Positions 1-64,000 of a DNA stretch of 64,000 nucleotides are shown piece by piece. This DNA comes from Microbulbifer agarilyticus. Lineage in GTDB: Bacteria; Pseudomonadota; Gammaproteobacteria; Pseudomonadales; Cellvibrionaceae. The notes below the pieces were generated by a model. The model saw only the letters and a program-made list of their open reading frames with translations, was not told where the DNA came from and searched no databases. The stretch's first letter is position 1. Every line of letters starts with the position of its first letter. The DNA is taken from assembly GCF_001999945.1 (NCBI RefSeq), contig NZ_CP019650.1:3658001-3722000 (forward strand), read 5' to 3'. The position numbers were made by a program, and so were the translations under genes.

Positions 1-19
1 AGCAATCGATGCTTTAGCT

Positions 20-1507
20 TTATGCTGCAGCAGCCTCACCGCTATCCGTTTCGGGCTCGGTTTCAGGCTCACGTACAAAGAATACGGAGATGGCACCACA
101 CACCATAAACACACCGGCCAACATAATGATGTAGATGGCCTGGTTGTCGAACACGGTCGCTAGGATCGGGCCGGCAACCAGCGCAGACAGGATCTGCGGG
201 GCGGCGATGGTGAAGTTGAAGATACCCATGTACACACCGGTCTTCGCTGCTGGCAGCGAGTCAGACAGGATCGCGTACGGCATCGCCAGGATGGCGGCCC
301 AGGCGATACCCACACCGATCATCGGCAGCATCAGGCCAACGGCACCACTCGGTACAGTTACTTCGGTGATCAGCAGGTTCACCTGAGTGGCATCGCCACC
401 TTTGAACAGTACAAAGCTCATGTAACCCAAGCCACCCAGCAGCAGGGACAGCGCGTACGTCGGCTTGCGGCCAATGGTGTGCGCTACGCGCGCCAGTACG
501 ATGGAGAAGAGCGCAGCAAACAGGGAGTAAGCGGCAAAGATAATACCCACCCAGTCACCAGCGGCGCCTTTGGCAGCAGCGATGTGCGCGGGGATTTCGC
601 CAACGGTGGCGAGGTAATCGTGATCAAACCACTTGGCTTCCACACCCCACACGTGCTGGGTGATGGCCGGAGTGGTATACACCCACATAATGAACAGGGA
701 GAACCAGGAGAAGAACTGCACCACCGCCAGCTGACGCATGGTTTTTGGCATGCTCACCAGCAGGGCGAAGAAACCGGCCAGGCGCTGGGGCAGGGATTTG
801 CGTTCGGCGCGCTCGCGGGCCACTTCTTCCGCGTCGATACCTTTGTACGCGTTGTACTCTTCCGGCGGATATTCTTTGGTGCGGAACACGGTCCACAGTA
901 CCGAGCCCAGCAGTACAGAAGCACCAATATAGAAGGCCCAGATAACAGAAGGCGCTACTTCACCGGCCTGCGCGGTATTTTCCAGCCCAATCACGTTGGT
1001 GAGGATGAACGGCAGCATGGAACCCATCACCGCGCCGATGTTGATCAGCAGGGACTGCACCGAGTAACCCACGGTGCGCTGCTCGGAAGGCACCATGTCG
1101 GAAACCAGCGCGCGGAACGGCTGCATGGTGACGTTGAAGGCGGCATCCATCAGCGCCAGCATCACACCACCAAACAGGATGGGTGCAATAAAGGCCACCA
1201 CAATGCTGGCATTCGGCATAAACGCCATACCCAGCGCCGCAGCAATGGCACCAAACAAAATGTAGGGGTTACGACGGCCGAAGCGGCTCCAGGTGCGGTC
1301 AGACGCAGAGCCAACAATCGGCTGTACGAGCAAGCCCATCAACGGCGCTACGATCCAGAACAGGGACAGGGAGTGCAGGTCGGCACCCAGGTCCGACAGG
1401 ATTCGGCTGGCGTTGGCGTTTTGCAGAGCAAAACCAAATTGCACCCCGAGGAAACCGAGGCTGACATTCCACACCTGCCAAAAGGGAAGCTTGGGCTGTT
1501 TCTTCAT
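20..1507 (-). CDS. MFS sugar transporter, SLC45/GPH-like (probable maltose/maltodextrin:H+ symporter)
   Basis: A 495-residue inner-membrane carrier with about 12 hydrophobic segments. The loop after the second or third helix reads [13 protein letters not shown], the D-R-T...GRR signature of the SLC45/GPH-type sugar:cation symporters found beside maltose genes in marine gammaproteobacteria and Caulobacter. The length is typical of the family. The likely role is proton-coupled import of maltose or a related alpha-glucoside from the periplasm. Support for an alpha-glucan role comes from the promoter: a 23-bp element at 1634-1656 is almost identical to one upstream of the GH13 gene ending at 34763. 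The ATG at 1507 has only a weak ribosome-binding site. The family is seen in the sequence; the substrate is inferred from context. Confidence 0.85.
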
Positions 1508-1633
1508 CGCTGTATTCGCCTGTTTATTGTGGGCTAGCGCACTCGCTGGCCGGCCAATTGCCGCCTGCGCACTGTGCGCTGATTACCGTATTTCTGGTTG
1601 TGGATGAATTCTGTCAGCCATCACAAGCCCAGC

Positions 1634-1656
1634 CATCCTCCCTAGAGGGGGCGGAG
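1634..1656 (-). promoter_or_regulatory. Putative alpha-glucan operator (motif copy A) upstream of the sugar symporter
   Basis: The + strand reads CATCCTCCC-TAGAG-GGGGCGGAG. The copy at 36597-36619 is CATCCTCCC-GGGGC-GGGGCGTAG, matching 17 of the 18 defined positions. It lies about 130 bp upstream of the symporter start. The reverse strand contains the core GGAGGA, which fits the GGAKGA core of enterobacterial MalT boxes, but the regulator is unknown. The rest of the 1508-1861 gap is AT-rich on its right side and holds the hip operators. Confidence 0.6.
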
Positions 1657-1725
1657 TTGGGGGTACACCCGCCGGAAAAGTGTACAAAATGCCAGCAGCA
1701 CACAAAAACCACAAACACCCATAAA

Positions 1726-1858
1726 GTCCCTATATTTACACTTTGAATACTTAAAAACGAATAAAGTCCTCATTTAGGGACTAAAAATGAAGTGTTAACA
1801 AAGTCCCACAATTGGGACATAATCGAACAAAAGCGGCTTAAAATCCCATAGAAAGGAC
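1726..1858 (+). promoter_or_regulatory. HipB-type operator array in front of hipBA
   Basis: Three inverted repeats follow the TCC-N8-GGA rule: GTCC-N8-GGAC at 1766-1781, GTCC-N8-GGAC at 1803-1818, and ATCC-N8-GGAC at 1843-1858. The last ends 3 nt before the hipB start codon. A degenerate copy with only the left half lies at 1726-1741. Left edges are spaced 40, 37 and 40 bp, close to whole helical turns. E. coli HipB binds TATCC-N8-GGATA operators with similar geometry, so autoregulation by HipB or HipBA is the natural reading. The AT-rich DNA between the sites would hold the promoter. Confidence 0.8.
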
Positions 1859-1861
1859 ATT

Positions 1862-2206
1862 ATGGACTACATCGCGAAATCCCCTGCCGCCGTTGCCGAG
1901 CTCCTCGGCCAGCGCCTGAAGCAGGCCCGCCTCAACCTCGACCTCACCCAACTGGAGGTGGCCGAGCGTGCCGGCGTGGGCCGCAAAGCGGTAATGAATG
2001 CGGAGAAAGGCAAGGTCCAGCTGGAAGCGCTGGTCGCCATACTCCAGGCCCTCGACCTCACCACCCAGCTGGATAACTTCCTGCCACCCCAGCCCCCCTC
2101 GCCGGTACAACTGGCCAAACTCCAGGGCAAACAGCGGCAACGGGCCTCCGGCCAGCACAAGCAAGAGGGCGATCAAGACACGGATGAGGACACGACCGCA
2201 TGGTAA
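1862..2206 (+). CDS. hipB: HipB-like antitoxin, XRE-family repressor
   Basis: A 114-residue protein with an XRE helix-turn-helix near residues 20-45 (LTQLEVAERAGVGRKAVMNA) and a polar C-terminal tail rich in Gln and Asp. It should bind DNA as a dimer, repress its own operon through the four upstream sites and hold the HipA kinase inactive. It overlaps the next gene, which implies coupled translation of antitoxin and toxin. Slightly longer than E. coli HipB because of the tail. Identification rests on the fold, the operator pattern and the hipA neighbour. Confidence 0.85.
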   Translation: MDYIAKSPAAVAELLGQRLKQARLNLDLTQLEVAERAGVGRKAVMNAEKGKVQLEALVAILQALDLTTQLDNFLPPQPPSPVQLAKLQGKQRQRASGQHKQEGDQDTDEDTTAW

Positions 2207-3558
2207 TGGAAGTCATCAGCGTGCACCTGCCGGACGGCCACGGCCCCGATGGCGAGGCCAAGAGCCACAACGTCGGCGCCGTCAGCTTTGATACCGACAC
2301 CGGCCTCGGCGCCTTCGAATACACCCCCGAATTTATCGACACCGGCATCGAACTGTCGCCACTCAAGATGCCGCTGGCCAAGCGCATCTATTCTTTCCCG
2401 CAGCTCAGCTTCGACACCTACCGCGGCCTGAACGGCATGATTGCCGACTCCCTGCCGGACGACTTCGGCAACGCGGTACTGAATGCGTGGATGGCCGCCC
2501 AGGGCAAACAGCCCGCAGACATCACCCCACTGCAACGGCTGCAATACACCGGCAAGCGCGGCATGGGCGCACTGGAATACGCCCCCGCTACTCGCCTCAA
2601 ACACCTGAACGCCTCCCAGCACATCGCCATCGATGAACTGGTGGGCATTGCCCAGGAAGTGCTCGACAGCCGCGCCGGCTTTCAAGTGAACCTGGGCCCG
2701 AACGGCAACGACGAGCGCGCCGCCCACCCGGAAGAAATGCTCGCCCTGCTCTCCGTCGGCATGAGCGCCGGCGGTGCCCGCCCCAAGGCGGTACTCGCGT
2801 TTAACCAGGACTTCACCGAAGTGCGCTCCGGGCAGACCGACGTACCGGAAGGCTTCACCCACTACCTGATGAAGTTCGACGGCGTAAGCGAACACAACAA
2901 AAACAAAGAAACCTTCGGCGACCCCATGGGCTTCGGCGCCATGGAATACGTCTACTACAAAATGGCCACCGCCTGCGGCATCCATATGATGCCCAGCCAC
3001 CTGCTCACCGAAGGCGACCGCCGGCACTTTATTACCGAACGCTTCGACCGCCGCGGCAACCACAAGACCCATATCCAGACCTTAAACGGCATTGCCCACG
3101 TGGATTACAAGGTGCCCGGCTCTTACTCCTACGGCGAACTCTTCGCCGTGGCGCGGCAACTGAAACTCCCCGCCACCGATGCCGAACAATTGCTGCGACG
3201 TATGGTATTCAACATCGTTGCCCGCAACCACGACGACCACGCAAAGAACTTCGCCTTCCAACTCAACGGCAAAACCTGGCAGTTGGCCCCCGCCTACGAC
3301 CTCGCCTACAGCTACAAACCCGGCAGCCGCTGGGTGAACAGCCACTGGATGAGCTTGAACGGCAAGCGTGATGATTTTAGCCGCGAGGATTTATACAGCC
3401 TGGAAGCGGTGAGCCCGCTGTTTAGTAAGCGGAAGATTGATGGGGTTGTTGAGGAAGTGGTGGAGCAGGTTTCGAACTGGAGACAGCTGGCAAAGGTACA
3501 CAATGTACCAGTGTCGCTGATCGATGAAGTCGAAGGGAACTTGAGGATTATTCTGTAG
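2200..3558 (+). CDS. hipA: HipA-like serine/threonine kinase toxin
   Basis: A 452-residue HipA-family kinase. The phosphate-binding loop is near residues 189-196 (SAGGARPK, equivalent to the E. coli region with the autophosphorylated Ser). The catalytic segment HDDHAKN is at 344-350, and the metal-binding YDLAY at 366-370. Known HipA kinases phosphorylate glutamyl-tRNA synthetase or other tRNA synthetases and cause growth arrest; the target here is not known. The ATG at 2200 overlaps hipB by 7 nt. A second in-frame ATG at 2206 gives the classical TAATG stop-start overlap and may be the true start. All key motifs are intact, so it is likely active. Confidence 0.9.
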   Translation: MVMEVISVHLPDGHGPDGEAKSHNVGAVSFDTDTGLGAFEYTPEFIDTGIELSPLKMPLAKRIYSFPQLSFDTYRGLNGMIADSLPDDFGNAVLNAWMAAQGKQPADITPLQRLQYTGKRGMGALEYAPATRLKHLNASQHIAIDELVGIAQEVLDSRAGFQVNLGPNGNDERAAHPEEMLALLSVGMSAGGARPKAVLAFNQDFTEVRSGQTDVPEGFTHYLMKFDGVSEHNKNKETFGDPMGFGAMEYVYYKMATACGIHMMPSHLLTEGDRRHFITERFDRRGNHKTHIQTLNGIAHVDYKVPGSYSYGELFAVARQLKLPATDAEQLLRRMVFNIVARNHDDHAKNFAFQLNGKTWQLAPAYDLAYSYKPGSRWVNSHWMSLNGKRDDFSREDLYSLEAVSPLFSKRKIDGVVEEVVEQVSNWRQLAKVHNVPVSLIDEVEGNLRIIL

Positions 3559-3622
3559 GAAAAAATCCACAAAACACCATGCCCAGATCTAGCCATCCAT
3601 ATTTAGACTTTACGCCCACACA

Positions 3623-3657
3623 TAGACATTTATGGCTACACATATAGATAATGTCTA
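3623..3657. promoter_or_regulatory. Inverted repeat in the promoter region of the ATPase/HNH operon
   Basis: TAGACATT (3623-3630) and AATGTCTA (3650-3657) form a perfect 8-bp inverted repeat in the AT-rich gap 3559-3729, about 75 bp before the ATPase gene. Near-repeats of CACATAGA also occur there. It could be an operator or a hairpin; no T-tract follows, so a terminator for hipA is less likely. Confidence 0.4.
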
Positions 3658-3729
3658 CACCTGAGGTCTTTAAACAAAAATCTTAAGCGCTTTAGATTCA
3701 CTGCGCCTCTAAAAATTTAGGAAACATCT

Positions 3730-4902
3730 ATGAAAGTGAAATCAATGGAAATTAATGGAATAGGAGGCATTGGAAGCCTTAAAATTGATTTCAACGAACG
3801 GATGAACTTTATTTGTGGCCCAAATGGAATTGGAAAAACAACATTACTTGAATGTGTTGCTCATTCGTTTTCTGCTAGCCAGACTAACATTCTAAAGCGA
3901 AACGTATCAGCTGACGAGGGAAACTTCAAAGCCACTATTGAGATAGACGGAGAGAATACTGAATCAAATATAACCATTGCCGATTTTGACCCAAACAAGC
4001 AATCAAGTATACATGGCCTACACCAACACTCTTCGAAGCTTTTATCCCTGAAAGTCACTAGAACGTTTCGATATCAACCATTAGATGCCGTAGGCAAGGA
4101 TGTTGACAAGAACACAAGCACCTCATATTTAGAGGCAATATCAGGTGTCAAAGTTAATGAGGTAAAGAACTGGTTTGTAAATAGATATTTATATTCTGCT
4201 CACGAAGGAGCCCTAACAGAACAACAGCTCAACAATCTAGAATTAGCCAAGAAGAGTTTTTCATTGCTGAATGAAGAATTTTCATTTAGCAAAGTTTTGG
4301 CTTCCTCTAATGAAATTATGATTCACACACCGAATGGTGAAATATACTATGAATATTTATCTTCGGGCTTTAAGTCTTGCTTATCTATAATATTCGGCAT
4401 TATTAAAGACATTGAATTGAGATTTAAAGAGCCTTGCATTAATGCTGACGATTTTGATGGGATAATATTGATCGATGAATTAGAGCTTCACTTGCATCCT
4501 GAATGGCAAGGAAAAATTGCAAAAATATTGGTGCAAGTATTTCCAAAAGCACAATTTATAACCTCAACGCATAGCCCTCACATACTACAGGGTGCCAACC
4601 CTGACGAAATCATTGCTTTAGCATCTGATAATGGAAAGGTTTTTAGAAGAGATTTGTCTAGAACAAAATATGGATACCAAGGGTGGACAGTAGAGGAAAT
4701 ACTCGTAGATGTTATGGGCATGTCAGATACGCGCACCGAAAATTATTATCACATTATGTCAAGCTTTGAATCGGCGATTGATAATGATGATCATGAGGCC
4801 GCTCAGATAGCGTTTCAAGAACTCGAACATTTACTGCACCCGGAAAACCACCTTAGAAAGCTTCTCAAGTTTCAATTGGCAGCAGTTAAGGGTGAATCAT
4901 GA
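3730..4902 (+). CDS. AAA/ABC-type ATPase, PtuA-like (Septu-type defence)
   Basis: A 390-residue SMC/OLD-like ATPase: Walker A GPNGIGKT at 30-37, a signature-like LSSGFKS at 210-216, Walker B IILIDE at 245-250 and the switch region TSTHSPHIL at 278-286. This single-chain ATPase followed by an HNH nuclease is the layout of Septu (PtuA-PtuB) anti-phage systems and of the effector pair of some retrons. The stop overlaps the next start (ATGA at 4899-4902). A good ribosome-binding site (AGGAA) precedes the ATG by 7 nt. The region is clearly more AT-rich than the flanking genes, suggesting horizontal acquisition. The anti-phage role is inferred. Confidence 0.75.
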   Translation: MKVKSMEINGIGGIGSLKIDFNERMNFICGPNGIGKTTLLECVAHSFSASQTNILKRNVSADEGNFKATIEIDGENTESNITIADFDPNKQSSIHGLHQHSSKLLSLKVTRTFRYQPLDAVGKDVDKNTSTSYLEAISGVKVNEVKNWFVNRYLYSAHEGALTEQQLNNLELAKKSFSLLNEEFSFSKVLASSNEIMIHTPNGEIYYEYLSSGFKSCLSIIFGIIKDIELRFKEPCINADDFDGIILIDELELHLHPEWQGKIAKILVQVFPKAQFITSTHSPHILQGANPDEIIALASDNGKVFRRDLSRTKYGYQGWTVEEILVDVMGMSDTRTENYYHIMSSFESAIDNDDHEAAQIAFQELEHLLHPENHLRKLLKFQLAAVKGES

Positions 4903-5642
4903 TCAAGCTAAATAGAGCGCCTAAGCCTGACTTTCTGACAGATGAAAAAGTTGGTGAGCTAACCGATGAATTTAAAAAAAAATCAACGTCGGTATGGAAC
5001 AATGAAAGCATAAAAGAACCTCTTCTGAATTCAAGCTATGGGAAATGCTCATATTGTGAGTGTGACCTAACGGAAGAAAGCAAGTATATGGAAGTCGAAC
5101 ACTTTGAGGATAAAAAGCACAACCCTGATAAAGTCGTATTGTGGGAAAATCTGCTGCCTTCATGTAAGAAATGCAATGGAGCTAAAGGTACTCATGATGT
5201 AATCGCACACCCAATATTGAACCCATATATTCAAGACCCCAAAGAACATTTATCTATTCGTTATTTTCGCATGCGAGGATTAACAAAAATAGGAAGAGAA
5301 AGTATTGATGTTGTAGGTCTTAATAACCAAGAAAGGCTTGTGTTGAAGAGATTTGAGATAGGGAGTCAAATAGCAGAATCCATTGAAATTGCTTGGGAAA
5401 GACATGCCACTTATAAAAGCAATGGCAGAACTCAATCAAAAAACAGACTTATCAGTCTTGTTGAAGGTATTCTTTTAGAGTGCCAGCCTAAAGCAATTTA
5501 TGCTGCAACCACGGCAACTGTCGTGATAACTGACACAAAACTCTCTGAATTGATTGAAGTTATGAAGTCTGAAGACACGTGGAATGAAGACTTGGAAGAA
5601 CTTTACAACAATGCAAAATCGTTAGTTCTACAAAACACTTAA
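4899..5642 (+). CDS. HNH endonuclease, PtuB-like (Septu-type defence)
   Basis: A 247-residue protein with a zinc-stabilised HNH fold: CxxC at 50-53, the VEH histidine at 68, WENLLP with Asn84, and CxxC at 89-92. This is the usual arrangement of McrA/PtuB-type nucleases. It should cut nucleic acid when released or activated by the ATPase encoded immediately upstream, with which it shares a 4-nt overlap. The C-terminal half is helical and not recognised. No reverse transcriptase or retron RNA is visible upstream, so a stand-alone Septu-like pair fits better than a retron. Confidence 0.75.
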   Translation: MIKLNRAPKPDFLTDEKVGELTDEFKKKSTSVWNNESIKEPLLNSSYGKCSYCECDLTEESKYMEVEHFEDKKHNPDKVVLWENLLPSCKKCNGAKGTHDVIAHPILNPYIQDPKEHLSIRYFRMRGLTKIGRESIDVVGLNNQERLVLKRFEIGSQIAESIEIAWERHATYKSNGRTQSKNRLISLVEGILLECQPKAIYAATTATVVITDTKLSELIEVMKSEDTWNEDLEELYNNAKSLVLQNT

Positions 5643-5700
5643 CAAGTCAAAGTAATCGGACACAGAAAAGCTGCGTCGGTTATTGAGGCGCTAGCACCAC

Positions 5701-6375
5701 ATGAACAAGAAACACTTACTTACAATTACACTCTTATTTCCGCTGACAACTTGGGGCGAGACGAGCATATGTTTTGGCACGACGTCCTATGGCAGCCTTT
5801 CTAATGGGGTAAAGCTGCCATCTGAAGGGAAAAACTTCGTAAGCTACAGCGTAATGGCGGGGCTAGCTGGTCGCACCTACGTTCATTCAGAAGTAAGGAA
5901 TATCGTAGTGTCTGCATATAAAGACTTAGAAACAGATCAGCCAACGAAAGTCTACAAATATGCAGAGACGGGGCTTAAAGAAGGAGGTCAATTCAAGCCT
6001 CACAAAACTCATCAAAATGGCCTTTCAGTTGACTTCATGACGCCAGCAAAGGACAAGAATGGCAAATCTGTTCATTTACCAACAAACCCATTAAACAAGT
6101 TAGGCTATGACATCGAGTTTGATGCAAATGACCATTACGATGGAATGTACATCGATTACGAGGCAATTGCGGCCCACATTGTCGCTTTGCACAAACAAGC
6201 CAAAGAACACGGCCACGATTTATGGCGAGTAATTTTCGATCCAAAATTGCAACCAAACTTATATAAAACCAAGTATGCGCGGTATTTGAAGGAAAACATC
6301 CAGTTTTCCAAGAAGCGGTCATGGGTCAGGCATGATGAGCATTACCATGTTGATTTCGCCATACCGTGTAAATAG
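5701..6375 (+). CDS. MepA-like (M74 family) murein endopeptidase, exported
   Basis: A 224-residue protein with an N-terminal signal peptide (about residues 1-19). The motif H104-xxx-G-xx-D111 and the late HDEHYH (His214, His216) match the zinc ligands of the penicillin-insensitive murein endopeptidase MepA (His113, Asp120, His211). The role would be cutting D-Ala-mDAP cross-links in the periplasm. It is shorter than MepA and lies in the AT-rich island, 58 nt after the HNH gene with no clear terminator between them. It may therefore be cargo of the defence island rather than a housekeeping enzyme. The ribosome-binding site is weak. Confidence 0.7.
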   Translation: MNKKHLLTITLLFPLTTWGETSICFGTTSYGSLSNGVKLPSEGKNFVSYSVMAGLAGRTYVHSEVRNIVVSAYKDLETDQPTKVYKYAETGLKEGGQFKPHKTHQNGLSVDFMTPAKDKNGKSVHLPTNPLNKLGYDIEFDANDHYDGMYIDYEAIAAHIVALHKQAKEHGHDLWRVIFDPKLQPNLYKTKYARYLKENIQFSKKRSWVRHDEHYHVDFAIPCK

Positions 6376-6472
6376 CAACACCAACAAGGTGCTGCAATCG
6401 GCTACCAAAAAACTGCCATGTCTTTCGGCCGAACTGCCGGAAGTTGACCAGACCCAATAATTCGATACAAAT

Positions 6473-7117
6473 ATGTCCAAAGAAAAAGCAAATTCGGTCA
6501 GAAAACACTGGGAGCAGCACGGCACCAAACAGCTGAAAATGAGCAGGCGCCCAGCTGTAGATTCGTCCAACTCTAACCTCGTAGCAGATGCTGAAATTGC
6601 ACAAAACATTCGCAAGCGGATGTCACATCTGGCAGAAGTCCTAGAGCTACTGCACAAGATATACTTCGAAAACACCGATCTCTACGGCGACCGCTTTCTG
6701 GCATTTGTAGGCAACGAGGTCGTGCGCGAGTGGCCTTGGAAGGACTTTCCATTTATTTCGGAGGCCGCGCTCGAGTTACTCGAAGAATGCGATTCCTACT
6801 CGGATATCACTGGCAAGCTACCTTTCGAGGTAAAAAACAAGGCAACCAGAGAAGTATTTAAAAAGCTCCGGTACGAGCACTGGACTCCAATCTCTTTCTT
6901 CAGGGATGTATTCCACTCACACGAGCCTCTGGACAAGTCGACCTATTATCACCTATTGGTAAACTTCTACCGCGTAGTGTGGATAACTCGTGAGGAGGAT
7001 GATCTGCTCAATAAGAAGCATCGAAGCTGGCGCCCCAGCGACACTTACGCTGAACTCGGAATTAACATAGTGCCCCACGAAGCTTGGTCCGCGATAGCGG
7101 AAGATTCTCCCGAGTGA
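6473..7117 (+). CDS. Hypothetical protein, unrecognised
   Basis: A 214-residue soluble protein without a signal peptide or membrane segment. The N-terminus is basic (about residues 1-27) and the centre is rich in acidic and aromatic residues. I recognise no family. No clear ribosome-binding site precedes the ATG, and the start codon lies inside an AT-rich stretch. Base composition is intermediate between the AT-rich island on its left and the GC-rich genes on its right. It may belong to the accessory island. The long open frame and codon use support a real gene; no function is proposed. Confidence 0.55.
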   Translation: MSKEKANSVRKHWEQHGTKQLKMSRRPAVDSSNSNLVADAEIAQNIRKRMSHLAEVLELLHKIYFENTDLYGDRFLAFVGNEVVREWPWKDFPFISEAALELLEECDSYSDITGKLPFEVKNKATREVFKKLRYEHWTPISFFRDVFHSHEPLDKSTYYHLLVNFYRVVWITREEDDLLNKKHRSWRPSDTYAELGINIVPHEAWSAIAEDSPE

Positions 7118-7153
7118 TACGCCGTTTATTTGGTGAACGAACACTACTAAACG

Positions 7154-7492
7154 ATGATTTCTACTGAAAACGCAGAATACTATCAGTGGGGTAATGGCTG
7201 CGATGGCTGGCACCTGGTGAGATCGCCCAGCCTAAGTGTGATTCAGGAGCGCGTACCTCCCGGCTGCGGCGAGGTACGCCACTTCCACAATCATTCAGAA
7301 CAGTTCTTTTTTGTACTGTCCGGCATTGCCACGATTGAGGTAGACGGTACGACGCACTTACTGCATCCCCAGCAAGGTATCCATGTACCCGCGCGCACAC
7401 CTCATCAGCTTCCCAATAAACATGGTGAAGATCTAATATTTACCGTTACCTCTACCCCTCCGAGCCATGGGGATCGCGTGATAGCTGATTAA
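7154..7492 (+). CDS. Small single-domain cupin protein
   Basis: A 112-residue cupin. Motif 1 is HFHNHSEQFFFVLSG (about residues 43-57), giving the two His and the Glu/Gln metal site. Motif 2 is GIHVPARTPHQLPN with the third His. Single-domain cupins of this size bind a metal and may act as sugar isomerases, small-molecule dioxygenases or binding proteins; the reaction cannot be told from the sequence. It lies 36 nt after the unknown gene and 15 nt before the PLA2-like gene, so transcription with either is possible. Start by position only, as no strong ribosome-binding site is seen. Confidence 0.75.
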   Translation: MISTENAEYYQWGNGCDGWHLVRSPSLSVIQERVPPGCGEVRHFHNHSEQFFFVLSGIATIEVDGTTHLLHPQQGIHVPARTPHQLPNKHGEDLIFTVTSTPPSHGDRVIAD

Positions 7493-7507
7493 CGGTAAAC
7501 TGTAGCA

Positions 7508-8002
7508 ATGCCTATGTATTTCCTCTCCCCCACAAAACTCGTGTATTTGGTGCTGCTGATGTTAGCTAGCACTCAGTCACTTGCTGTGGAGATCAAGCCC
7601 TTCACCTCCGACGGCTGCAGTGCCTTTCCGGACGGCACTATTGAGCAGGAAGAGCTGTGGCTGGAGTGCTGCACCGCGCACGATTACGCCTACTGGAAAG
7701 GCGGTACCTTTGAGGAGCGCGAGGCGGCGGACGAGGCGCTGCAGGCCTGTGTGGAGAAGACTGGTGAGGAAGAGATTGCGCTACTGATGCTCGGCGGTGT
7801 GCGCATTGGTGGCACCCCCTACCTGCCCACGGACTTCCGCTGGGGCTATGGCTGGCCCATGTGGCGCGGGTACAAGGCACTCACTGAAGAGGAGCTGGCG
7901 GCGATTGAACGCAGTGAGGCGGCGAGAAAGGCGGATAGCGATAAAACAGATAACGACAATACCGATAGCGGCAATACCAACAACAAGACCGACGACCAAT
8001 AA
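7508..8002 (+). CDS. Exported phospholipase-A2-like small protein
   Basis: A 164-residue protein with a signal peptide (cleavage near LAVEIK, residue 26-27). The segment LECCTAHDYAYWKGG holds the CCxxHDxxY signature of phospholipase A2 (Cys54, Cys55, His58, Asp59). A later D-x-x-L-x-x-C (Asp75, Cys81) fits the second Asp and a disulphide partner. The C-terminal 25 residues are low-complexity Asp/Asn/Thr. The fold assignment rests on the motif and four Cys; a usual glycine-rich calcium loop is not obvious, so activity is uncertain. The substrate would be a phospholipid or similar ester in the periplasm or outside. Confidence 0.55.
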   Translation: MPMYFLSPTKLVYLVLLMLASTQSLAVEIKPFTSDGCSAFPDGTIEQEELWLECCTAHDYAYWKGGTFEEREAADEALQACVEKTGEEEIALLMLGGVRIGGTPYLPTDFRWGYGWPMWRGYKALTEEELAAIERSEAARKADSDKTDNDNTDSGNTNNKTDDQ

Positions 8003-8049
8003 AACGAAAACCAATAACAAATAACAATCTCACAGGGACACTTACCACA

Positions 8050-8499
8050 ATGACCGAAGCAGTAGGGTTGGGGAAACACGCAGGTACCAAGCTGGACGAT
8101 GACCTCTGGCTGGATGACCACCTTTTTGAAATCCGCGAGAAGATCGTGGTGCGCGCCAAGGAGTTGCTGGCGGATGCCAATAACCAGCTGACCAAGGCGG
8201 CAGCGCTATCGGAAGCAGCCAAGGAGTATGCGCCAGGTATGCGCTTCCCCGATGCCCAGCAGTCTTCCTGGCGTGAGAACATTTTGAACCAGCTCTCTGC
8301 GGTGACGCTGATCTCTGCCCTGCTGGCGATCGTGTTCGGCGGTATTGCCTTTGGTATCTCGCTGGCGGCGGAGGAAGGTGAGCCGGTGCCAGATGTTGCC
8401 GGTTATATCGACCTGGTGAAGATCTTTGCCGGTGCGGTGGTGGGTTCTACCGGTGCAGCGGTGGTGGCTAACCATACCAAGCACCGCGGCCATCGTTGA
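8050..8499 (+). CDS. Hypothetical membrane protein with two transmembrane segments
   Basis: A 149-residue protein: a charged helical N-terminal part (1-75), then hydrophobic segments near 87-107 and 122-140. The second is Gly/Ala rich (KIFAGAVVGSTGAAVVANH). The N-terminal region looks like a coiled or helical cytoplasmic domain. The family is not recognised. The preceding leader has AGGGA 15 nt upstream of the ATG, further than usual. It sits between the PLA2-like and the lipocalin-like genes on the same strand and may share their transcript. Confidence 0.6.
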   Translation: MTEAVGLGKHAGTKLDDDLWLDDHLFEIREKIVVRAKELLADANNQLTKAAALSEAAKEYAPGMRFPDAQQSSWRENILNQLSAVTLISALLAIVFGGIAFGISLAAEEGEPVPDVAGYIDLVKIFAGAVVGSTGAAVVANHTKHRGHR

Positions 8500-8540
8500 T
8501 GGGTTACTCGCATATTGTTAATCGTTTAAAGGGAAGTACG

Positions 8541-8939
8541 ATGAAGAAGCTTGCTATCGCTATTGCGCTGTCACTGGTGAGTTCACTATCTGCGGCGAAA
8601 GAGTTGGTGGGGGTTTGGGAGCTGGTTTCCGGCAACTATGTGGACGGCAGCGGTACGCTGGTGGACTACAAAGATCTGGATATGCAGGCGCTGAAGGTCA
8701 TTTCTGATTCCCACTTCAGCTTTACCTCCATGAAGGGCGGTGACTTCTGGGCGTCTGGTACCGGCACTTACGAGCTGGCCGACGGCAAATATACCGAGAC
8801 GCTGCGTTACAACTCGTTCGGGCAGGCGACGGGTGCGCAGTTTGCGTTTACCACCAGAATCGAAGATTCACTGTGGTACAACGAGCGCTGGGAAGACGGC
8901 AAGCGTGTGGAGTATGAGGTGTGGCAGCGGGTTGAGTGA
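8541..8939 (+). CDS. Exported lipocalin-like protein
   Basis: A 132-residue protein with a signal peptide (1-19, ending in SAA). The mature part begins KELVGVWELVSGNYVDGSGTL and runs as alternating beta strands, resembling the lipocalin-like domains that open with G-x-W-x-L-x-S. The start at 8541 is chosen because AAAGGGA precedes it by 6 nt and the product then begins MKKLAIAIA; an upstream in-frame ATG at 8496 would add a stretch with no export signal. Such proteins usually bind small hydrophobic ligands in the periplasm; no ligand can be named. Confidence 0.65.
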   Translation: MKKLAIAIALSLVSSLSAAKELVGVWELVSGNYVDGSGTLVDYKDLDMQALKVISDSHFSFTSMKGGDFWASGTGTYELADGKYTETLRYNSFGQATGAQFAFTTRIEDSLWYNERWEDGKRVEYEVWQRVE

Positions 8940-8986
8940 TGGCCGGGGCAGGTGCCGCCAGCCATTCTGGTAGGGAAGATTACGCG

Positions 8987-9496
8987 TTAGAACTTGCGGA
9001 TCTTCTCGATTTCTTCCTGATCTATCCCCAGAGACTCCAGGAATTTCTGGTGCTCTTCCGGTTCCATCTCTTCGAACTTCTGGTGCCATTTAATCATTGC
9101 GTCGTCGTCAAAACCGGCGGCGCGCATAATTTCCACCCAGCGTTCTTTGGTTACCATGTTTTCCTCCATCATATTGGGTTCTTGCAGCAGGGCCACAACG
9201 GCTTTCTGCTGCGCTCGAAGTAGTTGAATCTCCTGCTCCAGCTCTTTGAAGTGGGCCTTCAAAATCTGGGCCTGGGATTCACCTTTGCGATCGATCAGCG
9301 CGGCAATACTTGCTACGGGTATCCCATAGGAACGATAAGAAACGATCATTCGCAGGCGCTCGACCTCTTTCTCTCCGTACCACCTATATCCGTTCTCCGA
9401 GCGGTTGGCGGGCAACAGCAGGCCCTCCCGCTCGTAGTACAGGATGGTGGCTCGGGAGATCCCGAAGGTTCGCGCCAGTTGGGTTACTGTAAGCAT
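8987..9496 (-). CDS. MerR-family transcriptional regulator
   Basis: A 169-residue regulator with an N-terminal MerR helix-turn-helix (LTVTQLARTFGISRATILYYEREGLL, residues 2-27) and the wing ENGYRWYGEKE. A dimerisation coiled coil lies near 75-105, and the C-terminal sensor part is charged, without a Cys cluster. A non-metal ligand is therefore likelier than a metal. It is divergent from the glutathione-transferase gene at 9687, and the promoter between them has MerR-type geometry. The likely role is control of itself and possibly of the GST gene in stress or detoxification. Confidence 0.8.
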   Translation of the reverse strand: MLTVTQLARTFGISRATILYYEREGLLLPANRSENGYRWYGEKEVERLRMIVSYRSYGIPVASIAALIDRKGESQAQILKAHFKELEQEIQLLRAQQKAVVALLQEPNMMEENMVTKERWVEIMRAAGFDDDAMIKWHQKFEEMEPEEHQKFLESLGIDQEEIEKIRKF

Positions 9497-9521
9497 GTGG
9501 TTACCAAGTCACGGCTGAGGC

Positions 9522-9555
9522 TTTATACTCAACCCTGATCCCATAGACGGGTCAA
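9522..9555 (-). promoter_or_regulatory. MerR-type promoter/operator upstream of the regulator
   Basis: On the minus strand TTGACC (-35, plus 9550-9555) is followed by a 19-nt spacer and GAGTAT (-10, plus 9525-9530). The spacer region holds the imperfect inverted repeat ACCC...GGGT (9532-9552). Over-long 19-bp spacers with an internal operator are the hallmark of MerR-activated promoters. An alternative -10, TATAAA, sits at 9522-9527. Confidence 0.45.
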
Positions 9556-9686
9556 CACCCATTGTAGCCACCGGCTTTGCGCCAGCTACATCCCCTCACG
9601 GCCGGGCACCCGTGGCATCTTTGCCGCCACCGCGCCGTATCACTTCGCTCAACGCCGAGCGCACATCCAGAGTTCAGGAGAACACC

Positions 9687-10283
9687 ATGAAAATCTACGG
9701 AGATATTCGGTCTGGGAACTGCTACAAGATCAAACTGCTGGCTTCCATCCTCGACATCGACCACGAGTGGATCGAGGTAGACATCCTGGCCGGGGAAACC
9801 CAGACCAGTGATTTTCTGCAGAAGAACCCCAATGGCAAGATCCCCCTGCTGGAACTGGATGATGGTCGCTGTATTTCAGAATCCAATGCGATCCTGAATT
9901 ACCTGGTGAGCGGCAGTGCGCTGGCCACGGAAGACGCCTTTGCCAACGCGAAGATTTTGCAATGGCAGTTCTTCGAGCAATACAGCCACGAACCCTATAT
10001 TGCGGTTGCGCGGTTTATTGCCAAGTATCTGGGCATGCCGGAGGAACGCAAGGCGGAATTCGAGTCCAAACAGGCCGACGGTCACAAGGCGCTGAAGGTA
10101 ATGGAAGAGCAGTTAGCGGCCACCGATTACCTGGCCGGTGACGCGCTTTCCATCGCGGATATTTCCCTGTACGGCTACACCCACGTGGCGGACGAAGGCG
10201 GCTTCGACCTGAGCGGTTACCCGGCAATTTTGCGCTGGATCGACCGAATTCAAAGTCACCCGAATTATGTGGCGATGGTGTAA
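9687..10283 (+). CDS. Glutathione S-transferase family protein
   Basis: A 198-residue cytosolic protein of normal GST length. The thioredoxin-like N-terminal domain has GNCYKIKLLASIL near residue 8, the cis-proline segment NPNGKIPLLEL and the glutathione-binding SESNAIL. The helical C-terminal domain ends with the capping motif ALSIADISLYGYTHVADEGGFDL. The start at 9687 is set by CAGGAG 6 nt upstream; longer frames from 9612 lack a ribosome site. It would conjugate or reduce electrophilic substrates with glutathione. The next gene starts at the base after the stop codon, so the two form an operon. Confidence 0.85.
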   Translation: MKIYGDIRSGNCYKIKLLASILDIDHEWIEVDILAGETQTSDFLQKNPNGKIPLLELDDGRCISESNAILNYLVSGSALATEDAFANAKILQWQFFEQYSHEPYIAVARFIAKYLGMPEERKAEFESKQADGHKALKVMEEQLAATDYLAGDALSIADISLYGYTHVADEGGFDLSGYPAILRWIDRIQSHPNYVAMV

Positions 10284-10712
10284 ATGACGATGAAGCGAAT
10301 TCACTTAGTGAGCGGCGTGGTGTTTTTGGCGATATTTGCCATTACCGGCCAGTACATGCTGCGCGGGCTTGCTCTGCCCGACCAGGCGATGGATGCGCAG
10401 CGCATGATGTACCGTGCATCGCACATGTACATCCTGTTTGTTGCCGCACTCAATGCGGTGGTTGGCTGTTACTGGAGCGCACGGGCAGACAAGCTGAACT
10501 ATGTACTGCAAGTGGCCGGTTCTTGGATGCTGATTTTGAGCCAGCCGGTTTTGCTCTACGCCTTTGCCACGGAGCCGCAGGTGCTTTCCTCGGGGCGGGA
10601 ATTCACATTGCTTGGCTGTGTTCTGGTATTGGCGGGGGTGCTGCTGTCCGTTGCCGCCAGCGTGCGGATACGCCGTGCCAGTGTGGGTACCGTATCTGAG
10701 GGCGCAGGATAA
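10284..10712 (+). CDS. Small membrane protein with four transmembrane segments
   Basis: A 142-residue inner-membrane protein with hydrophobic segments near 6-26, 48-66, 74-97 and 106-127. It starts directly after the GST stop codon and is co-transcribed with it. The family is not recognised with certainty. No charged catalytic motif is evident. A short basic C-terminus should face the cytoplasm. Confidence 0.6.
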   Translation: MTMKRIHLVSGVVFLAIFAITGQYMLRGLALPDQAMDAQRMMYRASHMYILFVAALNAVVGCYWSARADKLNYVLQVAGSWMLILSQPVLLYAFATEPQVLSSGREFTLLGCVLVLAGVLLSVAASVRIRRASVGTVSEGAG

Positions 10713-10741
10713 AAACGCGGCGATTCCGCAGGGAGGAGAAC

Positions 10742-11329
10742 ATGAACGTAGGGATATTTATTTACGATAACGCCGAGGTGCTGGATTTTTCTGGGCCGTT
10801 TGAGGTGTTTTCCACCGCCAGCCGCTTATCCAACCCGCAAAATGCATTTAACGTATTTTTGGTGGCGGAACACAAACGGCCGGTGATGGCCCGTGGCGGT
10901 TATGGCATTAACCCGCACTTCACCTTCGACAACCACCCACCGATGGACCTGCTGATCGTCGTGGGGGGGGTGCATACGGAGGCGGTGAAAAACCCGAAGG
11001 TGATTGAGTGGGTGGCCGAGGTTGCTTCCAAAACGCCCCATGTAGCTTCAGTGTGCACCGGCGCGTTTATCCTTGCCGAGGCCGGGCAGGTCAGTGGCCT
11101 GCGCGTGACCACCCACTGGGAAGACCTGGCGGACCTGCAGGAAAGCTATCCGGATCTCACGGTGTTGGCGGAGCAGCGCTGGGTGGAGGACGGGAAATTT
11201 GTAACGTCCGCCGGGATTTCTGCTGGAATTGATATGAGCCTGTATCTGGTTTCCAAACTCGTCGATCTGGCACTGGCGGAAGCAACCGCCAAGCAGATGG
11301 AGTACGACTGGCAGAAGCGCGCGTTGTAA
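10742..11329 (+). CDS. DJ-1/PfpI family (class I glutamine-amidotransferase-like) protein
   Basis: A 195-residue DJ-1/PfpI protein: the N-terminus MNVGIFIYDNAEVLDFSGPFEVF, a nucleophile elbow SVCTGAFILAEAG with Cys105, and TTHW after it. This is the subgroup that includes isonitrile hydratase and the N-terminal halves of GATase1/AraC regulators; here no HTH follows. A strong ribosome site, GGGAGGAG, lies 4 nt before the ATG. The chemistry (hydratase, deglycase or chaperone) cannot be decided. Confidence 0.8.
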   Translation: MNVGIFIYDNAEVLDFSGPFEVFSTASRLSNPQNAFNVFLVAEHKRPVMARGGYGINPHFTFDNHPPMDLLIVVGGVHTEAVKNPKVIEWVAEVASKTPHVASVCTGAFILAEAGQVSGLRVTTHWEDLADLQESYPDLTVLAEQRWVEDGKFVTSAGISAGIDMSLYLVSKLVDLALAEATAKQMEYDWQKRAL

Positions 11330-11379
11330 GCGGCTTTCTGCCGGGCCGATGCAGGGAAAATTGGCCTACGGAGATCCGC

Positions 11380-12030
11380 ATGCAACCCTCGCGCATCCTG
11401 CTGCTCAACATTCTCGCTGCCGGCGCTTTTTATGTCGCGGGCTTTGCCGTGCTGGGCAGTGGTTACCCCACCATTGAATCCAGTGGGCGCGAGGTTATCG
11501 AGTGGTTTTCCCACAACGGGGCTGACGCCCGTATTTACGCTTGGACAGCGGCCTTCTTCTCCCTTGGGTTGGCTGTCTTTGCCGCGCAGGTTGCTGCGGT
11601 GATGCCGAAACCCCAGCGCTATATCTTCTTCGCCGGCGTGCTCGGTTTTGCGATCACCGCGCAGGTGCAGGGCTGGTTTTGGGCCGGCCTGTCTTTCCAC
11701 CCCCAGGGGCTGGATGCGGCGACCGCGCGCACCCTGTTCCAAATCCCTACCTACTGGGGGCCGCTGATAAACGGCTCCACCATGACCATGGCTGTGGCAT
11801 TTATCGCACTGGGCTTTGGGCGCAAGCCCATTATCCCGCGCTGGCTTACCGGCTTGAGTGTGTTGTTCTTTGTGGAGCAGGCAATCGAGACAGTGACCGT
11901 GTTTGGCCGCTCCGGGTTTATTGCGCCGGGCGGCCCGATGAACGTGTACCTTGGCGGGATAATCGGGTTTGTTTGGGTGGCGGGTGTGGTGCGCTGGGCC
12001 ATGCCGCGGGTGGATCAGCAGGCCCACTAA
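11380..12030 (+). CDS. Hypothetical six-helix membrane protein
   Basis: A 216-residue integral membrane protein with six predicted hydrophobic segments spread over its whole length. A good ribosome site (GGAG, 6 nt upstream) supports the start. I do not recognise the family; the layout resembles small DUF membrane proteins without cofactor motifs. It follows the DJ-1-like gene by 50 nt on the same strand and converges on the spermidine-synthase-like gene, leaving only 17 nt between stops with no clear terminator. Confidence 0.6.
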   Translation: MQPSRILLLNILAAGAFYVAGFAVLGSGYPTIESSGREVIEWFSHNGADARIYAWTAAFFSLGLAVFAAQVAAVMPKPQRYIFFAGVLGFAITAQVQGWFWAGLSFHPQGLDAATARTLFQIPTYWGPLINGSTMTMAVAFIALGFGRKPIIPRWLTGLSVLFFVEQAIETVTVFGRSGFIAPGGPMNVYLGGIIGFVWVAGVVRWAMPRVDQQAH

Positions 12031-12047
12031 CCGGCTAAATCCTTTCG

Positions 12048-12752
12048 TCAGCCGCGCTTGCGCCCGCGCTGGCCTGCCGGTTTCTTGGCCAGAAAGATCG
12101 CGTGGCGGGCGCCCTTGCCCGGGCGTTCGCGCACGGTTTTAACCTCGACCTGATAGCCCGCTTTTTTCAGCCGGTTGGCGTACACCGCATCCGGTGAGGC
12201 CGACCACACCGCCAGCACGCCGTCCGGCACCAGGCTTTTGTAGATGCTGCTGGTGCCCTCAATGGAATACAGCCAGTTGTTATCGGAATGAGTCAAGCCC
12301 TCGGGGCCGTTGTCTACATCCAGCAGCACGGCGTCGTATTCACCACTGCGGTTCACCAGCAGCTCGCCGACATCGCCGATATGCTCGACGACGCGACTGT
12401 CATCCAGCGGGCGCCCGGCACATTCCCCCAGTGGCCCACGGTTCCACTCCACCACTTCCGGGATCAGGTCGGCGACGATCACCTCCGAGGAATCGGTCAC
12501 CGCTTCCAGCGCTGCCGCCAGGGTGTAACCCATACCCATGCCGCCCACCAGCACCCGGGCATTCTTTTTGTTGTTGAGGTGTGCACAACCCAGTACCGAC
12601 AGCTGCTGCTCGCTGTTAAACCGGCGACTGTTCATCAGCTCGCCACGGGGGCCAGACAGGGAGATGGAGAACTCCTGGTCCCGCTGACGCAGGGTAAGCA
12701 CGCCGCCATTATTGGGGATCTGGGCGGTGCCAAGTTCAATCCAGGGTTTCAT
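12048..12752 (-). CDS. Spermidine-synthase-like / SAM-binding Rossmann protein
   Basis: A 234-residue protein with the SpeE-type fold. The nucleotide-binding loop is VLVGGMGMGYTLAAAL (about 65-80), followed by EVIVADLIPEVVEWN with the ribose-binding acidic residue, and DAVLLDVDNGPEGLT in place of the catalytic loop. The N-terminal beta domain is shorter than in true spermidine synthases and the diagnostic GGGDG is replaced by VGGMGMG. It is therefore better called spermidine-synthase-like than SpeE. The very basic tail (GQRGRKRG) could contact nucleic acid. The enzyme substrate is unknown. Confidence 0.7.
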   Translation of the reverse strand: MKPWIELGTAQIPNNGGVLTLRQRDQEFSISLSGPRGELMNSRRFNSEQQLSVLGCAHLNNKKNARVLVGGMGMGYTLAAALEAVTDSSEVIVADLIPEVVEWNRGPLGECAGRPLDDSRVVEHIGDVGELLVNRSGEYDAVLLDVDNGPEGLTHSDNNWLYSIEGTSSIYKSLVPDGVLAVWSASPDAVYANRLKKAGYQVEVKTVRERPGKGARHAIFLAKKPAGQRGRKRG

Positions 12753-12955
12753 ACAGCGTGCTCGCTAAATGGGTTGTGCGCTTAGGGTAGTGCGCTTAGT
12801 AGAGCCGTTAGACGGGGCGCGCACTGTAGCATACGTTGGTTCGCTGGGCTGGGGACGTTATGATGCCCCATTGCGCCAGTTGTAGCGAGGGAGTGTCACG
12901 AGTGACGGGCCACCCCCAGTCTAGCCCCGCTTAGCAGTACGAGCACCAGCGAACC

Positions 12956-13123
12956 ATGAACCGAAGAAAGAAGGTCAAACAGATCCTGAAGAAGAAGGCT
13001 AAAAAAGCCAACGACAAGCTGAACCCGAAAAAGAAGCCGCGTTATATCTCCAAGGCGGAGCGGGCCAAGCAAGAACAGGAGCAAGAGCAGGAAGGCAACT
13101 CGGAATCAGATACCAGTAGCTAA
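12956..13123 (+). CDS. DUF2986 small basic protein
   Basis: A 55-residue protein, MNRRKKVKQILKKKAKKAND followed by KLNPKKKPRYISKAERAK and an acidic Glu/Gln tail. The sequence matches the DUF2986 family common in marine gammaproteobacteria. It is extremely Lys/Arg-rich at the N-terminus, suggesting nucleic-acid or ribosome contact; the function is unknown. It stands alone, 50 nt before the VOC gene on the same strand. Confidence 0.75.
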   Translation: MNRRKKVKQILKKKAKKANDKLNPKKKPRYISKAERAKQEQEQEQEGNSESDTSS

Positions 13124-13173
13124 CAGCCAAAGAACTCACTTCTACCGTCCCCAGTACCAGAAAGGAACGCGCT

Positions 13174-13545
13174 ATGGATTTAGGTGCATTTTCAATTAGC
13201 CTCACCGTGAAGGATATCGAGGCATCCAAGAAGTTTTACGAAAACCTCGGATTTGAATCCATGGGTGGCGACTGTGGCCAGGGGTGGACCATTCTGAAAA
13301 ATGGCGACCATGTCATTGGGTTGTTTCAGGGTATGTTCGACAAGAATATGCTCACCTTCAATCCCGGCTGGGACCAATCCGCACAGGCAACCGACACGTT
13401 TACCGATGTACGTGCACTGCGTGATGAACTGGTAAAGCGCGGAGTCAAAATTGCGAGCGATAACGCTACCGGTGACTCTGGCCCCGGTAGCATTGTGATT
13501 GAAGACCCAGATGGCAATCCGATTTTGATTGATCAGCACAGATAA
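13174..13545 (+). CDS. VOC (glyoxalase/bleomycin-resistance) family protein
   Basis: A 123-residue vicinal-oxygen-chelate protein made of two beta-alpha-beta-beta-beta modules. It opens FSISLTVKDIEASKKFYENLGF and closes SGPGSIVIEDPDGNPILIDQH, where the DPDGN turn and late metal-ligand position are typical. A ribosome site (AAGGAA) lies 6 nt before the ATG. Many members are isomerases, dioxygenases or binding proteins; the first-strand His ligand is replaced (SLTV), so the metal site may be incomplete. Confidence 0.8.
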   Translation: MDLGAFSISLTVKDIEASKKFYENLGFESMGGDCGQGWTILKNGDHVIGLFQGMFDKNMLTFNPGWDQSAQATDTFTDVRALRDELVKRGVKIASDNATGDSGPGSIVIEDPDGNPILIDQHR

Positions 13546-13595
13546 CTTTCCCAAAAGTCAGATCTCGCATTCTGCGCGACAGTAAAAGCTGGCCT

Positions 13596-14345
13596 ATGGA
13601 CGACTCCTACACAGAAAACGGTTACTGCGTTTACAAAAACTTTGCCTCTGATGCGGAAATTAAAGAGCTCCGCACAGTGGTAGAACGCTTTCACCAGGCC
13701 TGGAAGCAGGAAAATGCCGAGTTCTATGCAGAGAAGGCCATCAACTCGGCCTACCTCACCGGCACCAAGTACCTGAGTGAACCGGACCGTAAAACCCTCT
13801 TCCGGTTTATCGGCTCGGCGAAGCTTATACAGCTGGTGACTTCGATCATGGGGGACGATGTTGTCTTCTTGAATACGCAGCTGTTCTTTGACCCGGTGAA
13901 TGCATCCCAGAAAAATTACTGGCATCGCGACCCGCAATACCACCTTTCGCTGGAAGAACAACAGCAGGCGTTACATGGGCCTGAAGCGGCGCATTTTCGG
14001 ATTGCCCTGAAGGACGAGCCGGGGCTGGAATTGATACCCCGTAGCCACAGACACTGGGACAGCAGCGAAGAGCTGGACGTACGGCTGGAACAGAATGGAC
14101 GCAGGAATTATGAACCGCTGTCGCGGGGTGAGACAGTGCCCCTGAACGCCGGTGATCTTCTGGTGTTCAGTGCCAATATGATCCACCGTGGTATTTACGG
14201 TATGGATCGGCTGGGTTTCGATATTTTATTTTGCGAACCCGATCCGGGTATCTTGCGGTTTATGGAGCAGGACTGCCTGCCGGATGAGGCGACATTACAA
14301 ACCCTAGATGTTCCCAGGGTCTTTACCCACGGAAAACAACACTAA
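13596..14345 (+). CDS. Phytanoyl-CoA dioxygenase (PhyH) family Fe(II)/2-oxoglutarate oxygenase
   Basis: A 249-residue protein with the jelly-roll facial triad. HRD (His110, Asp112) is in NYWHRDPQYH, the distal His197 is in NMIHRGIYG, and Arg205 is positioned for 2-oxoglutarate. The Phe-rich strand and length are those of PhyH-family oxygenases, which hydroxylate small molecules. The substrate is unknown. It is the last gene of the + strand run and ends at a strong bidirectional terminator shared with the large amylase gene. Confidence 0.8.
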   Translation: MDDSYTENGYCVYKNFASDAEIKELRTVVERFHQAWKQENAEFYAEKAINSAYLTGTKYLSEPDRKTLFRFIGSAKLIQLVTSIMGDDVVFLNTQLFFDPVNASQKNYWHRDPQYHLSLEEQQQALHGPEAAHFRIALKDEPGLELIPRSHRHWDSSEELDVRLEQNGRRNYEPLSRGETVPLNAGDLLVFSANMIHRGIYGMDRLGFDILFCEPDPGILRFMEQDCLPDEATLQTLDVPRVFTHGKQH

Positions 14346-14363
14346 GGAACGCGAAAAGAACAC

Positions 14364-14398
14364 AAAAAAGGGGCCTGAATATTCAGGCCCCTTTTTCT
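14364..14398. terminator. Bidirectional intrinsic terminator
   Basis: A perfect 22-bp palindrome, GGGGCCTGAATATTCAGGCC plus CC, occupies 14370-14391. It is flanked by six A on the left and five T on the right. It separates the PhyH gene (+) and the amylase gene (-), which converge here. Confidence 0.9.
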
Positions 14399-14455
14399 TT
14401 TGACGAGAGAACGTCAATTAATTGCGAGTATTTACATACCCGCAATCACTGCCGA

Positions 14456-17404
14456 TTAGTGCAGGACGATCACTTCGTTTGCGTCGAGGTTCAGTACTGC
14501 AGAACCGCCGCTCACGTTGACCACATCACCACTGGTGTGGCTGTTGTACTGGCCGTCGGCCAAGTTCAAGCTGCCCACGTTGATGGAGGTGCTGCCACCG
14601 CGGTTTACCGCAACCATCACGCTGTCGGAGCCAGAAACACGCTCGAATACGAGAATGTCGCCGTTCACCCAGCGCTCGTTGTAGCTACCGGAGGCCAGCG
14701 CCGGGCTCTGGGCACGCAGTTCTGCCAGTGCCTTGATCATCAGGAACGCATCGCTGGTTTCGCTGAAGGACGGCATGGCTTCACGGTTATACGGGTCGTG
14801 ACCGATCTGGCCGTCGCCATTGGCGTCGAACCAGGTGGAGTTCTGCTCACTACCGTAGTAAATGGTCGGGATACCCGGCAGGGTCATCACCAGTGCCATA
14901 CCCAGGTTTTGGCGCGCGTCTGCCAGTGCCTTGCTGAAGCCTTTACCGGTACGACCGTTATCCACAGCACCAGAGGTCTGCAGGAATACGCTGGTACGGG
15001 TCGCGTCGTGGTTGTCGAGGAAGATCGGCTGCCAGCTTTCACGGCCGTTGCCACCCATCGCGCCAGGACGGGACTCAATGTGGGTATTGAGTTCGGTCAT
15101 GGTGGTGTCACCGGCGATTGCCGCTTCGATTTTGTCGCGCAGATTGAAGTCCAACAACTCAGATTTGCCGTTCGCAGAATTCAGGAACGCCATGGATACT
15201 GGGTCGTCAGCGCCTGCGCCGTACCATTCACCGAAGATGTACACATCCGGGTCAACCGCACGCACAGCATCGTTGAAGCGTTTGATAAAGCTCGGCTCGA
15301 TGTGCTTGATGGCGTCGATACGGAAGGCATCTACACCGTGCTGCATCCATTTAACTGCGGCATCGATCAGGTACTGGTCGGCAACGCTGTTGCTGCTTAC
15401 ACCGTGGTTAAAGTCGGTGAGGTTGAACAGGGTCTTGTTGGTGTAGGCCCAGGGGTCGTCCCACTCGCCGAAGCACTGGGTGCTCGGGTCGCTGTCGCCA
15501 CAGTCGGCGATGGCGCCATTGCGGTGGTACCAGGTACCGTCATCCTGCAGGAAGTCGGTAATGAAGGTGCCTTCTTTGTACAGGGAACCGAACTCGTACT
15601 GGTCGTCCTGGTTGGAGTGGTTCAGGGCGATGTCCAGAACCAGCTTCATGCCACGGGCTTCCATCTCGGCATCCAGCTGATCTACCAGCGCCCAGTCACC
15701 CATGTGCTCGTCCACTGCGTAGAAGTCGCGACCCCAGTAACCGTGGTAAGCGCCATCGCTGCCGGTGTTGTCGATGTTGTCGTTCAGCGGGGTTACCCAG
15801 ATGGCGGTAATACCGAGGTTCTGCAGGTAATCCAGCTTGTCGATCAGACCCTGGATGTCGCCACCCCAGTACTTCTTCCACTCGGACAGGCCGCCGGCCT
15901 GCTTGCTGGCGGAAGTACCGGCGGGGTTGTTACCACCGTCATTGCTGGTGTCGCCATTGTGGAAGCGGTCCACAAATACGAAGTACATGCTGCGGTTACG
16001 GAAATCGCTCAGCGGGGTTACCGTCACTTCACAACCGGTGGCATCCACGTTGGTGCCGGCAGGAGTGTTCGGGCACTGGTCGGTGCCGTCGGGTACGCCG
16101 TCGCCATCAGTGTCTTCCGGGGCTGCGCCACAGTTTTCGCCGAGGTCGGTAGTGACACTCACCACTGCGCTGGTATTACCGTTGACAACGATTTGCGTCC
16201 AGCCACTGGCGGATACGTCTTCTGCGGGGAATTCGTCACCGCCCCAGCCGCCATCGGGATCGATCTTGAAGCGCGGGCCGCCGTTGCCGTCACCGGCAGC
16301 GAAGTTACGACAGGCTTCGTAGTTGTCGGTACCGGCAACGCGAGTCAGCAGGTCGCCCGCTACCCAGTTGTTGTGGGTGCCGCGCAGGTGCAGTTCGAGG
16401 CCCGGCACAACTTCACAGCCGTTGGCGTCTACGGTCGCGCCTGCAGGAGTGTTGGGGCACTGGTCGACGTCGTCGAGTACGCCGTCACCGTCAGAGTCCA
16501 CTACGATTTCACAACCGTTGGCGTCCACTTCAGCACCGGCGGGAGTGTTGGGGCACTGGTCCGCAGAGTCGGCTACGCCGTCGTTGTCGGAATCCACAAC
16601 CACTTCACAACCAACGGCATCCACTACCGCGCCGGCCGGGGTGTTGGGGCACTGGTCGGCGCCATCGGCCACGCCGTCGCCATCGGTGTCAGTAACACCG
16701 GTGCCACAGTTGGCAGCCATGTCGGTGGTAACGCTTGAGATACTCAGGCTGTTGCCGTTAACCACAACTTCGGTCCAACCGCTGGCGGATACATCTGCTG
16801 CGGGGAATTCATCGCCGCCCCAGCCGCCATTCGGGTCAATTTTAAAACGCGGGCCGCCGCCACCGTCGCCGGCAGCAAAGTTGCGACAGGCGCTGTACAG
16901 GCCACCACCGATATCGCTCAGCAAGTCACCGGCTACCCAGCCGTTGTGGGTACCGCGAATGTGCAGCTGCAGGGTTGTCACGACTTCACAGCCGTTCGCA
17001 TCTACCTGGGCACCGGCAGGCGTGTTTGCACACTGGTCCTGGCTGTCTGGCACGCCGTCGTTATCTGTGTCGGCCGGGGCATTATCTGCGGGCTGAATGC
17101 TGTAGTCCTTGGTATCGGTGTAGAACTCGATATCCCAGGTACCGGCAGAAATGGTGATGTCCGGACCATTTTGCTGCTGGTTGGCGCCGTAGTTTTCACT
17201 CCAGTCACCCCAGCGGTCGATTTTAAATTGACCGGCAGCGGTAAATACGACGTCTTCCGCCAGCATGGTGTTACTGCCGACATCGGTCATCTGGTCTGCT
17301 TGCCAGTTGTTATGGGTACCACGTAAGAACCACTCGGCGTGGGCGGCGCTGCTGGCAAATAGCAGCAACCCGGCCACCGCCAGGGTTTTTCTGTTCATTT
17401 TCAT
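14456..17404 (-). CDS. Secreted modular GH13 alpha-amylase with three starch-binding-like modules and five thrombospondin-3 repeats
   Basis: A 982-residue exported amylase. Signal peptide 1-23. Three related modules open with RGTHNNW/RGTHNGW (near 28, 150 and 341). The second and third share RFKIDP-GGWGGDEFP and read as surface carbohydrate-binding domains. Five calcium-binding type-3 repeats (DxDxDGVxDxxDQCxNTPAG) lie at about 113-141, 239-333 and 431-461. The GH13 barrel spans about 468-900: nucleophile Asp697 (FRIDAIKH), acid Glu726 (FGEW), third Asp800 (LDNHD). It should cut starch-like alpha-1,4-glucans outside the cell. ATG 17404 has AGGTG 5 nt upstream; 17398 is an alternative. An operator-like element is at 17488. 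Confidence 0.9.
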   Translation of the reverse strand: MKMNRKTLAVAGLLLFASSAAHAEWFLRGTHNNWQADQMTDVGSNTMLAEDVVFTAAGQFKIDRWGDWSENYGANQQQNGPDITISAGTWDIEFYTDTKDYSIQPADNAPADTDNDGVPDSQDQCANTPAGAQVDANGCEVVTTLQLHIRGTHNGWVAGDLLSDIGGGLYSACRNFAAGDGGGGPRFKIDPNGGWGGDEFPAADVSASGWTEVVVNGNSLSISSVTTDMAANCGTGVTDTDGDGVADGADQCPNTPAGAVVDAVGCEVVVDSDNDGVADSADQCPNTPAGAEVDANGCEIVVDSDGDGVLDDVDQCPNTPAGATVDANGCEVVPGLELHLRGTHNNWVAGDLLTRVAGTDNYEACRNFAAGDGNGGPRFKIDPDGGWGGDEFPAEDVSASGWTQIVVNGNTSAVVSVTTDLGENCGAAPEDTDGDGVPDGTDQCPNTPAGTNVDATGCEVTVTPLSDFRNRSMYFVFVDRFHNGDTSNDGGNNPAGTSASKQAGGLSEWKKYWGGDIQGLIDKLDYLQNLGITAIWVTPLNDNIDNTGSDGAYHGYWGRDFYAVDEHMGDWALVDQLDAEMEARGMKLVLDIALNHSNQDDQYEFGSLYKEGTFITDFLQDDGTWYHRNGAIADCGDSDPSTQCFGEWDDPWAYTNKTLFNLTDFNHGVSSNSVADQYLIDAAVKWMQHGVDAFRIDAIKHIEPSFIKRFNDAVRAVDPDVYIFGEWYGAGADDPVSMAFLNSANGKSELLDFNLRDKIEAAIAGDTTMTELNTHIESRPGAMGGNGRESWQPIFLDNHDATRTSVFLQTSGAVDNGRTGKGFSKALADARQNLGMALVMTLPGIPTIYYGSEQNSTWFDANGDGQIGHDPYNREAMPSFSETSDAFLMIKALAELRAQSPALASGSYNERWVNGDILVFERVSGSDSVMVAVNRGGSTSINVGSLNLADGQYNSHTSGDVVNVSGGSAVLNLDANEVIVLH
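16406..16690 (-). repeat. Three tandem thrombospondin type-3 coding repeats
   Basis: Direct repeats of about 96 bp encode D-S/T-D-x-D-G-V-x-D-x-x-DQCPNTPAGAxVDAxGCEV three times. Further single copies lie at about 16982-17068 and 16022-16114. They are calcium-binding linkers inside the amylase gene and a likely site of repeat-number variation. Confidence 0.85.
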
Positions 17405-17414
17405 CATCTCACCT

Positions 17415-17431
17415 GAGTTATTTTTATCCGG
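17415..17431 (-). promoter_or_regulatory. Leader element shared with the redox gene
   Basis: The 17-nt + strand string GAGTTATTTTTATCCGG lies directly upstream of the amylase ribosome site. It recurs exactly at 34432-34448, directly upstream of the large redox gene. It is probably part of the 5' untranslated leader. Confidence 0.5.
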
Positions 17432-17487
17432 TAATACGAGCCATAGACGGACCCTGTTTGCATGTTGCGAATTCATGGCGGGGCTGA

Positions 17488-17510
17488 CCTCCCCCCTGTC
17501 CGGGGCGTGG
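17488..17510 (-). promoter_or_regulatory. Putative alpha-glucan operator (motif copy B) upstream of the amylase
   Basis: The + strand reads CCTCCCCCC-TGTCC-GGGGCGTGG, about 85 bp before the start codon. The left half matches CATCCTCCC at 7 of 9 positions and the right half matches GGGGCGTAG at 8 of 9. ATGAA follows the right half, as in the copy at 36597. Confidence 0.55.
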
Positions 17511-17663
17511 ATGAAATACGCGCCAGGCCACCAAGCACAGCAGGGTTTTCGGCGGATAAACAGGCAAAAAAGCGTGAAGAGCCTCACATAAAACCCAGAT
17601 GCGCAAGGCGTTCTAAACTTGAGCAGATATTTAACCGCGAGTGAGAAAAATCGGGTGAAAAGG

Positions 17664-19595
17664 ATGCTAACGAATCTATTTCGATTGGCCGCCGTTGGCG
17701 TTTTTTTGCTGCTGGCAAAGTTCGCACTGGCTCAGAGCGTGAGTTTGCAGTCCATTGCCGAGGCCGCATCGCCACCCGAGCCCGCTACGATTTTTGTGGC
17801 GAAAGAAATTGTCACGCTTTCGCCGAATAAACCGAATGTCACGGCAGTAGCAGTGATTGGGGACCGTGTTGTGGCGACAGGTTCACTGGCGGAACTAAGA
17901 GCCGCTGCGGGCGATCAAAAATTTACCGTGGATCGCACCTTTGCCGACAAAGTATTGGTACCGGGATTAATTGCGCAGCACGATCACCCGATGCTGACGG
18001 CACTTACCATGTCGTCAGAAATTATTGCCATCGAAACCTGGCAGATGCCCTACGGCACCATTCCCGCGGCGAATAACCAACAGGAATATCGCGCGCGCCT
18101 GAAGGAAGCCAACGCAAAACTGAAAGATCCCAACGCGGTGTTATTTTCCTGGGGCTTCCACCAGCTGTTTCATGGCGAGCTATCCAAAGAACTGCTGGAT
18201 AAAGTGAGTACCACGCGGCCGATTGTGGTGATCCATCGCTCCTGGCACGAAACGTTTATGAATACCAAGGCGCTGGAGAAACTGGGCATCGACCAGGCAT
18301 TTATTGATGCATTGCCAGAGGCCGCACAAAAACAAACCGACCTGGCCAAAGGGCACTTTTGGGAAAGCGGCATGTTTGCCTGGGCACCCCAATTGCTGTC
18401 TGCCATCACCACCCCGCAGAAATTCCACAAGGGATTGGAGCTGACCCAGCAATATATGCACACCAACGGTGTCACCCTCGCCTCAGAGCCCGGTGGCCTC
18501 TATTCGAAGGAGTTACAGGCCGCGGAAAACGCAGTGCTGTCGCCGCCGGATTCTCCGTTCCGCTATTACTTTATTCCCGATGGCCGCTCGATTTTTGAAG
18601 CCTTTCCGGACAATGCCGTCGCCGAGGTCAAGAAGACCCTGAGCTGGGGCGAAGGCATGACCAGTATCACCCCCAACCAGATCAAGCTGTTTGCCGACGG
18701 CGCGGTCTATTCCCAGCTGATGCAACTGCGCGAACCCTATCTGGATGGCCACCACGGCGAGTGGATCATGCAACCGGAGAGCTTCTCCAAGGCATTCCGG
18801 ACCTACTGGGACGCGGACTACCAGATCCACATCCACGTGAATGGTGACGCCGGCCTCGATTTGGTGCTGGATAACCTGGAAGAGAATATGCGGCGCAAGC
18901 CCCGGCATGACCACCGGACGGTGCTGGTTCACATTGCCGTATCGGAAAAAGATCAGATCGACAGGGCGAAAAAGCTCGGCGCCATTTTCAGCGGCAACCC
19001 CTACTACCTGGTCATGCTCGGGGATAAGTATTCCAAGGTCGGCCTTGGGGCGGAGCGGGCGGACAACATGGTGCGCATCGGCGATATCGAACGCGCCGGT
19101 ATCTCCTACTCCTTCCACTCGGATATGCCCATGGCCCCGGCCCAACCCCTGTTCTTGATGCACAGTGCCGTCAACCGCAAGACCGTTTCTGGCCGGGTGG
19201 CGGGGCCGGACCAGCGCGCCAGCCGCATGGGCGCACTCAAGGCGGTCACGCTGGACGCGGCCTACTCCCTGCGCCTCGAAGAGAGAGTTGGCAGTATCGT
19301 GCCGGGAAAACTCGCGAACTTCACCGTTCTTGCGGACAACCCGGTGACAATCGCTCCGGAGAAGATCAAGGATATTGCCATCTGGGGCACCGTACACGAG
19401 GGGCGTAAACTGCCGATTCAGCATAACAACACCGCGGCAAGCGGGCTCGGGCCAGTACCCAATGAGGCCACCGCACGCCTGCTGGCCGAGGCAATTCACG
19501 GGGGGCATAGGCATTCAAGCCTGCACCCCGCGGGGCACGGGGATATCTGCATGGCCAACCGTGTCTTTGGCGAGGCGCTCGGGCAGATGAAATGA
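17664..19595 (+). CDS. Exported amidohydrolase family 3 (metal-dependent hydrolase)
   Basis: A 643-residue protein: signal peptide 1-24 (ending ALAQ), then an amidohydrolase barrel. The first metal pair is in QHDHPM (His106, His108). Later metal or catalytic histidines are in HIHVNGDAG and FHSDMPMAP, and the terminal beta-sandwich part GSIVPGKLANFTVLADNP is typical. The family hydrolyses amide or other C-N bonds of small molecules, usually in the cytosol; an exported form of this length resembles the YtcJ-like group. ATG 17664 keeps the signal peptide at the N-terminus. It is divergent from the amylase, and no carbohydrate link is evident, so its place in the alpha-glucan region is unexplained. 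Confidence 0.75.
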   Translation: MLTNLFRLAAVGVFLLLAKFALAQSVSLQSIAEAASPPEPATIFVAKEIVTLSPNKPNVTAVAVIGDRVVATGSLAELRAAAGDQKFTVDRTFADKVLVPGLIAQHDHPMLTALTMSSEIIAIETWQMPYGTIPAANNQQEYRARLKEANAKLKDPNAVLFSWGFHQLFHGELSKELLDKVSTTRPIVVIHRSWHETFMNTKALEKLGIDQAFIDALPEAAQKQTDLAKGHFWESGMFAWAPQLLSAITTPQKFHKGLELTQQYMHTNGVTLASEPGGLYSKELQAAENAVLSPPDSPFRYYFIPDGRSIFEAFPDNAVAEVKKTLSWGEGMTSITPNQIKLFADGAVYSQLMQLREPYLDGHHGEWIMQPESFSKAFRTYWDADYQIHIHVNGDAGLDLVLDNLEENMRRKPRHDHRTVLVHIAVSEKDQIDRAKKLGAIFSGNPYYLVMLGDKYSKVGLGAERADNMVRIGDIERAGISYSFHSDMPMAPAQPLFLMHSAVNRKTVSGRVAGPDQRASRMGALKAVTLDAAYSLRLEERVGSIVPGKLANFTVLADNPVTIAPEKIKDIAIWGTVHEGRKLPIQHNNTAASGLGPVPNEATARLLAEAIHGGHRHSSLHPAGHGDICMANRVFGEALGQMK

Positions 19596-19682
19596 CCATC
19601 TGAGGGGTGATTATCCGCCACAAATATGGGTTCTACAGGGGTTCTGTATCGGTTCTTTTAGGGGCACGAATTAACGTCTTTC

Positions 19683-19702
19683 TCCCCCTCACCAGAGGGG
19701 GA
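19683..19702. promoter_or_regulatory. Inverted repeat TCCCCCTC-N4-GAGGGGGA upstream of the cyclomaltodextrinase
   Basis: A perfect 8-bp inverted repeat with the 4-nt loop ACCA sits in the 220-bp gap between the amidohydrolase and the cyclomaltodextrinase. Its CTCCC...AGAGGGGG layout recalls the operator-like elements at 1634 and 36597, so it may be a variant operator. There is no T-tract to make it a terminator. Confidence 0.4.
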
Positions 19703-19815
19703 TAACAAGGGTGCAGCCCTTGGGCACAATAGAGAAAATAACCGGAAAGTCTCAGCGAACTCTTTAACGAGAGGCGCCTTGAGACGGCCCGACTGAATTT
19801 CTACAGGTGCCCGCC

Positions 19816-21732
19816 ATGTCCAAGCCCACTCGCCGCCTGGCCGCCAGCCTGATGTTTGCGCTGACATCCACTCTCGTATCGGTTCCCTCCATGGGAATCG
19901 CGCCCACAGCAATTGCCGCCGCGAGCGACCTCACATCAACACCGCAGCTGGAGCGTGCCGAACCGCCGTTCTGGTGGGCGAATATGGCCGAGCCGAGCCT
20001 GCAGCTGATGCTGCACGGCAGCGACCTCGCCGGTGCGGAAGTCAGCCTCGACTACCCGGGCGTAACCGTGATCGGTACCGAGCGCGAACAGAATCCGAAT
20101 TACCTGTTTATCAACTTGTCGGTATCCGCCGATGCCAAGCCCGGCACCCTGCAGATTCAACTGCGCAAGGACGACTGGCAGCAGGCGCTGAGCTATGAGC
20201 TGAAGCAGCGCCGCGCCGGCTCCGCCGAACGCCAGGGCTTCGACTCCAGCGACACCATCTACCTGATTACACCGGACCGCTTCGCCAACGGCGACCCCAG
20301 TAACGACAACACCGCGGATACCAAAGAAGAAGCCAACCGCGCCGACCCGAACGGCCGCCACGGTGGTGACATTGCCGGTATGCAGGCGCACCTCGACTAC
20401 ATCGCCGACATGGGCTTCACCCAGATCTGGCCGAACCCGCTGATCGAGAATGACCAGCCGCAATACTCCTACCACGGCTACTCGGCAACAGACCTCTATC
20501 GCATCGACTCCCGCTATGGCAGCAACGCCAGCTTCCGCACGTTTGTGGCGGCAGCCAAGGAGAAGGGTATTGGCGTTATCCAGGACATGGTGCCCAACCA
20601 TATTGGCGACGGGCACTGGTGGCTCGACGACCTGCCGGCGGACGACTGGCTAAACGGCAAGGGCGTCGCCAAAGGCGAATACGAATACACCAACCATGCG
20701 CGCACCGTGCACATGGACCCCTATGCCAGCCACAAGGACCACCAGCTGTTCACCGATGGCTGGTTTGTGGACACCATGCCGGACCCCAACCAGCGCAACC
20801 CGCGCATGGCCAACTACCTGATCCAGAACGCGATCTGGTGGGTGGAATATGCGGACCTGTCCGGTATTCGTGTAGACACCTATGCGTATTCCGACGCGGA
20901 CTTTCTTACCGATTGGTCCGCGCGCCTGATGCGTGAGTACCCCAAGCTCAACATCGTTGGTGAAGAGTGGACCCGACAGGCGGCCTTGGTAGCCTACTGG
21001 CAGGCGGGCAATAAAAACCGCAACGGTTATGTATCCCACGTGCCGAGCATGATGGATTTCCCCTTGCTCTATGGCCTGCGCGATGGGCTGGAAAAACCGG
21101 AAACCTGGAGCACCGGCCTCGTCACCCTGTACGAATCTCTGGCGAATGACGTGCTCTACCCCGACCCCAACAATCTGGTCATCCTTGCCGGCAACCACGA
21201 CATGAGCCGCATGTATAGCCAGCTGGATGAAGACATGGGCAAGTTCCGCATGGCGGTGGCCTATATCGCCACCATGCGCGGCATCCCGCAGTTCTATTAC
21301 GGCGATGAAATCCTCGCAAAAAGCCCCAAGCACCGCGACGACGGCGTGGTACGCAGTGATTTCCCCGGTGGCTGGGCGGGCGACAAGATCAACGCGTTTA
21401 CCGGTAAAAAGCTGAGCCGTAAACAGCGCGAAGCCCAGCAGTATGTCCGCACCCTGTTTAACTGGCGCAAGCAAAAGGACGTAATCCACAGCGGCAAGCT
21501 CAAGCACTTTGCCCCCATCGACGGGCTCTATGTGTACTTCCGCTATGACGAAAATGAGACGGTGATGGTAGCCATCAACAAGAGCGACCGCGCGCGCGAA
21601 TTGCCGGTTGCGCACATGGCGGAAGTTCTTGGCGATAAAGCCACTGCCACCGACATCACCAGCGGCGAATCACAATCGCTGCAGGAACTGGTACTCGCCC
21701 CGAGCGATGTACTGGTTGCCGAAATATTCTAA
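19816..21732 (+). CDS. Periplasmic cyclomaltodextrinase / neopullulanase-like GH13
   Basis: A 638-residue exported GH13 enzyme: signal peptide about 1-35, an N-terminal Ig-like cyclomaltodextrinase domain (about 45-132), and a catalytic barrel with HGGDIAGMQAHLDYI. Nucleophile Asp354 is in GIRVDTYAY, acid Glu383 in VGEEW, and Asp462 in AGNHD. A C-terminal beta domain follows. The layout is that of SusA/neopullulanase-type cyclomaltodextrinases that open cyclodextrins and cut maltodextrins or pullulan after outer-membrane import. ATG 19816 is preferred over GTG 19807. It heads a three-gene operon with GH31 (41 nt later) and a GH13 lipoprotein (23 nt later). Confidence 0.9.
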   Translation: MSKPTRRLAASLMFALTSTLVSVPSMGIAPTAIAAASDLTSTPQLERAEPPFWWANMAEPSLQLMLHGSDLAGAEVSLDYPGVTVIGTEREQNPNYLFINLSVSADAKPGTLQIQLRKDDWQQALSYELKQRRAGSAERQGFDSSDTIYLITPDRFANGDPSNDNTADTKEEANRADPNGRHGGDIAGMQAHLDYIADMGFTQIWPNPLIENDQPQYSYHGYSATDLYRIDSRYGSNASFRTFVAAAKEKGIGVIQDMVPNHIGDGHWWLDDLPADDWLNGKGVAKGEYEYTNHARTVHMDPYASHKDHQLFTDGWFVDTMPDPNQRNPRMANYLIQNAIWWVEYADLSGIRVDTYAYSDADFLTDWSARLMREYPKLNIVGEEWTRQAALVAYWQAGNKNRNGYVSHVPSMMDFPLLYGLRDGLEKPETWSTGLVTLYESLANDVLYPDPNNLVILAGNHDMSRMYSQLDEDMGKFRMAVAYIATMRGIPQFYYGDEILAKSPKHRDDGVVRSDFPGGWAGDKINAFTGKKLSRKQREAQQYVRTLFNWRKQKDVIHSGKLKHFAPIDGLYVYFRYDENETVMVAINKSDRARELPVAHMAEVLGDKATATDITSGESQSLQELVLAPSDVLVAEIF

Positions 21733-21773
21733 AAAACGACAGTATTGAATCAAAAATACAAGTGAACGCGACG

Positions 21774-24233
21774 ATGAAAGTAGTGAAAAGTAAAAAGTCC
21801 ACAAGGCTGCTCCAAAAACTCGGCCTGAAAACTGTTTTGACAACAGCGCTGGCCGCCGCCCTGCAACCAGCATTTGCGGATACCGCGCGCAGCTATCAGG
21901 AACACAAGCTGTTCGATGACAAGCTGGTTATCGAAACCACCGACAGCCAGGTAACACTGACCCCGCTCAACTCTGGCGCACTGGAAGTGCACTACCAGCG
22001 CGAGGGCATGAAGCAGCTGCCCTCCTTCGCACGCGCACACCAGCAACTGCAGCAAGATGTGCAGGCGGAACTGAATGTTTCCACCGAAGCGCTGCGTTAT
22101 TCCCTTGGCGACATCACCGCGGTGATTCACAAGTCGCCGTTTGCGATCGAATACCTGCACAACGGCAAGCCACTGCTGAGTGAAGAGCACGGTTTCTTCG
22201 CCAACCAGACCATGCGCGGCTTCCGCTTTAACTTGACCGACGATGAGAAACTGATTGGTGGCGGCCAGCGCGTACTGGGTATGGACCGCCGCGGCCATCG
22301 TCTGCCGCTGTACAACAAGGCGCATTACGGCTACTCCACCGAATCCGAGCAGATGTACTTCTCCATGCCGGCGGTGATGAGCAGCAACAAATACGTACTG
22401 CTGTTCGACAACAGCGCCACCGGCACCATGGACCTCGGCGCCAGCGAAGAAAGCGTCATGCAGTTTGAAGCCGTGGGTGGGCGTAGCGCCTACATCGTGG
22501 TGGCGGGTGAAAACTACCCCAAGCTGATCGAAAACTACGTGGACGTTACCGGCCGCCAGCCAATGCCGCCGCGCTGGGCGCTGGGCAACTTCGCCTCGCG
22601 CTTCGGTTACCGCTCAGAGCAGGAAGTACGTGAAACGATTCAAGCCTTCCGCGACGAAGATTTTCCGGTAGACGCGCTGGTACTCGACCTGTTCTGGTTT
22701 GGCCCAGACATCAAAGGCCACATGGGCAACCTGGCGTGGGACAAAGAAAACTTCCCGCAGCCGGTCGAGATGATGGCGGAGCTGAAAGAACAGGGCATTA
22801 AAACCATTCTGGTTACCGAGCCGTTTGTTCTCTCCACCTCTGAACGTTGGGATGAGGCGGTTGCCAGCAATGCACTGGCGAAGAACCTCGCCGGCAAGCC
22901 CAAGCAGTTTGACTTTTACTTCGGCAACACCGGCCTGATCGACGTCTTCTCCGAAGACGGCCGCGATTGGTTCTGGAATATCTACCAAGACCTGAAAGCA
23001 CAGGGCGTTTCTGGCTGGTGGGGCGATCTGGGCGAACCAGAAGTACACCCGTCAGACACCGTGCACGCGATCGGCATGGCCGATGAAATCCACAACGCCT
23101 TCGGCCACCGCTGGGCGCAGATGCTGTTCGAAAACGAAAAAGCCAACAACCCGGACGAGCGCCCCTTCATTATGATGCGCGCCGGTTTCCCGGGCTCCCA
23201 ACGCTACGGCATGATTCCGTGGACCGGCGACGTGTCCCGTGGCTGGGGCGGCCTGCAGCCGCAGGTTGAGCTGTCCCTGCAAATGGGCCTGCTCGGTTTT
23301 GCCTACACCCATTCCGACCTGGGTGGCTTTGCCGATGGCGAGCGCTTTGAGCGCACCCCGTATATTCGCTGGCTGCAGTACGGCACCTTCCAGCCGGTAT
23401 ACCGCCCACACGCGCAGGAAAAAATTGCGCCGGAGCCGGTATTCCACGACCGCAAGACCCGCCGGATTACCCGCGATTTTATCAAGCTGCGTTACCGCCT
23501 GCTGCCGTACAACTACACCCTGGCGTTTGAAAACAGCCAGACCGGTATGCCACTGATGCGCCCTCTGTTCTTCGAGAACGAAAACAATCTCGAGCTGATG
23601 GACAACAAAAGTGCCTACCTGTGGGGTAACGACTTCCTGGTGGCGCCGGTGATGGAAGATACCCGCAAGGTATCCGTAGAACTGCCGGGCGGAATCTGGT
23701 TCGACTACTGGAACGACAATCAGTACGGCGGCGACAAGGCTGAGATCAAGGTGAGCCTGGAAACCATCCCGGTACTGGTGCGCGCCGGTGCGTTCATCCC
23801 CACTGTGGCGGATATGAAAAATACCCAGGAATACACCAGCGAATACCTGCGCCTGGACTACTACGCGCACGAGTCAGTGCAACAGTCCTCCGGCACCGTA
23901 TACGAAGACGATGGTGAGACCGCCGATGCCTTCGCCAAGGGCCAGTACGAAAAACTGCTGTTCAGTGGCGAGCGCAACGAAGCCGGTATCGACTTCACAT
24001 TTACCCGTGAAGGTGACGGCTACACCGGCGCTCCAGAAAGCCGCAATGTAGAGCTGGTACTGCACAACGTAACCCTGCCCGCTGCCATCCAACAGGGCGA
24101 CCAGACCATTGCCCTGGTGAAGCGGGAAAAAGATTTGACCGAGAACACCGCCTGGTACAACAAGCGTGAAAAGACCCTGCACGTGAAGTTCCCGTGGAGT
24201 GGCGCAAGCCAGTCACTGTCGGTTGCCCAGTAA
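21774..24233 (+). CDS. GH31 alpha-glucosidase, periplasmic
   Basis: An 819-residue GH31 enzyme with a signal peptide (about 1-36, ending AFA). The N-terminal beta-sandwich precedes a barrel with the nucleophile Asp418 in GWWGDLGEPE and the acid Asp486 in WTGDVSRGW. The C-terminal domains include DYYAHESVQQSSGTVYEDDG. It should release glucose from the ends of maltodextrins made by the neighbouring enzymes; transglucosylation is possible. ATG 21774 is preferred to GTG 21762, as AAGTGA lies 9 nt upstream. It is the middle gene of the operon. Confidence 0.9.
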   Translation: MKVVKSKKSTRLLQKLGLKTVLTTALAAALQPAFADTARSYQEHKLFDDKLVIETTDSQVTLTPLNSGALEVHYQREGMKQLPSFARAHQQLQQDVQAELNVSTEALRYSLGDITAVIHKSPFAIEYLHNGKPLLSEEHGFFANQTMRGFRFNLTDDEKLIGGGQRVLGMDRRGHRLPLYNKAHYGYSTESEQMYFSMPAVMSSNKYVLLFDNSATGTMDLGASEESVMQFEAVGGRSAYIVVAGENYPKLIENYVDVTGRQPMPPRWALGNFASRFGYRSEQEVRETIQAFRDEDFPVDALVLDLFWFGPDIKGHMGNLAWDKENFPQPVEMMAELKEQGIKTILVTEPFVLSTSERWDEAVASNALAKNLAGKPKQFDFYFGNTGLIDVFSEDGRDWFWNIYQDLKAQGVSGWWGDLGEPEVHPSDTVHAIGMADEIHNAFGHRWAQMLFENEKANNPDERPFIMMRAGFPGSQRYGMIPWTGDVSRGWGGLQPQVELSLQMGLLGFAYTHSDLGGFADGERFERTPYIRWLQYGTFQPVYRPHAQEKIAPEPVFHDRKTRRITRDFIKLRYRLLPYNYTLAFENSQTGMPLMRPLFFENENNLELMDNKSAYLWGNDFLVAPVMEDTRKVSVELPGGIWFDYWNDNQYGGDKAEIKVSLETIPVLVRAGAFIPTVADMKNTQEYTSEYLRLDYYAHESVQQSSGTVYEDDGETADAFAKGQYEKLLFSGERNEAGIDFTFTREGDGYTGAPESRNVELVLHNVTLPAAIQQGDQTIALVKREKDLTENTAWYNKREKTLHVKFPWSGASQSLSVAQ

Positions 24234-24256
24234 ACAAAAAAGCGAATAGAGAGAAG

Positions 24257-26185
24257 ATGAAAAAATTTATTCAGCTCGTACTCGCCTCTTCCGTCGCAGC
24301 GGCCACTCTGAGTGGCTGCGGTGCCAAAATGGAAGAAGTAGAAAGCGCTCAAACCCAGTCCAGCACTGAGGTTGCGCCAGAAGCTACGATAGAAGCACCG
24401 GTAGAAGCTATGTCCGGCAAGCCGGTAATCTATCAGGTGATGACTCGCCTGTTCGGAAACACCAATGCCACCAACAAACCTTGGGGCACCATTGAAGAAA
24501 ATGGCGTGGGCAAGTTCAGCGACTTCACTCCCAAGGCGCTGGAAGAAATTCGCGATCTGGGTGCGGACTACATCTGGTACACCGGTGCACTGCACCACGC
24601 GGTGGTCCGCGACTACACCGAATTCGGCATCGCCAATGACGACCCGGATGTGGTGAAAGGCCGTGCCGGCTCCCCCTACGCGATCAAGGATTACTACTCG
24701 GTAAACCCGGACCTCGCCAACGACCCGAGCAAGCGCCTGGAAGAATTCAAAGCGCTACTGGAACGCTCTCACGCCGCTGGCCTCAAGGTCATCATTGATA
24801 TCGTACCCAACCACGTTGCGCGTAATTACCAGTCTCTGGACAAGCCGGAAGGTGTTATCGACTTCGGTGCGGACGACGACAGCAGCGTAGCCTACGCGCG
24901 CGACAACAATTTCTACTATGTGCCCGGCGAGCCTTTCCAGGTACCGGTGGCCACCGACGGCTACCAGCCGCTTAACGGTGAAACCCACGATCTGGTCGAT
25001 GGCACGTTTGAAGAAGTACCGGCCAAGTGGACCGGCAACGGCAGCCGCGCCCCGCAACCTGAGCAGGGCGACTGGTACGAAACCGTGAAGATCAACTTCG
25101 GTGTGCGCCCGGACGGCAGCTACGATTTCGCGCAACTGCCAGCAGGCTATGCCGAGAAAGATTTCCGTGCGCACGCGGCTTTCTGGGCGGAACAAGAAAT
25201 TCCGGATAGCTGGAAGAAGTTCCGCCAGATCACCGATTACTGGCTCGCCTTCGGCGTCGACGGTTTCCGCTATGACATGTCCGGCATGGTGCCGGTGGAG
25301 TTCTGGAGCTACCTGAACTCCAGCATCAAAATGCAGAAAGCCGACGCGCTGCTGCTGGCGGAAATCTACCAGCCCAAGCTGTACCGGGATTACATCCACC
25401 TGGGCAAGATGGACTACCTGTATGACAAGGTAGGCACCTACGATGCCATTCGTGCGGTAATGGAAGGCAAGGCCGGCACCGATCCGCTGGTGGAGATTCA
25501 GGAAAGCCTGAGCGGTATTGAAGCCAATATGCTGCGCTTTATGGAAAACCACGACGAGCAGCGCATTGCCTCGCCGGAATTTGCCGGCAACCCGCAGGCA
25601 GGCATCCCCGCCATGGTAGTTTCCGCTACCGTGAGCGGTGCGCCGACGCTGATTTACTTCGGTCAGGAACTGGGCGAGCCGGGCGACGGCGACGCGGGCT
25701 TCGGCAAAACCAGCCGTACCACCATCTTCGACTACTGGTCTGTACCCAGCATCCGTCGCTGGCACAACGATGGCCAGTTCAACAGTGAGCAACTGGCCGA
25801 AGGCGAACAGTCCCTGCGCGACTTCTACCGCACCCTACTGACCTTCAGCAGCCAGAGCGACGCCCTCTCCGGTGAGTACCAGGACCTGCACCGCTACAAC
25901 CGTGAGCAGGGTGAAAACTACTCCGACAAGCTGTACAGCTTTGCCCGTTGGGCCGGTGATGATCGCCTGCTGGTGGTTGCTAACTTCGCCGGTAGCGACA
26001 GCGCGGTGAACCTGGCTCTGCCGTCTGACCTGATCAAGCAGTGGCAACTGGCTCCGGGTAAGTACACCCTTACCAACCAGTTACAAGAAGGTACTGCGGA
26101 ACTGGTGGTTGCCGACGACCTCAGCGCTTCCGCCGCCCTGACTGCGCCTCAGCTATCCGGTCAAATCCTCAAGCTCGAGCACTGA
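24257..26185 (+). CDS. GH13 alpha-amylase-family lipoprotein
   Basis: A 642-residue lipoprotein: the lipobox TLSGC puts the lipidated Cys at 21, followed by a Glu/Gln/Thr-rich linker (25-52). The GH13 barrel has DIVPNH, nucleophile Asp340 (DGFRYDMSG), acid Glu369 (LLLAEIYQP) and Asp433 (MENHDEQR). The insert between about 200 and 300 is long. It should be anchored in the outer membrane and cut maltodextrins, with the exact product unknown. The frame from 24194 that overlaps GH31 lacks the signal; ATG 24257 has GAGAGAAG just upstream. Last gene of the operon. Confidence 0.88.
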   Translation: MKKFIQLVLASSVAAATLSGCGAKMEEVESAQTQSSTEVAPEATIEAPVEAMSGKPVIYQVMTRLFGNTNATNKPWGTIEENGVGKFSDFTPKALEEIRDLGADYIWYTGALHHAVVRDYTEFGIANDDPDVVKGRAGSPYAIKDYYSVNPDLANDPSKRLEEFKALLERSHAAGLKVIIDIVPNHVARNYQSLDKPEGVIDFGADDDSSVAYARDNNFYYVPGEPFQVPVATDGYQPLNGETHDLVDGTFEEVPAKWTGNGSRAPQPEQGDWYETVKINFGVRPDGSYDFAQLPAGYAEKDFRAHAAFWAEQEIPDSWKKFRQITDYWLAFGVDGFRYDMSGMVPVEFWSYLNSSIKMQKADALLLAEIYQPKLYRDYIHLGKMDYLYDKVGTYDAIRAVMEGKAGTDPLVEIQESLSGIEANMLRFMENHDEQRIASPEFAGNPQAGIPAMVVSATVSGAPTLIYFGQELGEPGDGDAGFGKTSRTTIFDYWSVPSIRRWHNDGQFNSEQLAEGEQSLRDFYRTLLTFSSQSDALSGEYQDLHRYNREQGENYSDKLYSFARWAGDDRLLVVANFAGSDSAVNLALPSDLIKQWQLAPGKYTLTNQLQEGTAELVVADDLSASAALTAPQLSGQILKLEH

Positions 26186-26206
26186 CCTCTAGCGCTTTTA
26201 ATGTCT

Positions 26207-26228
26207 CGGGGCGCCTCTGCGCGCCCCG
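26207..26228 (+). terminator. Hairpin after the cyclomaltodextrinase-GH31-GH13 operon
   Basis: CGGGGCGC (26207-26214) pairs with GCGCCCCG (26221-26228) across a 6-nt loop, 22 nt after the stop codon. Only a broken T-rich stretch follows (ACCTTCTTCTC), so termination may be partial. Confidence 0.55.
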
Positions 26229-26381
26229 TACCTTCTTCTCGTCCGTAGTCGCTATCAGCCACACACACCCGTATCCGAAACCTTTCCAACCTGATACTGT
26301 CTCAGACTTCACAGTCAGTGGTTTACACTGATTTTTGGGGCGCCAAATTTGGTGCGCAGCGTTTTAAGGGAGGATGGTGAT

Positions 26382-27218
26382 ATGGGTGGAACCAAAGAGT
26401 GGCTGGTTGCCGTACTGGTGGCCGTGGCAGTCATTGCCGGTATTTACTGGTTTGTAATTAAAGAAGCCCACCGCCCCGAAACACCGGTGGCCGTGCCCGA
26501 GGCGGCACCCGAAGTTCAGCCCAAAGTAGAACTGGAAGAGCCAGAACCCGTAATCCCACCCGCGCCGGAACCCACCCCGCCCAAGGAAGAACCGCGCAAA
26601 CTGCCCGCGCTAAACGATAGCGACAAAGAGGCCGCCAACGATCTCGTGAGCCTCTCGGCCGACGGCACACTCGCCCGCTGGATTGTGCCCGATGAAGTGG
26701 TGCGCAAATGGGTAGCCGCCGTAAACACGGCAACGAAGGGCGACCTGATGCACAAGAACCGTCCGTTTAAAAACGTGGACGGTAAAATTGCAGTAAAAGA
26801 ATTGGAAATCCGCCCGGACGGACAAAAGGTGTATGTACTGTCGCAGGAAAACTACCAGCGCTACGACGCACCGGTGCGCCTGTTCGCCATGGTGGATACC
26901 GACACCGCGGTAAACCTGTATCAGTTCTGGTACCCACGCCTGAAGCAGGCGTATGGTGAACTCGGCCTTAAAAACAAAAACTTCCATGCGGCACTGCTCG
27001 CCGCCATCGATCAGGCAATGGCCGCACCGGAAGTCGACGGCCCGATTAAACTGATCCGTCCCACGGTGTATTACAAATTCGAAGACGAGAAAATGGAAAA
27101 GATGCCCGGCCTGCACAAGCTGATGATCCGCATTGGGCCGGACAACGCGGCACGCGTGAAAGAGAAACTGACCGAACTGAAAAGCGCATTGGAAAACATG
27201 CCTTCCGCGCAGCAGTAG
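26382..27218 (+). CDS. DUF3014 single-pass membrane protein
   Basis: A 278-residue protein with one N-terminal membrane segment (about 8-27), a Pro/Glu-rich linker (30-75, PAPEPTPPKEEP-like) and a C-terminal domain matching the DUF3014 family (ARWIVPDEVVRKWVAAVNTA onwards). It is anchored in the inner membrane with the body in the periplasm. Function unknown; the linker may span peptidoglycan. The ATG at 26382 has GGGAGG 8 nt upstream. It is followed by a strong bidirectional terminator. Confidence 0.75.
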   Translation: MGGTKEWLVAVLVAVAVIAGIYWFVIKEAHRPETPVAVPEAAPEVQPKVELEEPEPVIPPAPEPTPPKEEPRKLPALNDSDKEAANDLVSLSADGTLARWIVPDEVVRKWVAAVNTATKGDLMHKNRPFKNVDGKIAVKELEIRPDGQKVYVLSQENYQRYDAPVRLFAMVDTDTAVNLYQFWYPRLKQAYGELGLKNKNFHAALLAAIDQAMAAPEVDGPIKLIRPTVYYKFEDEKMEKMPGLHKLMIRIGPDNAARVKEKLTELKSALENMPSAQQ

Positions 27219-27246
27219 TTCGCGACAGCATTTCTTCTAAGCAAAT

Positions 27247-27278
27247 AAAAAAAGCCCCGAATATTCGGGGCTTTTTTT
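27247..27278. terminator. Bidirectional intrinsic terminator
   Basis: Seven A, then the palindromic stem AGCCCCGAATATTCGGGGCT, then seven T. It lies between the convergent DUF3014 (+) and DUF1552 (-) genes. Confidence 0.92.
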
Positions 27279-27299
27279 GTGTTGGACTGATTGAGGCGG

Positions 27300-28742
27300 T
27301 TACACAACCCCACCAGACCAGTGGCTTTCCGGCAAATTGGTCGCACCCATATAGCGGGCCACATCGCCAAACAACTGATGCGTGCCATAAATGCGCTGAC
27401 CGTTGTTGACCCCGTCACCACAATTGATGATACGGCCCATTTGCAGGGCGCCACCGGCACCACCGGCGAGGGTTACCGCACCGGCTGCACCACCGTGCTT
27501 CGAGCCATCGCCAACTTCTGAGAACATCACCACCAGGGTGTCATCCAGCAAGCCGCTGTTTTCGAGCTGCTGCAAGGTGTAGGCGAGCAGACTGTGATAC
27601 CAGCGCACCTGTGCGGTGTGCGGCACATCACCCGGGCGATGCGAGGCACTGTGGCTGGCAAATTCGTTGTACCAGCGGGTAATGGAACCAACGGTACCAC
27701 TACCATTACTGTGTTGAATACCCTGGCTAATGGCGTCCTGTGACATTTGCCAGCACTCGTCGAACGAATAGTTCACCAGATTGCCGTTCTCATCCCCTTT
27801 AGAGAGCTGCAGGGTGGCGACCCGGTTCAGGCCACAGGAGAACGCACCCACAATGTTATCGATTTGCGCGCGCGCCAAGTGCGGGAACATTTGCCATTCG
27901 TTGGGCGTTAGCTGGCCCGAGGAACTGGCATACGGGTCGCTCATCACATTGGTGTTGAAGCTGCACTCGCCTACCTGATTGCCGGCGAGATCCCGCAAAC
28001 GCTTCAGTGCATTTTCATGCAGTGTGAGTTTGTCGCGGCGGGCGCTATCGAGAGTGACTTCCGCAAGGCCATCGAAGTCGTTGAGAATCGCTTCGTAATA
28101 GGCCTGCTTGTCGCCGCTGCTGCCGCCAGAGCTACTGCCACCGGAACTACTGCCGCCACCGCTAATACCCACGGCAAGTTTCTGCGCGGCATCCGCCGGG
28201 TCGTTATTCGGAATCGGGCGGGCGCCGCTATCGTAACCGCGCGGCTTGGAGATCATGATGTCGGAGCGGCCGCCGGTGCGTACGCCGAGGCTCAATACAC
28301 CCTCGCTGCCCAACTGCTCCGCAATCAAGTGATCGATACTGGCGCTTTCGCGGCTGATTTCATTGTTACCGGTAAGAATGCCGCGCATATCGTTGTAGTG
28401 GGCTCCGGCACCGCTACCGATATCCAGCGTCATGTTCTGCAGCACGATCATGCGATCGTGCCAGGAAGACAGCGGCCCCAAGCCAAAGCTCAGCTCCTGG
28501 CTACCACTAATGGCGCCCGGGCCCTGTTGTGGCACCCAGTTGTAGGGCACCACACCGTTGGGATAGTAGAGGAACAGTACGCGCTGCGCAGAGCCCGTAT
28601 TCGCAAATACCCGCTGCCCGAGCATGCTGCCAGCCACAGGCAACAGCATGCCGGCCTGTGCCAGGTTGCGCAGGAACTTGCGGCGCGACTGACTGGTGGA
28701 TTCCTTTACGGAAGCAAAACCAAGTTTATTCAGCAGTTTCAT
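27300..28742 (-). CDS. Tat-exported DUF1552 protein
   Basis: A 480-residue protein with a twin-arginine signal SRRKFLRNLAQAG (residues 19-31), so it is folded in the cytosol before export, which is usual for cofactor proteins. The body matches DUF1552 (VLFLYYPNGVVPYNWVP; GAHYNDMRGILTG; later TLVVMFSEVGDGSKHGGAAG), a family distantly like sulfatase/DUF1501 alkaline-phosphatase folds. It nearly always accompanies DUF1592/1588/1585 cytochromes. A Ser/Gly linker lies at 194-210. It starts 18 nt after the large redox gene stops and is co-transcribed with it. Activity is unknown; it is presumably the partner of that protein. Confidence 0.85.
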   Translation of the reverse strand: MKLLNKLGFASVKESTSQSRRKFLRNLAQAGMLLPVAGSMLGQRVFANTGSAQRVLFLYYPNGVVPYNWVPQQGPGAISGSQELSFGLGPLSSWHDRMIVLQNMTLDIGSGAGAHYNDMRGILTGNNEISRESASIDHLIAEQLGSEGVLSLGVRTGGRSDIMISKPRGYDSGARPIPNNDPADAAQKLAVGISGGGSSSGGSSSGGSSGDKQAYYEAILNDFDGLAEVTLDSARRDKLTLHENALKRLRDLAGNQVGECSFNTNVMSDPYASSSGQLTPNEWQMFPHLARAQIDNIVGAFSCGLNRVATLQLSKGDENGNLVNYSFDECWQMSQDAISQGIQHSNGSGTVGSITRWYNEFASHSASHRPGDVPHTAQVRWYHSLLAYTLQQLENSGLLDDTLVVMFSEVGDGSKHGGAAGAVTLAGGAGGALQMGRIINCGDGVNNGQRIYGTHQLFGDVARYMGATNLPESHWSGGVV

Positions 28743-28760
28743 TGTTGTTATCTCCCGAAT

Positions 28761-31700
28761 TTAGCGACGCAGAGTGAAGGCGTCAGACAGAACCAGCGTA
28801 CGCAACATGTCGCGCATGCCACCGCCATTGCGCAGGTCTTCACTGACCGCGTGGATGATCAGGTCATCACTTGTGCCCTCTTCGCGTCCGACCACGTAGC
28901 GGTAGAACTGACGCGCAAAGCAGGCTTCGCCCTGATCACTGCTGGCGATCAGTGATGCCAGCTCCGGTACGGAGTAGAAGTCGTAGCTTTCGCTCGCGGG
29001 GTCTAGCACCGTAGCCGCGCTGTACAGGCTCTTGATGCTGCCGCTATCGTCAATTTCGCGCTGCTCACCGGTACCGATGGTTTCGATGGTGCGATACAGG
29101 GCATCACTACCGAAACGCTCGAAGCCGAAGCCAACACCGTCAATAAACTGGTGACAGGCAGCACAGGCCGGATCCGAGGTATGCCGTGCAGTGGCTTCCC
29201 GGTTGCTGTCGCTGTCTTCAAACACCACGTTGAAGTCGGCGGCCGCAGGTGGCGGGAATTCCTGACACATCAGCACCTCGCGCACGTAAACACCACGCTT
29301 GATCGGCGCTGGGTTTACGGTGCTGGTACGGGAAGCGAGGAAGCTGCCGTGACCCAGCAGGCCAGTGCCACTGCGCGCATCACCGTTAGGGAAGTTGCGA
29401 ATAGACCAGTCACCATTGGTATTTTCCAACCCATAGTGCGCGGCCAGTTCACCGTTCGCCCAGGTGTAATTCGCGGAGAGCAACTCACTGAATGCGTTGT
29501 TGCCGCGAATATTGTCCAGCACGAAGCCTACCGTCTCTTCTTTGAATGCCGAAATCAGATCCGCACTGCTAATCGCCGGGAATGGATACTGATTGTTGAT
29601 CAGCCAACCGGAGATAAAGCGGCGCAGCCCGCGTTCCGCACGTGGGTCTGCCAGCAGACGGTCTACCTGCGCGGCTACATCAAAGTTTGCATCGCTCGCA
29701 GCCAGCAACAGGGTGTCGTCTGGTGTGGTTACCCAGAATGTGTAGGAAAGCAAGGTCGCGATTTCGTAGTTGTTCAGGCGGTACAACCCGGTCGCACCAT
29801 CCAGTTCACCCAACTCGGAACGGTACATAAAGTACGGCGACATCAGCATGGCCTGAACTACCAGACGGCCATCGTCCTCACTGGTGTACAAGCCGGTGTA
29901 ACGATCGATTTCCTGAGTCGTCAGCGGACGACGGAACAGGCGGAAGCCAAGTGTGTCGACCACACATCGGTTATCGCCACAGCCATCAATCAAGCTGTTG
30001 AAGCCGAACTGGGAAACCGCCATGTCGGCAACCTGCTCGGAAACCTGCTCGTACCCCAGGGTGCGGTCGTTGCCGGCTGTGAGGAAGGAGGCGGTGTCGA
30101 AGTTGCGGAACAAGCCGTCTGCCGGCACCGGCCCCATCACAGACTCATCGAAAGCGATACCGAAGACGTCGCTGACACTGTTGAGGTATTCCTCACGGGT
30201 CAGCAGACGCATGTTACGCGCATCGAGGTTACTGCCATCGCAGTCGTTGCCGGAACAACTACTCGTGCTCCAGGCTTCGTCCACGATCAGGCGAGCCGTT
30301 TCATAGGCACAGGCACCAGGCTGATCGCCCGCACAACTGGCGGTGGCGTCCATCGGCATGAAGTCTTCGATGTACTGCGTGAGTACATTGAGATCCCAAT
30401 TGCTGCCGGTACCTGCCAGAGCCGGTGCTACATCGCCCTGCCCCTGATCGCCGTGACAGTTTGCACACTGGGCCGCGTAGAAATTCTGCCCGGCCTCGTA
30501 GTCGTTGTTGCTGCTCGGGAAGAGTGCAACCAGCGACAGGTCGTGCTGCGGAATCAGCAGTTGCACCTGAGGCTGCGATGGATCACCCACGATATAGGGC
30601 GCCGCATCGCCACTCCAGCCACCGAATTCGGTGCCCAAAGGAGCCGCATCTGCGTTCACGGTAATCACACTGCCGATTGCATAATCCCGCTCGCCATCGG
30701 CCGTGGTACCACCAATCACTGACACTCGTGAGGTGTCACCGCCCACTGGCGCTTCGGGAACCCACGGTTCCCAGGCACCGCCGACAAAACTGGAGGACTC
30801 ATTGATGTTGCGCTGGTCACCGGTCTGCTGACCGTTGCCGCTGTTAAACACCAGATTGACTTCACCATTTTCCAGATCAGCTTCGTCTACTGAATGGCTC
30901 CACCAACCTTCCGCATCGGGGCCCGACATCAACAGCCCGGGCCATTGAGTAAGCCCCTGGTCCTGGCCATTCACGGTCACCCAGAGGTGGACAAATACCT
31001 GCTCCCATCCTTCCGGGTTGTCGTAACGGACAGCAATACCATTGAAGCCTTCTTCCAGAGTGGCCGTTGCGGTGAACTCACCCAACACGGCTTGCACCGT
31101 AACCGCGCCCTGTGCATTACGGGTAACCAGGCCACTTTGATCAATCGTCGCCGGGCCGCTGGTCACAGACCATGCAACCTGCCCGAATACATTTGCGCGC
31201 GTACCGTCGGCACGTACGCCGTAGGCAACCAGCTGGCGACTGCTATCAAGGGCGACATTGCCCGGGGCGATTTCCAGCTTGGTAATGCTGACTTCAATAC
31301 CCGTGACTTCGACGTTCAGAGTTTCGGTAAATCCACCCTGCTGCACGGTAATCGTCGCGGTGCCATTTTCGGTAGTGCCAGCACGCAACACGATAGCGCT
31401 TTGGTTCACCGACTCGACCGCTACGATGGACGAATTGCTTGAAGTCACACTCGGAGCAACATCCACCGGTACGGTAAAGCCGTTGTCGTACAGCGCCAGA
31501 ACATCGACACTCAATGCATCGCCCGCATTAAGGCGATTGTCATCAGCGTTCACCACGATACCAACCTGCTGCGCGTTGACACTGTCGATCCAATTACGGA
31601 ACAGAGCCTCTGCCACCGGGTTGGTGTACAGGGTGCCCTTCGGCATGCGGTTGTTATCGGTGGTCTGATAGATGTAGACCAGACTGCTGGCGTGATCGAA

Positions 31701-34418
31701 CGGACGCAGGCGTGCGGCACCACCAGTGGTCTCTACGTTCACCAGGCGCATCTCGCCCAGTGGCGTATCGTATTGCAGATCCATAAATCCGCTGGCATGA
31801 CAGTGCGAACAGTTGGTGTCCAGATAGGTACGCGCACGCTCGTCCAGATCGGCACTGGTATCTTCCGCATCAACAAAGCTGCCATGGGTATCGGCACCAC
31901 CAATGTTTTGCGTAAACAGTGCGATGTTGTTGAACACATCCAGCTGGTTAGCGATGGTTTCTGCACCTTCGCCGTACTGGAAGTTTTTGTTCAGCTGGCG
32001 AGTATGTACCGCCAGGGGCTCGCGACTGCCACTTCCGATGTGGCAGGATCCGCAGTCGGCGGCAGACTGCACGGCCCTCTGACGGTTCTCAATACCGCCG
32101 TCCATCACTGTGAGTGATTCAGTAACCAGATCAGCGTCGCTACCGTCGCTGTTCCAGTAATAGTTTGCAGCCTGCCAATTACCGGTGTCCTGTCGGAACA
32201 ACACAGACGTGGTAAATGGCTTGGCTGGGTTACCTGCGGTAGCAATACTCTGGTGTTTTACCAGTACCGAGCCGATCGGCAGGTCCCAGTTATTGGTACC
32301 GTCGAACGTGATCTGGCTGTCGTTCGGCAGGGCAATAAAGTGACGGGTATCGGAGCCGTCAAACCAGCCATCGGTGTTCAGATCGTATTCCAGTACGCCA
32401 GTAACCGGCACCAGGTTTTGCACATCGGCGAACAAACCGGTTGCAGAAAGTGTTGCCGGGATCACCGCGCTTTGCGCATCGTCATCGACGACTTTGTAGA
32501 TCGTCGATTGACCGCCGTACTCCACACCGTATGTGGAGACCAACAATGTCTCACCACTCAGATCGGTGCCAAACGAGGCGATATTTTCCGGGAAAGCTTC
32601 GCTGATTAATTCCTTGGCTTCGCCGTCGACAATCGACCAGATGCGCTTGGTAACGTAGTCCCCGAAGACAAACCGACCACTCAGGCCTGGCAACGAATTT
32701 CCGCGATACACCACGCCGCCGATAATGGAGTAACCGGTGGGGTGAGCGTAACCATCGCGCGGCGGCTCGAAATCAGTGCTACAGTTTTTCGCCGGGTCGC
32801 CGCCAAGGTCACCACGGTTGTTGGTGCCTTCACATACCGGCCAGCCGTAGTTCTTCCCTTTTTCAATCAGGTTAACTTCTTCGAAGCCCGCCTGGCCGAC
32901 TTCGGTTTCCCACATGGTGTACGGCGCCTCGGTATCGAAGCTCCAGCGCCATGGGTTGCGGTGGCCGTAAGACCAGATTTCTTCGCGGAATCCGGGCACG
33001 CCGACAAACGGGTTATCTGCGGGGATTTCGTAGTACTTTCCATCCACCGGCTGTGCCAGTGGCTTGATGCGAATGAAGGCACCGAGAAGGTTATCGGTTT
33101 CCTGTGCACCGTTATTGGTACGCGGATCTTCCGGGTAACTCATGGTGGCACTGTGGCCGTAGGCACCGTCACCAACACCGAGGTAAAGATTATTGTCCTC
33201 GGGGTGGAACTGCATCATGCCACCTTTATGGTCCGGGCCACGCTGCGGGATACGCAGGATTTCCACATTGGAGTTGGCAACCACCTGAGTCGGGTTGCTG
33301 GGGTTATCTACTGTCCAGCGTGCGAGGATCGCGTCGCCGTAGCTACCATCCGGGGCGCGTTCGTTATCGTCGGTGCCGTGGATGTAGTAAATATAAATAT
33401 ACCCATTGCTGGCGTAGTTGGGGTCAAACGCCATGCTAAGCAGGCCCTGCTCGTGGTAGTTGCGCACCTCATTGTCGATGTTCAACAGGGTGTTCACTTC
33501 GGCGGGCGCCACATTTTCCCGGTTCGGGAAAATGAAAATGGAACCAGATTTATCCACCACGTACATGGAATCGTTAATGCCATCGGAAATCACCATCACC
33601 GGGGACATAAACTGACCCTGAAGATTCGGGTAGGCGATTTCGAAACGGTAACTACCGCCGGTGACATTACCGGTAATCGGGAAATTCAGCGGCTGTTCCA
33701 ACAATGGACGCGTGGTAGGCGGCAGATCGACGACCGGCTCTGAATCGAGCCCACAGGCATCTGCAGTCATCCACTGGTTCTGGACGTAGCAGGGGTTGCC
33801 ATCGTAGGTGAGGTCTGTGGTTTGCGGTGCACCGTTGTTATTAAAAATAACGCTCAGTGATTCCGGCATCACACCGCCATTCAGGTGGGGTGTAAAGTCG
33901 TAACAGAAGTACTCACCGGAAGCCGTCATCGCATTGCCAGGCCAACCCGGCAAATTATTCACACTACCACCCGGCTGCGGGTTCCAGAAATAGATATGCG
34001 GGTCGGCATAGTTTTGCGGATTGTCGAAGCAAATACTCGCGGGCGAGTTCTCCGGCTGCTGCTCGACCACCTCGGTTACGGTGATCGCTTTACTGGCATC
34101 ATTGAAAGTGATGCGATAGCGGCCATTGGTAACCTGATAATCATTATCTGGGTACGCTTCGTCCCAGTTCTGATAGTGGCTGATTTTAAAACGCGGGTTC
34201 GCGGCATCAAAGGTCTGCTCTGTGAACCAGACACCTTCTCCTGCATCGTATTCCATGGCCGTGGTACCCCAGTTATTCGGGGTGCCGCGGAACCAGGCTT
34301 CAGACCAGGTTTGCGCGCTCGCGCTCAACGGGAAAAGCAATGCCAGCGCGAAAAAAACACGCAGACAAACGCTAGCAACGGAGTGTGGCACTCCGGCTGT
34401 ACTCGGGATAGAAATCAT
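28761..34418 (-). CDS. Giant exported starch-binding-like PQQ-dehydrogenase/multi-haem DUF1592 fusion protein
   Basis: A 1,885-residue protein; signal peptide about 1-36. Modules in order: RGTPNNW module like those of the amylase (37-117); starch-binding-like module with HIYFWNP (128-223); glucose/sorbosone-dehydrogenase beta-propeller (255-645: RGPDHKGGMMQFH, SYGHRNPWRWSFD, NYGWPVCEG); a di-haem segment with CGSCH (789) and CSHCH (870); Ig-like repeat (1045-1120); a second starch-binding-like module (1127-1220); InlB-like repeat (1230-1300); haem motif CANCH (1318). A DUF1587/1595/1592/1588/1585 chain (1400-1885) follows, with CAACH (1752). It would bind alpha-glucan and pass electrons outside the cell; the reaction is inferred. 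ATG 34418 has GGAG 7 nt upstream. Confidence 0.8.
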   Translation of the reverse strand: MISIPSTAGVPHSVASVCLRVFFALALLFPLSASAQTWSEAWFRGTPNNWGTTAMEYDAGEGVWFTEQTFDAANPRFKISHYQNWDEAYPDNDYQVTNGRYRITFNDASKAITVTEVVEQQPENSPASICFDNPQNYADPHIYFWNPQPGGSVNNLPGWPGNAMTASGEYFCYDFTPHLNGGVMPESLSVIFNNNGAPQTTDLTYDGNPCYVQNQWMTADACGLDSEPVVDLPPTTRPLLEQPLNFPITGNVTGGSYRFEIAYPNLQGQFMSPVMVISDGINDSMYVVDKSGSIFIFPNRENVAPAEVNTLLNIDNEVRNYHEQGLLSMAFDPNYASNGYIYIYYIHGTDDNERAPDGSYGDAILARWTVDNPSNPTQVVANSNVEILRIPQRGPDHKGGMMQFHPEDNNLYLGVGDGAYGHSATMSYPEDPRTNNGAQETDNLLGAFIRIKPLAQPVDGKYYEIPADNPFVGVPGFREEIWSYGHRNPWRWSFDTEAPYTMWETEVGQAGFEEVNLIEKGKNYGWPVCEGTNNRGDLGGDPAKNCSTDFEPPRDGYAHPTGYSIIGGVVYRGNSLPGLSGRFVFGDYVTKRIWSIVDGEAKELISEAFPENIASFGTDLSGETLLVSTYGVEYGGQSTIYKVVDDDAQSAVIPATLSATGLFADVQNLVPVTGVLEYDLNTDGWFDGSDTRHFIALPNDSQITFDGTNNWDLPIGSVLVKHQSIATAGNPAKPFTTSVLFRQDTGNWQAANYYWNSDGSDADLVTESLTVMDGGIENRQRAVQSAADCGSCHIGSGSREPLAVHTRQLNKNFQYGEGAETIANQLDVFNNIALFTQNIGGADTHGSFVDAEDTSADLDERARTYLDTNCSHCHASGFMDLQYDTPLGEMRLVNVETTGGAARLRPFDHASSLVYIYQTTDNNRMPKGTLYTNPVAEALFRNWIDSVNAQQVGIVVNADDNRLNAGDALSVDVLALYDNGFTVPVDVAPSVTSSNSSIVAVESVNQSAIVLRAGTTENGTATITVQQGGFTETLNVEVTGIEVSITKLEIAPGNVALDSSRQLVAYGVRADGTRANVFGQVAWSVTSGPATIDQSGLVTRNAQGAVTVQAVLGEFTATATLEEGFNGIAVRYDNPEGWEQVFVHLWVTVNGQDQGLTQWPGLLMSGPDAEGWWSHSVDEADLENGEVNLVFNSGNGQQTGDQRNINESSSFVGGAWEPWVPEAPVGGDTSRVSVIGGTTADGERDYAIGSVITVNADAAPLGTEFGGWSGDAAPYIVGDPSQPQVQLLIPQHDLSLVALFPSSNNDYEAGQNFYAAQCANCHGDQGQGDVAPALAGTGSNWDLNVLTQYIEDFMPMDATASCAGDQPGACAYETARLIVDEAWSTSSCSGNDCDGSNLDARNMRLLTREEYLNSVSDVFGIAFDESVMGPVPADGLFRNFDTASFLTAGNDRTLGYEQVSEQVADMAVSQFGFNSLIDGCGDNRCVVDTLGFRLFRRPLTTQEIDRYTGLYTSEDDGRLVVQAMLMSPYFMYRSELGELDGATGLYRLNNYEIATLLSYTFWVTTPDDTLLLAASDANFDVAAQVDRLLADPRAERGLRRFISGWLINNQYPFPAISSADLISAFKEETVGFVLDNIRGNNAFSELLSANYTWANGELAAHYGLENTNGDWSIRNFPNGDARSGTGLLGHGSFLASRTSTVNPAPIKRGVYVREVLMCQEFPPPAAADFNVVFEDSDSNREATARHTSDPACAACHQFIDGVGFGFERFGSDALYRTIETIGTGEQREIDDSGSIKSLYSAATVLDPASESYDFYSVPELASLIASSDQGEACFARQFYRYVVGREEGTSDDLIIHAVSEDLRNGGGMRDMLRTLVLSDAFTLRR

Positions 34419-34431
34419 CGCTGTGCTCCGG

Positions 34432-34448
34432 GAGTTATTTTTATCCGG
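34432..34448 (-). promoter_or_regulatory. Leader element shared with the amylase
   Basis: GAGTTATTTTTATCCGG on the + strand is identical to 17415-17431 and occupies the same place, just upstream of the ribosome site. The surrounding gap 34419-34762 also holds the operator-like element at 34565 and the terminator at 34642. Confidence 0.5.
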
Positions 34449-34564
34449 ACAACCGTCATGCTTTTGCACGCGGTTTTTATTATTTTGCTGACGACCTCTC
34501 AGCATGTTTTTTACGCCCTGTTTTGGGGCGAGTGTTTACGTTACTCCCTTTTTACAGAGCCTTT

Positions 34565-34586
34565 CCTCCTCCCCCCCGGGGCGTAG
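34565..34586 (-). promoter_or_regulatory. Putative alpha-glucan operator (motif copy C) upstream of the redox gene
   Basis: CCTCCTCCC-N4-GGGGCGTAG on the + strand: 8 of 9 positions in the left half and 9 of 9 in the right half match the copy at 36597. The spacer is 4 instead of 5. It lies about 150 bp before the start codon. Confidence 0.55.
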
Positions 34587-34641
34587 TCGTCACCCCCGCC
34601 AAAATTTGCTAAAACGCGAACAAATTGCAGAAATTACAGGC

Positions 34642-34675
34642 AAAAAAAAGCCGATATCAGAATACTGATACCGGC
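34642..34675 (-). terminator. Intrinsic terminator of the GH13 lipoprotein gene
   Basis: On the minus strand GCCGGTATCAG pairs with CTGATATCGGC (one mismatch) across a 4-nt loop and is followed by eight T. It separates the upstream GH13 gene from the redox gene promoter. Confidence 0.85.
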
Positions 34676-34762
34676 AAACCTTTCGACGAGAAAGAGAGGG
34701 TTGGGTCACACAAGGATAAATGTGGACTCGAAATACATCTTCGAAAACTTTTTACTCAAATA

Positions 34763-36529
34763 TTAACGCGCACTCACCTGGCTGGTTTGACTTTCGCCCA
34801 ACAATAAAATATCGAATGCGGTATCAAATTTCAGCTCACCATTTTCGACAACGGCTTCACTGCCAGAGTAGTAATCTTTTACCACTGCGCCTTCGGCAAA
34901 TACGTCAGCAGCTTTTACGCTCTTCGCACCGGCCGGCATATCGATAGCAACCATCACGCGATCACTCTCGCCACCATTGTGTGCCAGCGTACGTGAGAAA
35001 ATATAAGGGGCTTCGTTCAGCTTTTTGTGCACACCTGCACCCACCGCCAAATGCGACTGACGGAACTGACCGAGCTTTTTCCAGTGGCTCAGGATTTCGC
35101 TGGTTTCACTCTGTTGAATGCTGTTCCAGTCCATCGGTACCCGCATGGATGCGTCGCCGTAAGCCTGCTCATCAATCATCGGCCGAGCGATTTCATCACC
35201 GTAGTAAATCTGTGCGCCACCTGGCGCGAGCATCAGTTTCAGCGCAGCGCTTTTCACCTGCTTGCGCTCGCGGTCAAACGAGTGGTGATCATCGTGGGAA
35301 CCCAGATAGTTCAACACGGCAACACCATCCAGCTCACCACCGTGCAGAGTGCTGGAGTAGCCACTGAAGATACTTTCCATATCCTGGGAGGCGTGAGCGG
35401 CGAAGCCCATGTTGATCAGGCTATCGAAACCGTGGTTGAAGAAATCGACCTTACGATCACCGAAGTTGTAGTAACGACCTTCACTGTTGGCGAAATTATT
35501 TACGCCGAAATGGAAAACCTCACCGACCATGAAGAATTCACGATCGTCCAGTTTGTTTTCTGGATTGGTTTCCTTCCACTCAGCCAGCGCCAAGCTCGCT
35601 TCTTTCTTCAGTACGTTCCAGATCTCGGGCTCAACGTGCTTTACGGTATCTACACGGAAGCCAGCCACACCGTATTCACGCACCCAGTCGGTCAACCATT
35701 TAACGATGTAGTACTTGGGCGCACGCGGATAGCCAGTGCGATCAAAGAAGGCATCCAGCTCAGCCACTTCCTGATCCAGGCGACCTTCGCGCTGCCACTT
35801 TTCGGTGAGCTGCGGTGGCAGGTCGACCGGCTCTTCGCTCTCGGTCAGAATATCTGGGAGGTTGTCGGTCAGTGCACAGGTAACGTTCTGGGCAAAGCTG
35901 CTCCAATCACACTGCGGGTTGGTACGTACCCAGTCGGAAGGCCACAGCGGATCTTCGCTGGTCACCGGGCCGGTGTGGTTGATGATCACATCCATAAAGA
36001 TGCGCACACCTTTGCTGCGCGCTTTGGCGATCAGCTCGGCCAGCTCTTCTTCGGTACCGAAGTTGGCATCTACGGTGGTCCAGTCCTTCGGCCAGTAGCC
36101 GTGGAACGCGTAGGTGCGCTTGTCACCCTCGTCGTAGCCGTGCACGTTCTCGATGATCGGAGACATCCAGATGGCATCGACACCCAAGTCGGTGAAGTAA
36201 CCCTCTTCCAGCTTCTGGATTACACCGCGCAGGTCACCACCGTGGAAACCGCGCAGATGGGCGGCATCGCCTTTACGGCTGTAGGACAGGTCGTTGTCCG
36301 GGTTACCGTTGTGGAAACGGTCCGGCAGCATGAAATAGATGGTCGCGTTGTTCCAGAACGGATCGGTGGCCGCGCTCTTGTCGCTGGCCGGCTCCGCCTT
36401 GGCTACATTCTGTGCGGCCGGAGCGGCATCAGAAGCGCTCTGTACGGATTCGACGTCGCTGTCGGTACATCCGCTCATAGTCAGGGCCGCCGCTGAAATA
36501 AAGGCCGCCAAACTGGTCATTTTTCTCAT
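34763..36529 (-). CDS. GH13 alpha-amylase-family lipoprotein
   Basis: A 588-residue lipoprotein: lipobox TMSGC (Cys21), an Ala/Ser/Asp-rich linker to about 55, then a compact GH13 barrel. HGGDLRGVIQKLE and DVIINH are followed by nucleophile Asp294 (FRVDTVKHVEPE), acid Glu337 (VGEVF) and Asp413 (LGSHDDH). It should be surface or periplasm-facing and cut maltodextrins. ATG 36529 has GGAGG 7 nt upstream. It is the third separate amylase-type enzyme of the region and has the clearest operator copy in its promoter (36597). A strong terminator follows, so it is monocistronic. Confidence 0.9.
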   Translation of the reverse strand: MRKMTSLAAFISAAALTMSGCTDSDVESVQSASDAAPAAQNVAKAEPASDKSAATDPFWNNATIYFMLPDRFHNGNPDNDLSYSRKGDAAHLRGFHGGDLRGVIQKLEEGYFTDLGVDAIWMSPIIENVHGYDEGDKRTYAFHGYWPKDWTTVDANFGTEEELAELIAKARSKGVRIFMDVIINHTGPVTSEDPLWPSDWVRTNPQCDWSSFAQNVTCALTDNLPDILTESEEPVDLPPQLTEKWQREGRLDQEVAELDAFFDRTGYPRAPKYYIVKWLTDWVREYGVAGFRVDTVKHVEPEIWNVLKKEASLALAEWKETNPENKLDDREFFMVGEVFHFGVNNFANSEGRYYNFGDRKVDFFNHGFDSLINMGFAAHASQDMESIFSGYSSTLHGGELDGVAVLNYLGSHDDHHSFDRERKQVKSAALKLMLAPGGAQIYYGDEIARPMIDEQAYGDASMRVPMDWNSIQQSETSEILSHWKKLGQFRQSHLAVGAGVHKKLNEAPYIFSRTLAHNGGESDRVMVAIDMPAGAKSVKAADVFAEGAVVKDYYSGSEAVVENGELKFDTAFDILLLGESQTSQVSAR

Positions 36530-36596
36530 TATCTTCCCTCCGTCGTTATAGAACGGTCATCACATAAGCCTAATGTACTCCGCTGCCCCCCAGATT

Positions 36597-36619
36597 CATC
36601 CTCCCGGGGCGGGGCGTAG
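36597..36619 (-). promoter_or_regulatory. Putative alpha-glucan operator (motif copy D, reference copy)
   Basis: CATCCTCCC-GGGGC-GGGGCGTAG on the + strand, about 70 bp upstream of the GH13 lipoprotein start. It is framed by TTCATC on the left and GATGAA on the right, an inverted repeat that suggests a dimeric regulator. It is compared with copies at 1634, 17488, 34565 and (weaker) 42222 and 43972. Confidence 0.6.
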
Positions 36620-36786
36620 ATGAAAAAATCGACGGTCGGTGATAGTCTTGACTCCCCGTTCTAGGGGCCGTCTACAAGCACAAAGAGCTAACAAAAACAT
36701 TGGGCGGTGAATCTGCGCCGGAGAAGAACAAACACTGCGCAGAGAGAGAACTTAGGGACCAGATTTCCAAATTTGTAGGAGTGAAC

Positions 36787-37629
36787 ATGCAGGACAAACC
36801 CGTAGTATTCGTGGTGGTTGACCCCAACGATGAACGCCACGTAGCCCTCGATCGCGCCCTGGCGACCGCCCGCGAGCGCAACCCGCAGCCCAAACTGGCC
36901 GTATTCGTTGCCGTTGACGGCGAAGCCGTAGACACCCGCGCGGTGAATGATCACCTGTTCCGCGACGAATTCTGGTTTCGCGACCAGATTCGCAAGCCGA
37001 TTGAAGAGGCCGGTGTGGAGTTCGACATCACCGTATGCTGGTCCAGCGACTGGCAGGCGGCCATCATTCAGGAATCCAAGCGCTGCAACGCGGAAATGAT
37101 CTACCTGCCGGTGCACGCGCGCAGCAGCAGCCGCTTCACCTTCGCCGAGTCCAAGTGGCAGGTACTGAAGCAGGCCAAGTGCCCTGTGGTATTGATCCGT
37201 CCAGGTGCGCAGGACCGCCGCAAAGTGGTACTGGCCACCGTAAACTACCAGGCGCAGACCACCCAGCAGCGCCAGCTGAACCGCCAGATCACCGAGCGCG
37301 CCAGCTACATTGCCGAGGTATACGGTGCCGAGCTGCACCTGGTGAACGCGTTCCTGGATTCCATGCTGTACCCAGACCGCGGCGCCCTGGCCAAGCTGGC
37401 GAGTAAAACCGGCGTACCAACTGACCGTATTCACGTGAAGCAGGGCTATACCAACGAAGTGGTTGCGGAGATCGCCAAAGAGATCAACGCTGAATTGGTG
37501 GTTATGGGTACGCTGAACCAGTACGGCGAAACCGGCTCACTGCTGCGTGGTAATACCGCTGAGCGTGTTATCGGCTCTCTGGATATTGATGTGATGGTGT
37601 GTAACGCGTTTACCAACACTTCACATTAA
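36787..37629 (+). CDS. uspE: Universal stress protein, tandem-domain UspE-like
   Basis: A 280-residue cytosolic protein with two Usp domains. The first opens KPVVFVVVDPNDERHVALDRAL. The second ends with the ATP-binding signature MGTLNQYGETGSLLRGNTAERVI and a final beta strand DIDVMVCNAF. Length and tandem layout match UspE, which acts in stress resistance and motility or adhesion control. ATG 36787 is chosen because TAGGAG lies 5 nt upstream. It is divergent from the GH13 lipoprotein, and a hairpin terminator follows. Unrelated to the glucan genes as far as can be seen. Confidence 0.85.
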   Translation: MQDKPVVFVVVDPNDERHVALDRALATARERNPQPKLAVFVAVDGEAVDTRAVNDHLFRDEFWFRDQIRKPIEEAGVEFDITVCWSSDWQAAIIQESKRCNAEMIYLPVHARSSSRFTFAESKWQVLKQAKCPVVLIRPGAQDRRKVVLATVNYQAQTTQQRQLNRQITERASYIAEVYGAELHLVNAFLDSMLYPDRGALAKLASKTGVPTDRIHVKQGYTNEVVAEIAKEINAELVVMGTLNQYGETGSLLRGNTAERVIGSLDIDVMVCNAFTNTSH

Positions 37630-37650
37630 CGCTCGATTTTCGCCGTATAT

Positions 37651-37678
37651 AAAAAACGCCGGCAATGCCGGCGTTTTT
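37651..37678. terminator. Bidirectional intrinsic terminator
   Basis: Six A, the stem CGCCGGC-AAT-GCCGGCG (37657-37673), then five T. It lies between uspE (+) and the halogenase-like gene (-). Confidence 0.9.
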
Positions 37679-37694
37679 ATTTGGTCACAGGAAA

Positions 37695-39197
37695 TTACAA
37701 AGAAGCCAAGAAGTCGTCGTGATCGGCAAGCTGCTTTACTGTTCCCTGGATCAAGGTCTGCAAGCTTTCCATCAAATCAGTCAGCTGACTATCGCTAAGC
37801 CCATCAGCAATTACATGGTGGTCCTCAGGCATTACACCCTGCCCAATAAGTACTTGCTGCCACGCCACCTCGGTAAATAAATCGTCGAAATCCCGAAACG
37901 CCTTCCCGGACCTGCGGAACAGCTCCATTTTCTCATGCAGGGAGTCCGGAACCGCCATTTCCTCGCACTGCCGCCAGAACTCACTGTCGCGACGCTGATT
38001 AGCCTTGTAATGCAGAATGATAAAATCGCGAATGCGCTCAATTTCCACCTGGGACTGACGATTGTATTCCGCAACCTCTTCCGCACGAATTCCTCGATGC
38101 GGGAAGCATTTTATCAGCCGGGTAGCTGCAGTCTGAATCATATGGATACTGGTGGACTCCAGCGGCTCCAGGAACCCGCTGGAAAGTCCAATCGCCACCA
38201 CATTCTTGCGCCACGCCTCACGCCGGCGACCGGTACGGAAACGAATAACTTTCGGATCTGCGAGGGGTTCCGCATCGAGATTGGACATGAGAACTTCGCG
38301 CGCCTGCTCATCTGTCCAGTGGCGACTGGAATACACCAGACCATTACCCGTGCGATGCTGCAGCGGTATCCGCCACTGCCACCCGGCTTCATGCGCAATC
38401 GACCGCGTATAAGGGACAATGGGTTTTACCAGCGCGCTGGGTACCGCCTGCGCACGGTCACACGGCAGCCAATGGGACCAGTCGTCATAGCCAACCCCCA
38501 ATGCTTTGTGAATCAGCAGTGCAGCCATACCGGTGCAGTCGACAAAGAGGTCACCCGGTACTTCACGGCCACCTTCCAGTACTAACTTTTCGACGTAGCC
38601 GCTTTCAGGGTTGAGTTTGACTTCATCTACGGTCCCCTCAATACGCGTAACACCCTTACTCTCCGCGTACTTGCGCAGAAACTGGGCATATAGCCCTGCA
38701 TCAAAATGATAGGCGTATGAAATGCCCGGGAGGTTAGTACCTTTGATCTGACCCAGGGGCGAGAACTTGTTGTTTTTTGCAGCCTGGTAATTCAGGGAGT
38801 AATCCCAGAGACTTTCCGTTCCGCCATTCTGGCGATGACGTACCCAAAAATGGTGAAAATCACAAAAGGGAAAGTTCTTCCCGATAGTGCCAAAGGCGTG
38901 CATGTAGCTATCGCCTCGCTTCAACCAGTTTTCAAACTGGATGCCCAGTTTGATAGTACCCTTGGTTTCACGCAGGAACTCTTTCTCGTCTAAACCGAGT
39001 GCCTGGTTAAAGTTAATGATTGGCGGGATCGTGGCTTCACCAACGCCGACTGTACCAATCTTGTCTGACTCGACGAGAGTAATGTTAATTGACTTGCCAA
39101 GCACCTTGCACATTAGCGCGGCCGTAATCCAGCCGGCTGTACCGCCACCTAAGATAACCAGATTTTTTACTACTTTGTTATTCACGTTATTTCGCAA
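37695..39197 (-). CDS. Tryptophan-halogenase-like FAD-dependent protein (copy 1)
   Basis: A roughly 500-residue flavoprotein. The FAD dinucleotide motif is GGGTAGW near residue 18. The segment TIKLGIQFENW carries the Lys equivalent to the catalytic Lys79 of PrnA, GWQWRIP is the family WxWxIP motif, and GFLEPLESTSIHMIQ carries the conserved Glu. All halogenase residues I can check are present. Such genes commonly follow TonB receptors in polysaccharide loci of Caulobacter, Xanthomonas and alteromonads, where their role is not known. It follows the receptor gene after a terminator. The start is uncertain: TTG 39197 or GTG 39185, neither with a good ribosome site. Confidence 0.8.
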   Translation of the reverse strand: MRNNVNNKVVKNLVILGGGTAGWITAALMCKVLGKSINITLVESDKIGTVGVGEATIPPIINFNQALGLDEKEFLRETKGTIKLGIQFENWLKRGDSYMHAFGTIGKNFPFCDFHHFWVRHRQNGGTESLWDYSLNYQAAKNNKFSPLGQIKGTNLPGISYAYHFDAGLYAQFLRKYAESKGVTRIEGTVDEVKLNPESGYVEKLVLEGGREVPGDLFVDCTGMAALLIHKALGVGYDDWSHWLPCDRAQAVPSALVKPIVPYTRSIAHEAGWQWRIPLQHRTGNGLVYSSRHWTDEQAREVLMSNLDAEPLADPKVIRFRTGRRREAWRKNVVAIGLSSGFLEPLESTSIHMIQTAATRLIKCFPHRGIRAEEVAEYNRQSQVEIERIRDFIILHYKANQRRDSEFWRQCEEMAVPDSLHEKMELFRRSGKAFRDFDDLFTEVAWQQVLIGQGVMPEDHHVIADGLSDSQLTDLMESLQTLIQGTVKQLADHDDFLASL

Positions 39198-39300
39198 GCC
39201 TGTAATGAAAGAGTCTTGTGTGATGTTGCACTGCTAACCTAGCAAAAAGTATACATTGCTCGGAACACCATCCCACATGCGTTTATAAGAACGCCCAGAC

Positions 39301-39336
39301 AAAAAAAAGCCCCTGCAACACAGGTTGCAAGGGCTT
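39301..39336 (-). terminator. Intrinsic terminator after the first TonB receptor
   Basis: On the minus strand AAGCCCTTGCAAC pairs with GTTGCAGGGGCTT (one mismatch) and is followed by a run of eight T. It lies between the receptor stop and the halogenase start, so the halogenase would be made by readthrough or its own promoter. Confidence 0.85.
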
Positions 39337-39365
39337 TCGACCTAAGGTCTAGACTAACCTAGGCA

Positions 39366-42158
39366 TTACAGCTTGTAGCTGAAGCCCATCAGGTAAGTCT
39401 TGCCGTAGCTCTGGTAGTCACGAACCTGCAGAGCGTTGTCGCCACTCAGAGTGGTGAACGGCTCGTCGGTCAGGTTCTGACCTTGCAGGAATACGGACAG
39501 TCCTTCCAGACCACCGATGCCGGACTCAGCAAAATCGTAACCGATTTGCGCATCAACCAGAGTTTCGCCAACTACATCCACCTGCTCGGTAGAGAAGCCA
39601 GTACCGTAAACTTCGCCTTTGAAGTCATCGCGCTTACGCAGGCTGGTACGGGCGGAGAAGCCGTGGTTGTCGTAGTACACAGTGAAAGTCTGGATGCTCT
39701 CAGACAGACCTGGCAGTTCAAACTCATTACCATTCAGGTCTTCGATGTCCTGGCTCAGGCCAGTGTGGCTGGCGATAAGACCAAAACCATCAAGGCTCTC
39801 GTGGAAGATGTTGAACGGCAGGGAACCAGACAGTTCGTAACCCTGCAGGGTACCACCGCCACCGTTGACCTTACTGTAGCGAGTCGCGAGTGAGCCTGCG
39901 CCAGGCTCGGCACGAGCCGGATCATATCCAGGCATTTCAGCGATATCGATTACGTAGTTGTCATCGAAGTGCCAGCTGCTCAGATCTTTCCAGAATAGCG
40001 CTACAGAGAAGTATCCCTCTTCGCTGAAGTAGTTCTCGTAAGACAGGTCCAGACCTACAGCTTCTTTCGGCTCCAGGTACGGGTTACCGCCGCCAACAGA
40101 CCAGAAGTTTCCGTTGCCATCCGGGCTGCCAGAAGGAGAAACGGTAACAGAAGAGTTCATCTCATCCATGCGCGCACGGGAAATGGTCTTCGCTGCACCG
40201 AAACGTACAGTCTGCGCATCGGTCAGAGCCAGAGACAGGTTCAAGCTAGGAAGGAAGTGACCATAGTCGTGCTCGACATTGTTCTCAACGCCAACTACCA
40301 GTCCGTCTCGAACATCACCAGCGTAGCCTTCGGAGCGCTGGTCGGTATGCACATAGCGCGCACCCAAATTACCGGTCAGCGGGAAGCCAACAACTTCAGT
40401 TTCGAAGTTCGCCTGCACAAACGCAGCAGTAACCGCTTCCTGCACGGTGTAAGAACCGGTGAGGTGCTGAATACCAGTCAAGGCTTCGTCAGTCAGGTTG
40501 TAGTAACCGTCGTTCAGCAGGCCGCGCGCGTCGTACGCAACCATGTCGCCCATACCGATAAAGTCGAGAGAGGTGCTGCCCAGACGGTACTGCTCAGGCA
40601 CAACCAGAGTACCCTCGAATTCAGTCGGGAAACCGTCAAGGGTCATGTAGTAACCCTGAGAGCGCTTGGTCTTTTCGCGATCGCGGTAAGAGATACCGTA
40701 GCTGATTTCATTGACGATACCAGCTTCAACCATTTGGGTTGCAGCCAGCTTCAGGGAGGTCAGCTCGTCATCAATTTCAGGAGTATTCAGGAAGCCGTCC
40801 TGACCAGAGTTTTCCAGCGGAGTACCGGTGATGCCCAGGCTGTCGTTCAGTGCCTGGCTCCAGCCCCAAGTCAGCGGGCCACCCAGCTGAATCAGGTCAA
40901 AATCACTGTAATCCAGTTCATGAGTGAAGTTCACTCCAGTGTTGCCCGGCTTGAAGGTATAGCTCAGGTTGTCAGCAACACCATTGTCGTTACCACGGCC
41001 AGTACCTGCGTAGCTTTCGAAGCTCCAGATTTGACGCTCAACCGCAGAGTGGCTGACATCGAATTCCAGCTGCAGATCGTCGGTCGCTTCAAACTCGGCA
41101 TTGAAGCCGAAAGAGGTCAGCTCCGCTTTGCGGCTTTCGAAGTCGTTACGTACAACAACACGCTGGCCGTCAGTATTGGCGCTGGTGATAAAGCCGGTGG
41201 CTGGATCAACGTCAGCAAAATCTGCGGACAAGGAACCCTGGCCCCATGCGAACGGTACTTCGATACCGCGCAGAATTTTTTCATCGGCGAAGTCTACGTA
41301 CAGAGCATCAAAAGTAGTGTTCAGGCGATCGTTAGGCTGAGCCTGGACAACCAACATGACTGAGTCACGATCCAGCACAGAAGAGCGTACAAACGGCTTG
41401 GCACCACCAAGAATGGAGTATTGCTCGCCGTCTACTTCAAATTCAGGGTAGCCCCAGGAATTCCAACGCTCTTCCTGGCTCGGAGAGCTCATGGAGTTTA
41501 CAGCCAGTGCCACACCAATGGTGTCATCGGCAAACTGGTCGATATAAGAGAAGGTGAAACGCTGGCCCTGGTCTTCACCGTCTGGATTCAACTTATCGAA
41601 TCCAGTCATTTCCATCTGGCCGTTGAACTGCACAGTACGCTCACCGCGCTCAAGCGGCTTAACGGTTTGCATGTCAATCACGCCAGCGATGCCTTCAGCA
41701 TCGATGTTGGCCTGCGGAGTTTTGTGAACGGTAACACCGCTCATAATTTCGGAGGGGTAGAGATCGAACTCTACGCCGCGGTTATCACTGATGGAAACCT
41801 GCTCACGACCATTGAAGGTGGTGGCGCTTTCGTTTTCACCGAAACCACGAATAGATACGCGGCTAGAACGACCGTCCAGACGCTGGGTCGCAAGACCTGG
41901 CAGACGGGAGATCGCGTCAGCGATAGAGGAATCCGGCAGCTTGCCAATATCTTCTGCAGAAATAGCTTCAACTACCGATGTGGCATCGCGTTTGGTTCCG
42001 ATGGAGTCCATAACACTCTTACGGAAACCGGTAACGGTAATCTCTTCGAGGCCAGTGTTTCCGTCTTCTTCCTGCGCGAATACGCCAACGGAAGTTACGG
42101 ACGCGGCGATAGCTGCGGACAGCAGCGCCGGTCGAAATCGTTTGTTTGTCAGACTCAT
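39366..42158 (-). CDS. TonB-dependent receptor, Caulobacter-type (probable maltodextrin/alpha-glucan uptake)
   Basis: A 930-residue outer-membrane receptor: signal peptide (ending VGVFAQ), then the plug (EEITVTGFRKSVMDSI, EDIGKLPDSSIADAISRLPG, SIRGFGENESATTFNGR), a 22-strand barrel and the terminal aromatic signature YLMGFSYKL. The Caulobacter-type subfamily carries oligosaccharides rather than siderophores. SD AGGGAG is followed by three ATG in a row; the third (42158) has the best spacing. The degenerate motif at 42222 and the glucokinase gene upstream suggest an alpha-glucan or glucose-polymer substrate. The substrate is inferred. Confidence 0.88.
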   Translation of the reverse strand: MSLTNKRFRPALLSAAIAASVTSVGVFAQEEDGNTGLEEITVTGFRKSVMDSIGTKRDATSVVEAISAEDIGKLPDSSIADAISRLPGLATQRLDGRSSRVSIRGFGENESATTFNGREQVSISDNRGVEFDLYPSEIMSGVTVHKTPQANIDAEGIAGVIDMQTVKPLERGERTVQFNGQMEMTGFDKLNPDGEDQGQRFTFSYIDQFADDTIGVALAVNSMSSPSQEERWNSWGYPEFEVDGEQYSILGGAKPFVRSSVLDRDSVMLVVQAQPNDRLNTTFDALYVDFADEKILRGIEVPFAWGQGSLSADFADVDPATGFITSANTDGQRVVVRNDFESRKAELTSFGFNAEFEATDDLQLEFDVSHSAVERQIWSFESYAGTGRGNDNGVADNLSYTFKPGNTGVNFTHELDYSDFDLIQLGGPLTWGWSQALNDSLGITGTPLENSGQDGFLNTPEIDDELTSLKLAATQMVEAGIVNEISYGISYRDREKTKRSQGYYMTLDGFPTEFEGTLVVPEQYRLGSTSLDFIGMGDMVAYDARGLLNDGYYNLTDEALTGIQHLTGSYTVQEAVTAAFVQANFETEVVGFPLTGNLGARYVHTDQRSEGYAGDVRDGLVVGVENNVEHDYGHFLPSLNLSLALTDAQTVRFGAAKTISRARMDEMNSSVTVSPSGSPDGNGNFWSVGGGNPYLEPKEAVGLDLSYENYFSEEGYFSVALFWKDLSSWHFDDNYVIDIAEMPGYDPARAEPGAGSLATRYSKVNGGGGTLQGYELSGSLPFNIFHESLDGFGLIASHTGLSQDIEDLNGNEFELPGLSESIQTFTVYYDNHGFSARTSLRKRDDFKGEVYGTGFSTEQVDVVGETLVDAQIGYDFAESGIGGLEGLSVFLQGQNLTDEPFTTLSGDNALQVRDYQSYGKTYLMGFSYKL

Positions 42159-42221
42159 CATCATCTCCCTTGGACTTATCGTTATGGTGAGTAATGCCAT
42201 CCTAGGCTTACCCGAAGTCCA

Positions 42222-42289
42222 TATCCTCCACCCCCCAGGGGGGAGGAGGGGGAGAAGCTAGGGTCGGCAGAGGAGGAGGGGGCCGACCC
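42222..42289 (-). promoter_or_regulatory. Purine-rich regulatory region upstream of the first TonB receptor
   Basis: TATCCTCCA (42222-42230) and GGGGGGAGG (42238-42246) form a weak copy of the alpha-glucan motif with a 7-nt spacer. Its plus strand holds GGGGAGGAGG, a literal match to the enterobacterial MalT-box consensus. Next to it GGGTCGGC (42261-42268) and GCCGACCC (42282-42289) form a perfect 8-bp inverted repeat around AGGAGGAGG. No T-tract follows, so an operator is likelier than a glucokinase terminator. Confidence 0.45.
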
Positions 42290-42375
42290 AGATCACCATC
42301 GAGGCGGGGATTATACGGGGCGTACAAAAAATGTTCAGCCCCAGATGAGCAAATATAAAGGCAAATACGCTCAGA

Positions 42376-43338
42376 TTAGCGCTCCAGCCAGGCGGCAGCG
42401 CCAATCAGCGCCGGGTAGCCGGCCTTCAGCACTTCTACCCGCACCCCCTGCAACCAGTCACCGAGCTGCCCTTTGGTCACAAAGCGCTGCTCGAATTCAC
42501 TTTCAGGCAACAGGGATTCGATGCGCGGCAGCACGCCACCACCGAGGAATACACCACCGCGGGCGACATAGTAGAGGGCAGCATCACCAGCGGCGCTACC
42601 GAGGAAGTTGAGGAAGTCGATCAGGGTTTCACGGCACATTGAGTCGGAACCATCCAGGCCGCGGCCACTGACGTCTGGCGGAGTCAGCTCTTCTGCCGGG
42701 CGACCGTGGAGCGCGCATACGGCGCGGTACAGGTTCACCAGACCACCGCCGCTCAACACATACTCGTTATATACCGGCATCTGCTCGCGAGCGAGGATGC
42801 GCAGCAGCTCCAGTTCGCGCTCGCTGCCAGCAGAGAGGTTGGCATGGCCGCCCTCGCCGGGCACCACACGGTAGCTGCCGCCTTCGCTGACCAGACCTGC
42901 AACGCCAAGGCCGGTACCCGGCCCCAGAACCACCATCGGCCCCGCTTGCTGCGCAGGTACATCGCGCAGGGCCCACTTATCGGCTTCAGGCAGGCGTGGC
43001 AGAGACAAAGCCAAAGCAGCGAAATCATTAACAACCAGGGCGCGCTCGAACGAAAAGCGCGCACACAACTCTTCTGCGCGGATATCCCAACCCAGGTTGG
43101 TCATGGTTACCCGGCCACCCTGCGGGGTCTTTTCCACGGGGCCGGCAACGGCAACACACGCCTCCTTGGGCACATCGCACGACAGCTCTTCGAGCCATTG
43201 ACCCATCGCAGCGTAAAAGTCACCAAACTTAGCGCAGTTCACCACCTGAATAGCGTCCAGCCGATAACCACTTCCCTCAGGAATGGCCACCGCGAAGCGG
43301 GCGTTGGTACCGCCGATATCTGCGACGATTCTGGTCAT
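42376..43338 (-). CDS. glk: Glucokinase
   Basis: A 320-residue cytosolic kinase of the GlK (ROK-unrelated) family. It begins MTRIVADIGGTNARFAV with the phosphate-binding DIGGTN loop, and has NDFAALALSLP with the catalytic-base Asp, VLGPGTGLGVAGLV for nucleotide binding and PGEGGHANL. It phosphorylates glucose released by the glucosidases encoded nearby, feeding glycolysis. ATG 43338 is set by AAGGAA 7-8 nt upstream. It lies upstream of the first TonB receptor on the same strand, with 217 nt between them. Confidence 0.92.
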   Translation of the reverse strand: MTRIVADIGGTNARFAVAIPEGSGYRLDAIQVVNCAKFGDFYAAMGQWLEELSCDVPKEACVAVAGPVEKTPQGGRVTMTNLGWDIRAEELCARFSFERALVVNDFAALALSLPRLPEADKWALRDVPAQQAGPMVVLGPGTGLGVAGLVSEGGSYRVVPGEGGHANLSAGSERELELLRILAREQMPVYNEYVLSGGGLVNLYRAVCALHGRPAEELTPPDVSGRGLDGSDSMCRETLIDFLNFLGSAAGDAALYYVARGGVFLGGGVLPRIESLLPESEFEQRFVTKGQLGDWLQGVRVEVLKAGYPALIGAAAWLER

Positions 43339-44058
43339 GAATACGTTCCTTGGGTCAACACGAGGGGACAATCCCTGTAGTAAATTTACAAAAGCGCTGT
43401 GAAGGCGCGCTAAGGTAATGATTTCAGACGATAAATTCCAGACCTGGCCGGCAAAAAATATCCCAACAGCGAAGAAATAGGTACTATCTGGAGGAAGGTG
43501 GCGTCAACACGACTCCGTAATAAAACTACGAAACACCCCTTTCCCTTTCCCTATCCCGCACCTACTACGCCACCAACGAACTCAAAAAATACGATTTACC
43601 ACGACGATAAACGGCAAAAATACCGGGCAGAGACACCAGAATAGACGTGGCCCATATCCGAGGCGATTCTATTGATGACTCTTTTCTCAATGTTTTGCAA
43701 ATAGCAGCGAGCTGTGACCAATAAGCCAAACCGCACAAAGAAAAGCCCGGCAGGAAATACCTGCCGGTCCCAATGGGGCGACGAGAAGAGACCCGTAACA
43801 GGGAGAGGAAAGATGATGTCGAACGCTGTTCAGCGTACCCGACACCTCATAGAGTCGCGCTTCCCACCCTGAAAATCGCCCCACTTTGCTCAAGCGGGCA
43901 AACTGGGGGGGTTCACTTTGCAACTTTTCGTAAACGGGAAGCCCGCAAGGGGCCTACACGCTCGGTGCCACTCCTCCCTCCTGGGGAATTTTCATATACT
44001 GGCGACATTACAAAACAATAAAAATATAACAACGACAAACCCCACCGGCGATGCGCAC
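43339..44058. other. 720-bp intergenic regulatory region between glk and the AraC-type regulator
   Basis: No convincing gene. It holds a hairpin CCGGCAGG-N5-CCTGCCGG (43747-43767) with a T-rich minus-strand downstream side (CTTTTCTTT). It also holds a 36-bp beta-glucan-type operator at 43876-43911 and a partial alpha-glucan motif TCCTCCC-N4-GGGG (43972-43986). The left part (43339-43740) shows nothing specific. A minus-strand open frame at 43687-43923 crosses the hairpin and operator and is not believed. Confidence 0.6.
43876..43911. promoter_or_regulatory. Putative beta-glucan operator copy 1 (AraC-type regulator promoter)
   Basis: TCGCCCCACTTT (43876-43887), a 12-nt spacer, then AAACTGGGGGGG (43900-43911); 9 of 12 positions of the right arm fit the reverse complement of the left arm. 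The left arm and spacing are the same as at 49695-49730. Just upstream TCCCACCCTGAAAATCGC (from 43862) recurs with two changes at 57080. Confidence 0.55.
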
Positions 44059-45213
44059 ATGAAACAATATATTTTCAATATTCACGACGTGGTGCTATTG
44101 ATGACCGCTGCGGAATGCCTGCTGCTGGCAGTGTTCCAGGCGATCCTCCCGACCCGCTCCCGCCATGACGGCCGGCTGTTGATTGCGTTTCTGCTTATTA
44201 TTGCCGTCGCCTCGGCCTGCACCCTGGCTCTGTGGAACGACCAGTTTTCACTGGCGCCCTGGCTCGAACAGACACTGCTCCCTTACCTGCTGTTTAGCGC
44301 ATTGCTGCTCAAGGGGCCGGCGATCTATCTTTATGTCTGCTCGCTCACCCGCCAGAATTTTACGTTTACGCGAGGCATGGCCTTACACCTCCTGCCGGCG
44401 CTACTAGTGATTCTGTGCCTGGCGATTTTCAACATCTCGAGCAATGACTTGCGCCACGCGGCCGCTGGACAGGGGTTTTCGGCGACCGTCATCTCGCTGG
44501 TCTGGGATCTTGCCTCTTTGGCGCCCTTCGCCTACGCGGTTGCGGCACTGCGACAGCTCCGCCGCTACCGTCACGCGCTGAAGGATGAGTACTCCCATTA
44601 CTCAGAGGTCGAACTCAACTGGTTAACCGCTCTGGTGTGGGGCGTATGTGTGGCCTGGGCCTGGACCACCGTGGTGCATGTGGTGGCCAAATTCTCCAGC
44701 CAGAGCGTGGCCGACTATATGGGGATTGCCGACAACTATCTGTCGTTCATCCTGATTAATGCCTTCTTCGCCTACAGCCTCACCTATGCGCACCAGTTAC
44801 TGGCCACCCAACCGGAAGAGACAAGCCAGGAACGCGTTCCGGAGGAAGACGAGCCCTCGGAGCCGGCAATCGAGAAGGTGCGAAATGCCATGGAGAGCGA
44901 CAAGATTTACCTGAAAAAAAACCTGAACCTGGAACAATTTTCTGACCGAATCGCACTTCCAGCGAAAGAAGTTTCCGCGGTAATCAATAAACACTTCGGT
45001 ACCAACTTCTTTGAGTACGTAAACAGCTACCGCGTGGAAGCGGCCAAGTCTCTATTAGCCGACCCCGGTAAGGCGGACATGACCGTACTCGATGTATTGC
45101 TGGAGTCAGGCTTCAATAGCAAGTCAGCCTTCCACCGTTTCTTCAGCCGTCTCGTCGGCATGTCGCCCACCGAGTTCCGCAAGCAAGCGCTGGCGGATGC
45201 CAAGGTTTCTTAA
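44059..45213 (+). CDS. Membrane-bound AraC-family transcriptional regulator
   Basis: A 384-residue protein with about seven hydrophobic segments in the first 245 residues and an AraC helix-turn-helix domain at about 285-384 (LEQFSDRIALPAKEVSAVIN; VLDVLLESGFNSKSAFHRFFSRLVGMSPTEFRKQ). Regulators of this layout are found beside TonB receptor loci and are thought to sense a signal in or across the membrane. It is convergent with GH3 and sits between the two glucan gene sets. It is the best local candidate for reading the two operator motifs. The start at 44059 gives an uncharged leading helix; no strong ribosome site is seen. Confidence 0.82.
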   Translation: MKQYIFNIHDVVLLMTAAECLLLAVFQAILPTRSRHDGRLLIAFLLIIAVASACTLALWNDQFSLAPWLEQTLLPYLLFSALLLKGPAIYLYVCSLTRQNFTFTRGMALHLLPALLVILCLAIFNISSNDLRHAAAGQGFSATVISLVWDLASLAPFAYAVAALRQLRRYRHALKDEYSHYSEVELNWLTALVWGVCVAWAWTTVVHVVAKFSSQSVADYMGIADNYLSFILINAFFAYSLTYAHQLLATQPEETSQERVPEEDEPSEPAIEKVRNAMESDKIYLKKNLNLEQFSDRIALPAKEVSAVINKHFGTNFFEYVNSYRVEAAKSLLADPGKADMTVLDVLLESGFNSKSAFHRFFSRLVGMSPTEFRKQALADAKVS

Positions 45214-45232
45214 CCAATATGTGAAAGAGAAA

Positions 45233-45279
45233 CAAAAAAGCCGCTGGCGACCAGTCCCTTGGTCGCCAGCGGCTTTGCT
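45233..45279. terminator. Bidirectional intrinsic terminator
   Basis: A perfect 14-bp stem GCCGCTGGCGACCA / TGGTCGCCAGCGGC (45240-45273) with a 6-nt loop. Six A precede it, serving minus-strand GH3 transcripts, and a T-containing tail follows on the plus side. Confidence 0.88.
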
Positions 45280-45300
45280 TCGTCGGGTCAGGCTGTGGTG

Positions 45301-47841
45301 TTAACCACAGCTCACTTTCGCCGTATCGGTCTGAGCGATGCGCACATTGTGCACCGTCATATCCAGCTCACCCGCAGTGCGTACGTAGAAGGGTGACAAT
45401 ACCAGATCCATCTTCCCGCCTGCTTCAGCTAGACACTTCAGGTCGACGGCGAGGGTTTGCCACTTCCCTTGCGCCACGCCTTTCAGCAAATCGGTAATCG
45501 GCTGCTCGGCACCACAATCCATACCGCAATTCATGCCGAGGATTACCGCGTCGCTGGGGGCCGCATCCACTTTTACATCAAAGATCAGTGCACCCTGGTT
45601 ACTGACAAAGCCGGAGAGATCGGTGCGCTGGTTCGCGAAGAAACCGGCAATCGCATTGCCCTGCCCGTTCCACTGCAGGCGACGGCTGTCTTCCTGCACG
45701 TTGCGGTCTACGGATTGCACACGGATACCATTCAACTCAGACACACTGCTGGCAATGGTTGAGCGGGTATTTGTGGCATCGATCACCTCGAAGCGCCATG
45801 GGTCCAACGCACGGCCGTTGAACACTGCCAGCGTGCCGCTGCCTGAAACAGGCTGCAGACCACTTTCCTCTGACAGGAGCGTGAGCTCCATGCCTTCCTC
45901 ATAGCTCAGGCCATAACCATAAGCAAACTGTGCCACGGCTTCACTTTCACCACGATTGTGCAACGCTGGAGTTGCGTCGCCTGGCCAGGAGAAGGTCAAC
46001 TTGCCGGTGAAATCGAAGTTTACGTTGCCAGCCTCATCGCGGAAAAGAACGTCGGCCACGCCACCCGCTTCGGTACCCGGCAGCCAGATCACCGCAAAAG
46101 CATCGGAGGCATTGATATGCGGGTTAACCCACAATGGGCGACCAGTGATGAACAAACTTACAACCGGGATACCCTGGTCACGCAATTTCTTCAGCAGAGC
46201 CAGGTCGGATGCACCAGCGTAATTTACATTGGCGATGTCACCCTGCATCTCTGCATATGGATCCTCACCAAAGACCACCACGGCCACGTCCGGTTTTTCC
46301 TCGAAGCTGCCGTCTGCCGACAGCTCTACCTGGCCACCGGCCGCAGTAACAACTTCATTAATACCACCGTACACGGAAGTCGCACCCGGGAAATCCGCAT
46401 TCTCGTTCCCTGTGCCCTGCCAGGTAATACTCCAGCCGCCGGATTGCTTGCCGATGTTGTCGGCTCCGTCGCCTGCAACCAGAACCCGTTGATTGCGGGC
46501 CAACGGCAACAGTTGGTCGTTGTTCTTGAGCAATACCAAAGACTCGCGCACCGCCTGTCGGGCAATAGCGCGGTGCTCGGCGGCACCAATCAGGCTCTCA
46601 TCACCGGCAAAAGGACGGGCTGAAGGCAGGCCGGCCTCAAACAGGCCCGCGCGCAGTTTCACGCGCAGAATACGGCGCACCGCGTCGTCCAGGCGCGCGG
46701 GAGAAATTTCACCGCTTTTCGCCTCGGCCAGGGTATTTTTGTACAGCTCCCGCCAGTTCGGGTCCGGCGCCATAAACATATCCAGGCCGGCGTTGATCGC
46801 CTGCGGGCAACTCACATTGCTGCAGCCGTTGACGAACTGGTGGCCAGCCCAGTCACCCACCACAAAGCCGTCGAAGCCAAGGCGCTCTTTCAGCACGTCG
46901 GTCATCAGGTATTTGTGGCCGTGTAATTTCTCGCCGTTCCAGCTGCTGAATGAGGCCATTACGGTCTGTACGCCGGCTTCAATCGCGGAGAAGTAACCCT
47001 GAGCGTGATACTTGATTAGGTCCTCTTCGCTCATGATCGCATCGCCACGGTCGATGCCATTCTCGGTACCACCATCGGCGATATAGTGCTTGGCTGTACT
47101 AACAACGCGCTTACCGTTCAAGATTTCCTGGTCACCGGGGGCACCCTGCATGCCCTGCACCAGCTCACCCGCGTAGGCGCGTACCAGCTCGGGGTCTTCG
47201 GAATAGGATTCATAGGTACGTCCCCAGCGGTCATCGCGAACCACCGCCAGCGTGGGGGCAAATACCCATTCAATACCGGTCGCGGAAACTTCCGCTGCGG
47301 TTGCCTCGCCAATCTTGCGCATCAACGCGGGGTTTTGCGCTGCGCCGAGAGCAATATTGTGGGGGAACAGGGTCGCGCCGATCACATTGTTGTGGCCGTG
47401 AACGGCATCGGTGCCCCAGATCATCGGGATTGCCACACCGCCGTCGCGGGTATCCACCGACGCGCGATAGTACTCATCCGCCAGTGCTACCCAGTCGGCG
47501 ACACTCGCATGCTTGTTGTTATTGGGGAAGGCGCCACCACCGTTAAGAATGGAGCCGATGTGATAGTCACGCACTTCGTCCGGGGTGGCGAAGCGAATCT
47601 CGACCTGAATCATTTGGCCGATTTTTTCTTCCAGCGACATCTTGGCCAACAGCGCATCGATACGCGACTCTATTTCGGGATCTTTCGCGATTCCCGAGGT
47701 CAGCACCGGCCAGTGAGGATGCACCGACTCGCCCTGCTGGTCGGCAACCTGATTTTCCACCTGGTCGGCACAGCCCAGTAGCCCACCACCGGCAACCAGT
47801 GCCGAAATGAGCCCCAGTAAAATTCGCTCCTTAAACACCAT
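45301..47841 (-). CDS. GH3 beta-glucosidase / exo-1,3(1,4)-beta-glucanase lipoprotein
   Basis: An 846-residue lipoprotein (lipobox GLLGC, Cys24). The GH3 N-terminal barrel has IWGTDAVHGHNN, KRVVSTAKHYIADGGTENG and the nucleophile Asp330 in FVVGDWAGH. The alpha/beta sandwich domain (about 425-640) supplies the acid/base. A C-terminal beta-sandwich (about 670-846) resembles the galactose-binding-like domain of the ExoP exo-glucanases. It should remove glucose from laminarin oligosaccharides at the cell envelope. The upstream gap holds an operator-like half site and a long hairpin. Last gene of the beta-glucan run. Confidence 0.88.
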   Translation of the reverse strand: MVFKERILLGLISALVAGGGLLGCADQVENQVADQQGESVHPHWPVLTSGIAKDPEIESRIDALLAKMSLEEKIGQMIQVEIRFATPDEVRDYHIGSILNGGGAFPNNNKHASVADWVALADEYYRASVDTRDGGVAIPMIWGTDAVHGHNNVIGATLFPHNIALGAAQNPALMRKIGEATAAEVSATGIEWVFAPTLAVVRDDRWGRTYESYSEDPELVRAYAGELVQGMQGAPGDQEILNGKRVVSTAKHYIADGGTENGIDRGDAIMSEEDLIKYHAQGYFSAIEAGVQTVMASFSSWNGEKLHGHKYLMTDVLKERLGFDGFVVGDWAGHQFVNGCSNVSCPQAINAGLDMFMAPDPNWRELYKNTLAEAKSGEISPARLDDAVRRILRVKLRAGLFEAGLPSARPFAGDESLIGAAEHRAIARQAVRESLVLLKNNDQLLPLARNQRVLVAGDGADNIGKQSGGWSITWQGTGNENADFPGATSVYGGINEVVTAAGGQVELSADGSFEEKPDVAVVVFGEDPYAEMQGDIANVNYAGASDLALLKKLRDQGIPVVSLFITGRPLWVNPHINASDAFAVIWLPGTEAGGVADVLFRDEAGNVNFDFTGKLTFSWPGDATPALHNRGESEAVAQFAYGYGLSYEEGMELTLLSEESGLQPVSGSGTLAVFNGRALDPWRFEVIDATNTRSTIASSVSELNGIRVQSVDRNVQEDSRRLQWNGQGNAIAGFFANQRTDLSGFVSNQGALIFDVKVDAAPSDAVILGMNCGMDCGAEQPITDLLKGVAQGKWQTLAVDLKCLAEAGGKMDLVLSPFYVRTAGELDMTVHNVRIAQTDTAKVSCG

Positions 47842-47965
47842 ACACCCCCGATCCCACTGATAACTTTTATTAATGCTTTGACTTATTTGATTCGGGCGGT
47901 CACACGTGCTGTGTGATCAAGCCCGGCTTTCTCAGTGTTTGTTGTACGGAATCTCGCGGCAGGGT

Positions 47966-48040
47966 TCGTCCCACTTTCACCTCACCGGGCAAAATGAACC
48001 GGACCACCTTGTGCAGGCCCGGTGGGGTGAAATGGGACGA
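47966..48040 (-). other. Long inverted repeat between GH16 and GH3, containing an operator-like arm
   Basis: Left arm 47966-47990 begins TCGTCCCACTTTCACC and pairs with 48017-48040, with one bulged base and one G-T pair, around a 26-nt loop. It starts 15 nt after the GH16 stop codon and 125 bp before GH3. No T-tract follows. The outer 12 bp are the beta-glucan motif TCGYCCCACYTT, so it may serve as operator for GH3, RNA stabiliser for GH16, or both. Confidence 0.6.
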
Positions 48041-48055
48041 GAAACTTACCCCGTA

Positions 48056-49609
48056 TTACTTAACCCAGCGGATATTATCGAGCTGAAGTACCGCACCCAA
48101 CTGATTGTCCCACCCTGGAGAAATGATAAACGGGGTGTTCACACTGGCCGCGTTTAGACCGGCATTGGTGAGATCCATGACTGGAATTTGAAAGTGCGTC
48201 CACTCGTTCAGTGCTGGCATATCCAGGGGGTAGTCACCGGAGCTGCAGGGATAGACGCAGTCAGCGCGGAAAGTCAGAGACGCTGTACCGGGATCCGCAG
48301 GCTCAGCGGTCACCCGCAGGTCAAATTCGACGTAGGTATAGGCACTCAGGTCATAGGTCGCATCGGACTGAAAGAAACCGATTCCCTGATTGGTGTTGTA
48401 GGTCACTTCGGCGACATCACCGTAGTCACCGCCAGCATCCACTGTCGCGTAGCCGATGTCGCCACTCGCGGTCCAGGTGAACCAGGAGTAGGGAGCTTTT
48501 GCCTCTCCGTCAAAAATAACCAGTTCATCGCCGTCACCGTCCGGTGCTGCCGGTGGCTGGATCCCTGGGTTGAGAACGAAGTCGCCATCCGTCATGCCAC
48601 AGCCTTTGCCGGTGGCAAAGTCTTCACTGCACTGATAGACGCGTACGTAGTCGATCACGAACTCTTGGGGAAACACGCTTTCATCGATGCCAGTATCGTT
48701 CACGTTCGCCGGCCAGTTGCCGCCCACCGCGAGATTCAGGATCAGATGGAAGCTCTGATCAAACGGGGCCAGCGGGTTTTCCAGATCGGCGGTGGTGTAC
48801 CACCCCTCGCTGGTCTGTGTTGCGTAATGGTCACCATCCACATACCAGCGGACCTCACCCTCTTCCCACTCCACCGCGTAGGTGTGGAAGTCGTCTGCCG
48901 GGTTCAATCCGCCGGGAATTTGATAGGACTCACCGGAATATTTGTTGCCAGGCCAGCTGCCTCCGTAATGCAGGGTACCGTGTACCTTGTCTTCACCGCC
49001 GACCTTGAGGTTGACCGCTTCCACAATGTCGATTTCACCGGACAGCGGCCAACCGCCGTAGACACCCTCGGTCGGCAGCATCCAGAACGCCGGCCAGCTG
49101 CCCTGCCCTTGCGGCAATTTTGCGCGCATCTCAAAGCGGCCGTATTTCCAGTCAGCAAGCCCTTTGGTGCGGAGGCGCGCAGAGGTATAGCTACCACTGC
49201 CACTGGTATCATTGGGGTCGTACGCGGGGTCATCATCCACACGGCTCGGGCCGACTGCGTCTTGGCGGATCGCCTTGATGTGTAACATGTCGTCGGCGAC
49301 CCAGGCATTCTCGGCATCGTCGACGTAGCATTGCGCTTCATTGTTGCCACCGCCCCAGCAATTGACTTCGTGTGACCAGTTCGCAGAGTCGATCCCGTCG
49401 CCAGAGAATTCATCCGCCCACACCAGGCAATAGCCCGAATTCATCGGGTCTTCGAGGCATTGCTCGGGCCGGTCACTTGCCGGAGGGTCAACCGGCCCGC
49501 CGAGGTCCGCATCATTGTCGTTAGCGCCTCCGGAACTGCCGCCACCACAGGCCACCAGTCCGATCGAAAGCGAAAGAAGGGAAGCGTGAAATAACTTGCT
49601 GCTCATCAT
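48056..49609 (-). CDS. GH16 laminarinase (endo-1,3-beta-glucanase) lipoprotein
   Basis: A 517-residue lipoprotein (LVAC lipobox, Cys21) with a Gly/Ser/Asp linker. The GH16 jelly roll spans about 55-330, with the active-site strand GEIDIVE (nucleophile Glu192, acid/base Glu197). WPAFWMLP and HTYAVEWEEGEVRWYVDG are typical of the laminarinase subfamily. A C-terminal beta-sandwich (about 365-517) is probably a carbohydrate-binding module. It should cut laminarin-like beta-1,3-glucan at the cell surface. ATG 49609 or 49606 both fit behind GGAG. Operator copy upstream at 49695. Confidence 0.9.
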   Translation of the reverse strand: MMSSKLFHASLLSLSIGLVACGGGSSGGANDNDADLGGPVDPPASDRPEQCLEDPMNSGYCLVWADEFSGDGIDSANWSHEVNCWGGGNNEAQCYVDDAENAWVADDMLHIKAIRQDAVGPSRVDDDPAYDPNDTSGSGSYTSARLRTKGLADWKYGRFEMRAKLPQGQGSWPAFWMLPTEGVYGGWPLSGEIDIVEAVNLKVGGEDKVHGTLHYGGSWPGNKYSGESYQIPGGLNPADDFHTYAVEWEEGEVRWYVDGDHYATQTSEGWYTTADLENPLAPFDQSFHLILNLAVGGNWPANVNDTGIDESVFPQEFVIDYVRVYQCSEDFATGKGCGMTDGDFVLNPGIQPPAAPDGDGDELVIFDGEAKAPYSWFTWTASGDIGYATVDAGGDYGDVAEVTYNTNQGIGFFQSDATYDLSAYTYVEFDLRVTAEPADPGTASLTFRADCVYPCSSGDYPLDMPALNEWTHFQIPVMDLTNAGLNAASVNTPFIISPGWDNQLGAVLQLDNIRWVK

Positions 49610-49692
49610 TGTCTCCTCATCATCGTTTTATCGTTATGCATTCCTTGATTGGAATAACGAGCAGGCGTTTTTTAACGTCGTTTCGGAAACTT

Positions 49693-49732
49693 GGTCGCCC
49701 CACTTTGCGGATTAAACTAAGGTGGGGCGACC
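49693..49732. promoter_or_regulatory. Putative beta-glucan operator copy 2 (GH16 promoter), near-perfect inverted repeat
   Basis: GGTCGCCCCAC and GTGGGGCGACC frame a 36-bp core: TCGCCCCACTTT (49695-49706), 12-nt spacer, AAGGTGGGGCGA (49719-49730). Eleven of twelve arm positions are complementary. It lies 86-121 bp before the GH16 start and 44 nt after the halogenase stop. It could also fold as an RNA hairpin, but no T-tract follows. Confidence 0.65.
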
Positions 49733-49776
49733 CGATTCATTGGAAACCATGGGAAGCAGGAAGAAGGCACCGTGCT

Positions 49777-51261
49777 CTACGGAGCTGATTTAGCCAGCAT
49801 CTCACGCAGGTACACATTGTGATCCTTCAGTTTCTCAACATTGGTATCGACACTGCTTTTTACTTGTTCAATAAACCCTTTTAGTTCTTGTTCACTCATG
49901 GCATCTACAAGTGGGTGGTAGCGTTCTGGCATTAGCCCCTGGCCAAGCATCACCTGCTGCCACGAGTCCACAAACAGCTCACCGCCTTCACGGAAGACAT
50001 GCCCAGTTTCACGAAACATGTCGATTTTTGCCGCCAAGGTATCCGGAACACTCAGCTGCCGGCAGTGACGCCAAAATTCAGTGTCGGTACGATCGGTTAC
50101 TTTGTAATGCAGGATGATGAAGTCGCGGATGCGCTCCATATCAAACTCACTCTGACGATTGAACTCATCGACTTCGCGCTGGTGAATTTCCTGCTGCGGG
50201 AAGAACCGCAGGAAACGCACGATATTCTGCTGGATCAGGTGAATACTGGTCGATTCTAGGGGTTCCAAAAAGCCACTCGACAAGCCGACGGCGAGGCAGT
50301 TTTTGTGCCACTGCTTGCGGCGTCGCCCCGTCTGGAATTTGATAGACAAGGGCTCCGTCAGCGTCTTCCCCTGAACATTCTCCAGCAACTGGGTACGCGC
50401 TGACTCATCGCTCTGATAACGGCTCGCATACACCAGACCGTTGCCGACCCGCGTTTGCAGCGGGATGCGCCACTGCCAGCCACTTTCATGAGCGATTGAG
50501 CGGGTATAGGGAATCGGTGCTTCAACAGCCTCCGTCTGTACTGCCATGGCGCTATCGCAAGGTAACCAGTGGGACCACGATTCAAATCCGGTATGCAGGG
50601 CCCGCTCAATCAGCAGTGCGCGCATGCCGGTGCAGTCGATAAAAAAATCCCCTTCAACCTCCTGGCCGGAGTCCAGTTTCAGTGAGCGGATATAGCCGTT
50701 CTCCGGATGGAGCTGCACATGATCGATCTTTCCCTCGACACGCTTTACGCCAAACCCTTCACTGAATTTACGCAGGTAAGCGGCATAACGACTCGCGTCG
50801 ATATGAAACGCATAATTGAGGCCGTTATTCGGCAGGTGAGTAAATTTGTTCTCTTCTGCAGCACGACGTTCCAAGCAGTATTCACCGAAGTCGCCGGCAA
50901 AACCAAGCTCTTTGGCCCGCAGCCAAAAATGCTGGAAGCCACAGGCCCAACAATCCCTACCGGTAACACCGAACGCGTGGAGGTAGTCTTTACCCACATC
51001 GCGCCAGTTTTCAAACTGGATGCCGAGCTTGTAGGTACCCTGAGTTTCCCGCAAAAATTCGGCTTCATCGATACCCAGCAGCCGATGAAAAAAGACCAGC
51101 GTTGGTATCGTGGCTTCGCCAACACCAATGGTGCCGATCTGCTCAGACTCGACCAGAGTGATATCGAGCTGCTTGCCCATCAATTTGGAAAGTGCTGCTG
51201 CGGCCATCCAGCCAGCGGTACCACCACCGGCGACCACCACCTTTTTAATCGCTTGCGCCAT
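49777..51261 (-). CDS. Tryptophan-halogenase-like FAD-dependent protein (copy 2)
   Basis: A 494-residue flavoprotein close to the copy at 37695. GGGTAGW near residue 14 binds FAD, YKLGIQFENW carries the catalytic-Lys position, GWQWRIPLQTRVGNGLVYASR holds WxWxIP, and GFLEPLESTSIHLIQ the conserved Glu. All visible halogenase residues are kept. It starts 32 nt after the JmjC/cupin gene ends, in the same transcript. The substrate is unknown; the location in a laminarin locus argues against a classical antibiotic-halogenation role. Confidence 0.82.
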   Translation of the reverse strand: MAQAIKKVVVAGGGTAGWMAAAALSKLMGKQLDITLVESEQIGTIGVGEATIPTLVFFHRLLGIDEAEFLRETQGTYKLGIQFENWRDVGKDYLHAFGVTGRDCWACGFQHFWLRAKELGFAGDFGEYCLERRAAEENKFTHLPNNGLNYAFHIDASRYAAYLRKFSEGFGVKRVEGKIDHVQLHPENGYIRSLKLDSGQEVEGDFFIDCTGMRALLIERALHTGFESWSHWLPCDSAMAVQTEAVEAPIPYTRSIAHESGWQWRIPLQTRVGNGLVYASRYQSDESARTQLLENVQGKTLTEPLSIKFQTGRRRKQWHKNCLAVGLSSGFLEPLESTSIHLIQQNIVRFLRFFPQQEIHQREVDEFNRQSEFDMERIRDFIILHYKVTDRTDTEFWRHCRQLSVPDTLAAKIDMFRETGHVFREGGELFVDSWQQVMLGQGLMPERYHPLVDAMSEQELKGFIEQVKSSVDTNVEKLKDHNVYLREMLAKSAP

Positions 51262-51293
51262 ATCTCTCTCCGCTTCTGCACTCGCTGTCAGGA

Positions 51294-52304
51294 TTACAGC
51301 GTGCGCTGCAGTTTTTCTATGAGTAATTTTTTCATTCTTGTCGATGTATCCCGGTTCAAATCGCCGAGCACCCCGTGCCGGCTTTCCGGGATATGTTCAC
51401 AGGCCTGATCTCTATCCACCATAAAGTGTTGAAACAGTGCCCCCCAGGCTTTGCGCTGTGCCAGCGGCAGACCGCCGACGGTGAGTAAGGCATGCATCAG
51501 CGCATCTTGAGGCAGGCCACTCCAGGTCGGGGTTGAGCGCCACCAGTAATTCACCAGCACATTGAGGTCGTCCAGGCCCTCGACCTGATGCCACCACATA
51601 CTCGGCACATAGAGCACGTCTCCGGGCTCCATCTCCGCTACCACCGCAGCCTCCAACGCTTTGCGGTAACGGGGGAAGCGCGCAAAGTCAGGGGCATAGA
51701 AATCAACCATGCTTATGGTCTGCCCCGCGGGATTGAAATCCAGCGGGCCGGGGTAGAGGTTGTTTACCTGCTCCGGTGCGAACAAGGTAAAGCGGCGACG
51801 GCCCGCAACCACACAGGCCAGGTTTTCCGGCAAATCAAAGTGGGCAGCGACGCGGGTGCGGTTACCAAACCACAAAGACACCAGTGGCTCTTCATCACCT
51901 ACGGAAATATCGTTGGTATCGCGCAGGCCCGGAAGGTGATGATCTACAGGAGTCGACCCAACATAGCAGCATTCTTCACCGAACTCATAGCTTTCGAGTG
52001 CGCGCATGGTCGGCAGCAACTGCCCGGCAGTACGTTCAAAATTGAAGCCTTCCATACGTTCATTATAAAAAATTCGCCCTCCGGTTTCGGCGCCGGCACG
52101 AAACACCATGAGTGGGCGCCCCTGATCAAAGGGTGCAAGGTAGTCTGACAGTTTGCCGGCTTTTGCCGCGGAAACCATCGGCCAGTGCGCCGCCGCACCC
52201 TTAAACATCATTGGTTCCGCGCGCCCGGCAATACATTCCGGGATCTCATCCGCGCTCACGTCGGTACAGGTCTCGACCGCGGGAATATTCTTCGGGTACT
52301 TCAT
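51294..52304 (-). CDS. JmjC/cupin-like Fe(II)/2-oxoglutarate oxygenase
   Basis: A 336-residue protein of the cupin_8/JmjC-like family. The metal triad is suggested by AHFDLPENLACVVAGRRRFTLF (His-x-Asp) and a later His in VPSMWWHQVEGL. The phrase FAPEQVNNLYPGPL is typical of hydroxylases acting on proteins. Its start ATG overlaps the stop of the upstream halogenase (ATGA at 52301-52304), so the two are translationally coupled. Such genes recur between halogenase genes and TonB receptors in polysaccharide loci; the substrate is not known. Confidence 0.82.
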   Translation of the reverse strand: MKYPKNIPAVETCTDVSADEIPECIAGRAEPMMFKGAAAHWPMVSAAKAGKLSDYLAPFDQGRPLMVFRAGAETGGRIFYNERMEGFNFERTAGQLLPTMRALESYEFGEECCYVGSTPVDHHLPGLRDTNDISVGDEEPLVSLWFGNRTRVAAHFDLPENLACVVAGRRRFTLFAPEQVNNLYPGPLDFNPAGQTISMVDFYAPDFARFPRYRKALEAAVVAEMEPGDVLYVPSMWWHQVEGLDDLNVLVNYWWRSTPTWSGLPQDALMHALLTVGGLPLAQRKAWGALFQHFMVDRDQACEHIPESRHGVLGDLNRDTSTRMKKLLIEKLQRTL

Positions 52305-53866
52305 CGCCCGACCTCCTCTGGGCTCCCGGACGTCTGACTGCGGGCAACCAACTGATTGAGCAACTTGCGATTTCCCGGAAGCCCCTGTTTGTAACTGGCA
52401 AGCTGCTTTTGCACTTCGCCCAGTAGTACCTTCGCGCGCGCTTCATCCCGCTCTTTACGTGGCGCACGGGTGCGATCACACGCATACGCCATGCCATTCA
52501 GGACATAGCGATAACTCGCGGGCGGAAACAGCGATTGCGCCTGCGGAAAGTCCTGCCTGGCTGGCGCTCGGTGGCGCCAGAGCATTAAGTTTTCCTGTAG
52601 CAATTCCGGGATACTCTCTGCCCGTCGATGTGCCAGCCAATACTCGGAATCGGTACGCTGTGAAAGTACATAGTGCAGTTTTAGAAATTCGATGATGTGA
52701 TCCCAGTGTGCAAGCATCTGGCTATTGAAGCGCGTGGCTGCAAGCTTCATCTGGGCCTTGCTGACAGGTAGAAAATCACGAATTAGACCGGCACTCTGCT
52801 CAATTAAGGCCAATGCCGATGCCTCCAGTGGCTCGATAAAACCCGCCGACATACCCACTGCGACGCAGTTGCCGCGCCACATCACTTCACGGTGACCCGG
52901 CTGAAAAGTCAGCTCGCGAAAACTGAGTTCTTCTAAAGCCTTCTGCGTTACTTCTGTGCTGAGAAATTCACGAAAATCAGACTCCACGATATCGGAATCT
53001 GTGAACTGACTGGAGTAAACATATCCCATACCGCGGCGTGTCGGCAGCCCGATATCCCAGATCCAACCGTTGCTCCGCGCGGTTGAGCGGGTGACCGAAG
53101 CAATCGGTGATTCGTCAGAAGTGTGAGGAATCTGCACGGCCAGCGCACGATCGTTAAACAGAACAGACGAGCGATCTACCCAGGGTACTTGCAAGTGCTC
53201 ACCAATCAGTACCGCGGCGCGGCCGGAGCAATCTACGAACAGGTCGGCACTATGACTCTCACCGGTTTCCGTAACCAGCGCAATGATATTGCCCTCGACG
53301 TCACTCTGTACCGACGCCACACTTGCACGCACATGCTGGACACCCAGATTACGTGTGCAGTGATCACTCAGGCACAGACCGAATTTCACCGCATCAAAGT
53401 GATAGCCGTAATTGAGCACCCCCGCATACTCAGGGGTAGCCAGCTGTTTGGGAGCGAGATGATCGTCACAGACAGTTGCTTGAGGTGAAACCGCATAGGC
53501 GTACTCACGCTCCGCGAAGGGCGCCAGGTCCTGCTCAAAGTAGCCATGCGGTAAGGAAAAAGGGTGGTAGTACTGATCGTTTGGATCAGTGGTCTTCCAG
53601 GCAGAAAAAAGTGAACCCTGCTTGAATGCTGCATCACACTCGGTGAACAAGCGTCGCTCACTGAGGCCGATACGCCGCAGAGTTTCGCGCATCGAAGGCC
53701 AGGTACCCTCACCAACGCCGATGGTGGGAATCGTCGGTGACTCGACCAGAGTAATTTTGCAATCACCGCCGGCAACACGTCCGTGCTCCGCGGCCAGTAC
53801 CGCTGCAGTAAGCCAGCCCGCAGCGCCGCCGCCCAGTACGCAGATGGATAACGGTGCCTGTTGCAT
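52301..53866 (-). CDS. Tryptophan-halogenase-like FAD-dependent protein (copy 3, divergent)
   Basis: A 521-residue flavoprotein with GGGAAGW for FAD, AAFKQGSLFSAW keeping the Lys position and GFIEPLEASALALIE keeping the Glu. The WxWxIP motif is altered to WIWDIGL, so it belongs to a separate branch from copies 1 and 2 and may not halogenate. The ATG at 53866 is chosen because GGGAGG lies 8 nt upstream; an upstream TTG at 53887 lacks one. It heads the halogenase-JmjC-halogenase run, just after a strong terminator that follows the TonB receptor. Confidence 0.8.
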   Translation of the reverse strand: MQQAPLSICVLGGGAAGWLTAAVLAAEHGRVAGGDCKITLVESPTIPTIGVGEGTWPSMRETLRRIGLSERRLFTECDAAFKQGSLFSAWKTTDPNDQYYHPFSLPHGYFEQDLAPFAEREYAYAVSPQATVCDDHLAPKQLATPEYAGVLNYGYHFDAVKFGLCLSDHCTRNLGVQHVRASVASVQSDVEGNIIALVTETGESHSADLFVDCSGRAAVLIGEHLQVPWVDRSSVLFNDRALAVQIPHTSDESPIASVTRSTARSNGWIWDIGLPTRRGMGYVYSSQFTDSDIVESDFREFLSTEVTQKALEELSFRELTFQPGHREVMWRGNCVAVGMSAGFIEPLEASALALIEQSAGLIRDFLPVSKAQMKLAATRFNSQMLAHWDHIIEFLKLHYVLSQRTDSEYWLAHRRAESIPELLQENLMLWRHRAPARQDFPQAQSLFPPASYRYVLNGMAYACDRTRAPRKERDEARAKVLLGEVQKQLASYKQGLPGNRKLLNQLVARSQTSGSPEEVGR

Positions 53867-53899
53867 TGTGGCGGCCTCCCACTTCAAGGACTTTTAATT

Positions 53900-53926
53900 A
53901 AAAAAAGGGCGTGATCACTCACGCCC
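53900..53926 (-). terminator. Intrinsic terminator between the second TonB receptor and the halogenase operon
   Basis: On the minus strand GGGCGTGA pairs with TCACGCCC across a 4-nt loop, followed by seven T and TAATTAAAAG. It is 33 nt before the halogenase ATG, so it should cut expression of the downstream genes relative to the receptor. Confidence 0.88.
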
Positions 53927-53979
53927 TTTGCATCCTGCGAGACGTGAGTGGCGGCAAGCCGCCACTCCAGACTACAGCG

Positions 53980-56919
53980 TTAGAAGCTGTAACGAACACC
54001 CAGGTTATAGCGAGCCCCGGTCTGGTAGGCGCCAATCATCATATTTTCATGACGGCCATACAGACGTTTGGTCTCGTTGGTCAGGTTGATCCCTTCAAGG
54101 AACACGGTCAGGTTGTCCTGCACATCGTAACTCGCGCTGGCATCCCACTGGCCGTAGGACGCAACGTATACCGGGTTACGCTCGCCGTTACCGTCGAAAG
54201 TGCCGGCCAGGAAGTCATCGCGCCAGTTATAGGCAATACGCGCCTGGATACCATTCTTATCGTAGAAGCCCACGAGGTTCATGGAATCACTCAGACCCAG
54301 AAGTGCGAACTGATTTTCGACACCTTCACCTTTGTTGGTATTGAAGTTGTCGTAAGCGATGTCGCCGTCAACCGTGGTGAAGTTGAACTGAGTACCGAAA
54401 CCGGTATCCGCAAACATGTGCTGTACCGCGAATTCGATGCCGTCAATGGAGGCTTCTTTCTCGTTTACCGGCGCCAGTACATTGAATTCCGCCAGCGCAT
54501 CGCCCTCAGCGGCAGAACCTGTGATCGGCGAACCGTACATGGACTCAAGGTAAGCCCGGATCGCACCCAGATCGTTCGTCCCCAGAGCCGCAGCCGCTTC
54601 CTCAAAACGCGGGCCCTGTGCCGGGTGCGCGAGATCGAAAGTGGTTTCGGAGAAGGAGCCCAGGCCGATGAAGTTCTCTACGTCTTTGCTGTAGTAACCC
54701 AGGGAGACGTAGCTGCCCTCATCGTAGTACCACTCGGCAGAGAGGTCGAAGTTGGTGGACTCGAACGGATCCAGGTCCGGGTTGCCGCGGAACGCATTAC
54801 CGCCGTTAAAGCGCAGCAGGGAGTCGATAGTCTGACCACCCTGGATATCGCCGTAGCCCGGACGGGTAATGGTCTTACTGAAAGATGCACGCGCAACCAC
54901 GTCATCTCTAACCTGGATATCAAAGTCCACGTTCGGCAGTAAGTTGGTGTAAGCACCCTTCTGCTCACTGAAGCCCTCACCGGTAGTTTGCGCACGGAAC
55001 TCGTTGTCACCTACCCATTCGATGCGGTCGTACACGGGCACCTTCGCCTTGGCATCGACCTCGGTATCTTCAAAACGCAAACCCACTGCGAGATTCATCG
55101 GCATGGCAACTTCGTCCCAGGACAGATTGACCTGAGCATATGCAGACTGTTGAGTTTCAACTGCGGTACGGTCGGTGCTGAAATCGTCGCTGGCACACAG
55201 CACCGGACCACACGGGCTCAGCACATCGCCGTTGGCAGTGGCAATCGCCGCGATGGCAGCACGCACGCCGTCGAAATCAGAGGCATAGTAGTACGGGGTC
55301 ATTTCGGAACTATCGGCGCTGCCGAAATCGTGCAGTGCGTCCGCCATGCTCTTCTGTACAAACAGCGCGTCATCGTAGTCGGCAGCGGTGCCGTAGCCAC
55401 CCCAGGAGTCATTCTGTACGTTGGCGAATGCGGAGCGATTGGTGGATTCGCTGCGGCCGATACCAAAGTCGATACTCTTCACCGGACCTGCATCTACCTC
55501 GAAGGTACCGTCAAAGCGCGCCTGCTCGATATCGTGATTCATGTACGCATTGTTGAACACGTTACCGGAAGTCAGCATCTGGGAAGGATCAAAGCCCTGA
55601 CCATCGATGAACTCGAAGCTCACTGCCGGCAGGTCGTAGCCGTAGTTAACAGTGGTCGCGGCACGGTTAAACTGCACGCCGGCGATGTTGTTGTTGGTAC
55701 CGCGGTCATCCTTGGCACCGTTTTCGGCGCTGGAATTGTGGTAATCGAACGCCAGGGTCAGGTCCTCACGGGGATTCCAGACCAGGTTCAGACCAACAGA
55801 GTTATTCTCGTTGACGGTACCCCATTCACCAGCATTGAAGGTTACGTCAGAACCAGTGCCATCGGTGTAGATGACGGGCGCTACAACACTGCCGTTGCCA
55901 GTGCCTTCAGTGAAGGAGCCGGAAACCGGTACTCCGTTGAACCACGCCCCCATGGCATTGTACTGGTGCTCTACATCCTGTTCGGCGTAGGCGTAATCCA
56001 GAGTCGCCTCGAATTCGTCGGAGGGCGCCCACTGCAGGGTCAGGATGGCATTAGTACGCTCGCGCTGGGTTTCAGAAAAGGTAAAACCAACACCACGCGG
56101 CACTGAATAAATATCGCCCGCCTGCGGGGCATTCTCGAAGTTGCTGTTATCTGGTGCGATGGAACCCCAGTCACCTTGATCGCCCGGAATGGTGTACCAG
56201 CCGGGACCGGTTTCGGAGCCTGCTTGCCCGGAATGACGCTCGGAGAAAGAACCCGCGAATGAAACACCAATGGTGTCGTCAGCGAACTTACCACTGAAGA
56301 TGCCGGATACTTCCGGAGTCACGGAATCACCGTCCTGATTGGAGGTGTCGTGCATGCTCTTGGCACTCAGATTCAAAATCGTCTCGGACTGATCCAGCGG
56401 GCGCAAGGTGCGCACGTTGATGACAGAACCAATACCACCTGTAGGCTGGTTGGCACGGCCAGTCTTGAAGACTTCCACCGCGCTTACGCTCTCCGCAGCC
56501 AAGTTAGCGAAGTCGAAGGAGCGGGAAGAAGAGGCAGTGCCACTCTCCAGGTTTGCCGCGGGCATCTGGCGGCCGTTCAGGGTCACGACGTTGTAGTCGG
56601 GACCGAACCCACGCACGGTGACTCGGCTGCCTTCACCGTTCTGGCGATCAATTGAGACACCGGTGATACGCTGCAAAGATTCCGCCAGGTTGGTATCGGG
56701 AAACTTACCGATGTCTTCTGCGGAGATGGCGTCAACAACGCCCTGGGCATCGCGTTTGATATCTGCGGACTTTTCAAGGCTGGCACGCATGCCAATAACC
56801 GTTACTTCTTCAAGCGCGGCATCTTGCGCTTCCTGAGCCAGTGCATGACCACTGATACCGGCTACGGTCGCGATAGCTACCGCGATCGACTTTTTCTTAA
56901 ACTCGTTTGTCTTGCTCAT
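53980..56919 (-). CDS. TonB-dependent receptor, Caulobacter-type (probable beta-glucan/laminarin uptake)
   Basis: A 979-residue outer-membrane receptor: signal peptide ending GHALAQ, then the plug (EEVTVIGMRASLEKSADIKRDAQ, EDIGKFPDTNLAESLQRITGVSIDRQ, VRGFGPDYNVVTLNGRQMPA), a large barrel and the terminal strand YNLGVRYSF. It belongs to the same subfamily as the receptor at 39366 but is a different lineage. It precedes the halogenase, JmjC, GH16 and GH3 genes on the same strand, which suggests it imports laminarin oligosaccharides. GGAGGCAAC precedes the ATG. Operator-like DNA lies 125 bp upstream. Confidence 0.88.
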   Translation of the reverse strand: MSKTNEFKKKSIAVAIATVAGISGHALAQEAQDAALEEVTVIGMRASLEKSADIKRDAQGVVDAISAEDIGKFPDTNLAESLQRITGVSIDRQNGEGSRVTVRGFGPDYNVVTLNGRQMPAANLESGTASSSRSFDFANLAAESVSAVEVFKTGRANQPTGGIGSVINVRTLRPLDQSETILNLSAKSMHDTSNQDGDSVTPEVSGIFSGKFADDTIGVSFAGSFSERHSGQAGSETGPGWYTIPGDQGDWGSIAPDNSNFENAPQAGDIYSVPRGVGFTFSETQRERTNAILTLQWAPSDEFEATLDYAYAEQDVEHQYNAMGAWFNGVPVSGSFTEGTGNGSVVAPVIYTDGTGSDVTFNAGEWGTVNENNSVGLNLVWNPREDLTLAFDYHNSSAENGAKDDRGTNNNIAGVQFNRAATTVNYGYDLPAVSFEFIDGQGFDPSQMLTSGNVFNNAYMNHDIEQARFDGTFEVDAGPVKSIDFGIGRSESTNRSAFANVQNDSWGGYGTAADYDDALFVQKSMADALHDFGSADSSEMTPYYYASDFDGVRAAIAAIATANGDVLSPCGPVLCASDDFSTDRTAVETQQSAYAQVNLSWDEVAMPMNLAVGLRFEDTEVDAKAKVPVYDRIEWVGDNEFRAQTTGEGFSEQKGAYTNLLPNVDFDIQVRDDVVARASFSKTITRPGYGDIQGGQTIDSLLRFNGGNAFRGNPDLDPFESTNFDLSAEWYYDEGSYVSLGYYSKDVENFIGLGSFSETTFDLAHPAQGPRFEEAAAALGTNDLGAIRAYLESMYGSPITGSAAEGDALAEFNVLAPVNEKEASIDGIEFAVQHMFADTGFGTQFNFTTVDGDIAYDNFNTNKGEGVENQFALLGLSDSMNLVGFYDKNGIQARIAYNWRDDFLAGTFDGNGERNPVYVASYGQWDASASYDVQDNLTVFLEGINLTNETKRLYGRHENMMIGAYQTGARYNLGVRYSF

Positions 56920-57043
56920 GGAGTTGCCTCCCCCATCGTCACGTCATTTTCATTATTGGTTTCGCCAGGGCGGGTACCGTGAGACCTCGACGGGGTAACC
57001 CGATCTGGCGCAAGCCTATACTCTCGCCGGCCGCTCAATCGGG

Positions 57044-57096
57044 TCGTCCCACCTTGGGGAATAGGGGAAAAATGGACTATCCCACCTTAAAAATCG
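57044..57096. promoter_or_regulatory. Putative beta-glucan operator copy (second TonB receptor promoter)
   Basis: TCGTCCCACCTT (57044-57055) is followed after 12-13 nt by AAAATGGACTA, a weak right arm. Then TCCCACCTTAAAAATCGC starts at 57080, which matches 16 of 18 bases of the string starting at 43862 in the regulator promoter. The remainder of the gap 56920-57212 is AT-rich on its right side with no gene and no clear terminator for malG. Confidence 0.5.
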
Positions 57097-57212
57097 CAAA
57101 GCGGGAAAAAAAATAACCTTACAAATCAACAACTTATAATAAATGGCGATTATAACGAAAAGAGATCAAAAAACAATCAGTCGCGCATATCAACGATGTG
57201 GAGACGCGGCGG

Positions 57213-58133
57213 TCATCCTTTTACCGCACCCGCGGCTAAACCCGACACCAAATACCTCTGTAGCGACAGAAACAGCAAAATGACCGGCAGGGAGACCAGG
57301 ATGGAGCCCGCTGCAAAGTAGCCCCACTCGGAGGCGTAATCGCTGACGAAGAAGCGCAGCCCAACGGGGACCGTGTAGCGTGATTCGTCATCCATGAAAA
57401 TAGAGGCGAGGATGAACTCGTTCCAGGCGGTCATAAAGGCGAACAAGCCGGTGACCGCAATGGCCGGTCGGGCCAGTGGCAGGATGATACGGATGAAGAT
57501 GGTCCAGCGACTTGCCCCTTCCAGCAGCGCAGACTCCTCAATTTCGTAGGGCAAAGTGTCAAAATATCCCTTCAGCATCCACACGCAAAATGGCAGCGCG
57601 GTGATGGCGTACACCAGAATCAATCCCAACCAGGAGTTCCCTAGCCCCAGCCATTGCACCACGATGACATACAGCGGGATGAGCATCAGCACCGCCGGAA
57701 ACATTTGTGAAATCAGAAACAGGGTCAGCCCCCGCTGGCGCCCGGCGAAGCGAAACCGGGAAAACGCATAGGCGGCAGTGCAACTCAGGGTCAGGCCCAC
57801 CACCGTGGTTGCCAAGGCGACCACCAGGCTGTTGCCGATCCAGCGCAGGAATGGCTGTTCCGTCAGTACCGCGCGGAAGTTGTCGAGGGTCCACTGGTCC
57901 GGCAGTGGAATCAGGGCCAGCAACTGCTGGCCGACACCGGCATCGTGCGGCAACTGCACCAGGGTCAGCGACTGCTGCCCGGAGAAGGCGAGACTCACCA
58001 CCCACAGCAATGGGTATATCACGATGAGCGCGGAGAAGATCAACAGCGCGAACCGCCAGCTGAAGATGTCCCGCAGCGCTCGCTTCAACGGCGCTGTTCT
58101 GCCCTCGCGCAGGCGATCAATCATGGTATTCAT
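57213..58133 (-). CDS. malG: ABC sugar permease, MalG-like
   Basis: A 306-residue inner-membrane permease with six hydrophobic segments. The EAA loop ESALLEGASRWTIFIRIILPLARP contacts the ATPase. Length and motif match MalG. The ATG at 58133 overlaps the stop codon of the fused binding-protein/permease gene (ATGA), giving translational coupling. With the MalF part of that protein it forms the transport channel. It is the last gene of the operon. Confidence 0.88.
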   Translation of the reverse strand: MNTMIDRLREGRTAPLKRALRDIFSWRFALLIFSALIVIYPLLWVVSLAFSGQQSLTLVQLPHDAGVGQQLLALIPLPDQWTLDNFRAVLTEQPFLRWIGNSLVVALATTVVGLTLSCTAAYAFSRFRFAGRQRGLTLFLISQMFPAVLMLIPLYVIVVQWLGLGNSWLGLILVYAITALPFCVWMLKGYFDTLPYEIEESALLEGASRWTIFIRIILPLARPAIAVTGLFAFMTAWNEFILASIFMDDESRYTVPVGLRFFVSDYASEWGYFAAGSILVSLPVILLFLSLQRYLVSGLAAGAVKG

Positions 58134-60394
58134 CGCACCGCCTCCAAAGTCCGGCTCACTCGCATCTGCCATACCGCATAACAGAACAGCAGTGCGAGAA
58201 TCACGATCGAATAGGCGGCGGCGTAGGCGTACTGGTACTTTTCAAAACCAATGCGGAATGCCTTGGTGATCAGAATATCGTTGGCCCCGGCAGGGGCCCC
58301 ATCGCTCACCAGGTAGATGACGTTGAACATATTGAAGGTCCACACTACCGATAGGATCACCGCCGGAATCAGCACTGGCTTGAGCAGTGGCAGGGTGATG
58401 GAACGGAACTGGAACCAGCGCCCGGCACCCTCCACCCGGGCCACCTCATACAGCTCCCGCGGAATCGACTGCAGCCCACCGAGAATCACCACCATCATAA
58501 ACGGGATACTCAACCACACATTGGTAACCAATCCGGTAAAAAAGCTCGCGCCGATGGAATCAAACCAGGCCACTGGCGCCACCCCCAGTACCTGCAAGCC
58601 CTGGTTGATCACGCCAAACTGCGGGTGAAACATACCCTTCCACACCAGCGCAGTAATGTAGTTGGGAATGGCCCAGGGCAGTATCAGTAGCAGGCGAAAG
58701 GCATTACGCCCGAAGATAGGTTTATCCAGCGCCAGCGCCATGATCAATGCCAGCCCCACCGCGAGGATGACATTGCTCGCGGTCCACAGAATGGTGATAA
58801 ACAGGGTCCAGTAGAAATTGTCGAAATCCAGGCTGCGCTCACCGCCCTGCCCCCGCCACAAATCAAAGTCCCCGAGGATCGCGGAGTAGTTGTCCAAGCC
58901 GACAAAGCGTGACCACAGCGGCGTGTGTTCGTTGAACACCGTGGTATCGGTAAACGACAGGATCAACCCGTATAGCAACGGGAAGAACACCAGAACCAGC
59001 ATGCCGAGCATGGCGGGTAATATGTACAGGTAGGCCGTGCGATTGGCGCGCCAAGTGGACATCAGTCGCCGCCGGTAACGCGCCCAGGCCCACAGCGCAA
59101 CCAGTACCAGTACGACGGGGATCAGCCACAGCCAGGCAGGCATCTGCCCCGGGACTTCGCTACGCTGGCGGGAGCGCTCGAGTCGCGCAAGGTCGCCCTC
59201 CAACTGGCGCTGCAGCAAATGCATTTCGGCTTCCGGCTGCGCCGCGCCCTTGACCACTTTTTTCAGCAGGTTTTTCAGCGGCACCCAAACCAGCGTCATG
59301 TCTGGAAGATTGGGAATCGGCACAGCTTGTTCCAACTGGCGACGGAATGCCATGGCCGTGTCGAAGTTGGCAATGCGCGGGTGCGTGAAGGCGTGGGTAT
59401 TCGCCGGTAACTGTCCGCCTTGGATGGCCATTTTTTCCGCGGACTGGCGGCTGGTAAGGAACTCCATGACCGCCACCGCCGCCGCAGGGTTCTTCGAGCG
59501 AGAAGAGAGAAACAACCCCTCCACTGCCACCCAGGGGGCCAGCGGCCGGCCGCTTTCGCTGTTCACCGGCAGCGACACCACGCGATAATTTACCCCTGGG
59601 TCAATCTCGCCCAGCATCCAGGGGCCGCTAATCACCATGGCCGCGCGCCCCTGATTAAACAGGCTGGTGACCAGGGTGCTGCTGGGCTCTTCCGGCAGAA
59701 TGCGCTCTTCGCGCGCCCAGCGCACAAGCATTTCAACAGACGCAATATTGCCCGGGCTATCCAGGGCCAGACTTCCGCCGCGGCTGAAGGGCCCGGGGCC
59801 AAAGCTGTTCATCAGCATCCCGTGGAAAAACGGCTCGGTATACATATACGCGAGGCCGAAGCGCCCCGCATTGCGATCGGTGTGTTGGCGGGCGATGGCC
59901 ACCATTTCGTCGGTCGTCGCGGGGGCACTCGCCACCAGGTCGGTATTGAGAATCAGCGCCGGGCTTTTGAATGCTAAGGGCAGGCCGTAAAGCTCGCCCG
60001 CAAACGTCATCGCGTCGACCAAGTTGGCCGGGAAGCGCTGACGCAAGCGCTCACTGACATAGCGGTCAATAGGTGCGACCGTGTGCCCGGCACTGGCCCA
60101 GCCGCCGAGGCGGTCGTGCGCAAAAACAAACAGATCCGGCCCCTGCCCGCGCGGCAGGGCCGCAGACAATTTATCCGCGTAGCCACCAAAGGGCACCGCC
60201 AGGGCATTCACCTGTATTTCGCTCTGGCTGCGGTTGAAGTCCTCGATGAGCTGCTCAAAGGCGGCGCGTTCTGCGCCGCGGTAACCGTGCCACAGAGACA
60301 GGGTTTCCAGGGCTTGCACCTTGCCGGCCAGCATCAGCAGCAAAAGCAGCCGCAATAGAAACAGAAAGTACTGTGCGCCACGCCGCTTCAGCAC
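58130..60394 (-). CDS. MalE-MalF fusion: solute-binding protein joined to ABC permease
   Basis: A 754-residue two-part protein. Residues 1-30 are a signal or membrane anchor. Residues 30 to about 395 are a cluster-B solute-binding protein (TLSLWHGYRGAERAAFEQLI; GRAAMVISGPWMLGEI). A helical linker and one membrane segment (about 420-440, WLWLIPVVLVLVALWAWARY) lead into a MalF-type permease (460-754) with the EAA loop EVARVEGAGRWFQFRSITLP. The binding domain is tethered to its own channel, so no free binding protein is needed. A MalE-MalF fusion has been described in Bdellovibrio. Start is GTG at 60394, overlapping the malK stop by 7 nt. The reading frame is continuous, so this is no assembly artefact visible here. 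Confidence 0.85.
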   Translation of the reverse strand: MLKRRGAQYFLFLLRLLLLLMLAGKVQALETLSLWHGYRGAERAAFEQLIEDFNRSQSEIQVNALAVPFGGYADKLSAALPRGQGPDLFVFAHDRLGGWASAGHTVAPIDRYVSERLRQRFPANLVDAMTFAGELYGLPLAFKSPALILNTDLVASAPATTDEMVAIARQHTDRNAGRFGLAYMYTEPFFHGMLMNSFGPGPFSRGGSLALDSPGNIASVEMLVRWAREERILPEEPSSTLVTSLFNQGRAAMVISGPWMLGEIDPGVNYRVVSLPVNSESGRPLAPWVAVEGLFLSSRSKNPAAAVAVMEFLTSRQSAEKMAIQGGQLPANTHAFTHPRIANFDTAMAFRRQLEQAVPIPNLPDMTLVWVPLKNLLKKVVKGAAQPEAEMHLLQRQLEGDLARLERSRQRSEVPGQMPAWLWLIPVVLVLVALWAWARYRRRLMSTWRANRTAYLYILPAMLGMLVLVFFPLLYGLILSFTDTTVFNEHTPLWSRFVGLDNYSAILGDFDLWRGQGGERSLDFDNFYWTLFITILWTASNVILAVGLALIMALALDKPIFGRNAFRLLLILPWAIPNYITALVWKGMFHPQFGVINQGLQVLGVAPVAWFDSIGASFFTGLVTNVWLSIPFMMVVILGGLQSIPRELYEVARVEGAGRWFQFRSITLPLLKPVLIPAVILSVVWTFNMFNVIYLVSDGAPAGANDILITKAFRIGFEKYQYAYAAAYSIVILALLFCYAVWQMRVSRTLEAVR

Positions 60395-61488
60395 TGACTC
60401 ACCCCGGCTTTAGCGCTCCCTGCGCGGATACGCTGTTGGCTGACGCCATCAAACAGGTAGAGTGCGGCGGGGTCGAAGGCGAGTTCGAGTGCATCGCCAA
60501 GGGAGAATGCGCGCAGCCCAGCCAATCGCGCCACCAGCTGCGCAGAACCGACGCGCAGGTGCACCAGCATTTCCGCCCCCAGGCTCTCCACCAGTTCGAT
60601 ATTCCCGGTAAGCCGGGGCCAGTTGGCGGGTGCACTGGACGCATACACCAGTTTCTCCGGGCGCAGCCCCAACAGCAGTTCCCGGTTGAGCCCCTGCAGT
60701 TGCGCGTGCGGCAGCGTGAGCAGGTCGCAACTCAGTTGCCGGCCATCGTTCACCACCTGCAACAGGTTCATCGGCGGCGACCCCATGAAGCCCGCGACAA
60801 AGGTATTGTCCGGATCGTTGTACAGTTCCAGCGGCGTGCCCACCTGCATCAATTCACCGCCATTCAAGATGGCGATGCGGGTGCCGAGGGTCATGGCCTC
60901 CACTTGGTCGTGTGTGACATAAACCGAGGTGGTGCCCAGCTGGTGGTGCAGGCGGTGAATCACGCCACGCATTTGCACACGCAGCTCTGCATCGAGGTTG
61001 GACAGGGGTTCGTCGAACAGAAACACCTGCGGGTCGCGCACCATGGCCCGCCCCAGTGCCACGCGCTGATTCTGGCCACCGGACAACTGCCCTGGTTTGC
61101 GGTGTAGTAAATCGGAAAGCCCGAGCGTATCCGCCGCTTCCCGCACCCGTCTTTCGATGCCGAGTTTGGGGAAATTCCGCACGCGCAAGCCAAACGCCAT
61201 GTTCTCGAACACGCTCATATGCGGGTAGAGGGCGTAGTTCTGGAACACCATGGCGATGTCCCGGTCTTTGGGGGGAAGGTCGTTGACCCGATGGCCACCA
61301 ATATACAGGTCACCGGAAGAAATCGATTCGAGTCCCGCGATCATCCGCAGGGTGGTGGACTTGCCGCAACCGGAGGGGCCGACCAGCACCATCAATTCGC
61401 CATCGCGAATTTCCAGGTCGAGTCCCGGTACCGTCGCTGGACCATCGTCGTAGCGTTTGCTGACTCCACGAAACTCAATATTGGCCAA
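60388..61488 (-). CDS. malK: ABC sugar importer ATPase, MalK/UgpC-like
   Basis: A 366-residue ATPase: Walker A GPSGCGKST, Q-loop VFQNYALYPHM, signature LSGGQNQRVALGRA, Walker B VFLFDEPLSNLDAELR, switch His in VYVTHDQVEAM, and a C-terminal OB-like regulatory domain. In the signature the usual LSGGQRQR has Asn in place of Arg. It is the first gene of the malK-malEF-malG operon. The start appears to be TTG (61488) because no ATG or GTG fits before the first strand; a purine-rich site lies upstream. It powers uptake of maltose-like sugars; the substrate is inferred. Confidence 0.9.
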   Translation of the reverse strand: MANIEFRGVSKRYDDGPATVPGLDLEIRDGELMVLVGPSGCGKSTTLRMIAGLESISSGDLYIGGHRVNDLPPKDRDIAMVFQNYALYPHMSVFENMAFGLRVRNFPKLGIERRVREAADTLGLSDLLHRKPGQLSGGQNQRVALGRAMVRDPQVFLFDEPLSNLDAELRVQMRGVIHRLHHQLGTTSVYVTHDQVEAMTLGTRIAILNGGELMQVGTPLELYNDPDNTFVAGFMGSPPMNLLQVVNDGRQLSCDLLTLPHAQLQGLNRELLLGLRPEKLVYASSAPANWPRLTGNIELVESLGAEMLVHLRVGSAQLVARLAGLRAFSLGDALELAFDPAALYLFDGVSQQRIRAGSAKAGVSQC

Positions 61489-61730
61489 TGGCTCGGGCCT
61501 CTCTCATCGTCGCCACTCCTGTTTATTATTGTCTTTTTATAGGTGGCAGTTCCGTCTACCTGACATCGATTGTGCCTGAGAACGACGCCCGCGTCTCCCT
61601 GTTCGTTCCGGCGCCGATCTGCTCCCAAGAAACCGGCCTCAAGCTGCATTTACGCACCTTTGTACTAGATTTAGCTGGCGTAGATGTACCGCGCGCAAGT
61701 AGTCAATAAGTACCTAAAGGACTCAGCGTT
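61489..61730. other. Divergent promoter region between the ABC importer and the TolC-like gene
   Basis: A 242-bp gap. I found neither the alpha-glucan nor the beta-glucan motif here, so the importer may be controlled differently from the enzymes. No hairpin stands out. Confidence 0.5.
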
Positions 61731-63314
61731 ATGCGTCAGGCACAATTTGTGGCTGCTCTAGTGTCATTCTCCCTTTCCCTCGCGACCCTGACCGCCTGCT
61801 CGGTGAAACCCGTCGCCATGGATGACGCCACCATTGACCAGCGAGCCAGTGGTGACTGGCAAACCGCGTTTAGTAATCAGGAACCGGTTACCGACCCCGT
61901 CAATCTGAATGAGGCCATCGCGCGCGCCATTGCCTACAACATGGACAACCGCCTAAAACTGATGGAGGCAGTGGTTGCCAATCGCAACCTGAGCTTGGCG
62001 CGCTGGGACATGCTGCCGGAAATTGCCGCCAGTGCCGGCTACAACCATCGCAACAAGCAGCACTTCGCCAGCAGCGAGGATGTGAACGGCAACGAATCGC
62101 TCGCCCAGTCCACTTCTCTGGACAAGACCTACAGCACCGCCGGGTTAGAACTGTCGTGGAACGTGCTGGACTTTGGTATCAATTACCTGTCTGCCAAGCA
62201 GGCAGCCGATGGCGTGATGATCGCGATCGAACGCCAGCGCAAGTTGATGCACAACGTCATCATGGATGTGGAATACGCCTTCTGGATGGCCGCAGCGGCA
62301 CAGCGTGCAGAGGAACAGCTGCCGGCGCTGATCGCACAAACCCGCACTGCGCTGGAAAGATCCCGCAAGAGTGCCGAACGTGGGCTGCGCCAGACCGAGG
62401 CCAGCCTCGCCTATCGCCGCGACCTGCTGGACCTGATGCAACAGTTACTAGCGCTCGAAGGGGATATGCACAGCGCCAAGATGGAACTGGCCTCACTCAT
62501 GGGGCTCCCCCCCGGAACACCGTTCAGCGTCAGTGCCGGACATAGCGACATTCTGCGCAGCCCCTTTGCCGAGCTGGACATACAAGAGCTTGAACAATAC
62601 AGCCTGCGCAACCGCCCGGAACTCCTCGAAGAAGATTACCGCCAGCGCATCGCCGCCACTGAAATCCGCAAGGCATGTTTGCAGCTACTTCCCGGACTGG
62701 AACTGCGCACCGGCTATTTCTACGACGACAACAGTTACCTGCTCTACAACGACTGGGCGGAAAGCAGCCTGCGTCTCACCTGGGACCTGCTCGGTACCGT
62801 GGTCGCTGGGCGCGACCTGATTGGCTACGCCCGGGACAATGAGCGACTGGGTGACGTGCGCCGCGCCGCACTGACCGTTGCCGTACTGACGCAGGTAGAT
62901 CTCGCCTATAGCCACATGCATCGCGCGCGCCTCAATCACAGCTACGCCATAGAAATGGCCGACATCGACAGCGCCCTCGCCAGCCAATCCTACGCCCGCT
63001 GGCAGTCCAGCCAGGGCACCGAGCTGGAAAGTATTCACGCAAACACCCAGGCACTGCTGTCCAATGTGCGACGCGACGTTAGCTACGCCGACTGGCGCAG
63101 CGCCAATGGACGCCTGAGTAACGCCGTCGGCTTCCAGCCAGAGTTCTATATCGACTACCGCCAGCCACTGGCCTTGATTGAACAGCAAGTGGCTGACATG
63201 CGCACCCAAAGCGGCAGTATCGAATTGCTGCCGATTGGTGGATACAGCCCGGAGGGCGTAGAGCAACGGGAAGCGGAATTAAAAGAAGATGGCGCAGCGG
63301 CCGCTCACTGGTAA
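61731..63314 (+). CDS. TolC-like outer-membrane efflux lipoprotein
   Basis: A 527-residue protein with a lipobox (TLTAC, Cys23) and two repeats of the TolC/OEP helical domain: LNEAIARAIAYNMDNRLKLMEAVVANRNLSLARWDMLPEIAAS, then later FAELDIQELEQYSLRNRPELLEEDYRQRIAATEIRK. Long coiled-coil stretches lie between. It should form the trimeric outer-membrane duct of a tripartite exporter. The start has AAAGGA 8 nt upstream. The next gene, 27 nt away, is a periplasmic adaptor, and the inner-membrane pump presumably follows outside the window. Confidence 0.85.
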   Translation: MRQAQFVAALVSFSLSLATLTACSVKPVAMDDATIDQRASGDWQTAFSNQEPVTDPVNLNEAIARAIAYNMDNRLKLMEAVVANRNLSLARWDMLPEIAASAGYNHRNKQHFASSEDVNGNESLAQSTSLDKTYSTAGLELSWNVLDFGINYLSAKQAADGVMIAIERQRKLMHNVIMDVEYAFWMAAAAQRAEEQLPALIAQTRTALERSRKSAERGLRQTEASLAYRRDLLDLMQQLLALEGDMHSAKMELASLMGLPPGTPFSVSAGHSDILRSPFAELDIQELEQYSLRNRPELLEEDYRQRIAATEIRKACLQLLPGLELRTGYFYDDNSYLLYNDWAESSLRLTWDLLGTVVAGRDLIGYARDNERLGDVRRAALTVAVLTQVDLAYSHMHRARLNHSYAIEMADIDSALASQSYARWQSSQGTELESIHANTQALLSNVRRDVSYADWRSANGRLSNAVGFQPEFYIDYRQPLALIEQQVADMRTQSGSIELLPIGGYSPEGVEQREAELKEDGAAAAHW

Positions 63315-63341
63315 CTCCATAGGCGCTGCGAGGATGTACTT

Positions 63342-64000
63342 GTGGTAACTGCAATGAACAATTCGCTACTCTTCCGCGTCGCGGTTGCTGTTTTTGGCTG
63401 CCTGCTCAGCGCCAGCCTGTGCTCGGCCCAACCATTCACCGCGCCCGCAAAATTAAATGCGCTCAGCAAAGTTCAACTTTCCAGTGAACTCGCCGCCCGG
63501 ATTACCGAAGTGCGTTTGCGCGCGGGGGACCGCTTCCGCAAAGGCGACCTGCTCGCAAGCTTCGACTGCACTGAACTGCTAGCAGAACTGGAAGGTGCCG
63601 AATCCCAACGGGACCTCGCCCGCCGACAACTCAATGCCAATGTTTCGCTCAAACAGTTGGGCGGCAACATCAGCGAGCTGGAGCTCGTACAAAGCGAAGC
63701 GCAGTTAGCCGAGGCCGTCGCCAATGCCAAAGTACTGAAACACCGCCACTCATTCTGTGAAGTGCGCGCGCCATTCAATGGTTTTGTGATTACTCGCAGC
63801 GCTGAGCCACACCAACGCGCCGAAGTGGGTATGCCGCTGTTCGAACTGGTGGACAATCGTGCGCTTGAGGTCGAAGCCATCGTTCCTTCCAACTGGCTTG
63901 AGCAACTCACACTCGATAGTACTTTCCTCGTCACCATTAACGAGACCGGCCGCACCTATAGCGCCCAAGTGCAACGCATCGTGCCACTGGTGGACCCGGT
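63342..64000 (+). CDS. Periplasmic adaptor (HlyD/RND membrane-fusion) protein, 3' end cut by the window
   Basis: A partial frame of 219 codons running off the right edge. The likely start is GTG 63342 (GAGGA 7 nt upstream); ATG 63354 is an alternative. Signal peptide to about residue 29 (CSAQ). The lipoyl-like halves ELAARITEVRLRAGDRFRKGDLLASFDC and FCEVRAPFNGFVITRSAEPHQRAEVGMPLFELVD flank an alpha-helical hairpin (ELEGAESQRDLARRQLNAN onwards). This is the standard layout of membrane-fusion proteins that join an inner-membrane pump to a TolC-type duct. Confidence 0.85.
   Translation, partial: MVTAMNNSLLFRVAVAVFGCLLSASLCSAQPFTAPAKLNALSKVQLSSELAARITEVRLRAGDRFRKGDLLASFDCTELLAELEGAESQRDLARRQLNANVSLKQLGGNISELELVQSEAQLAEAVANAKVLKHRHSFCEVRAPFNGFVITRSAEPHQRAEVGMPLFELVDNRALEVEAIVPSNWLEQLTLDSTFLVTINETGRTYSAQVQRIVPLVDP

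Follow-up and report, generated by a model that had tools for sequence, protein, structure and literature searches.

The locus and the domains of its main protein

A gene for a large exported protein and a DUF1552 gene lie inside a starch-digestion cluster of the marine bacterium Microbulbifer agarilyticus, among GH13 and GH31 genes (Table 1), in the 64-kb stretch of DNA that was analysed (the window). The starch setting claimed in the original prediction is thus borne out by the adjoining genes. The open reading frame of the main gene (28761–34505, minus strand) encodes 1914 aa counted from its first ATG. The choice of start rests on a Shine-Dalgarno-like CGGAG, judged by eye, that precedes Met30 (34418); from there the chain has 1885 aa and carries a putative Sec-type signal, also judged by eye. 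The DUF1552 gene begins 18 nt downstream (gap 28743–28760). Its product scores 133.8 bits against PF07586 (gathering cut-off 30) and has a putative Tat signal, SRRKFL, judged by eye, in agreement with the Tat-exported partner that had been proposed. No CxxCH was found in the partner, and its HSASHR retains HxxSH with the final His of HXXSHH replaced by Arg, so that the full motif is not present.

Table 1. Features of the M. agarilyticus locus (positions in the window)
Feature	Residues	Position	Strand	Basis or remark
Main gene, CBM26 / GSDH / SO2930-dihaem / CBM26 / X183 / X132		28761..34418	-	1885 aa from Met30 of 1914-aa ORF
N-terminal module	81-137	34095..34265	-	Weak pullulanase X25 match, below cut-off
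CBM26 no. 1	158-233	33807..34034	-	Pfam, best CBM26 stretch
GSDH-type propeller	about 283-677	32475..33659	-	Pfam GSDH 312-626, E 2e-41
SO2930-type dihaem domain	683-975	31581..32459	-	TIGR03806; CxxCH 818 and 899
CBM26 no. 2	about 1159-1231	30813..31031	-	Profile match
X183-type cytochrome c	1335-1385	30351..30503	-	Pfam; CxxCH at 1347
X132 block (DUF1587, 1595, 1592, 1588, 1585)	1433-1910	28776..30209	-	Pfam; CxxCH at 1781
DUF1552 partner		27300..28742	-	Pfam PF07586; 480 aa, Tat-like N-terminus, HSASHR at HXXSHH motif
GH13 alpha-amylase-type gene, directly upstream of main gene		34763..36529	-	
Cyclomaltodextrinase-type GH13, GH31, another GH13		19807..26185	+	
TACGCCCCG word upstream of main gene		34577..34585	-	
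Terminator-like hairpin between upstream GH13 gene and main gene		34650..34675	-	
Terminator-like hairpin after DUF1552, closing the two-gene unit		27247..27278	-	

The multi-domain, multi-haem chain that had been read from the letters is confirmed by Pfam and by a count of four CxxCH motifs. CBM26 is over its cut-off in two stretches (109 bits summed), which are the sole CBM26 matches across the M. agarilyticus genome. A third starch-binding module had been suggested at the N-terminus, where the resemblance to pullulanase X25 is below the cut-off (18.2 bits against 27; E 0.0026). The dihaem domain, which houses the first two CxxCH and was overlooked in the first reading, matches positions 2–313 of the 314 of TIGR03806 with 148 bits (E 3e-43), under the model's 313-bit cut-off. 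Both of its haem motifs are invariant in 23 aligned rows, and those of X183 and X132 across 27. The X183 part matches the solved structure TtX183A (8q1v). Haem attachment, protein location, electron flow and any chemistry are inferred.

The operator-like word TACGCCCCG occurs three times in the window, always on the minus strand: before the main gene (Table 1), before the next GH13 (36610–36618) and before a TBDR (42316–42324); 0.63 copies were expected, and three were reached in 2 of 100 shuffles. Among eight Microbulbifer relatives, five have CTACGCCCC upstream of the main gene. The proposed regulation is only partly borne out, and the 17-nt leader said to be shared with the amylase was not found: in a comparison of exact words between the main gene and four GH13 5' regions, the longest common word was 12 nt. 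The region holds 11 terminator-like hairpins and shuffled versions of it 9.6 on average, a caution that applies to both hairpins in Table 1. The promoter scan gave one site, where shuffling gave a mean of 5.1, and tRNA and Rfam scans gave no matches.

Pairing, exchange and starch genes among relatives

At all 26 fetched loci of main-gene homologues, which come from 26 of 31 carrier genomes, DUF1552 is the next gene after X132 and has the same orientation; this also holds at 8 of 8 other X132 loci. When loci were chosen by their DUF1552 match, the same order was found in 20 of 20, and it recurs at 3/3 loci of Cellvibrio japonicus and 3/3 of a Teredinibacter turnerae-like genome. DUF1552 is missing beside both of two propeller-dihaem proteins that lack X132. 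The pairing is tight, though not perfect: one genome carries an extra 203-aa DUF1552 piece with no adjoining X132 (L128), and another a faint 21-bit X132 match with no DUF1552 (L184). DUF1552 had been expected to travel with such proteins; that it directly follows X132 at the examined loci, cbp2D included, is new here. Distances among X132 and DUF1552 proteins correlate with r 0.92 (60 pairs; none of 2000 permutations as high), which is not proof of contact, since this is expected of neighbours that are inherited together. With few outgroups, the X132 and DUF1552 trees both hold the 26 loci together.

X132 falls into two deep types (117 rows). On the propeller tree the two types are intermingled; six changes of type are needed there, and at least four are forced by starred branches. 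The analysis therefore supports exchange of X132 at least four times on a CBM26-propeller scaffold, which is also new here. In the Cellvibrio clade, identity to M. agarilyticus is 56–61% for the propeller-dihaem part, 35–36% for X132 and 29–30% for DUF1552 (identities from part of nine loci; scores cover all nine). These values had suggested that X132 and DUF1552 were replaced together in this clade, a reading that was rejected: co-transfer of DUF1552 rests on about one switch among 26 two-gene loci. Other new observations are that some relatives are fused to GH13 (P0026 and P0050, and P0032 by its listed Pfam) and that others lack the propeller. P0095 and P0097 keep CBM26, cytochrome and X132 with no GSDH match, so the propeller appears to be dispensable.

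The original prediction also turned on whether homologues lie near alpha-glucan genes, and this was found in part. GH13 or GH31 occurs within the 20-kb stretch at 13 of 26 loci; at the other 13 none was seen among the nearby genes, part of which were scanned. Eight of the positive loci come from one genus, and in two others the basis is GH31, of uncertain specificity. The cbp26A gene of C. japonicus has been reported to be up on starch (PMC12542752). Mannan, xyloglucan, cellulose and fungal necromass have been reported to raise its expression as well (PMC12542752, PMC11497827), and its induction is therefore not starch-specific.

Proposed working and alternative explanations

The domains, the pairing, the X132 exchange and the RxR loss described below are computational observations. 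The reading that we prefer, which in our judgement is about evenly balanced between right and wrong, is that of a starch-directed Cbp2D-class protein that performs starch-anchored electron transfer, with X132 plus DUF1552 as its working unit. The two CBM26 would hold the exported chain on alpha-glucan. Four c-type haem sites are predicted, two in the SO2930-type domain behind the GSDH-type propeller, one in X183 and one in X132. The X132 block and the separately exported DUF1552 protein would form the constant unit, and the propeller and dihaem domain an attached input or output module, missing from some relatives. Electrons would most likely pass between this unit and something located on the surface of the starch, and the unit may oxidise or reduce starch or products derived from it and so aid the neighbouring amylases. 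In this way the protein may help to attack starch by electron-transfer chemistry.

A bolder version, which we consider unlikely, is that X132 and DUF1552 together make up a redox enzyme that has so far gone unrecognised and acts on polysaccharides directly, with neither LPMO nor PQQ. The CBM would pick the polymer (CBM2/10 for cellulose, CBM26 for starch), and the propeller-dihaem part, with a cofactor other than PQQ, would be one among several interchangeable modules that supply or take up electrons. If this were true, the M. agarilyticus locus would encode a bacterial complex for oxidative attack on starch. The cellulose system, which current work models as a cellulose-cutting heterodimer of Cbp2D and Cbp2E, would then have a third part that has been missed, encoded by the DUF1552 gene next to cbp2D.

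The original prediction had the propeller oxidise sugar with PQQ. The GSDH-type fold is supported by Pfam and by structural matching, and the structure that it resembles most is that of hedgehog-interacting protein, which is not known to bind PQQ. His426, Arg516 and Asn517 are retained; the corresponding His and Arg-Asn pair, which we take to be the catalytic residues of PQQ sugar dehydrogenases, are invariant in 117 of 117 aligned rows. The C-terminal RxR, presumably the pair that holds the PQQ carboxylates, is in contrast present in 0 of 117, yet E. coli YliI has it, as do two ordinary GSDHs of M. agarilyticus itself (L082, L085). Of 143 family genomes, 12 have PqqE over its cut-off, and of the 31 carriers none does, in a search where weaker radical-SAM matches also appeared in all 14 controls. 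In the available text of PMC10916295, the homologous SGL-GSDH construct of TERTU_3803 bound no PQQ and did not oxidise glucose. The catalytic-type residues thus survive from the PQQ proposal and the ligand pair does not, and it is improbable that the propeller acts as a PQQ-dependent sugar dehydrogenase on the reducing ends of maltodextrins, with the haems relaying the electrons to other enzymes or into the respiratory chain. Because the His and Arg-Asn are invariant, another cofactor or substrate is possible.

We judge it quite improbable that the protein donates electrons to a starch-active LPMO, as the X183 of Cbp2D, reported to start LPMO reduction in vitro, can do for Lpmo10B (PMC8981238, PMC12542752). 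Although LPMO_10 matches occur in 28 of the 31 carrier genomes, none was found in the genomes of M. agarilyticus or its two nearest carriers (G269, G448), where the gene is kept. An AA10 LPMO is thus an unlikely recipient in M. agarilyticus for the electrons that had been proposed to reach an extracellular redox enzyme. To our knowledge, starch-active LPMOs are known only as fungal AA13. Deletion of cbp2E has been reported to harm growth on filter paper more than deletion of lpmo10B (PMC12542752).

There is a similarly small chance that DUF1552 acts as a hydrolase with an alkaline phosphatase/sulfatase fold and that the main task of the haem protein is to bind it and present it on starch, redox being secondary. 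The HxxSH core is invariant in 18/18 aligned DUF1552 rows and would suit this, but the faint DUF1501 match (E 0.02) and the sulfatase matches (best E 0.23) are not significant, starch carries no sulfate, and X183 and X132 keep their haem motifs in all 27 rows. A non-catalytic starch-binding scaffold whose haem domains only pass electrons on to acceptors outside the cell, for instance iron oxides, would fit the large multi-haem chain and the reported general induction on several polysaccharides (PMC12542752, PMC11497827), but it is very improbable given the invariant active-site-type residues of the propeller, the tight X132-DUF1552 pairing and the amylase fusions of some relatives.

Comparison with known systems

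By its sequence, the M. agarilyticus protein belongs to the CBM-linked X183-X132 redox proteins (Cbp2D class), which are little understood and mainly known from cellulose: a single-haem X183 cytochrome c, an X132 with a DUF1587 start and a CxxCH near the C-terminus, and a CBM are found in the same chain. The claim of a new system does not hold, as Cbp2D and TERTU_3803 have been described with the same build (PMC12542752, PMC8981238, PMC10916295). Among the main texts searched, those on Cbp2D do not name DUF1552, and none on a starch-binding multihaem sugar dehydrogenase of the Microbulbifer/CBM26 type was found. Proteins with the DUF1587-1592-1588-1585 series and DUF1552 recur in many saprophytes and are here placed in a starch cluster. 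M. agarilyticus carries a single copy of each and has no LPMO_10 match, so that redundancy would not obscure a test of their role there.

The C. japonicus protein P0008 (locus L125) is 63% identical over 89% of the query, has the same Pfam families and is directly followed by DUF1552. It differs in its length (2277 aa), its extra CBM26-like stretches and its Ser-rich linkers, and its scanned neighbours are GH31 and two TonB receptors. It is very probably Cbp26A, to judge by its build, the prefix of its name and the fact that the paper has just one Cbp with CBM26. A caution is that C. japonicus also carries an RHS-type ORF with four CBM26.

The C-terminal part of the main protein corresponds to the X183-X132 pair of Cbp2D and TERTU_3803. 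Cbp2D (L160; 1122 aa from its Met, CBM2-YceI-cyt-PSD) shares the X132 Pfam series, a substrate CBM and DUF1552 as the next gene, but has CBM2 for cellulose and YceI in place of the propeller and dihaem domain, and is encoded with Cbp2E. TERTU_3803 of T. turnerae shares X183, X132, DUF1552 as the next gene and a GSDH propeller (inside a pf08450-X173 construct), but has CBM10/CBM2, SGL and, according to PMC10916295, X122, and no SO2930 dihaem domain was seen in it. A TERTU_3803-like ORF (L176; SGL-GSDH-CBM2-cyt-PSD) has the same X132 series except DUF1585. The PQQ dehydrogenases sGDH, Asd and AA12 differ in the RxR pair that the M. agarilyticus protein is missing. GSDH-TIGR03806/SO2930-type dihaem fusions resemble it in joining both domains and in lacking RxR (L150 by NCBIfam, L151 by alignment), but are without X132 and DUF1552. 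The PSCyt/PSD proteins of Verrucomicrobia combine a PSCyt3 series with a single neighbouring partner family, and some of them bear CBMs. DUF1552 is counted three times in PMC5615132, though the partner is unnamed in the available text; as far as they are described there, the proteins differ in being without CBM26 or a propeller.

Main gene and its neighborhood

The main gene lies on the minus strand (Table), and its more likely start is Met30 (34418), which would give the 1885 residues of the original prediction; residue numbers below follow the full reading frame. Pfam and NCBIfam searches have placed, from the N-terminus, a weak X25-like module, a CBM26, a GSDH propeller, an SO2930-type dihaem domain, a Big_2-like stretch just below cut-off, a second CBM26, a cytochrome c and the series DUF1587, DUF1595, DUF1592, DUF1588 and DUF1585. 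CxxCH motifs occur at residues 818, 899, 1347 and 1781. The original observation was confirmed; the dihaem domain was missing from its list. The RxR pair is absent from the propeller. It is likewise missing in the GSDH-dihaem proteins without X132 at two other loci (L150 and L151), so the label PQQ sugar dehydrogenase may cover some proteins that do without PQQ. The DUF1552 gene starts 18 nt 3' of the main gene, and the two look like one unit because terminator-like hairpins stand before and after the pair, in a whole scan that was near chance.

Coordinates of genes in the window
Feature	Position	Strand	Length
Main ORF	28761-34505	minus	1914 aa
GH13 gene	14456-17587		
GH13 gene	19807-21732		
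GH13 gene	24194-26185		
GH13 gene	34763-36529		
Tryptophan-halogenase-type flavoprotein	37695-39197		
Tryptophan-halogenase-type flavoprotein	49777-51261		
Tryptophan-halogenase-type flavoprotein	52301-53887		
GH3 and GH16 genes	45301-49609		

Besides four GH13 genes, the neighbors include a GH31, TonB receptors, tryptophan-halogenase-type genes, glucokinase and an AraC-type regulator. Beyond these, the GH3 and GH16 genes, both with an Exop_C domain, likely form a beta-glucan cluster adjoining the starch cluster. The three flavoproteins lie near TonB receptor or cupin genes in both clusters. A candidate operator, TACGCCCCG, occurs at 34577, 36610 and 42316 (minus), 5' of three genes on the same strand. 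The genome has two CBM26 matches, both in the main chain, and no LPMO_10 match; LPMO_10 was matched in 28 of the 31 genomes carrying full-length relatives. GH13 is part of the same chain in two relatives (P0026 and P0050). GH13 or GH31 was found within the 20-kb stretch at 13/26 loci (eight from the genus Microbulbifer, L125, L127, L130, L134 and L140) and not seen near the other 13, a lower bound because only 20 neighbor proteins were scanned with Pfam.

Distribution and pairing of X132 with DUF1552

Among named proteins, the closest comes from Microbulbifer agarilyticus (98%). Full-length relatives, counted from match rows, occur in 31 of 144 genomes searched of the GTDB family, with one more split over contigs. 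At E <= 1e-30, 88/144 genomes match, a tally that takes in propeller-only or X132-only proteins. An order-wide sample gave matches at E <= 1e-150 in 9/390 genomes, all within this family.

DUF1552 directly follows X132 on the same strand at 26/26 fetched main-gene loci (representing 26 of 31 carrier genomes, with the window among the remaining five), at 8/8 other X132 loci and at 20/20 loci hand-picked from DUF1552 matches. All three X132 genes have DUF1552 next in C. japonicus, including cbp2D, and in a T. turnerae-like genome; the window's genome has one gene of each. The exceptions are a faint 21-bit X132 match without DUF1552 (L184) and a 203-aa DUF1552 piece (319 bits; L128, 16821-17429) about 3 kb past an intact pair, with no X132 alongside.

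Exchange of X132 types

X132 falls into two deep types (117 rows). These require 6 changes on the propeller-dihaem tree, built by a quick method without bootstrap from 46 rows hand-picked to span both types. Given the branches whose SH-aLRT is at least 95, 4 or more of these changes are unavoidable. X132 was therefore swapped while the CBM26-propeller scaffold was conserved. Where both genes are present (26 loci), DUF1552 type tracks X132 type (17 and 9), a pattern that covers about one change. The propeller is missing from two relatives, P0095 and P0097, which contain CBM26, cytochromes and X132. A Microbulbifer-genus protein (L142, genome G478) with two CBM2, a GSDH propeller, a cytochrome and DUF1587-1595-1592-1588, with DUF1552 next, is a cellulose-type counterpart.

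Comparison with known X183-X132 proteins

C. japonicus has three DUF1588 proteins. One, of 1122 aa from its Met, contains CBM2, YceI, a cytochrome and the DUF series; the preceding gene (350 aa from the second Met) encodes CBM2 and YceI. The sizes and domains are those given for Cbp2D and Cbp2E in PMC12542752 and PMC8981238, and a figure legend in the latter places DUF1587 in Cbp2D. X183-X132, shared with Cbp2D, therefore corresponds to residues 1335-1910 of the main protein. By eye, DUF1552 starts about 50 nt past cbp2D (both genes at L160, 6390-11047); in the paper collection searched, none of those naming DUF1552 was among those listed for Cbp2D. P0008, a relative of 2277 aa, very probably represents Cbp26A. 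Expression of cbp26A is reported to be higher on mannan, xyloglucan and starch than on glucose, and the gene is one of nine cbp genes reported to be induced on cellulose (PMC12542752); it is also listed as up on fungal necromass (PMC11497827). A term search of the main text of a starch RNA-seq paper (PMC10714805) did not find cbp26A named. Four CBM26 also occur in an RHS/teneurin-like ORF of 4012 residues in C. japonicus (L199, 344-12379), an odd site for starch-binding modules.

The original reading, a candidate new starch-targeted sugar-oxidising system, was half right: the protein is a new, starch-directed variant of the already known X183-X132 class. The analysis establishes the order of its domains, the pairing with DUF1552, the lost residues and the X132 exchange. 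The protein and DUF1552 would be secreted, and the protein would bind haem and pass electrons. X132-DUF1552 would carry out the chemistry, because CBM, X183, X132 and DUF1552 are constant in the relatives looked at (P0095 excluded for the DUF1552 neighbor) while the front module varies: absent in P0095, it is GSDH-dihaem here, as against YceI in Cbp2D and SGL-GSDH in TERTU_3803.
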